DNA from: a virus
Strand: one strand, 5' to 3'
IMG/VR virus record: IMGVR_UViG_3300021424_003787
Span: 1 to 25,589 of that record
Length of the DNA: 25,589 nucleotides
Below, in pieces: positions 1-25,589 of the stretch. The position numbers and the translations under genes were made by a program. Numbering within the stretch: position 1 is the stretch's first letter; the number at the start of each line of letters is the position of its first letter. The notes beneath the pieces were generated by a model. The model did no database searches. It was not told the origin of the DNA and worked only from the letters and a program-made list of their open reading frames with translations.

Positions 1-3000
1 GCTTAAGTCTGTTTACTTGTTCTAGCCTCTTCTCTTTCATAAATTCTGTTTCGTTATCTTGTGGCGTATTTAGTTTCTTTAATTGTTTTCTTGTCTCATT
101 AATTTGTTCTTGAACAGCTCTTCTTCCAGAAGAAAGTCTTTCCGTTTCTTGAGTTTGTGTTTTTACACCCTCGGGTCGTCTTGCCCTTCTTGCTTCTTGT
201 CTCGCACTCGCCTCATTTCGTCTTTTTATTTCGCTTTCTTTATAAAGTATGGATTCGCTAGTGTTATTTAATCCAATAGAATCAACTCTTAAGAATGTTC
301 CTTTTTCATAAATTTCGTCCATTTTTTCTATTAGTCCACCATCCCCTGCCGCATCACCGGAGGTGCCAAGCTCGTTGTGTATGGCGTCGACTTCCTCTTT
401 TGTGATTTTGGGTATTTTGTCTATTCCGAATTTGTCCGGGGTATACGATTCGTCTTCGGAAGCCTTGAGCGATGCCGGTTTTATTCCAAGCCGGTCTTGA
501 TATATTTTTGAAATTGTGAGAAGCTCAATTATTCCCATCTCTGCCCTTCTCACTGGCAGACCAAGCATCTCTAGGTCGTCTATGGATATATCCCCAAAGT
601 CTTCAGCTATGACCCCATTGGAGACAACTTTGCCCATTATTCTGTGATGTCCATCGAGAATGTAACCCTCGTTGGAAATCAATATCTTTTTGAAAAGACC
701 ACTTTCTCTGCGCAATCTGTCAATTTCTTTTTGTCTTTCTATTGGGTCTTTTATGTCTCTGAGCGCTTTGATTGCGCCAGTAATATTCCCAGCAATACCG
801 GCCATTTGGGGGGCAACAAGCTCATTCTGTGATGCCATCAAGTTTTCTGGCTTTACCAATTCGTCGTCTTTAAATTTGACACCTTGCTTTTTTAGAAAAT
901 CGGTAAACGGGTCCAATCCATCTACCTCAACCAGCGAATAGTCAAGGTGGGAAAAGAAATTGGCTTTTTCTTCGTCTGTGAAAACATCAGCTGGGTCTGG
1001 TTCTTGTCCAGCCCGCATTGCAACAACAATACGATTCCATTTCTCTCCGAGTCTCTTTAGTTCTCTTGCCGTTATTGTTACCCCATGCCTATCCATTGTC
1101 TCTTTTATTTCTTTTGCTGTATATTCGACCTTTTTTATTTCGAATTTCTTTTCTGGATTCGCTAAATCTTTTTGCTCAATTCCTGCTGGCTCAAATCCCA
1201 CGCCGACAATTTCTTCTAGTATTTTTATGTCTTTGTCAAGTTGTTCTTTTTCTTTACCGGCTGGCATTTTCTTTGCTCTATCTTTTAATTCTTTGAGTTT
1301 TGCTGAGTTTTCATGAAACATATGAGCTGATGCCACGTCTGCTTCTGCCAACTGTGATGCCCACATTCTCATGGCAAGTGAATCGTTGTTTATTGCCCTA
1401 CCAGCAACCTGCGGCATATTTTTTCTTTCTATGTCGAGTGATGAATTACAAAACAGGTTTTTTCCATCTATATAAAACGCGCACATGTTTATAACATCCA
1501 CGCCTTTGTCTTTGAGGTCTTTTAGTTCTTTCTGTATCTGTTTAGCGACTTCTTGAACCATTTTTGATTCTGAATTAAGTTCTGGCATTTCAACTGTTTG
1601 ACCAAGCGACAACAAGGACGCGGCGATTTCGGGATTATCTGTTTGATATATTATTTTTTTGGTAAGCTTCGAACGTCTTATTTCTCCATTTTTATCTTTT
1701 GCTCGAGATATGCCGAGAATCGATAGCTCTATGTCATTTAAGCCGTTAATCCAATTGTCTATATTGTCTCGAATAGCTTTTTCAGCGTCTTGCTTGTTCA
1801 TGCCACTGGTATCTACTTCAGGAATACGGGCAAGTTTGTCTTTTATTTTTTCTTTTACTTGTACTACAAAATCCGCTTCTCTGTCTTTTCGGTTTAGTGG
1901 TCGCTGTCTGCCAGACGACAATCTTTCTGCTCTGCGCGACGTCCCCCTGACAACGGAAGAACCAGTAGTTCTGGTTGCTCTAATTTTTCCGGTTTCTGAA
2001 AATTCGTCTAGTTCTGATTCCCGCATTCTTACGCGAGGCTTCTTGTCTAATCCAATATGAAATTTTATAGCAACTCTTTCAACGATGTCTTCAAGTTCTT
2101 CGCTCGATTTTGAATCTATTAGCTCTACGACTTTTTCATCTATATCGTCTCTGTCTATATCGAAACCATCATCAATTGGATTTTTGAGTGCCTCAAAAAC
2201 ATTTCTTGGTTTTGCCATTATTGGTTCTGGCCGTCCGGTTATTGGTTCTGTATATTTTTTGCTTGGTACTGCAGGAAGTGGGCCGACGCGTTCAAGAATT
2301 TGCTCAAGCTCGCGCCGTAGGCGTTTATCTTCTTCAATAATTTTGTCTGGCGATTTTCCTATTGCCCTTATTGGTTCTGGCTGTCCGGTTATTGGCTCTG
2401 TATATTGTTTGCTCGGTGCTGCTGGAAGTGGGCCAACGCCTTCCAAAATTTGTTCAAGTTCGCGCCTCAAGCGTTTGTCTTCTTCAAAAATTTTATCTGG
2501 TGATTTTCCTATTGATTGTGGTTTTTGGGAGGCTTCTTCACCAATTCTTTCTTGACGCATCCCTGACGACTCTCGCCCCTCTCGCTGTAATTCGCGTCGC
2601 AATTTTCTTATCTTGCGTTGTCGCTCTTCACGTGTCATCGTTATTGGGCCAGGCCGAAATGGTCCGCTTTCTTCTCTTTCCAGCATTTCAAGTAGCGATT
2701 TGGGGTCAAGCAGCAGTTCCTCCAAACTGCGCCTCATGTCTCTATCTTCTTCAAAAATTTTGTCTGGCGATTTTCCTATTGTTTCGGCTCGCATGCTAAG
2801 TGATTCGCGACCTGATTCTCTTACGGTTTTTCTAAGTTGTTTTATTCTTTTCATTTTTTGTTCAGCAAGAGGGGTATTTTCTGGTTTTGCCATACTCAAT
2901 TCAGTTTCAAGCAAATTCAACTCATTTAGTGGGTCGCTAATCCATTTGGCTATATCAAAATTTTTACCGACTACATCATTTTCTTCATCTCTGTCTTTTG

Positions 3001-6000
3001 AATACTCACCAAATGAGCCACCATACTCTTTTGCCTTTTTGACAATATTCTTTGAAGAGAGACGTATCTCTTCCGAATCGCCGCTCCTGCCAGAAGAAAG
3101 TCGTTCTGGTTTTTCTATAATTTTTTTATCAGCTATTGTTTTTACTTTTCTAGACGCTGACTTTCTCCAGATTGCATCTCCCTTACCGTTGGCCAAGTCT
3201 TTTGCCAAATCATCGACTACATCTATTGCTCCCTTTTGGGAAGATATCTCAACACGAATTGTTCCATCTGGGTCTCTTCCGATGACCGTCAATTTTCCTG
3301 GTGGAATAACAAATGCTTGTTTATCGTCGCCTTTTGCTGTCGGAAACAAACCACGGTCACCCTCTTTTACGCTAACTATTACTCGTCTCTGCTTTTTCCC
3401 AACTTCTGCTTTTTTGTGGTTTCGTCCAATTACATTGCCCTTGATGAAGTTTTTGTGCTCATGTTCTTTGCCAACTGAGCGACCAGTAAAAGTTCCTGGC
3501 TCAACATCTATAATTGCTTCGAATTCAAAAGGCTCAGAAACGGATGAAGAATCCATCGCTTCAAGGGTAGGAATCAAAATGTTTTCTACCTGTTGCTCCA
3601 TCGAGCCTTCGGATGTTGATTTTGGATTACTTTCAAGGGCAAGTCTTTGGAGTCTTTGATTTCTTCTATTCATTGCTCTTCCGGCGGAAGCATTTTTTTC
3701 TGGTTTCAATATCTCCGCTATGTCTTTAGAGACAAAATCGCCCATTTCTTTTACTGCCTGGGCCTGTTCGGTTGTTATGCGCTTGCGAAGTTTTTTTCTT
3801 TCGGATGAAGCGTGGTCTTTTGCGTCTTTTGAGCTCTTGAACGTTTTTTTCGGCTTGACTTTCGGCGTAAAGCGTTCTTCTATATTTTTTTCCAATTCCC
3901 TTTTTATTTGATATCGTTTTCTTTTATCTCCCTTATCAATTGCTCTCTCAACATATTCGTCAATCAGCGCCTCTCGTTTTAGGTCAGCATTTATAAGCTC
4001 TTCCTCGCTATCAAACTTCATAACATCAAGTGCGGCTAATTCATCAATTAGTTCTTTTGCACTTAATTTTTTTGCTTCTTTTTTAAAAAATTCTAGTTTT
4101 TGTTCCGAAAGAGCTTCTTGGGCTTCATCGACAGTCAGTTTGCCGGCTGCCCTTCTTCGTTCATAAACCATTTCATTAAATCGAGATGTTTCCGCGCGCG
4201 TACCAATCCCGTATTTTTTCTTCCATTCATTTCTCGTGATATTAAACGCTTCATCGTAAAATTCTTTTTCTATTTTGTGTTTAGCAAGCCGGGTTTTGAG
4301 TTCATCTATTTTGCTGTCTAATTCTTTAAAATTTTTGCTATCTGGTTTAAATTTTGACTGCTCTTTTCTTAGCATTTCTATTTCGTCGGCGACGTTTTTG
4401 ATTTTAATGCCGGCATTTTCTGACTGTAATTTAATATCAATAGCAACATCAAAAAAATCATCCTCTGAATCATTGCCCCCTCTTAGCGCGGTACGCAATT
4501 CTTTGAGCGCATTGCGTCTTGCTGCAAGTTCTAAATCGGCTTCAGAATCTGGCATTTTTGACTCTGGAACATCTACTGACGTGTCATCTCTTTTTGCTGT
4601 TCCAGGTTTAATTGATTCAATATATCTTTCTGAAGCTTTGACCCTTGCTTCGTCGCTCAATTTACCTATATGGTCATCTAGGGAAAAAAGAGCTTCATCT
4701 ACATCATCTCCACTTATGAATCCGCCCTCACGCAACGCCCATATCTCTGTTTGTGCCTCCAAAATTCCTATGCCGTTTTTTCCCTTTGAGAAATATGATT
4801 CTTCTGGGTATGCACCATAAACATTTTTTAGATTTCTTAGTTTTTCTACTTGTTCATCTGACATATATTTGTCAATATTGGCCATTATGCCAATCAAATC
4901 CGTACTGGTAAGTTTTTTAATATCTGTCACTTCTCTTGCATTAAATTTTTTGCCAGTATTGGGGTGTACGAATGCCTGCACCACAAACCTTCCGTTTACA
5001 GCAATTTCGGCAGCTATCGCATCGTATATTTGTTTTGTTTGTATGGAATGTCCAATTTCGTGAAGTGCTATATGCCGACCCATTCCCTCAACGCCACCCG
5101 CAAGACCGGCCATGTGGTTGGCATGCAGGTCTGCTCGTGCCATAAAATCTGCGACTGCCGCTGCTCGCTCGGAATCACTCCCCCCGCCAGTTGCGGTAAC
5201 GAGAAGTCTTTCGTTGAAAGCAAGTTTTGGAAGTTTTGCTTCTTGATTGCTCATTATTATTGACATGTTGAAATCAATGTTTGAATTCCCTTTGCCATCC
5301 ATCATCGAGCCGCCCTCGTCGTCGGCATCCATGCCGTCTTGTAAGGTGAGTCTTCTAACTGATTTCATGTGTTCTGGCATTCGTGTAAATTGCTCAAGAT
5401 TTGCTTCTAGAATTCCTCTTTCTGTGGCGTAGTACCTCTGTATGTCGGCTTTTACTAATCTTTCTCTTTGTTCATTGGTGAGTGCAAAATCCAGTGTTTC
5501 TTCAACATCATTAATACGTCTGCGAACCATTTCTTCAACTTGTTCCGGGGACATTCTTTCTAGGTTGACCGTCCACAATCCTCTGTCTTTCAGTTCATCA
5601 AAAGTTTGTTGCAGGTCAGCATTTGTTGCCCGAGCCGACTCAGATGTATCGACGCCAAGTTCTTTTTGTAAATTCGAAACTGTCTTTTTTGATTGTGCGA
5701 GTCTTTTTTGAGCATTTATTAACCCATTCCTAAATGTTCTCAAATCTGATGGAACATCAATCTCAGACCAATCTGGAGCAACCGACCTACCGGTTACTGG
5801 GTCAAAACCTGGTGCACGAGCACCCGGAACAAGATATTTGACAGCTCTATTCATTGGAAGATTGGATATTCCCTGGTCGTCGTCCCATCCGCCAGTTTGT
5901 GTCCAATTTACAAATCTTCTAGCAAATCTTGTAAATCCGGCCATTTCTCCGGCGTCGGTTACCTCTACGGCTTTGTCATGAATAAATCTTGCTATGCGAG

Positions 6001-6775
6001 AGGGACTTGCACCAAAACACGTTGTTCCGTACATGTCCGTGAATTGATTAGCCGCTGGTGTTCCAGGGGGACACCTAAACTTGTTTGCTGCATCTCTTAC
6101 TATTCCTATTGCCGCAGCAGCTCTTCCAATAAGAGAGCCACCAGGAATTCTTGCAGACAGTGGTCTTCCTGGTAATTTTTTTGTTTGAATTAATCTATCT
6201 AAGCGTTTTGTATTTAGCGGTTGCGGAATGCTGTCGTCCGTGAATTCCTCACCCGAAAACATGCTAAATGGATTTATCGTTTTTTCCGAAGATTGAATTA
6301 TGTCATCTGTTTTTGGATTGACTTTATACTTTTTTAGTACTATCTGTGGTTTTTTTCGCAACTCACCCGATGCGTCATCTGGGTTTTTTTTCACCCAACC
6401 GAAATTCGGCTTCTGTTTTAACTCATTTGTTCTGACTGACATATATGATGGAAACAAACGAAGCACCATGTCCGGGTCTTCCCCATTGGCGTTTGGCTCA
6501 TATACGAATCCGCCTTCCCCTTCGAGTCCTGGTGGCAAATCTCCTCCAAACTCTCTTTTTCGTGAATCGGTATCCGTGTATGTTTGTTTTTGACCAGATG
6601 CTGATTCCCCGATTGTTCCACCCAGTGATTTTGTGGCTATGTCTGGATTTAGTCGTTCTGTTTTCGCAGACAACAAAATTGCATGTTTAAAAGCAATAGC
6701 TCTAGCATTTTTTTCTTCAGCGCGTCGCCTGGGCGCAAAAAGACGCTCCGATGTGTGATGTCTCGTTTTTTTCAT
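1..6775 (-). CDS. second giant protein, 3' end outside the window (zincin motif, ParB-like motif, RLSSG sites)
   Basis: An open frame runs from the ATG at 6775 through the left edge, giving 2258 residues without a stop. Features by residue: MKKTRHHTSERLFAPRRRAE basic start; CPPGTPAANQFTD with a second Cys (235-253); zincin motif HEIGHS at 572; coiled, Lys/Glu-rich stretches (about 770-1010); a segment ending AFVIPPGKLTVIGRD near 1190 that loosely recalls the end of ADP-ribosyltransferase folds (weak); RLSSG at 1225; 50-aa repeats (about 1330-1520); RLSSG at 1618; ParB-like DGHHR at 2041; and RLSSG at 2213. Sharing the site peptide with the first giant implies the same processing. There is no good Shine-Dalgarno, and the start follows a hairpin. 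Overall function is not recognised; a virion-packaged polyprotein is inferred. Confidence 0.88.
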   Translation of the reverse strand, partial: MKKTRHHTSERLFAPRRRAEEKNARAIAFKHAILLSAKTERLNPDIATKSLGGTIGESASGQKQTYTDTDSRKREFGGDLPPGLEGEGGFVYEPNANGEDPDMVLRLFPSYMSVRTNELKQKPNFGWVKKNPDDASGELRKKPQIVLKKYKVNPKTDDIIQSSEKTINPFSMFSGEEFTDDSIPQPLNTKRLDRLIQTKKLPGRPLSARIPGGSLIGRAAAAIGIVRDAANKFRCPPGTPAANQFTDMYGTTCFGASPSRIARFIHDKAVEVTDAGEMAGFTRFARRFVNWTQTGGWDDDQGISNLPMNRAVKYLVPGARAPGFDPVTGRSVAPDWSEIDVPSDLRTFRNGLINAQKRLAQSKKTVSNLQKELGVDTSESARATNADLQQTFDELKDRGLWTVNLERMSPEQVEEMVRRRINDVEETLDFALTNEQRERLVKADIQRYYATERGILEANLEQFTRMPEHMKSVRRLTLQDGMDADDEGGSMMDGKGNSNIDFNMSIIMSNQEAKLPKLAFNERLLVTATGGGSDSERAAAVADFMARADLHANHMAGLAGGVEGMGRHIALHEIGHSIQTKQIYDAIAAEIAVNGRFVVQAFVHPNTGKKFNAREVTDIKKLTSTDLIGIMANIDKYMSDEQVEKLRNLKNVYGAYPEESYFSKGKNGIGILEAQTEIWALREGGFISGDDVDEALFSLDDHIGKLSDEARVKASERYIESIKPGTAKRDDTSVDVPESKMPDSEADLELAARRNALKELRTALRGGNDSEDDFFDVAIDIKLQSENAGIKIKNVADEIEMLRKEQSKFKPDSKNFKELDSKIDELKTRLAKHKIEKEFYDEAFNITRNEWKKKYGIGTRAETSRFNEMVYERRRAAGKLTVDEAQEALSEQKLEFFKKEAKKLSAKELIDELAALDVMKFDSEEELINADLKREALIDEYVERAIDKGDKRKRYQIKRELEKNIEERFTPKVKPKKTFKSSKDAKDHASSERKKLRKRITTEQAQAVKEMGDFVSKDIAEILKPEKNASAGRAMNRRNQRLQRLALESNPKSTSEGSMEQQVENILIPTLEAMDSSSVSEPFEFEAIIDVEPGTFTGRSVGKEHEHKNFIKGNVIGRNHKKAEVGKKQRRVIVSVKEGDRGLFPTAKGDDKQAFVIPPGKLTVIGRDPDGTIRVEISSQKGAIDVVDDLAKDLANGKGDAIWRKSASRKVKTIADKKIIEKPERLSSGRSGDSEEIRLSSKNIVKKAKEYGGSFGEYSKDRDEENDVVGKNFDIAKWISDPLNELNLLETELSMAKPENTPLAEQKMKRIKQLRKTVRESGRESLSMRAETIGKSPDKIFEEDRDMRRSLEELLLDPKSLLEMLEREESGPFRPGPITMTREERQRKIRKLRRELQREGRESSGMRQERIGEEASQKPQSIGKSPDKIFEEDKRLRRELEQILEGVGPLPAAPSKQYTEPITGQPEPIRAIGKSPDKIIEEDKRLRRELEQILERVGPLPAVPSKKYTEPITGRPEPIMAKPRNVFEALKNPIDDGFDIDRDDIDEKVVELIDSKSSEELEDIVERVAIKFHIGLDKKPRVRMRESELDEFSETGKIRATRTTGSSVVRGTSRRAERLSSGRQRPLNRKDREADFVVQVKEKIKDKLARIPEVDTSGMNKQDAEKAIRDNIDNWINGLNDIELSILGISRAKDKNGEIRRSKLTKKIIYQTDNPEIAASLLSLGQTVEMPELNSESKMVQEVAKQIQKELKDLKDKGVDVINMCAFYIDGKNLFCNSSLDIERKNMPQVAGRAINNDSLAMRMWASQLAEADVASAHMFHENSAKLKELKDRAKKMPAGKEKEQLDKDIKILEEIVGVGFEPAGIEQKDLANPEKKFEIKKVEYTAKEIKETMDRHGVTITARELKRLGEKWNRIVVAMRAGQEPDPADVFTDEEKANFFSHLDYSLVEVDGLDPFTDFLKKQGVKFKDDELVKPENLMASQNELVAPQMAGIAGNITGAIKALRDIKDPIERQKEIDRLRRESGLFKKILISNEGYILDGHHRIMGKVVSNGVIAEDFGDISIDDLEMLGLPVRRAEMGIIELLTISKIYQDRLGIKPASLKASEDESYTPDKFGIDKIPKITKEEVDAIHNELGTSGDAAGDGGLIEKMDEIYEKGTFLRVDSIGLNNTSESILYKESEIKRRNEASARQEARRARRPEGVKTQTQETERLSSGRRAVQEQINETRKQLKKLNTPQDNETEFMKEKRLEQVNRLK
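125..139 (-). other. RLSSG site in the second giant (residue 2213)
   Basis: Context ERLSSGRRA. It is the last site visible before the left edge and marks the end of the ParB-like module. Confidence 0.7.
580..840 (-). other. ParB-like (ParB/sulfiredoxin-fold) motif region
   Basis: Residues about 1980-2066: NELVAPQMAGIAG, later SGLFKKILISNEGYILDGHH and RIMGKVV. The pattern of an aliphatic strand, then Gly-Tyr-Ile-Leu-Asp-Gly-His-His-Arg at 2037-2045, is the signature of ParB N-domain-like proteins, which bind or cut nucleic acid or use CTP/ATP. Which activity applies here cannot be told. It lies in the fragment 1618-2213. Confidence 0.6.
1910..1924 (-). other. RLSSG site in the second giant (residue 1618)
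   Basis: Context AERLSSGRQR, encoded with TTG TCG TCT GGC, unlike the codons used at 125-139. It separates the repeat region from the module carrying the ParB-like motif. Confidence 0.7.
2215..2786 (-). repeat. 50-aa imperfect tandem repeats (two close copies, one diverged)
   Basis: Two units of 150 bases (about 2362-2515 and 2215-2361) are highly similar. Each contains IGKSPDKI, EEDKRLRRELEQILE and VGPLP, then YTEPITG and PEPI. A third, diverged copy near 2690-2786 keeps IGKSPDKIFEED and RRSLEELL. Charged helix alternates with a Pro-rich linker. A degenerate RESSG (2561-2575) lies between the diverged and the close copies. Confidence 0.85.
2561..2575 (-). other. degenerate RESSG (residue 1401)
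   Basis: Context EGRESSGMRQ. Glu replaces Leu/Ile of the site peptide. It may be inactive. Confidence 0.35.
3050..3064 (-). other. degenerate RLSSK (residue 1238)
   Basis: Context EEIRLSSKN, 13 residues after an intact RLSSG. It looks like a decayed or weak second copy of the site, with K in place of G. Confidence 0.4.
3089..3103 (-). other. RLSSG site in the second giant (residue 1225)
   Basis: Context PERLSSGRSG. It marks the end of the long amino-terminal part that carries the HEIGH motif. Confidence 0.7.
4700..5100 (-). other. zincin-like metallopeptidase motif region
   Basis: ALHEIGHSIQ carries HExxH at residues 572-576, preceded by HANHMAGLAGGVEGMGRHI. About 100 residues on, ILEAQTEIWALREGG offers Glu 673 or Glu 677 as the third zinc ligand. 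The arrangement fits a gluzincin-type peptidase fold. The substrate is unknown; it could be a host protein or a phage protein. Confidence 0.6.
6017..6073 (-). other. CPPGTPAANQFTD two-cysteine motif
   Basis: Residues 235-253 of the second giant protein: CPPGTPAANQFTDMYGTTC, two cysteines 18 residues apart around a Pro/Gly turn. It could be a disulfide or half of a metal site. I do not recognise a family. Confidence 0.4.
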
Positions 6776-6780
6776 GTTTT

Positions 6781-6796
6781 ACCCGAATGTTCGGGT
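6781..6796 (-). promoter_or_regulatory. short hairpin just before the second giant gene
   Basis: ACCCGAATGTTCGGGT is a perfect palindrome around a 2-base centre, or a 6-base stem with a 4-base loop. It ends 5 bases before the ATG at 6775. No T-run follows on the minus strand, so it is unlikely to be a terminator. As RNA it would sit where a ribosome binding site is expected. Confidence 0.4.
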
Positions 6797-6802
6797 AGGT
6801 GT

Positions 6803-8545
<1,743 letters not shown>

Positions 8546-8549
8546 AGAA

Positions 8550-8554
8550 CTCCT
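8550..8554 (-). promoter_or_regulatory. ribosome binding site that decides the start at 8545
   Basis: AGGAG lies 4 bases before the ATG at 8545. The upstream in-frame ATG at 8584 has no such sequence and would lie only about 18 bases from the predicted transcript start. I therefore place the start at 8545. Confidence 0.65.
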
Positions 8555-8608
8555 GAATGTGCAGGGAAATACCGTTGCTGGCATTAACCATTAATTAAAT
8601 TGTACTAA

Positions 8609-8636
8609 ATTATAACCTACCACGGGGTTTTGTCAC
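8609..8636 (-). promoter_or_regulatory. sigma70-like promoter for the acidic protein gene
   Basis: On the minus strand a -35 box GTGACA (8631-8636, one mismatch to TTGACA) and a perfect -10 box TATAAT (8609-8614) are separated by 16 bases. The start point would be near 8602, giving a leader of about 57 bases before the ATG at 8545. It is the best promoter-like sequence I found between genes here. Confidence 0.6.
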
Positions 8637-8646
8637 GTATTGACAA
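8630..8646 (-). promoter_or_regulatory. palindrome overlapping the -35 box (candidate operator)
   Basis: TTGTCAcgtatTGACAA is a perfect 6-base inverted repeat with a 5-base centre. It covers five of the six bases of the -35 element, so a bound repressor would block the promoter. Alternatively it is a chance palindrome or a weak hairpin after the giant gene's stop; no T-run follows it. Confidence 0.4.
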
Positions 8647-8660
8647 TATTTTAATTAATT

Positions 8661-10181
8661 TCAATCCTCTTCTTTTTTCAAAATTGTTCGATTGCCAAGT
8701 TTGGGGAATCTTGTGAGCTTTGTGACTTTTCCATCTTCTTCTATTCTCTTTCTTGCTGCTCTAAGTTGTTCATCGCTAAATATGTCATCAATTGTGTATT
8801 TTGTTCCAAATATGTCGTTAAATCTGTTGACAAAATTCTGCAGGTCGGATTTTCCGAATCTCGGTTCGTCGCCCTTATTCTTGCTAAATCTTTTTCCTTT
8901 TGCTTGTTCTGCAGCGTTTAGAGTTGTTCCGATATCTCGAGTTCCAAAAATTGTTTCCATTGAGGTGTAGGAGGCAAATTCTGAACCATCAAATTTTGTA
9001 GATATCAAGTTTGCAACTGTTTCGTAGACAACATCTTTTCTTCTTGCAAGCTCATAATCAAGACGCTTGCCGGCATCATTTGATTTAAATACCGATTTTG
9101 CGTCTTTGATAACACCAATACGAATAAGTTCCGATATAACAGCAATGGGCACACCCTCTGACCTGTATCTTTGCGCAGTTTTACCTCCTGGGGCAACAAG
9201 TTCTGTTTCTTTCTTTGTGGCGGATATCTTCTTTTGTAGCTTTTCTTCCCATTTTTTATCATTTGGGTCAATCCCAAGAGCTTCCAATAATTCTTGCAGC
9301 TTAAATTCAGCTTTGGTTGTTTTTTGTTCTACAGAATCATTGTCCGTATCTTTCATTTTTATTTTTGCGTCTGGTATTGGCTTTGTTTCTGGGTCGTAGC
9401 CCTCAAAGGTTAGGTCTACGTCTGCGTCCTTGTATGGCCTATCTGCTTCGTAATCACCATCAAATGGAAACTGACCAGATGTTTTAAATTTATCCAAATC
9501 ATCATTTAGTTTTTCGTAATCGTTTTGACTAATTACTGTCCCATCTGGCTTTCGCCACCGTGGGTATGCGTCTTTTCCAAACGCTTCTGTCATAAATCTT
9601 TGTCTCATTAATGAACGGTTTGCGTTTTCGAAGAATCTATCCATCGAATTCTCTGCTCCCCCAAAACCATCTTCATCAGGCGTAGTTGGTGAAAATAGTT
9701 TCCACAATGGGAATTCTTTTGTGTTTCCGATTTCTGCAATTAAATTCATAACATCGTTGTAACTAATTGCTGCATCTTCTCTGTCCATTTTTCTTATTGA
9801 CGAAAAATCAGTTATCCCCAATAGTGATGCCAATTCTATATTGTTCAACTCCCTTGTTGAATTGTTTTTATCGGGTACGGATATTGCCCGCCTAAGTTTT
9901 GCAATCGGAAGCATCCAATTTTCTGGATTTGCGGTTTGTGTGCTATTCGTAGAGATGCTTCCTATTGTTACTTTCCCTCTTTGTTTCATTCTTTCGCCAG
10001 TCTCGCTCATTGCCTTCTTTATCGCGCTACTTCTTTGATTTTCGTCACTGGTGCTTATGGATGTTTTAAGCGACCAGCCAACTTTACCGAAAGCTCGCCA
10101 AATTTGTCTTGCCATATTAACTTGTTCAGTTGTTCCACCAAACCCATCAAGTCTTGATTTGGTGGCAGAATCCGGAAGGCC
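8661..10181 (-). other. unrecognised C-terminal module of the first giant protein
   Basis: Residues 4404-4909, after the last R(L/I)SSG site and ending at a TGA. It is charged, mostly helical in appearance and has no low-complexity tract. It contains MLPIAKLRRAIS, FGKDAYPRWRKPDGT and YRSEGVPIAVISELIRIG. I recognise no family and see no catalytic signature. Its terminal place and lack of further sites suggest one folded protein of about 500 residues. Confidence 0.6.
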
Positions 10182-13100
10182 ACCGCTTGATAGTCTTTCT
10201 CCACCTCCAGCTCTGCGTAGTCTTCTTTCTTTTCTTCCGCTAGAAATTCTTTCATCGCTTGGGGGTGAAGGAAGTTTGCCCCTCTTAATTAAGTCTTGAT
10301 ATTCTGCTTCCATTTCTTCGTCTGTTGGGACTTTCGGCAATAGGTCATTTTCTATTAAATCTTTCATTATTTCTTCATCATCTGGGTCTAGTTCGCCCCT
10401 CTTAATTAAGTCTTGATATTCTGCTTCCATTTCTTCGTCTGTTGGGACTTTCGGCAATAGGTCATTTTCTATTAAATCTTTCATTATTTCTTCATCATCT
10501 GGGTCTTCGATGTCACCGATGCGACCATCGTCTTCACCAGAAGAAAGCCTTTCTCTTCTGGCCGCTCTACGTGACGATTTGCCTGAACTAAGTCTTGCGT
10601 ATTCTTCGTCTTTGTCATCGGTTACGTCGAATATCCAGGAAAGACTTCCCATTACGAGAACTTTCTTGGCGCGCGTCGCAGCAACGTACTGAAGTCTCAA
10701 GTCTTCTTCCGACATCGCATCAAGCTTTTCTTCTGGTGTTTGTGGGCCAGGACCATCTTGTGATGTGCCGCCACCCTTCTCACCTACACTTTCCCAATAT
10801 CTGTCCTCACCGACCTCGCCCTCGTCCCTTTTTTCTGGGGTCTTGAAATCATCACCAAGAACAATGTAATCGTATTCAAGGCCCTTTGACCTATGGGCAG
10901 TTTGTGCGACAATATCGACCCCACCATCCGAACCCGCTTTTTGAACTGGGGCAACCACCCATTCGCCTTCTGCAAGACCAAAATTACTTCTAATTTTTTC
11001 TATTTTTGCAACAGCATCATCGACAGAATCAGCTTCAAAATACCATTCACCTTTTCCGTTATTTGCGTTTTTATCCCATCTGAGTACTCCAGCTTTTATT
11101 TTTTCTTTCTTTCTCTGGTCCGCTTTGCCGCCCAAATGGAAATACGTGTTTCCGCTAAGGCTGGCGCGGATTTTTCCATCAGAAGATTTTACAAAAGAAA
11201 AGTCAAGACCGTTTATAGCAACTTCATTCAGAATTCCCTTTGCTGAGCCAGACTCTACTGCTCTAACAAGTTTTGTGCGAGAAGAGTATGGTCCGGAGTC
11301 ATCCTTTAGCATCCCATCTCTGACCAGCTTCTTTATGTCGTTAATAATTTCTACTGCTTCCTGTGGGGAAGAAGTTTCTCTTATCCATCTTTCGTTTGGC
11401 TTGTCGTATCTGAATCCATGCTTTCCGGCAAATATTGGTTTTCGCGCCATAAACAGAGGAAGCAAAGCTTTGCTTGTGGCGTTTAGGGCTATCTTGTTTC
11501 CATCTATTGACGCAACCATTGTGCCGTCTTCAATAATTTCAAATTCTGCCTTATCTATGACCTGCGAAACAGTTACTGTGTCTTCATTGATTTTTTCTTC
11601 GTCAATTGTTTCTATCTTATCTATAATGTTTCTTAATGTATCAAATCGAAAACCCTCATCTGCCAACAGTCGATATGCTGTTTTCGCCTGAACATTGTTA
11701 GAAGATTTTTTCTTCTTCAGTGCTTTGGGGTCAACATCTCGTCGAAGTTCTTCCCACGTTTTATATTCATTAAATGGTGCATATCTCTTTGCTGGCGGAG
11801 TTCCTTTTTTGTCGTTCATTAGCCACTGGGCATGGTCAACCATGTTGTTTAGGTCTTCCTTGAACGTGGAAACGGAGCCAGTTCGCAATCCAGCTCTCTG
11901 CGCTGCAATTATTCGCTTGAAAGCCGGTGCATTTGTTTGTGTTAGATAAGCAAAAGTTTCTCGTTTGCCATCTGGTTTAATCTGTCTATTTACCGCTCTT
12001 GCAACTGATTGCGGACCGTATGGCTTTTCTGGGTCAAATCCATCTAGTTCCGACTCTTCTCTGAGAACGGAACCATTCTTGCCACGACCCAAAAGTCTCA
12101 TTTTTGCAGATTTGGGAACTTTGCCTTTTCCTTCTTTTTTCCTCTGGTGTGCGGCAAGGAATCTGTTTGCGAAACCAGCAATAATTTGATTAAATCTAAA
12201 TGATTCCGTTAGGGTTAAATCGTATTTCGCTTTAAATTCATCAAGCTCGTCTACTGCGCCTCTAAATTCATAAATGGCTTGATTGCTATCACCGACAACT
12301 ATTTTTTGAATTTGTTGATTTTTGACGATAGCGGTCATAACTGGGTTGGCATCTTGTGCCTCATCAAACAAAATAATATCGTTGCCCATTATATTTTTTC
12401 TCATGCCAACACCCGATGAAAGGTCTGGATTCGTCAGGGCAAATTTTTTCATTACGTAATTTCTTCCAAGTTGTATTGGACTTTCTGGATTGAATGAGTC
12501 ATCCCACATTTTTTGTGCAACAACAACCAATTGCTTCGCCAAATCGTCATTCATGGATATGTCATATATCCCGGCCATTTTCTTAATGACGGATGTGCTC
12601 ATCTTTGGTTCTGCTGAATTTGAGAATTCATTAAGAGCTTTTGAAAGTATTAATCCCTGTTCGTATGGGTCAACTTTGATTTCTATAACATTGCCCTGTT
12701 TACTAATGTATTGTGCTGTAAATTCTTTTAGTCCATAGTGAGAAGCAATGTCACTGTATGCGTTTGAGTAAATTAATTCTTTTCCATTTGGCAATTTGCT
12801 GCCTTTTGCATCATATTTTGCGCGTAGTGATTCATTCGGTTGCACTATTGCTGCATAAGCAACAGAGTCCCAGGTTCGAACTTCTACATTTCTGAATGGA
12901 GCGAATTTTTTTACGGCTTCTTCTGTCATTTTCTTTGTGAAAGTGAGATAAACAATCTTCTTAGAGGGTGCTTGGTCTTCTAATCTCTTCGCCAGCATTT
13001 CAAGAGTGGTTGTTTTGCCGGTTCCAGCAAGGGCTCTAACAACAACATCATCGCCAGTCATTACGGCATCCGTGATTAACTGTTGCTCATCTGTGGGTAT

Positions 13101-16100
13101 TCTGTCAAAGCCGGCTGTTTTCCAATCGTATTTCATATTTTCTTGAACATCTTCAAGTGTCGTTGTGACTCTTCTTGGGCCGCTGCCAGAAGAAAGTCTT
13201 CCGTTTTGTGCGTCAGATATTATTTTTTTCGCTGCAGATTTTTCTTTTGGTCCAACATTTTGATTGTTTAGTCTTTCTTTTGCCCATGAAACATTAAATG
13301 CTTTTCCAATATTTTCTTGCAATTCGCTTATGTTTCGTGCGACATCTGCACTAATTTCGTAATTGACATCAAAAGCATAATCATTATCCAAATCAGCATC
13401 TGATTCGTTTTGAATTGCATATTTGATTGTTGGCAAAGAATCAAAAATACTTCTCATTTTCGCAAGTGATGAATTAACATAAGCAGAAACTTCTTTATTG
13501 TCTTCATCTGCAAGAGAGGAATTTAGAGCGTCATCAAATTGATTGTTCCAATATGATGCTTTCCCAGATGAGAGTCTCTCTTCTCCTGACAATTCTGCAA
13601 TGCCAAACTTTTGGTCATCTATCGTATTTGTGTCACCCTGGTCGTCATCATAGGTGTCATCGTCGCCAACTTCTATTGGACCATCTTCGTCTTCGTCTTC
13701 GCCATCTTCTTCGTCCGAAATGTCGTTTTCTTTTCCGTCGGAATTCAGTTCATCAAGTTCGTCTTGCTCTTTTTCTGAAATGTCGGTGCCGCCTTCAATT
13801 ATCTCTTCTATTGTGAGCTCGTCATCAGCTGGGTCTCCCTCGATGTCCTTGTCATCATCATCATCATCTTTTTTGTCAAGTGGCTCTGGATATGGGAACC
13901 TAAACCCATTTGGCTCACGAAGTGCTTCTGCGGTTTTTCTGTCTTCTGGATTTTTTGAATCTGCAAGCTCGTCGATATACCTGTTGAGCCTTGCAACGGC
14001 GTTATTTCTCCTATCTTCTCCCTCTGTCGTTCTCGTTCCAAGATAAAGTTCAGCAAGAACTCTGCCTGGGTCGATTCGCTTCTTTGCTCTCGTCAGGGCA
14101 ACATAAACAATATTTAATTCTTCTCTAAATGCTTCCGAAATTTTTCCTTGTATTTCAAGTTCGTCATCAATGCTCCCAAACGCGTCTTGCCAAGATTCCC
14201 CAAGAACGACATCATCTGCTTCCATTCCCTTAAATAGCTGAGCGGTAGTTACAACGGCATCTGCACCGTTTGTGTTGGCGGCTTTTCTAATCTCACTTGC
14301 TGCTTCCTGAATTAATTCGGAAAGTTTTTCTTCACTACCGCCAACATCCTTGATGTCCAAAATGTAAGCATCATTTATGTGAACAGCATCTGCGCGCTGC
14401 GACGTATCGCCCTTTTCGACATATTTAAACTTGCCGGCAAATCTCGGGTCTCTTGACATAATTCGTTTTACGTCTTCCCTGTATGTGCCGCCTTTTCTTC
14501 CCTGTTTGCCATCCACTTTTGGTCTTGGCGTACTTAGTCCATGTCCACTTATTATTACCTTTCCTGTCCATTTTCCTGGAGAGTTTCCATCACCGCCAGC
14601 TATGTCGAGTGTGGCATATATTGTTCCAACGTCTTTCAAATCCAAAATTGGAATTGCCTGACGCTGTGAAGTCATTTGAGGTTTTTTTTGCTTGCTTGTT
14701 TTTGCGTTTTTTCTATTTGCTATCTCTCTTATTTGGGCAACGCTCATGTAGCCCCATTTTGTGCTCATTTTTATTGCTTGTCGCTCTGGGATTATTGTTG
14801 GTTCGCGCCATTCCATCTGTCCGCCAGCGCCAGCCTTTGAGTGTCCTTCGAGCATGTGAATATATGTTTTTGGAGATATGAATTTTGCTTTTCCGTCTTC
14901 GCCTCTGGTAAACATCAATTTCCACATGGCTGTCATTTGTTGATATCTCTTTTGGCCAAGACGTTTATCCACCTGCTCTTTTGTCCATATGTTTCCGAAT
15001 AACGGTGAAGCTGGTGGTCGTCTTTCTGGGTAGGTCAATTTGTACTCATCTGTACCAAGAATCCACGCCGCGTGTTTAAAGAAAGCAATCAACTCTTCGT
15101 GTTTTTTCGCTGATGTGGCGATTTGTGGAGATAGTTTTTCCCAATTTTCTTGGCCTTCCCTTAAAGAATCGGCCAAATGCGTTGTTCTTAGATGTTGGGC
15201 CAATCTCGTTGCTGCTGTGAATATTTCGGCATTGTCTCGAGTTAGATATGCATAACTTCTTCCCTTTTGTGGAAGCAGCTCTCCCTGAGGCCTTGGGTCG
15301 CCGTCGTCATCCAAAATGGGTTTGCCTTTTTCATCCAGTAATGGCATTTCGGAGTCCCAGATTTCACCCATTGCCTCATCGATTGCCGAGTCTTTTCTAT
15401 CAGAAAGAATTTTTATTTTTTGCGCATCTGGAATTCCGTCATCAAAAATTTTTAGCATTTCGCCATTTTTGTCAAACCCATCTTTTTTCGGACCAAGCGT
15501 GCTAGAAAGACCAAAATCTTCGTCGAGAGTTTTGAGAATGTTTCTAAGTATGGATTTTTCTTCGTCGCTTCTATCAGTTTTTTTCAGTAGCTCAATTGCA
15601 TCATCAAACTGCCCCCTGACCAAACTTTCCAGATGTCCGGAAACAAATTGCATTTCAAAATTGTCGATTCCCTTTTCTTCATCATCAATGTTCCCAAGGA
15701 ATTGAATTACGTTTGCAAGATATGCAATTCTTGAACCAAATCTGAATGATTCATTAAGTGGCAGTATGTAGTCCGGATTTATTGCAGCTAGTGCATTTAT
15801 GGCCCGTCTAAATCCATAAACTTTTTGCCTTGCGTCTCCAACCAATATAATCGGCATTTTATCTTTATTTGCTTCAAGGACTTGAAGCATTACTGGGTTT
15901 AGGTCTTGCGCTTCATCTATCAGCATCGCAGAAACTTTTTTACCAGGATTTCCAAATGATTTTTGTATAACCGCGCTTTGGTTACCCTTTTTCCCTCTTT
16001 GCCCCTTGAGTGAGGTAATCACCCAAATATCACTAAGGTCTGTGCCCGCAGGAAATTTACCTTTTTTGTCCATTTTCAAAACTGTTCCGTCGCCCGTTGT

Positions 16101-19100
16101 GTAATCGCCAATTGTTCCAGCAGTCTGAACCTGTTGTTTTTTTGTCAGTCCGTCGGCATGTCCAATCATGTATTTGCCTTCTAACAAATCTGGTTTGGAC
16201 ATTGCGAAAAGCTTGTACATTTGAGTTTGGTCTGGAACGACAGGGCTTAAGACTTTTTTGCCATCTTTGCCAACAATGGGTTTGCCCTTTTTGTCGGTGA
16301 CAAATTCATTTTGGAGCAAGCTTACGGTTTCTGCAGCATAATCAACCCATTCTTGAGGGATATACTTTTCTGGATTTTGTGCAACCTCTATCAAAAATGC
16401 ACTATCGACAAGTGGGTCTACTGCCTCTTCTTCAAAAGCAGAACCATCATCATCAGCGCCAACGTTAGTGGTTTTGTCTTTGAACCCTTTAATAACTCTC
16501 TTTTTCTTTTTATTTCTTCTTGCGCGTTTTTCTGATATTTGTTGTGGGGTCAAAGCGAAATGCTTAGCACTTAACTCTTCGTCGGTACTATATGCCCAGT
16601 TTTCAACGGCTTTAGCAATAAAAAACCCAAGGTCATCAACAGTCATCTGGGCAAATTGTGGAATCTTTTTTGTTGGTATTGGTTTTTGTTTTCCTTTTGG
16701 CTGAACACCACTGTCGTGAAACAAATCTCGTAGACCAAAATATCTTATGAAGTCTTCAGCTTTTGACAATTCCCGTAGTCCAGCATCTTCCAAAACTGGT
16801 ACTTCTCCAATTATTTCTACGCGTCCGCCGGTTATGTAATTTTCAACAGTGAAAACAGCCGGTGTTCCGTCTTTTTTCTTAGTTCTTTTGCTTTTTTTTC
16901 TTATTGGTGTTCCGTCTGCATTTATAAATGCGGCAGGCTTCAGGTCTTGTCTCATCGTTTGCATTTTTTTGGCTATGTGTGGTCCAAAGCGCTTGTCTGC
17001 TGCACCGAGTCGCAAACCCCAAAATGCGAGCTTGTCCAAGGTGGACACTCCGGTAGTTTGTTCGGGGAAAGCTCTTTCTGCTTCAAATTGATTAGTTCTA
17101 TTGAAAACACCGTAATAAAGATTCGGTTCCCCATATTTTTCTTTTAGCTTGCCAACGGCTTCTTTTGCTTGGTCAATGGGAATTTTTGTAAGGTCTTTAA
17201 TTCCCATTTCTTTCAAATCATCAGAAAATTTATCTGCAAGGTATCGAAGTTTGTGATTTAACTGAACGTCGTCATCTACTAAATCCAAATTAAACATTTG
17301 TTGCATTGCTCTTGCTAATACTTTTAGTGTTGATGTTTTGCCTGTTCCTGCTCCCGCTGAAACTGAAAGAATTCTTTTGCCGACTTGGCCAAGAATCAAA
17401 CTAACCCCAAGGTCAACTATGTCTCTTTGCTGTTGTGTTGGCTCAAACCCAAGTCTGTGAGCAGCCTTGAAAGAAATTTTTGCGTCTGTTCTTTTTACGT
17501 GTAGGTCTTTGTTGTTTTCTGAACCTTTTTTGCTTGGCTTTATTGGGCCGGATTCGTTACCGCTGGACAGTCTGCCAGTTGAATCAATGACTCTTCCATT
17601 TTTGCCAGTTTTGATTGTTCTTGCGTTTAACAAATTTCTTTCTTCTTGTAATTCAAGACCACCATCTCTGGGTAGTTGAATTGCTTTTGATTGTCCAAGC
17701 CCGCGCAAGATTTTGTTTATTCCTTGCTTGTCAGAAACAGAACCCCAACCATCCGAAACTTGATGAAATTTGTTATCTCTTATAAAACCCATTCTTGTTC
17801 CGTAGTGATAAATGTCCCTATCCCCGTTTGGCATGTCGATGGATTTCCATGCCTGATTGTTGCCGGCATAAGATACTTTTCCAGAAACGTACGGCCTTGT
17901 TGCAAACTGTTCAATTTTTCCTGAAGAAAGTCTTTGTACTGTTTTTATTGCATCGATTGGCTCTGGAGCATCCTGACCCAATGCTCTTAGGATTTTTTTG
18001 ATTCCTTGCTTATCCGATACGGAACCCCAGCCATCTGAAACCTGATAGTACTTTCCATTACGAATTATTCCCATCAGAGTGCTGTAGTGATACACCTCTC
18101 TGTCGCCACTTTCTCTATCAAGTGCAGACCAGCCCCTGTTTCCGATTTTGTGAAGTTTTCCGACCTTGTGTGGTCTCTTGACAAAGTCTTCAATTTTTCC
18201 TGAGGAAAGTCTTTCATCGTCAAATCCAGTATCTTCGAATGTCCCCTTTGGTTTTCCTGGGCCAGGTATTTTGGGAGCATCTTCCATGCCCTCCAACATC
18301 GGAACTTCCTCACGCAAAGATGCATCGACTTTTCTTTCCCTGTCTTCCATGCCAAGTCGTTTTCTTAGCGTGGATGAACGATTCAACATATAATCGACAG
18401 CTTTTTGCGCTTCTGTAAGCGCTCTTTCAACTGCTTGTGGGTCGTCGTTTATTAGTTTAAACCAAGAAGCAAGATATTGTCCGTGGTCTTCTCTAAATGT
18501 TGGCTCAAGTCCAAGCATTCCCATTAAAAATGACGAACCAATTTCTGCTATTAATTCCTCGAACGCATATCGCTTGAAATCTTCAGTGTCTTTCGGAGCA
18601 TTCATTCTTCCGCCTTTTCTGTTTAGGCGAGAAGAATGGCCAGTCCAGTGAGTCATTTCGTGAAGCAGTGTTGAATAAAACCCAATCGCGTCCTTAAAGT
18701 CTTCAAACTTTGGCATGAAAATCATGTCTTTGTCTGGAGAATAAAAAGCGCCGCCGAAATTTCCTTCTTTAAAATCTGGAACAATTTCAGCAATGACTGA
18801 CTGTATGTCCGCTAGTCTTTGTTTTTCACTGAGGTTTCCTTTTGCTGGCTCATAATATGCTTTTGGCAAACCAGTAACTTCTGCCACGTTGTAAACCAAA
18901 GTATCGTGAAATTGGTTTTGAAGTTTTCTTCCGTTTTTGTACGTGGGTGCCTTTATGAGCGTCCCTCTTGCTCCTTTTTTGACTCGACCACCAAACTCTT
19001 CCCATTGTTGCTTGCCTGCCCACTTGTTTGTTTTGTAGCCCTTAGCAAAACCGGTCATAGACAAAATAAGTTGATTCAATCCCTCGTAGGCTCTTCCATC

Positions 19101-22100
19101 TGGGTTTACCTGTGTGTTTGTTATGTTTCGCGCATAATTTTCTTTGTTGGCCCAGGGTCTTTTCCATTGTTTCCCAGGATTATCCATCGCCGACTTTATT
19201 GATTCAAGTATTTGAACACTTAGGTTGTCGTATATTTTTTTCAATTCTTCTCGGTTAAAGCTGGTCTCACCAGATGAAAGTCTTTCCCTTCTCTTATTGC
19301 TGAGTTGTTCATTGAGAAATCCAATCGGTCCAAGTTGATTGAGTCTTTCGTTTGCGGCATTAGACGACGTTCTTCCAGATGACAAAACACCCTCATCGCG
19401 CACAGCATCAAAGTTTTTTTCTTTTTCTATCTGGTCGCGTTTTGCTTTTTCTTCAATTTCTTTTTGTCTTCTTGTTTCGGCAATTCTTTTATCGTCTTGA
19501 CGTTTTCTTCGTTGTCCGGTTTCTTTTACTATTGAATCAACATCACGTGGTGGAATTCCATACTTTTTGCTAAGTTTTTTAGTTGATGCACCTTGCATTT
19601 TTTCCGAATATAGATTTGCTTTTTCTCGTTTGCTGAGCTCGTTTGCTCTTCTTCTATATCTTTTTGGTTTAATTGGCTTACCACCAGCGGCGACTCTTCT
19701 CATTTCTCTCATGTGTCTTAGTTCGCGCTGACGAACATCTTCTCTTGTTGTCATCAGTTCTCTTGCCATTTCTGCAAGAGTTGCGCCATTCATTCGGCGT
19801 TCATATATCTCTTTATCGGTGAGGGGTTTTCTTGGCTCACTAAATTCAACTCTATCTTTTTTGAGTTTTTCGTCCCCAAGAAATTCTTCAATTATTCTGT
19901 CGTAAACATCAAATCCGACATCGTATGGTGCATTTTCGTCACCATACGGATTATCCGGGTCAAATCCACCATCCAACCCGGGAATGTTTGTTGTTCTTCC
20001 CCTCTCTCCGGGCTTTGGGGCGTCAGGGTCGAGATTCCACCCAGAGGAAAGTCTCCCAGTTTCATCTTTTTGAGGTTTAAAACCATATTTGTTGAGCCAC
20101 TTAAAAATTTCGTCTGAGTTTTTGTCTTCAGATGGAAGTTTTGCTGATACCTCATTGGCTATTCCATTTCGTATTCCTTTATGTTTTTCTTTGACATCAT
20201 CTGGGGTTTTGTCGTTTTCTTGATTGTTTAGGGCTTGTATAAAATTGCCAAGATGTCCAGAATATGCAAGAAACCAATCTCTGTATTCTTTTGACTTCTT
20301 ATCTTTTTCATTAAACTTTTCTGAACGTTTTCCGTTTCCTCTTCCGGTTCCAAGCCACGCAACTCTTGCTTGATTGATTCCAAGTTCTCTTCCGCGAAGA
20401 AAACTTTCCGTTTTATCACCGTCCGAGCTAGAACGTGGAGATTCATTCCACTTCATTCCAGAATCAACCCAGTTTTGTATTACTTTGTCAAACTCATCTC
20501 GTCGTTGTTTTTCGTCTCTGCTAACTCCAAATTTTTGTTCATGGTTCTTGCCTTTTCCATGCCTAGCAAGATTTCTTCCTGATGAAAGTCTTCTATCTTC
20601 TCTTTGTTTGGGACGACGTGGCTTGTCATCTCTTCCGGAGCTGATTCTTTCTTCTCTTTCTTCTGGCGTCATGTCCTCGACGGAGAACATTGCTCTATCT
20701 TTGCGTCGCTGTTCTTCTCTGCTCGATTGTTCGGCTTCGCGTCTTTCTCTTCTCTGCCCTGCAGCATCAAATGCCTCTCTGGCATTTCTCAGGAATTCAG
20801 CCTTATTTTTATCGCCCGGTCCATTTTGTTCAGCGAGGTCATCAGCCATTTCCTCAAGTTGGCTGAATACATAATCAGTATCTTTGTGCTCGTCAGCAAA
20901 ATTTAAGGCGTCCTTCCAATATTCTTCACCGTATTCCCAATCATCATCGTCAAAGCCTTCATACCCATCGAGGAATGATTGAACTATTTCTTTGGCTTTT
21001 TTCAGACTGGCTTTGTCATCATCTCTTCCGGAGCTGATTCTTTCTTCTCTTTCTTCTGGCGTCATGTCCTCGACGGAGAACATTGCTCTATCTTTGCGTC
21101 GCTGTTCTTCTCTGCTCGATTGTTCGGCTTCGCGTCTTTCTCTTCTCTGCCCTGCAGCATCAAATGCCTCTCTGGCATTTCTCAGGAATTCAGCCTTATT
21201 TTTATCGCCCGGTCCATTTTGTTCAGCGAGGTCATCAGCCATTTCCTCAAGTTGGCTGAATACATAATCAGTATCTTTGTGCTCGTCAGCAAAATTTAAG
21301 GCGTCCTTCCAATATTCTTCACCGTATTCCCAATCATCATCGTCAAAGCCTTCATACCCATCGAGGAATGATTGAACTATTTCTTTGGCTTTTTTCAGAC
21401 TGGCTTTGTCATCATCTCTTCCGGAGCTGATTCTTTCTCCGCGTCCAATTTTTTTTATATCTCTTATTTGTTCTGGCGTTTTGTCACGATTATAAATTGA
21501 ACCAGGGCCATATGGTGTTGGGTCCGGTTGTCTCCAGTCTGGATATTCGTCAAAGAGCCAACCGTTTCTATTTTTGTCTACTCTGGTATCTGGATTCAGG
21601 TCCCCCTCCGGAACACCAAAACCACGAACTCCGCGACTTCTTCCGCCGCCAAGTCGTGGTCTATCTATTAGGCGCGAGGCACCATATGAGACAAGTCTTC
21701 TACCAAGGTTTTTTACCTCAATGCCGTCATCTAGGGATTTTTTTTTTATTTCTCCGTTTAGTAGCGCGGTATCTATGGCTTCAATTAGGTCAATACTTAT
21801 TCCCGACTTTATTATAATTCCATCTGCATCAACGTAAGTTTCTGCTCCGTAGTATTCAAATATTGGGTCAAGAAGCTGTTTTGCTTGAAATGCATCATCT
21901 GTTGATATCGCAATACAATAACCTTTTTCGTCAATTTCATTTTCGTCGAATTCCGAAAGGTCTTTAAATCTTCTTCTGCGTTTCTTTCTTCTAAATCTAC
22001 CAATAGCACCGCGCAGACCAGCAAGAAGTAGCTCTCCTGGATATTTTGCTTCAAGTTCCAACAGGTAATCTTCCTGTTGTTCTGTTTCGATATCTTCTGC

Positions 22101-23390
22101 TGACTTGTCTCCAAGTTTTGCCGTAACAACCCCATTGGGTATTACAGCAAATCTGCATTTACCTTCTGGGTGAACAGGAAGAGAAATTATTTTACAAGAC
22201 GAACCACCCTCATACAAAACACAATTTGCGCATTTTACTCCTATTGCACCAACTGGATTTTTTTCCGGTGGATAATATCCAGCCCAAACACCATTGCTAT
22301 CTTCATTAAATTTTCCATGTCTTTTAACTATTTTAAGCAATGCATCTCTCAGGTCTGCTTCTTCTTTATCCAGATTGTTTTTGTCAATCGGTTTTCTATC
22401 TCCCTCATATTGAACCGGCGGAAGAGAAACAGCAACAGTTCCGGGCCCAAGTGGATTTGGTTTAATTGCGACCGGCACTGCTGGCATTTGTTGTGGACGA
22501 ATTACAACTCTGTTCGGATGACTCGGCATCATTGGTGATGGCTGCATTGGCATTGCGGATGGAGAAGATGGAGAAACTTCTGGCGTGATAATTCTTTGTG
22601 GCGCACCAAACATAAACGTTGAGCCATTTCTAGACCAACAACACTTGAATTTTTCCAGAGTGCCATTATCATTTGGTTTTGCGAAAGTTATGTTTTCATT
22701 GTCTGCTGAAATAAGCATTGTTTTTGGTCCATGCACCATTGACAATTGCTTTTGCATTTCCTCTCTATCAACCTGTGGAATAAAAGAATTTTGTTCATCC
22801 GTTTTTATTGATATTGTTCCGGTCAACTGATTTGCGCCATGCAAAACTGGAGAAACTTCGTAAAGTTCAAGTTCGTAGATAATATTTGCCTGTGTTTTTT
22901 GGTCAAATTGAGAGCGAAGTGTTTTATAGCCAATTGACCATTCTTGCTCTTCTCCAAAAAATGCTACGTTTGCAAAAGCTTCTCTTCCTTTTTCTGAATT
23001 CAAATTAAATTGAACTTTGGCAAACAATCCACCTATTCCTGCAATTTTCATTTTCATTGGCAGCCTTGGGTCGGTTGTTGGAACTTCGTAAATTTCCAAA
23101 ACCTTACCGATTGGGTCGTTCCAAGAATGACCCCACACAACTCGAGGTTTTCTGCGCATTAAGCTTTTTGTAAATGCTCCAGAAGCGACAATATCGCCAA
23201 CGCTGTCTTTGTTTCCAACGCCAGCAACGAAACACTCAACTATTCCCTGTGCCTCGTCAAGATTTAATGAATTTCCACGAGGAGAAGGAGAGCCAAGCTC
23301 GCTTGTTTTGTATTGGACTGAATCGGGTGACATGCTTTTCTTTCGTTCTTTACTTCGATAATAAGTGACTGGAGCAATGACCCGTTGCAA
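8661..23390 (-). CDS. giant polyprotein: prohead protease fused to ArdC, two SF1 helicases and other modules
   Basis: One uninterrupted frame of 4909 codons. Numbering here counts from the TTG at 23390; the ATG at 23333 (residue 20), with a purine-rich stretch before it, is the likelier start. Modules in order: S78-type prohead protease (45-195), Pro/Met-rich linker, four-Cys cluster (387-412), basic patch (about 465-480), two identical 131-aa copies, HTH-like repeats (1190-1297), ArdC-type metallopeptidase (1375-1705), two ~93-aa sister modules, SF1 helicase 1 (Walker lysine 2018, DEAQD 2492), acidic tract, a 126-aa module, SF1 helicase 2 (Walker lysine 3459, DEAQD 3676), two 39-aa acidic repeats and an unrecognised 511-aa end. 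The peptide R(L/I)SSG or a close variant separates modules 16 times. I infer a virion polyprotein cut by its own protease into packaged products. Head proteases of this family normally occur as proteins of a few hundred residues, so the fusion is very unusual. Confidence 0.93.
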   Translation of the reverse strand: MQRVIAPVTYYRSKERKKSMSPDSVQYKTSELGSPSPRGNSLNLDEAQGIVECFVAGVGNKDSVGDIVASGAFTKSLMRRKPRVVWGHSWNDPIGKVLEIYEVPTTDPRLPMKMKIAGIGGLFAKVQFNLNSEKGREAFANVAFFGEEQEWSIGYKTLRSQFDQKTQANIIYELELYEVSPVLHGANQLTGTISIKTDEQNSFIPQVDREEMQKQLSMVHGPKTMLISADNENITFAKPNDNGTLEKFKCCWSRNGSTFMFGAPQRIITPEVSPSSPSAMPMQPSPMMPSHPNRVVIRPQQMPAVPVAIKPNPLGPGTVAVSLPPVQYEGDRKPIDKNNLDKEEADLRDALLKIVKRHGKFNEDSNGVWAGYYPPEKNPVGAIGVKCANCVLYEGGSSCKIISLPVHPEGKCRFAVIPNGVVTAKLGDKSAEDIETEQQEDYLLELEAKYPGELLLAGLRGAIGRFRRKKRRRRFKDLSEFDENEIDEKGYCIAISTDDAFQAKQLLDPIFEYYGAETYVDADGIIIKSGISIDLIEAIDTALLNGEIKKKSLDDGIEVKNLGRRLVSYGASRLIDRPRLGGGRSRGVRGFGVPEGDLNPDTRVDKNRNGWLFDEYPDWRQPDPTPYGPGSIYNRDKTPEQIRDIKKIGRGERISSGRDDDKASLKKAKEIVQSFLDGYEGFDDDDWEYGEEYWKDALNFADEHKDTDYVFSQLEEMADDLAEQNGPGDKNKAEFLRNAREAFDAAGQRRERREAEQSSREEQRRKDRAMFSVEDMTPEEREERISSGRDDDKASLKKAKEIVQSFLDGYEGFDDDDWEYGEEYWKDALNFADEHKDTDYVFSQLEEMADDLAEQNGPGDKNKAEFLRNAREAFDAAGQRRERREAEQSSREEQRRKDRAMFSVEDMTPEEREERISSGRDDKPRRPKQREDRRLSSGRNLARHGKGKNHEQKFGVSRDEKQRRDEFDKVIQNWVDSGMKWNESPRSSSDGDKTESFLRGRELGINQARVAWLGTGRGNGKRSEKFNEKDKKSKEYRDWFLAYSGHLGNFIQALNNQENDKTPDDVKEKHKGIRNGIANEVSAKLPSEDKNSDEIFKWLNKYGFKPQKDETGRLSSGWNLDPDAPKPGERGRTTNIPGLDGGFDPDNPYGDENAPYDVGFDVYDRIIEEFLGDEKLKKDRVEFSEPRKPLTDKEIYERRMNGATLAEMARELMTTREDVRQRELRHMREMRRVAAGGKPIKPKRYRRRANELSKREKANLYSEKMQGASTKKLSKKYGIPPRDVDSIVKETGQRRKRQDDKRIAETRRQKEIEEKAKRDQIEKEKNFDAVRDEGVLSSGRTSSNAANERLNQLGPIGFLNEQLSNKRRERLSSGETSFNREELKKIYDNLSVQILESIKSAMDNPGKQWKRPWANKENYARNITNTQVNPDGRAYEGLNQLILSMTGFAKGYKTNKWAGKQQWEEFGGRVKKGARGTLIKAPTYKNGRKLQNQFHDTLVYNVAEVTGLPKAYYEPAKGNLSEKQRLADIQSVIAEIVPDFKEGNFGGAFYSPDKDMIFMPKFEDFKDAIGFYSTLLHEMTHWTGHSSRLNRKGGRMNAPKDTEDFKRYAFEELIAEIGSSFLMGMLGLEPTFREDHGQYLASWFKLINDDPQAVERALTEAQKAVDYMLNRSSTLRKRLGMEDRERKVDASLREEVPMLEGMEDAPKIPGPGKPKGTFEDTGFDDERLSSGKIEDFVKRPHKVGKLHKIGNRGWSALDRESGDREVYHYSTLMGIIRNGKYYQVSDGWGSVSDKQGIKKILRALGQDAPEPIDAIKTVQRLSSGKIEQFATRPYVSGKVSYAGNNQAWKSIDMPNGDRDIYHYGTRMGFIRDNKFHQVSDGWGSVSDKQGINKILRGLGQSKAIQLPRDGGLELQEERNLLNARTIKTGKNGRVIDSTGRLSSGNESGPIKPSKKGSENNKDLHVKRTDAKISFKAAHRLGFEPTQQQRDIVDLGVSLILGQVGKRILSVSAGAGTGKTSTLKVLARAMQQMFNLDLVDDDVQLNHKLRYLADKFSDDLKEMGIKDLTKIPIDQAKEAVGKLKEKYGEPNLYYGVFNRTNQFEAERAFPEQTTGVSTLDKLAFWGLRLGAADKRFGPHIAKKMQTMRQDLKPAAFINADGTPIRKKSKRTKKKDGTPAVFTVENYITGGRVEIIGEVPVLEDAGLRELSKAEDFIRYFGLRDLFHDSGVQPKGKQKPIPTKKIPQFAQMTVDDLGFFIAKAVENWAYSTDEELSAKHFALTPQQISEKRARRNKKKKRVIKGFKDKTTNVGADDDGSAFEEEAVDPLVDSAFLIEVAQNPEKYIPQEWVDYAAETVSLLQNEFVTDKKGKPIVGKDGKKVLSPVVPDQTQMYKLFAMSKPDLLEGKYMIGHADGLTKKQQVQTAGTIGDYTTGDGTVLKMDKKGKFPAGTDLSDIWVITSLKGQRGKKGNQSAVIQKSFGNPGKKVSAMLIDEAQDLNPVMLQVLEANKDKMPIILVGDARQKVYGFRRAINALAAINPDYILPLNESFRFGSRIAYLANVIQFLGNIDDEEKGIDNFEMQFVSGHLESLVRGQFDDAIELLKKTDRSDEEKSILRNILKTLDEDFGLSSTLGPKKDGFDKNGEMLKIFDDGIPDAQKIKILSDRKDSAIDEAMGEIWDSEMPLLDEKGKPILDDDGDPRPQGELLPQKGRSYAYLTRDNAEIFTAATRLAQHLRTTHLADSLREGQENWEKLSPQIATSAKKHEELIAFFKHAAWILGTDEYKLTYPERRPPASPLFGNIWTKEQVDKRLGQKRYQQMTAMWKLMFTRGEDGKAKFISPKTYIHMLEGHSKAGAGGQMEWREPTIIPERQAIKMSTKWGYMSVAQIREIANRKNAKTSKQKKPQMTSQRQAIPILDLKDVGTIYATLDIAGGDGNSPGKWTGKVIISGHGLSTPRPKVDGKQGRKGGTYREDVKRIMSRDPRFAGKFKYVEKGDTSQRADAVHINDAYILDIKDVGGSEEKLSELIQEAASEIRKAANTNGADAVVTTAQLFKGMEADDVVLGESWQDAFGSIDDELEIQGKISEAFREELNIVYVALTRAKKRIDPGRVLAELYLGTRTTEGEDRRNNAVARLNRYIDELADSKNPEDRKTAEALREPNGFRFPYPEPLDKKDDDDDDKDIEGDPADDELTIEEIIEGGTDISEKEQDELDELNSDGKENDISDEEDGEDEDEDGPIEVGDDDTYDDDQGDTNTIDDQKFGIAELSGEERLSSGKASYWNNQFDDALNSSLADEDNKEVSAYVNSSLAKMRSIFDSLPTIKYAIQNESDADLDNDYAFDVNYEISADVARNISELQENIGKAFNVSWAKERLNNQNVGPKEKSAAKKIISDAQNGRLSSGSGPRRVTTTLEDVQENMKYDWKTAGFDRIPTDEQQLITDAVMTGDDVVVRALAGTGKTTTLEMLAKRLEDQAPSKKIVYLTFTKKMTEEAVKKFAPFRNVEVRTWDSVAYAAIVQPNESLRAKYDAKGSKLPNGKELIYSNAYSDIASHYGLKEFTAQYISKQGNVIEIKVDPYEQGLILSKALNEFSNSAEPKMSTSVIKKMAGIYDISMNDDLAKQLVVVAQKMWDDSFNPESPIQLGRNYVMKKFALTNPDLSSGVGMRKNIMGNDIILFDEAQDANPVMTAIVKNQQIQKIVVGDSNQAIYEFRGAVDELDEFKAKYDLTLTESFRFNQIIAGFANRFLAAHQRKKEGKGKVPKSAKMRLLGRGKNGSVLREESELDGFDPEKPYGPQSVARAVNRQIKPDGKRETFAYLTQTNAPAFKRIIAAQRAGLRTGSVSTFKEDLNNMVDHAQWLMNDKKGTPPAKRYAPFNEYKTWEELRRDVDPKALKKKKSSNNVQAKTAYRLLADEGFRFDTLRNIIDKIETIDEEKINEDTVTVSQVIDKAEFEIIEDGTMVASIDGNKIALNATSKALLPLFMARKPIFAGKHGFRYDKPNERWIRETSSPQEAVEIINDIKKLVRDGMLKDDSGPYSSRTKLVRAVESGSAKGILNEVAINGLDFSFVKSSDGKIRASLSGNTYFHLGGKADQRKKEKIKAGVLRWDKNANNGKGEWYFEADSVDDAVAKIEKIRSNFGLAEGEWVVAPVQKAGSDGGVDIVAQTAHRSKGLEYDYIVLGDDFKTPEKRDEGEVGEDRYWESVGEKGGGTSQDGPGPQTPEEKLDAMSEEDLRLQYVAATRAKKVLVMGSLSWIFDVTDDKDEEYARLSSGKSSRRAARRERLSSGEDDGRIGDIEDPDDEEIMKDLIENDLLPKVPTDEEMEAEYQDLIKRGELDPDDEEIMKDLIENDLLPKVPTDEEMEAEYQDLIKRGKLPSPPSDERISSGRKERRLRRAGGGERLSSGGLPDSATKSRLDGFGGTTEQVNMARQIWRAFGKVGWSLKTSISTSDENQRSSAIKKAMSETGERMKQRGKVTIGSISTNSTQTANPENWMLPIAKLRRAISVPDKNNSTRELNNIELASLLGITDFSSIRKMDREDAAISYNDVMNLIAEIGNTKEFPLWKLFSPTTPDEDGFGGAENSMDRFFENANRSLMRQRFMTEAFGKDAYPRWRKPDGTVISQNDYEKLNDDLDKFKTSGQFPFDGDYEADRPYKDADVDLTFEGYDPETKPIPDAKIKMKDTDNDSVEQKTTKAEFKLQELLEALGIDPNDKKWEEKLQKKISATKKETELVAPGGKTAQRYRSEGVPIAVISELIRIGVIKDAKSVFKSNDAGKRLDYELARRKDVVYETVANLISTKFDGSEFASYTSMETIFGTRDIGTTLNAAEQAKGKRFSKNKGDEPRFGKSDLQNFVNRFNDIFGTKYTIDDIFSDEQLRAARKRIEEDGKVTKLTRFPKLGNRTILKKEED
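10182..10196 (-). other. RLSSG site 16 (residue 4399)
   Basis: Context ERLSSGGLP. Last site; it would free the C-terminal 511-residue module. Confidence 0.7.
10236..10250 (-). other. RISSG site 15 (residue 4381)
   Basis: Context ERISSGRKE. It ends the acidic-repeat fragment; 18 residues separate it from site 16. Confidence 0.7.
10278..10506 (-). repeat. 117-bp exact tandem duplication (39-aa acidic repeat)
   Basis: The unit at 10278-10394 is repeated without visible change at 10395-10506, with a period of 117 bases that keeps the frame. Each unit encodes 39 acidic, helical-looking residues with DEEIMKDLIENDLLPKVPTD and EEMEAEYQDLIKRG. Both copies lie between two RSSG-type sites (4281 and 4381). 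Function is unknown. Confidence 0.93.
10536..10550 (-). other. RLSSG site 14 (residue 4281)
   Basis: Context ERLSSGEDD. It begins the 100-aa fragment that contains the duplicated acidic repeat. Confidence 0.7.
10581..10595 (-). other. RLSSG site 13 (residue 4266)
   Basis: Context ARLSSGKSS, about 10 residues after the last helicase 2 strand. Only 15 residues separate it from site 14. Confidence 0.7.
10623..13118 (-). other. SF1 (UvrD/PcrA/Rep-type) helicase domain 2
   Basis: Residues about 3425-4256. Motifs: PTDEQQLITDAV (Q-like); Walker A ALAGTGKTTT with lysine 3459; YLTFTKKMTEEA (Ia-like); DEAQD at 3676-3680; VVGDSNQAIYEFRGA (III); TESFRFNQIIAGFANRFL (IV); AQTAHRSKGLEYDYIVLGDD (V); and QYVAATRAKKVLVMG (VI). 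This is a complete UvrD-type set with a nearly normal size. It is not a recent copy of helicase 1, since insertions and most non-motif residues differ. An extra DLSSG sits inside it just before motif II. Confidence 0.9.
12411..12425 (-). other. DLSSG inside helicase 2 (residue 3656), probably not a processing site
   Basis: Context NPDLSSGVGM, about 20 residues before DEAQD. It has LSSG but no preceding Arg and no following basic or acidic residue. Cutting here would destroy the helicase, so it is a natural negative control for what the motif needs. Confidence 0.4.
13185..13199 (-). other. RLSSG site 12 (residue 3398)
   Basis: Context GRLSSGSGP. It lies about 30 residues before helicase 2, a distance like that of site 10 before helicase 1. 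Confidence 0.72.
13563..13577 (-). other. RLSSG site 11 (residue 3272)
   Basis: Context EERLSSGKAS. It separates the acidic tail of helicase 1 from a 126-aa unrecognised module. Confidence 0.72.
13590..13875 (-). other. acidic low-complexity tract after helicase 1
   Basis: Roughly residues 3172-3267 are dominated by Asp and Glu, starting with a DDDDDDK run and including DEEDGEDEDEDGP. It ends just before the next RLSSG site. It may act as a spacer or mimic DNA charge to keep the helicase from binding DNA too early; both ideas are inference. Confidence 0.7.
14061..17483 (-). other. SF1 (UvrD/PcrA/Rep-type) helicase domain 1
   Basis: Residues about 1970-3110. Visible motifs in order are: Q-like PTQQQRDIVDLG; Walker A AGAGTGKTST with lysine 2018; Walker B DEAQD at 2492-2496; motif III-like ILVGDARQKVYGFR; motif IV-like NESFRFGSRIA; motif V-like TTAQLFKGMEADDVVLGE; and motif VI VYVALTRAKKR. 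The set is complete, so ATP-dependent 3'-5' DNA unwinding is expected by family. Long insertions between motifs I and II make it larger than a typical UvrD (about 700 residues). It is followed by an acidic tail. The predicted processed fragment, 1940-3272, is the longest in the protein. Confidence 0.88.
17559..17573 (-). other. RLSSG site 10 (residue 1940)
   Basis: Context GRLSSGNES. It lies about 30 residues before the first SF1 helicase. Confidence 0.7.
17655..18197 (-). repeat. two diverged sister modules of about 93 aa
   Basis: Residues about 1732-1819 and 1825-1912 are clearly related along their length. Each starts right after an RLSSGK site with I-E-(D/Q)-F, contains YHY(S/G)T-MG-IR and shares the exact 15-residue signature QVSDGWGSVSDKQGI, then ends KILR-LGQ. 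The offset between the two sites is 279 bases, i.e. 93 codons. The copies differ at many positions, so this duplication is older than the 393-bp one. I do not recognise the family; the aromatic and glycine-rich pattern suggests a small compact domain. Confidence 0.85.
17919..17933 (-). other. RLSSG site 9 (residue 1820)
   Basis: Context QRLSSGKIEQF, between the two sister modules. Confidence 0.72.
18198..18212 (-). other. RLSSG site 8 (residue 1727)
   Basis: Context ERLSSGKIEDF. It ends the ArdC module and begins the first of two sister modules; the residues after the site match those after site 9. Confidence 0.72.
18276..19268 (-). other. ArdC-type antirestriction metallopeptidase domain
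   Basis: Residues about 1375-1705. The amino half resembles the ssDNA-binding part of ArdC/TraC-type proteins (NREELKKIYDNLSVQILESI, then NPDGRAYEGLNQLIL and KGARGTLIKAPTYKNG). The carboxyl half has the zincin motif HEMTHWTGH at 1577-1585, followed by SSRLNRKGGR and a glutamate-rich YAFEELIAEIGSSFL that should supply the third zinc ligand. ArdC proteins of plasmids and phages protect incoming DNA from host restriction. Flanking RLSSG sites at 1370 and 1727 would give a 357-aa product, close to the usual size of about 300 residues. A domain of this type inside a head polyprotein suggests delivery with the DNA. Confidence 0.85.
19269..19283 (-). other. RLSSG site 7 (residue 1370)
   Basis: Context RERLSSGET. 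It lies immediately before the ArdC-like domain, so cutting here would give that domain an almost clean amino end. Confidence 0.72.
19374..19388 (-). other. VLSSG variant site 6 (residue 1335)
   Basis: Context EGVLSSGRT. The arginine of the motif is replaced by valine, while the following arginine is kept. It sits at the end of the HTH module. Confidence 0.55.
19500..19823 (-). other. two HTH-like repeats in a basic segment
   Basis: Residues about 1190-1297 hold two similar helix-turn-helix-like stretches. The first reads LTDKEIYERRMNGATLAEMA and then RELMTTREDV; the second reads LSKREKANLYSEKMQGAS and then KKLSKKYGIPPRDV. Both have the small-residue turn and pattern of homeodomain/resolvase-type DNA-binding helices, and both are flanked by Arg/Lys-rich segments. 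A DNA-binding internal virion protein is the simplest reading. It is inferred from pattern only. Confidence 0.5.
20040..20054 (-). other. RLSSG site 5 (residue 1113)
   Basis: Context GRLSSGWN. It begins the 222-aa module that carries the HTH-like repeats. Confidence 0.7.
20577..20591 (-). other. RLSSG site 4 (residue 934)
   Basis: Context RRLSSGRN. It begins a 179-aa module of unknown function with a basic amino end. Confidence 0.7.
20634..20648 (-). other. RISSG site 3 (residue 915)
   Basis: Context ERISSGR, at the end of the second 131-aa copy. Only 19 residues separate it from site 4. Confidence 0.7.
21027..21041 (-). other. RISSG site 2 (residue 784)
   Basis: Context ERISSGR, at the boundary between the two identical 131-aa copies. 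Confidence 0.7.
21420..21434 (-). other. RISSG site 1 (residue 653)
   Basis: Context ERISSGR. First site after the protease and four-Cys module. Cutting here would release an N-terminal product of about 650 residues containing the protease. Confidence 0.7.
22131..22238 (-). other. four-cysteine metal-binding-like cluster
   Basis: Cysteines at residues 387, 390, 399 and 412 of the giant protein (CANC, SCK, KCRFAVIPNG) have the spacing C-x2-C-x8-C-x12-C expected for a small zinc or iron-sulfur site. It lies after the protease and a Pro-rich linker and before a very basic RFRRKKRRRRFK stretch that could contact DNA. The metal and function are not determinable from sequence. Confidence 0.55.
22806..23258 (-). 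other. HK97-family (peptidase S78) prohead protease domain
   Basis: Residues about 45-195 of the giant protein. The family's catalytic Ser-His pair is visible as H88 in VVWGHSW and S152 in EWSIGYK; E178 in LELYEVSPV fits the acidic residue in the conserved ELYEVSPV end of the fold. It begins in the usual way (GIVECFVAGVGNKDSVGD, then GAFTKSL). This enzyme class matures heads by cutting scaffold and capsid proteins inside the prohead and normally destroys or removes itself afterwards. Position right after the portal agrees. The catalytic residues look intact, so an active protease is expected. Confidence 0.9.
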
Positions 23391-23401
23391 CTATTGATAA
23401 T

Positions 23402-23434
23402 TTGCTGTCCATATAAAGAAATTATTTACAGCAA
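23402..23434 (-). promoter_or_regulatory. inverted repeat in the portal/giant-protein gap
   Basis: TTGCTGT at 23402-23408 and ACAGCAA at 23428-23434 form a perfect 7-base inverted repeat around a 19-base AT-rich spacer, directly after the portal stop codon. No T-run follows on the minus strand, so it is not a standard intrinsic terminator. It could be an RNA hairpin or a protein-binding site. Confidence 0.3.
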
Positions 23435-25480
23435 TTAGCCATCTTGACCGAAATTCCATGCAGCATTTACTTCCGAATCAGCAATATCGGCCTGTTCTTT
23501 TGCAAAAAAGTTTGCATACATTTCTACGATTTTCTGTTTGAAAGAAATGAATCTTTCGTCTTCTCCCTTTGTATTGAACGAGTCAATCATAAATGAGTTT
23601 ATTTCAGAAATAAATTTGCTGTTTAAATTTTTTATACTTGTAAGCCTTTCGTCAATTTGTTTTGCAACTTGAAGCGCTTGAAGATTTTTGGTCTTGATTC
23701 CCTTCAATTCAAAGTTAATTTGCTTTCGTTCATTTGAGTTATTTATTATTGCCGAGAACAACGGCTTTATGTCTTCATCTATTTGCCTATTCCATGTTTC
23801 AATAGAAATAATTGTTTCAACGTCTAGCGTTCCGGATGAAAGTGCTTTTTTGGATTTTGCTCCGTTTATTTTTTCAAGCACAACTCGCTGCTGTCTTTCA
23901 AAAACTCTTTCAATTCCTCTTGATAATATTTCTGACCATCTTTCAATTTCAAATTGAGAATCTTCTTGTTCTGATTTTGTTTGAATTCCAGAGTCAGATG
24001 CTGTGGCGATTCCCGCTGGAACCTGTGGCTGCATTGCTGCTCCAGTTGCTTCTGGTGGAAGTGGGCTTTGAGCAAGCGCCCCACTGACTTCAGCCATTGC
24101 GCCCTGCATTGTGTTTGGGTCAAGCGGCGGTTCTTGTCCTGGCATTTGTGGCATTCCGGGCATTCCAGGCATTGGTGGCATTCCGGGCATGCCCGGCGCG
24201 CCGCCTGGAGCTCCAGGGACTTGAGCAGCATTTTCTTCCATCTTCTTTTTTGTATTCGCAATCGGAATAAGGTTTGGATTCATCAGCAAAGAATCGGCCA
24301 AGTCTGCGTCCACTTCTTTTCTTGCTGAACCGATTCTGTATTCGTTTACACTTATCAATCCAGCTTGAAGTTCTTGCATTAGATAGCGTTCGCGTTCCTG
24401 TTTGTAGAGCATGAGAATTGGAACTTCTGAAGTATCAAAATCAATGTAATACTTATCGTCCAATTCGTCAAGTGCCCTGGAAACAATCTCCAAATGTGGA
24501 CCCATTGTTTCTACCCAAAAAACTCGTATTTCCTCTGCCGCATTTGAAAATGTTCGCCCTGCTGCATTTCCAATAACTGATTCTGGGACTCCGAAAGCTG
24601 AAAGTATTTCTTCTTTTGTTATCTGTCGCATTTGCATATATGCAGCATCTCTTGGCGATGCTGAGGTATCTACAAAATCAACTCCTTCATCTGAAGAAAT
24701 TACAGTTGTTTGACCAGTTTTTGAAATATTTCCTCTAAATCTACTTCTCAATTCATCTTTATCGTCCTCATCTATTTCTCCGCGAACCACAAGCAAACCA
24801 CCCGGTCTTCCATCATTTAACAGATAATTTCTGTTATATATTTTTGCCAGATTCTCAATTTCGATAGCAACACCAGATGCTTCAAGTGGGGTCAAAGACA
24901 AATATGGGTCTATGGGATGCGGTCTTCTAACCCAACACACATCTTCTGGTTTTAAAATTATTTTTTGGCCATATGGCATCATCACTTCATAGCCGGAAAC
25001 AAATTTCTTTGGATGTGGTATTGGGGCTGTTGATTGAGGCGGAAGAAGGTTTAGAGCGATTATCCCGCCATCTCTGCCACGTATTTTTTCTATAAATACA
25101 CCCCTTGTTCCAAGCAGTAATTGAGCGGAAAGTCTGTACCTAAAAATAAATGAGTTTTCTCCAACATTTGTTCTGTTATTCAACAGCTCCAAAATTGTGG
25201 AACGTTCTGCTTCTTTTCCTTTTACTTGCTGGCCATGCTTGGAATTGTCTTTTCTCAGCATCATGGTCAATCTGGCTTGATTACCAGAAATCGCGTCAAT
25301 ACAGCGATTAACCCAAGTAATTTTCGACATTCCCTCGCGGTATGCGCGCTCGATGTCCCAGCCATCCCTATACGCCTTATCGGCAAATGAGGGGTTTGCT
25401 GATATCGGCAAACCGTAACCCAAAGATTTTGAATTTCCCGGGCGCAATGATTTATTGTTAGGCGAACTGTTCCAAGCCAT
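23435..25480 (-). CDS. phage portal protein with C-terminal extension
   Basis: This 681-aa protein is recognisable as an HK97-type portal, the dodecameric ring at the head vertex through which DNA enters and leaves and to which the terminase docks. The core covers roughly residues 30-390. It includes the NRCIDAISGNQARL start, EDVCWVRRPHPIDPYLSLTP, a YNRNYLLNDGRPGGLLVV segment and the ITKEEILSAFGVPESVIG motif typical of the family. After the core comes a Met/Pro/Gly-rich linker (about 415-480), then a helical C-terminal region of about 180 residues ending ADIADSEVNAAWNFGQDG, which recalls the TE-x-x-x-x-N helix of SPP1 gp7-like head proteins; that resemblance is inference. ALSSG lies at residues 546-550. 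No clear Shine-Dalgarno precedes the ATG at 25480. The first giant gene follows 44 bases or more downstream. Confidence 0.93.
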   Translation of the reverse strand: MAWNSSPNNKSLRPGNSKSLGYGLPISANPSFADKAYRDGWDIERAYREGMSKITWVNRCIDAISGNQARLTMMLRKDNSKHGQQVKGKEAERSTILELLNNRTNVGENSFIFRYRLSAQLLLGTRGVFIEKIRGRDGGIIALNLLPPQSTAPIPHPKKFVSGYEVMMPYGQKIILKPEDVCWVRRPHPIDPYLSLTPLEASGVAIEIENLAKIYNRNYLLNDGRPGGLLVVRGEIDEDDKDELRSRFRGNISKTGQTTVISSDEGVDFVDTSASPRDAAYMQMRQITKEEILSAFGVPESVIGNAAGRTFSNAAEEIRVFWVETMGPHLEIVSRALDELDDKYYIDFDTSEVPILMLYKQERERYLMQELQAGLISVNEYRIGSARKEVDADLADSLLMNPNLIPIANTKKKMEENAAQVPGAPGGAPGMPGMPPMPGMPGMPQMPGQEPPLDPNTMQGAMAEVSGALAQSPLPPEATGAAMQPQVPAGIATASDSGIQTKSEQEDSQFEIERWSEILSRGIERVFERQQRVVLEKINGAKSKKALSSGTLDVETIISIETWNRQIDEDIKPLFSAIINNSNERKQINFELKGIKTKNLQALQVAKQIDERLTSIKNLNSKFISEINSFMIDSFNTKGEDERFISFKQKIVEMYANFFAKEQADIADSEVNAAWNFGQDG
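23831..23845 (-). other. ALSSG site in the portal C-terminal region (putative processing site)
   Basis: Portal residues 546-550, in the context SKKALSSGTLD. It matches the R(L/I)SSG peptide of the two giant proteins except that A replaces R, with two lysines just upstream. Cutting here would separate about 130 C-terminal residues from the portal body. A single imperfect match could be chance. Confidence 0.45.
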
Positions 25481-25492
25481 ATATTTAATTGA

Positions 25493-25589
25493 TTATTCTG
25501 AACCTAGAAGAAAACCGTATATTCCACATGCGATACCTGCGACCACCAAACCAGCTGGAGGAAATATTAACCCAGCCCCAATGCTTGTA
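25493..25589 (-). CDS. C-terminus of a small hydrophobic protein (partial)
   Basis: Only the last 31 codons and a TAA stop are inside the window; the start lies beyond the right edge. The visible tail is glycine- and aliphatic-rich (it includes LIFPPAGLVVAGIACGIYG) and looks like one membrane-spanning segment ending in GSE. It stops 12 bases before the portal start, in the same direction, so it is probably co-transcribed with the portal and may help start its translation by coupling. The function is not recognisable from this fragment. A chance open frame is possible because the piece is short, but its spacing to the portal and its coherent hydrophobic composition favour a real gene. Confidence 0.55.
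   Translation of the reverse strand, partial: TSIGAGLIFPPAGLVVAGIACGIYGFLLGSE

Follow-up and report, generated by a model that had tools for sequence, protein, structure and literature searches.

A candidate virion-cargo polyprotein led by an S78 protease and punctuated by a short peptide in freshwater phages

Gene layout and domain content of the locus

The window, i.e., the whole stretch of DNA analysed here, covers an entire IMG/VR record (IMGVR_UViG_3300021424_003787; 25,589 bases), which represents part of a larger phage genome. All four genes of the window lie on the minus strand, encoding a portal protein, a very large polyprotein (giant 1), an acidic protein, and a second giant (giant 2) (Table 1). 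The portal gene immediately precedes giant 1, and in relatives probable head and tail genes are found downstream. Long CTT/CTC-type repeats at 7759-8374 correspond to the Glu/Asp stretches of the acidic protein. For giant 2, no Pfam family was matched; it has an RCP.G...FTD...TTC element in common with proteins of 680-727 aa in two related genomes (G003 and G007).

The 14.7-kb frame reported in the original prediction is indeed open and belongs to the minus strand; read on the plus strand, these coordinates are rich in stops. It comprises 4,909 codons from TTG 23390 to the stop at 8661-8663, and the longest other frame within the region reaches at most 188 aa. The ATG at 23331-23333 is the likelier start, giving a product of 4,890 aa, because homologues align from there and a purine-rich leader is present; residue numbers (e.g., H88 and S152) follow the original prediction.

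The Pfam families detected in giant 1 were PF04586, PF08401, PF18818, and PF00580. The predicted S78 protease was recovered by PF04586 (aa 48-193; E=1.6e-11; 45.1 bits, above the curated cut-off of 21) and by PHROG 3244, head maturation protease (E=7e-11), with both catalytic-motif residues H88 and S152 intact, and its 47.1 bits against TIGR01543 fell below the equivalog cut-off of 59. These two residues were invariant in an alignment of 29 homologues that included isolates of Gordonia, Brevibacterium, and Streptomyces phages, and the AlphaFold model of the domain (pLDDT 49) was too poor for use. The predicted ArdC-type zincin was likewise borne out, since ArdcN (aa 1384-1480) is followed by an MPTase-PolyVal domain (aa 1531-1657) carrying HEMTHWTGH, the arrangement by which ArdC is recognized, and PHROG 7245 matched as well (E=3.6e-64). 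Both predicted SF1 helicases were also recovered. The conserved C-terminal core module 3 yielded a moderate structure model, for which a PDB search gave no match.

Searching IMG/VR with the first 230 aa of giant 1 retrieved 562 relatives, of which 80 were kept, and among these 80 nearly all sufficiently long sequences had an S78-led giant behind the portal gene. Complete S78-led giants measured 2,874-4,909 aa and occurred in dozens of freshwater IMG/VR phages, on contigs of up to 170 kb. The nearest isolates were Gordonia phages GMA6 and DalanDe, Brevibacterium phage Cantare, and Streptomyces phage Gilgamesh, which resemble the window phage in an S78 protease domain (34-40% identical) and a related portal, and which infect Actinobacteria or are grouped with such phages. 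In addition, one relative was an 8.3-kb contig in an Acidimicrobiia MAG, the sole, weak host link from genome contigs. The host of the window phage is likely actinobacterial.

Parts of giant 1 are repeated. A 131-aa module (393 nt) occurs twice (20626-20925 and 21019-21318) with 100% DNA identity, and a 117-nt tandem unit (10273-10506, 99% identity) doubles an acidic 39-aa segment. One contig (L006) has a single copy of the 393-nt unit and is otherwise 100% identical to the window, with a difference of ~32 nt near the end of the portal gene, and the copy number in giant 1 is thus uncertain. Such repeats, together with the split frames of two relatives (L009 and L020), might indicate that an assembly or sequencing error fused separate genes. 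However, independent assemblies contained single frames of 2,900-4,900 aa that keep the core modules in one order, the splits of L009 and L020 are single-base differences inside the A tract described below, and in-frame homologues occurred in ~45 distinct sequences from many metagenomes. Because the same architecture recurs in independent assemblies, giant 1 is not an assembly artefact, and error as its cause was rejected with next to no residual probability.

Table 1 Features of the window and loci of giant 3 in related genomes
Feature	Position	Strand	Details
Portal protein gene	23435-25480	-	Upstream neighbour of giant 1
Giant 1, polyprotein gene	8661-23333	-	Likely start ATG 23333; frame of the original prediction reaches TTG 23390
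S78 (HK97-type) prohead protease domain	22806-23246	-	aa 49-195; H88 23127-23129, S152 22935-22937
Conserved A10 on the coding strand (T10 on plus)	21738-21747	-	Predicted transcriptional slippage or frameshift site
Basic tag, ending in D.N.NG/D.D.DG loop	21513-21740	-	aa 551-626; resembles N terminus of giant 3 in related genomes
RISSG	21420-21434	-	aa 653
RISSG	21027-21041	-	aa 784; within 393-nt tandem repeat
RISSG	20634-20648	-	aa 915
RLSSG	20577-20591	-	aa 934
RLSSG	20040-20054	-	aa 1113
VLSSG, probable site	19374-19388	-	aa 1335
RLSSG	19269-19283	-	aa 1370
ArdC module (ArdcN + MPTase-PolyVal zincin HEMTH)	18201-19271	-	aa 1374-1730; RLSSG at both ends
Tandem small module (family 12), two copies	17562-18200	-	aa 1731-1943; RLSSG closes each; sites aa 1727, 1820, 1940
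SF1 helicase module 1	13566-17561	-	aa 1944-3275; P-loop aa 2012; terminal RLSSG aa 3272
Small module	13188-13565	-	aa 3276-3401; terminal RLSSG aa 3398
SF1 helicase module 2 (UvrD-like)	10584-13187	-	aa 3402-4269; P-loop aa 3453; terminal RLSSG aa 4266
RLSSG/RISSG/RLSSG cluster flanking short module	10182-10550	-	aa 4281, 4381, 4399
Conserved C-terminal core module 3	8664-10184	-	aa 4403-4909
Acidic 593-aa protein	6803-8584	-	Scaffold-like, as judged from position and composition; without LSSG
Giant 2, cut by contig end	2-6775	-	At least 2,258 aa
Giant 2 zincin motif HEIGH	5048-5062	-
Giant 2 RLSSG sites	3089-3103, 1910-1924, 125-139	-
Giant 2 ParB-like motif DGHHR	641-655	-
Giant 3 loci	G001 155108-162856; G007 79462-92211; G004 145152-154334		Over L093-L094, L111-L112, L123

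A punctuation peptide between exchangeable modules

The modules of giant 1 are separated by a short peptide, [R]-[L/I]-S-S-G, at 16 punctuation sites. The core [LI]SSG was found 17 times in giant 1 against 0.2 expected, with Arg preceding it in 15 of the 17, and the DLSSG at aa 3656, inside helicase 2, is probably a chance occurrence. Moreover, LSSG was the top or near-top over-represented 4-mer in most of 25 non-redundant relatives. Across 27 ORFs of at least 1,700 aa (77.6 kaa) from seven large genomes and three fragments, LSSG occurred 151 times against 2.3 expected, counts that come from related genomes and hence are not independent, whereas the other 11 permutations of its letters occurred 2-7 times each; the shorter ORFs of the same genomes held 23 in 299 kaa. 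In all, 109 different 12-nt sequences encoded the sites, and their serine codons included TCN as well as AGY, suggesting selection on the peptide and not a recent DNA repeat; the possibility that LSSG had spread as a DNA repeat was rejected on this variation of codons among sites.

The placement of the peptide follows the boundaries of modules. Homology breakpoints lay within 20 aa of an LSSG site in 39% of cases, compared with 9.5% of random positions, and giants cut in silico at the sites fell into module families of near-constant length but changing order and content, the ArdC module spanning exactly one RLSSG to the next. As the original prediction had proposed, comparison of relatives proved informative on module gain and loss: whole modules were gained, lost, and reordered between LSSG sites. 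In giant 1, the protease was always followed by ArdC, then a helicase, and then the C-terminal core, and the second helicase and small modules behaved as optional cassettes between sites. A third LSSG-punctuated giant (giant 3), at a locus apart from the portal and giant 1, contains ~10 modules in varying orders, including an exonuclease (Pfam), a zincin, and an ADP-ribosyltransferase-like module (recognized by eye), among others.

The residue preceding LSSG (P4) was genome-specific, being basic (R/K) at 0 of 20 sites in G001 and R at 34 of 36 sites in the window clade, and its state in giant 1 was correlated with that in the remaining giants of the same genome (rho = 0.77). In distant S78 giants the motif itself changed by lineage, to FSSG (L237), GF[AG]SR, found 14 times (L244), G[FL]AS (L218), and GFSS (L211); as read from these sequences, [LF]-[SAG]-S-[GR] is a short hydrophobic-x-small pattern. 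No LSSG-type motif was detected in stand-alone S78 proteins. Given a P4 residue that is genome-specific across unlinked giants and a motif that changes by lineage, a trans-acting reader co-evolving with its sites would be the simplest account, and a protease would be the simplest reader. The giant of L244 (from 9953) is S78-led and 3,505 aa long, with 14 F[AG]SR sites, an FGSR-bounded ArdC module, and a DGDADG tag; its sequence lacks the A tract and shows a punctuation code parallel to that of giant 1.

Alternatively, the LSSG segments might stay uncut within one working chain and serve as flexible linkers, or mark junctions where recombination is preferred. Their position at module junctions and a composition typical of disordered linkers would agree with this, and N4 virion RNA polymerase and plasmid ArdC/TraC are described as travelling unprocessed (PMC5512222). 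A linker, however, has no need of a strict four-residue core, in which substitutions are rare at each position although the serine codons vary, and the genome-specific preceding residue across unlinked proteins and the lineage-dependent motif also speak against it, making this explanation improbable.

Outside the giants, LSSG was absent from the probable major capsid protein (453-455 aa; named by position and resemblance only) and from the scaffold-like protein, so that the usual substrates of a prohead protease give no confirmation of the specificity. An LSSG in the portal protein (aa 547-550) was set aside as probable chance, most relatives having LMSG there. Probable tape measure ORFs (e.g., G004 48998-53782, G005 119802-124604, and G006 56027-60838) carry one or two LSSG, often with a basic P4, and the tape measure proteins, too, may be substrates of the enzyme proposed to cut the giants.

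The A tract behind the protease and the shared basic tag

An A tract separates the protease part of giant 1 from the rest of the chain, and A9-A11 was found in 36 of 36 distinct variants covering the site, as well as in L237 (A11) and L306 (A10). A T10 run as such is not rare in the AT-rich window according to dinucleotide shuffling, and the case for the tract therefore rests on codon conservation. In 29 divergent variants, 86 of the 87 codons for the three lysines encoded there were AAA, whereas AAA and AAG were mixed in 26 further conserved Lys columns nearby. Furthermore, [LIVT]KKK was written as A10 in 10/10 cases at the site versus 0/33 elsewhere in these genomes, and in each of ten genomes or fragments the ORFs contained no sense run of at least ten A other than the tract. 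Removing or adding a single A led to a stop within 10 codons in all 34 of 34 in-frame variants, compared with 17% of random positions under a similar criterion. Slippage sites are recognized by a homopolymer (at least about 9) conserved at the nucleotide level beyond coding need and by defined short products from the alternative frames; the sequence shows the first and predicts the second. These patterns suggest that the A10 is probably a programmed slippage site, yielding a free protease (~550 aa) in addition to the polyprotein.

The size predicted for the short product matches that of the stand-alone proteases of isolate relatives. The proteases of GMA6, Cantare, and Gilgamesh are 417-641 aa long and differ from giant 1 in having no cargo, while that of DalanDe ends a 1,633-aa protein; none of the four has LSSG or the A tract, and the isolate relatives of the S78 protease showed no A-run over 6. 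The tract was also absent from the distant punctuated giants L244, L218, and L211, and is therefore a feature of this clade.

The tract could alternatively work through -1 ribosomal frameshifting, for which the heptamer A AAA AAA stands in frame, or through phase variation at the DNA level that switches the cargo part, as the contig L020 might suggest, whose A9 splits the frame where L017, 99.99% identical to it, has A10; in L009, too, the tract is A9 and the frame ends at it. Nevertheless, an upstream SD-like element was not conserved at the tract (1/23) and no strong downstream structure was found there (mean z -1.06), which argues against frameshifting, and the length of the tract was stable between assemblies (A10 in 16/17, two lineages), which argues against phase variation. 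Either mode is thus doubtful, though to be taken seriously, and transcriptional slippage is preferred. The original prediction had envisaged equal-dose packaging; this would hold among the cargo modules, which would stay mutually equimolar, but not for protease versus cargo, because the conserved A10 that separates the two predicts a short and a long product made at different levels.

Directly behind the A10 lies a basic tag of ~70 aa with the sequence pattern LGRR..YGASRLIDRPRLGGGR..., which also opens giant 3 or, in G003, its 1,210-aa relative. Copies of the tag within one genome were 62-76% alike (G001, G007, and G013), and each was followed by an LSSG-type site and then by cargo. Taking the T4 capsid targeting sequence as a model, we propose the tag as a candidate capsid-targeting element that would bring the chain into the prohead.

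Proposed processing and relation to known systems

Considering the sequence evidence, we infer, with a probability of roughly 60%, that giant 1 is a virion-cargo polyprotein with a built-in head-maturation protease and is cut by the prohead protease, in a Gag-Pol-like arrangement. RNA polymerase would slip on the A10 in a fraction of transcripts, slipped mRNA giving the free S78 protease of ~550 aa and unslipped mRNA giving the protease joined to the targeting tag and cargo. The basic tag would then draw the chain into the assembling prohead, where the prohead protease would cut [R]-[L/I]-S-S-G, probably at S|G, in giant 1 and the other punctuated giants. ArdC, the helicases, and the other modules would thereby be freed inside the head, ejected with the DNA, and act in the cell. 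The architecture is strongly supported by the sequence, and the packaging and proteolytic release envisaged in the original prediction receive indirect support: the gene follows the portal gene, the cargo domains are of the polyvalent-protein kind, the repeated peptide lies where cleavage sites would be expected, and the tag could direct the chain to the prohead. More tentatively, and with slightly less than even odds, slippage at the A10 would determine how much free protease is made relative to the tagged cargo chain, and the same protease would free exchangeable cassettes from giant 1 and two further giants at a lineage-specific peptide.

The cutter could also be another enzyme of the giants. 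Since the zincin HExxH, like the S78 domain, was kept in every LSSG-punctuated giant 1 examined, and a zincin was found in most giants, the ArdC-type zincin (MPTase-PolyVal) or the zincin of another giant could cut LSSG in place of S78, possibly after injection, with S78 fused only for co-packaging; release of domains driven by MPTase has been proposed by Iyer et al. (PMC5512222). However, the enzymes known to process packaged proteins are assemblin and prohead proteases, which likewise recognize a short motif, and the stand-alone S78 predicted from the A10 would be most readily understood as a protease acting in trans. Cutting by the zincin is accordingly regarded as unlikely, and the S78 prohead protease as the preferred cutter.

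Iyer et al. reported in 2017 on phage polyvalent proteins that combine several enzymes, among them ArdC, zincins, helicases, and assemblin-like peptidases, and predicted them to be packaged, processed, and injected (PMC5512222). The original statement that such activities are normally encoded by separate genes was thus too strong. Giant 1 resembles the polyvalent proteins of phages and conjugative elements in its ArdC-N, MPTase-PolyVal, and helicases, i.e., in combining two or more unrelated enzyme domains that are characteristic of the class, and in the position of its gene beside virion structural genes. In contrast, its peptidase is N-terminal, whereas the assemblin-like peptidase is reported there as always C-terminal, a trait of a subgroup of polyvalent proteins and not one that defines the class. 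The sections of Iyer et al. consulted also make no mention of a punctuation motif, an A10, or a tag common to unlinked giants, all of which are found in the family of giant 1.

In T4, gp21 processes the capsid-targeted internal proteins and Alt, and in these proteins as in the ejection proteins of phiKZ and SPN3US a removable targeting part is present and the prohead protease cuts a short motif (PMC9026906, PMC5694885), similar to what is proposed here. Unlike giant 1, with its fused cargoes and L-S-S-G, these phages use one gene per cargo and cut after Glu (x-x-E) (PMC9026906, PMC5694885). As the prohead proteases of T4 and the studied giant phages cut after Glu, a specificity for LSSG would be new.

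Transcriptional slippage in Thermus dnaX, with nearby stops in both shifted frames, gives two length variants, and slippage on A11 is known in Citrobacter tssM (PMC5009743, PMC4256274). The A10 of giant 1 resembles dnaX in the close stops in both shifted frames, but differs from dnaX and tssM in that the two lengths would correspond to a viral protease (short) and the polyprotein on which it acts (long). The likeness to Gag-Pol lies in a recoding event that sets the ratio of short to long form and in a protease within the chain whose sites part the mature proteins; it is an analogy only, as the genes are unrelated, giant 1 belongs to a dsDNA phage, and in giant 1 the unshifted frame gives the long form. 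In the open-access literature searched, such giants were nowhere described with a punctuation motif, with protease/cargo recoding, or with the protease at the N terminus, and nothing relevant was found on LSSG or on slippage in prohead proteases. In summary, the polyvalent-protein type is already known, and the architecture of giant 1 appears to be new.

If right, this reading would explain how many early-acting enzymes are loaded into the heads of large freshwater phages with few genes. It would also provide a readable code (tag, slip site, and cutting motif) by which packaged proteins and cut positions could be predicted in uncultured phages, and the protease/site pairs RLSSG, SLSSG, and GF[AG]SR would be open to tests of co-evolution. 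Moreover, giant 1 would represent a DNA-phage case of recoding that fixes the ratio of protease to polyprotein.
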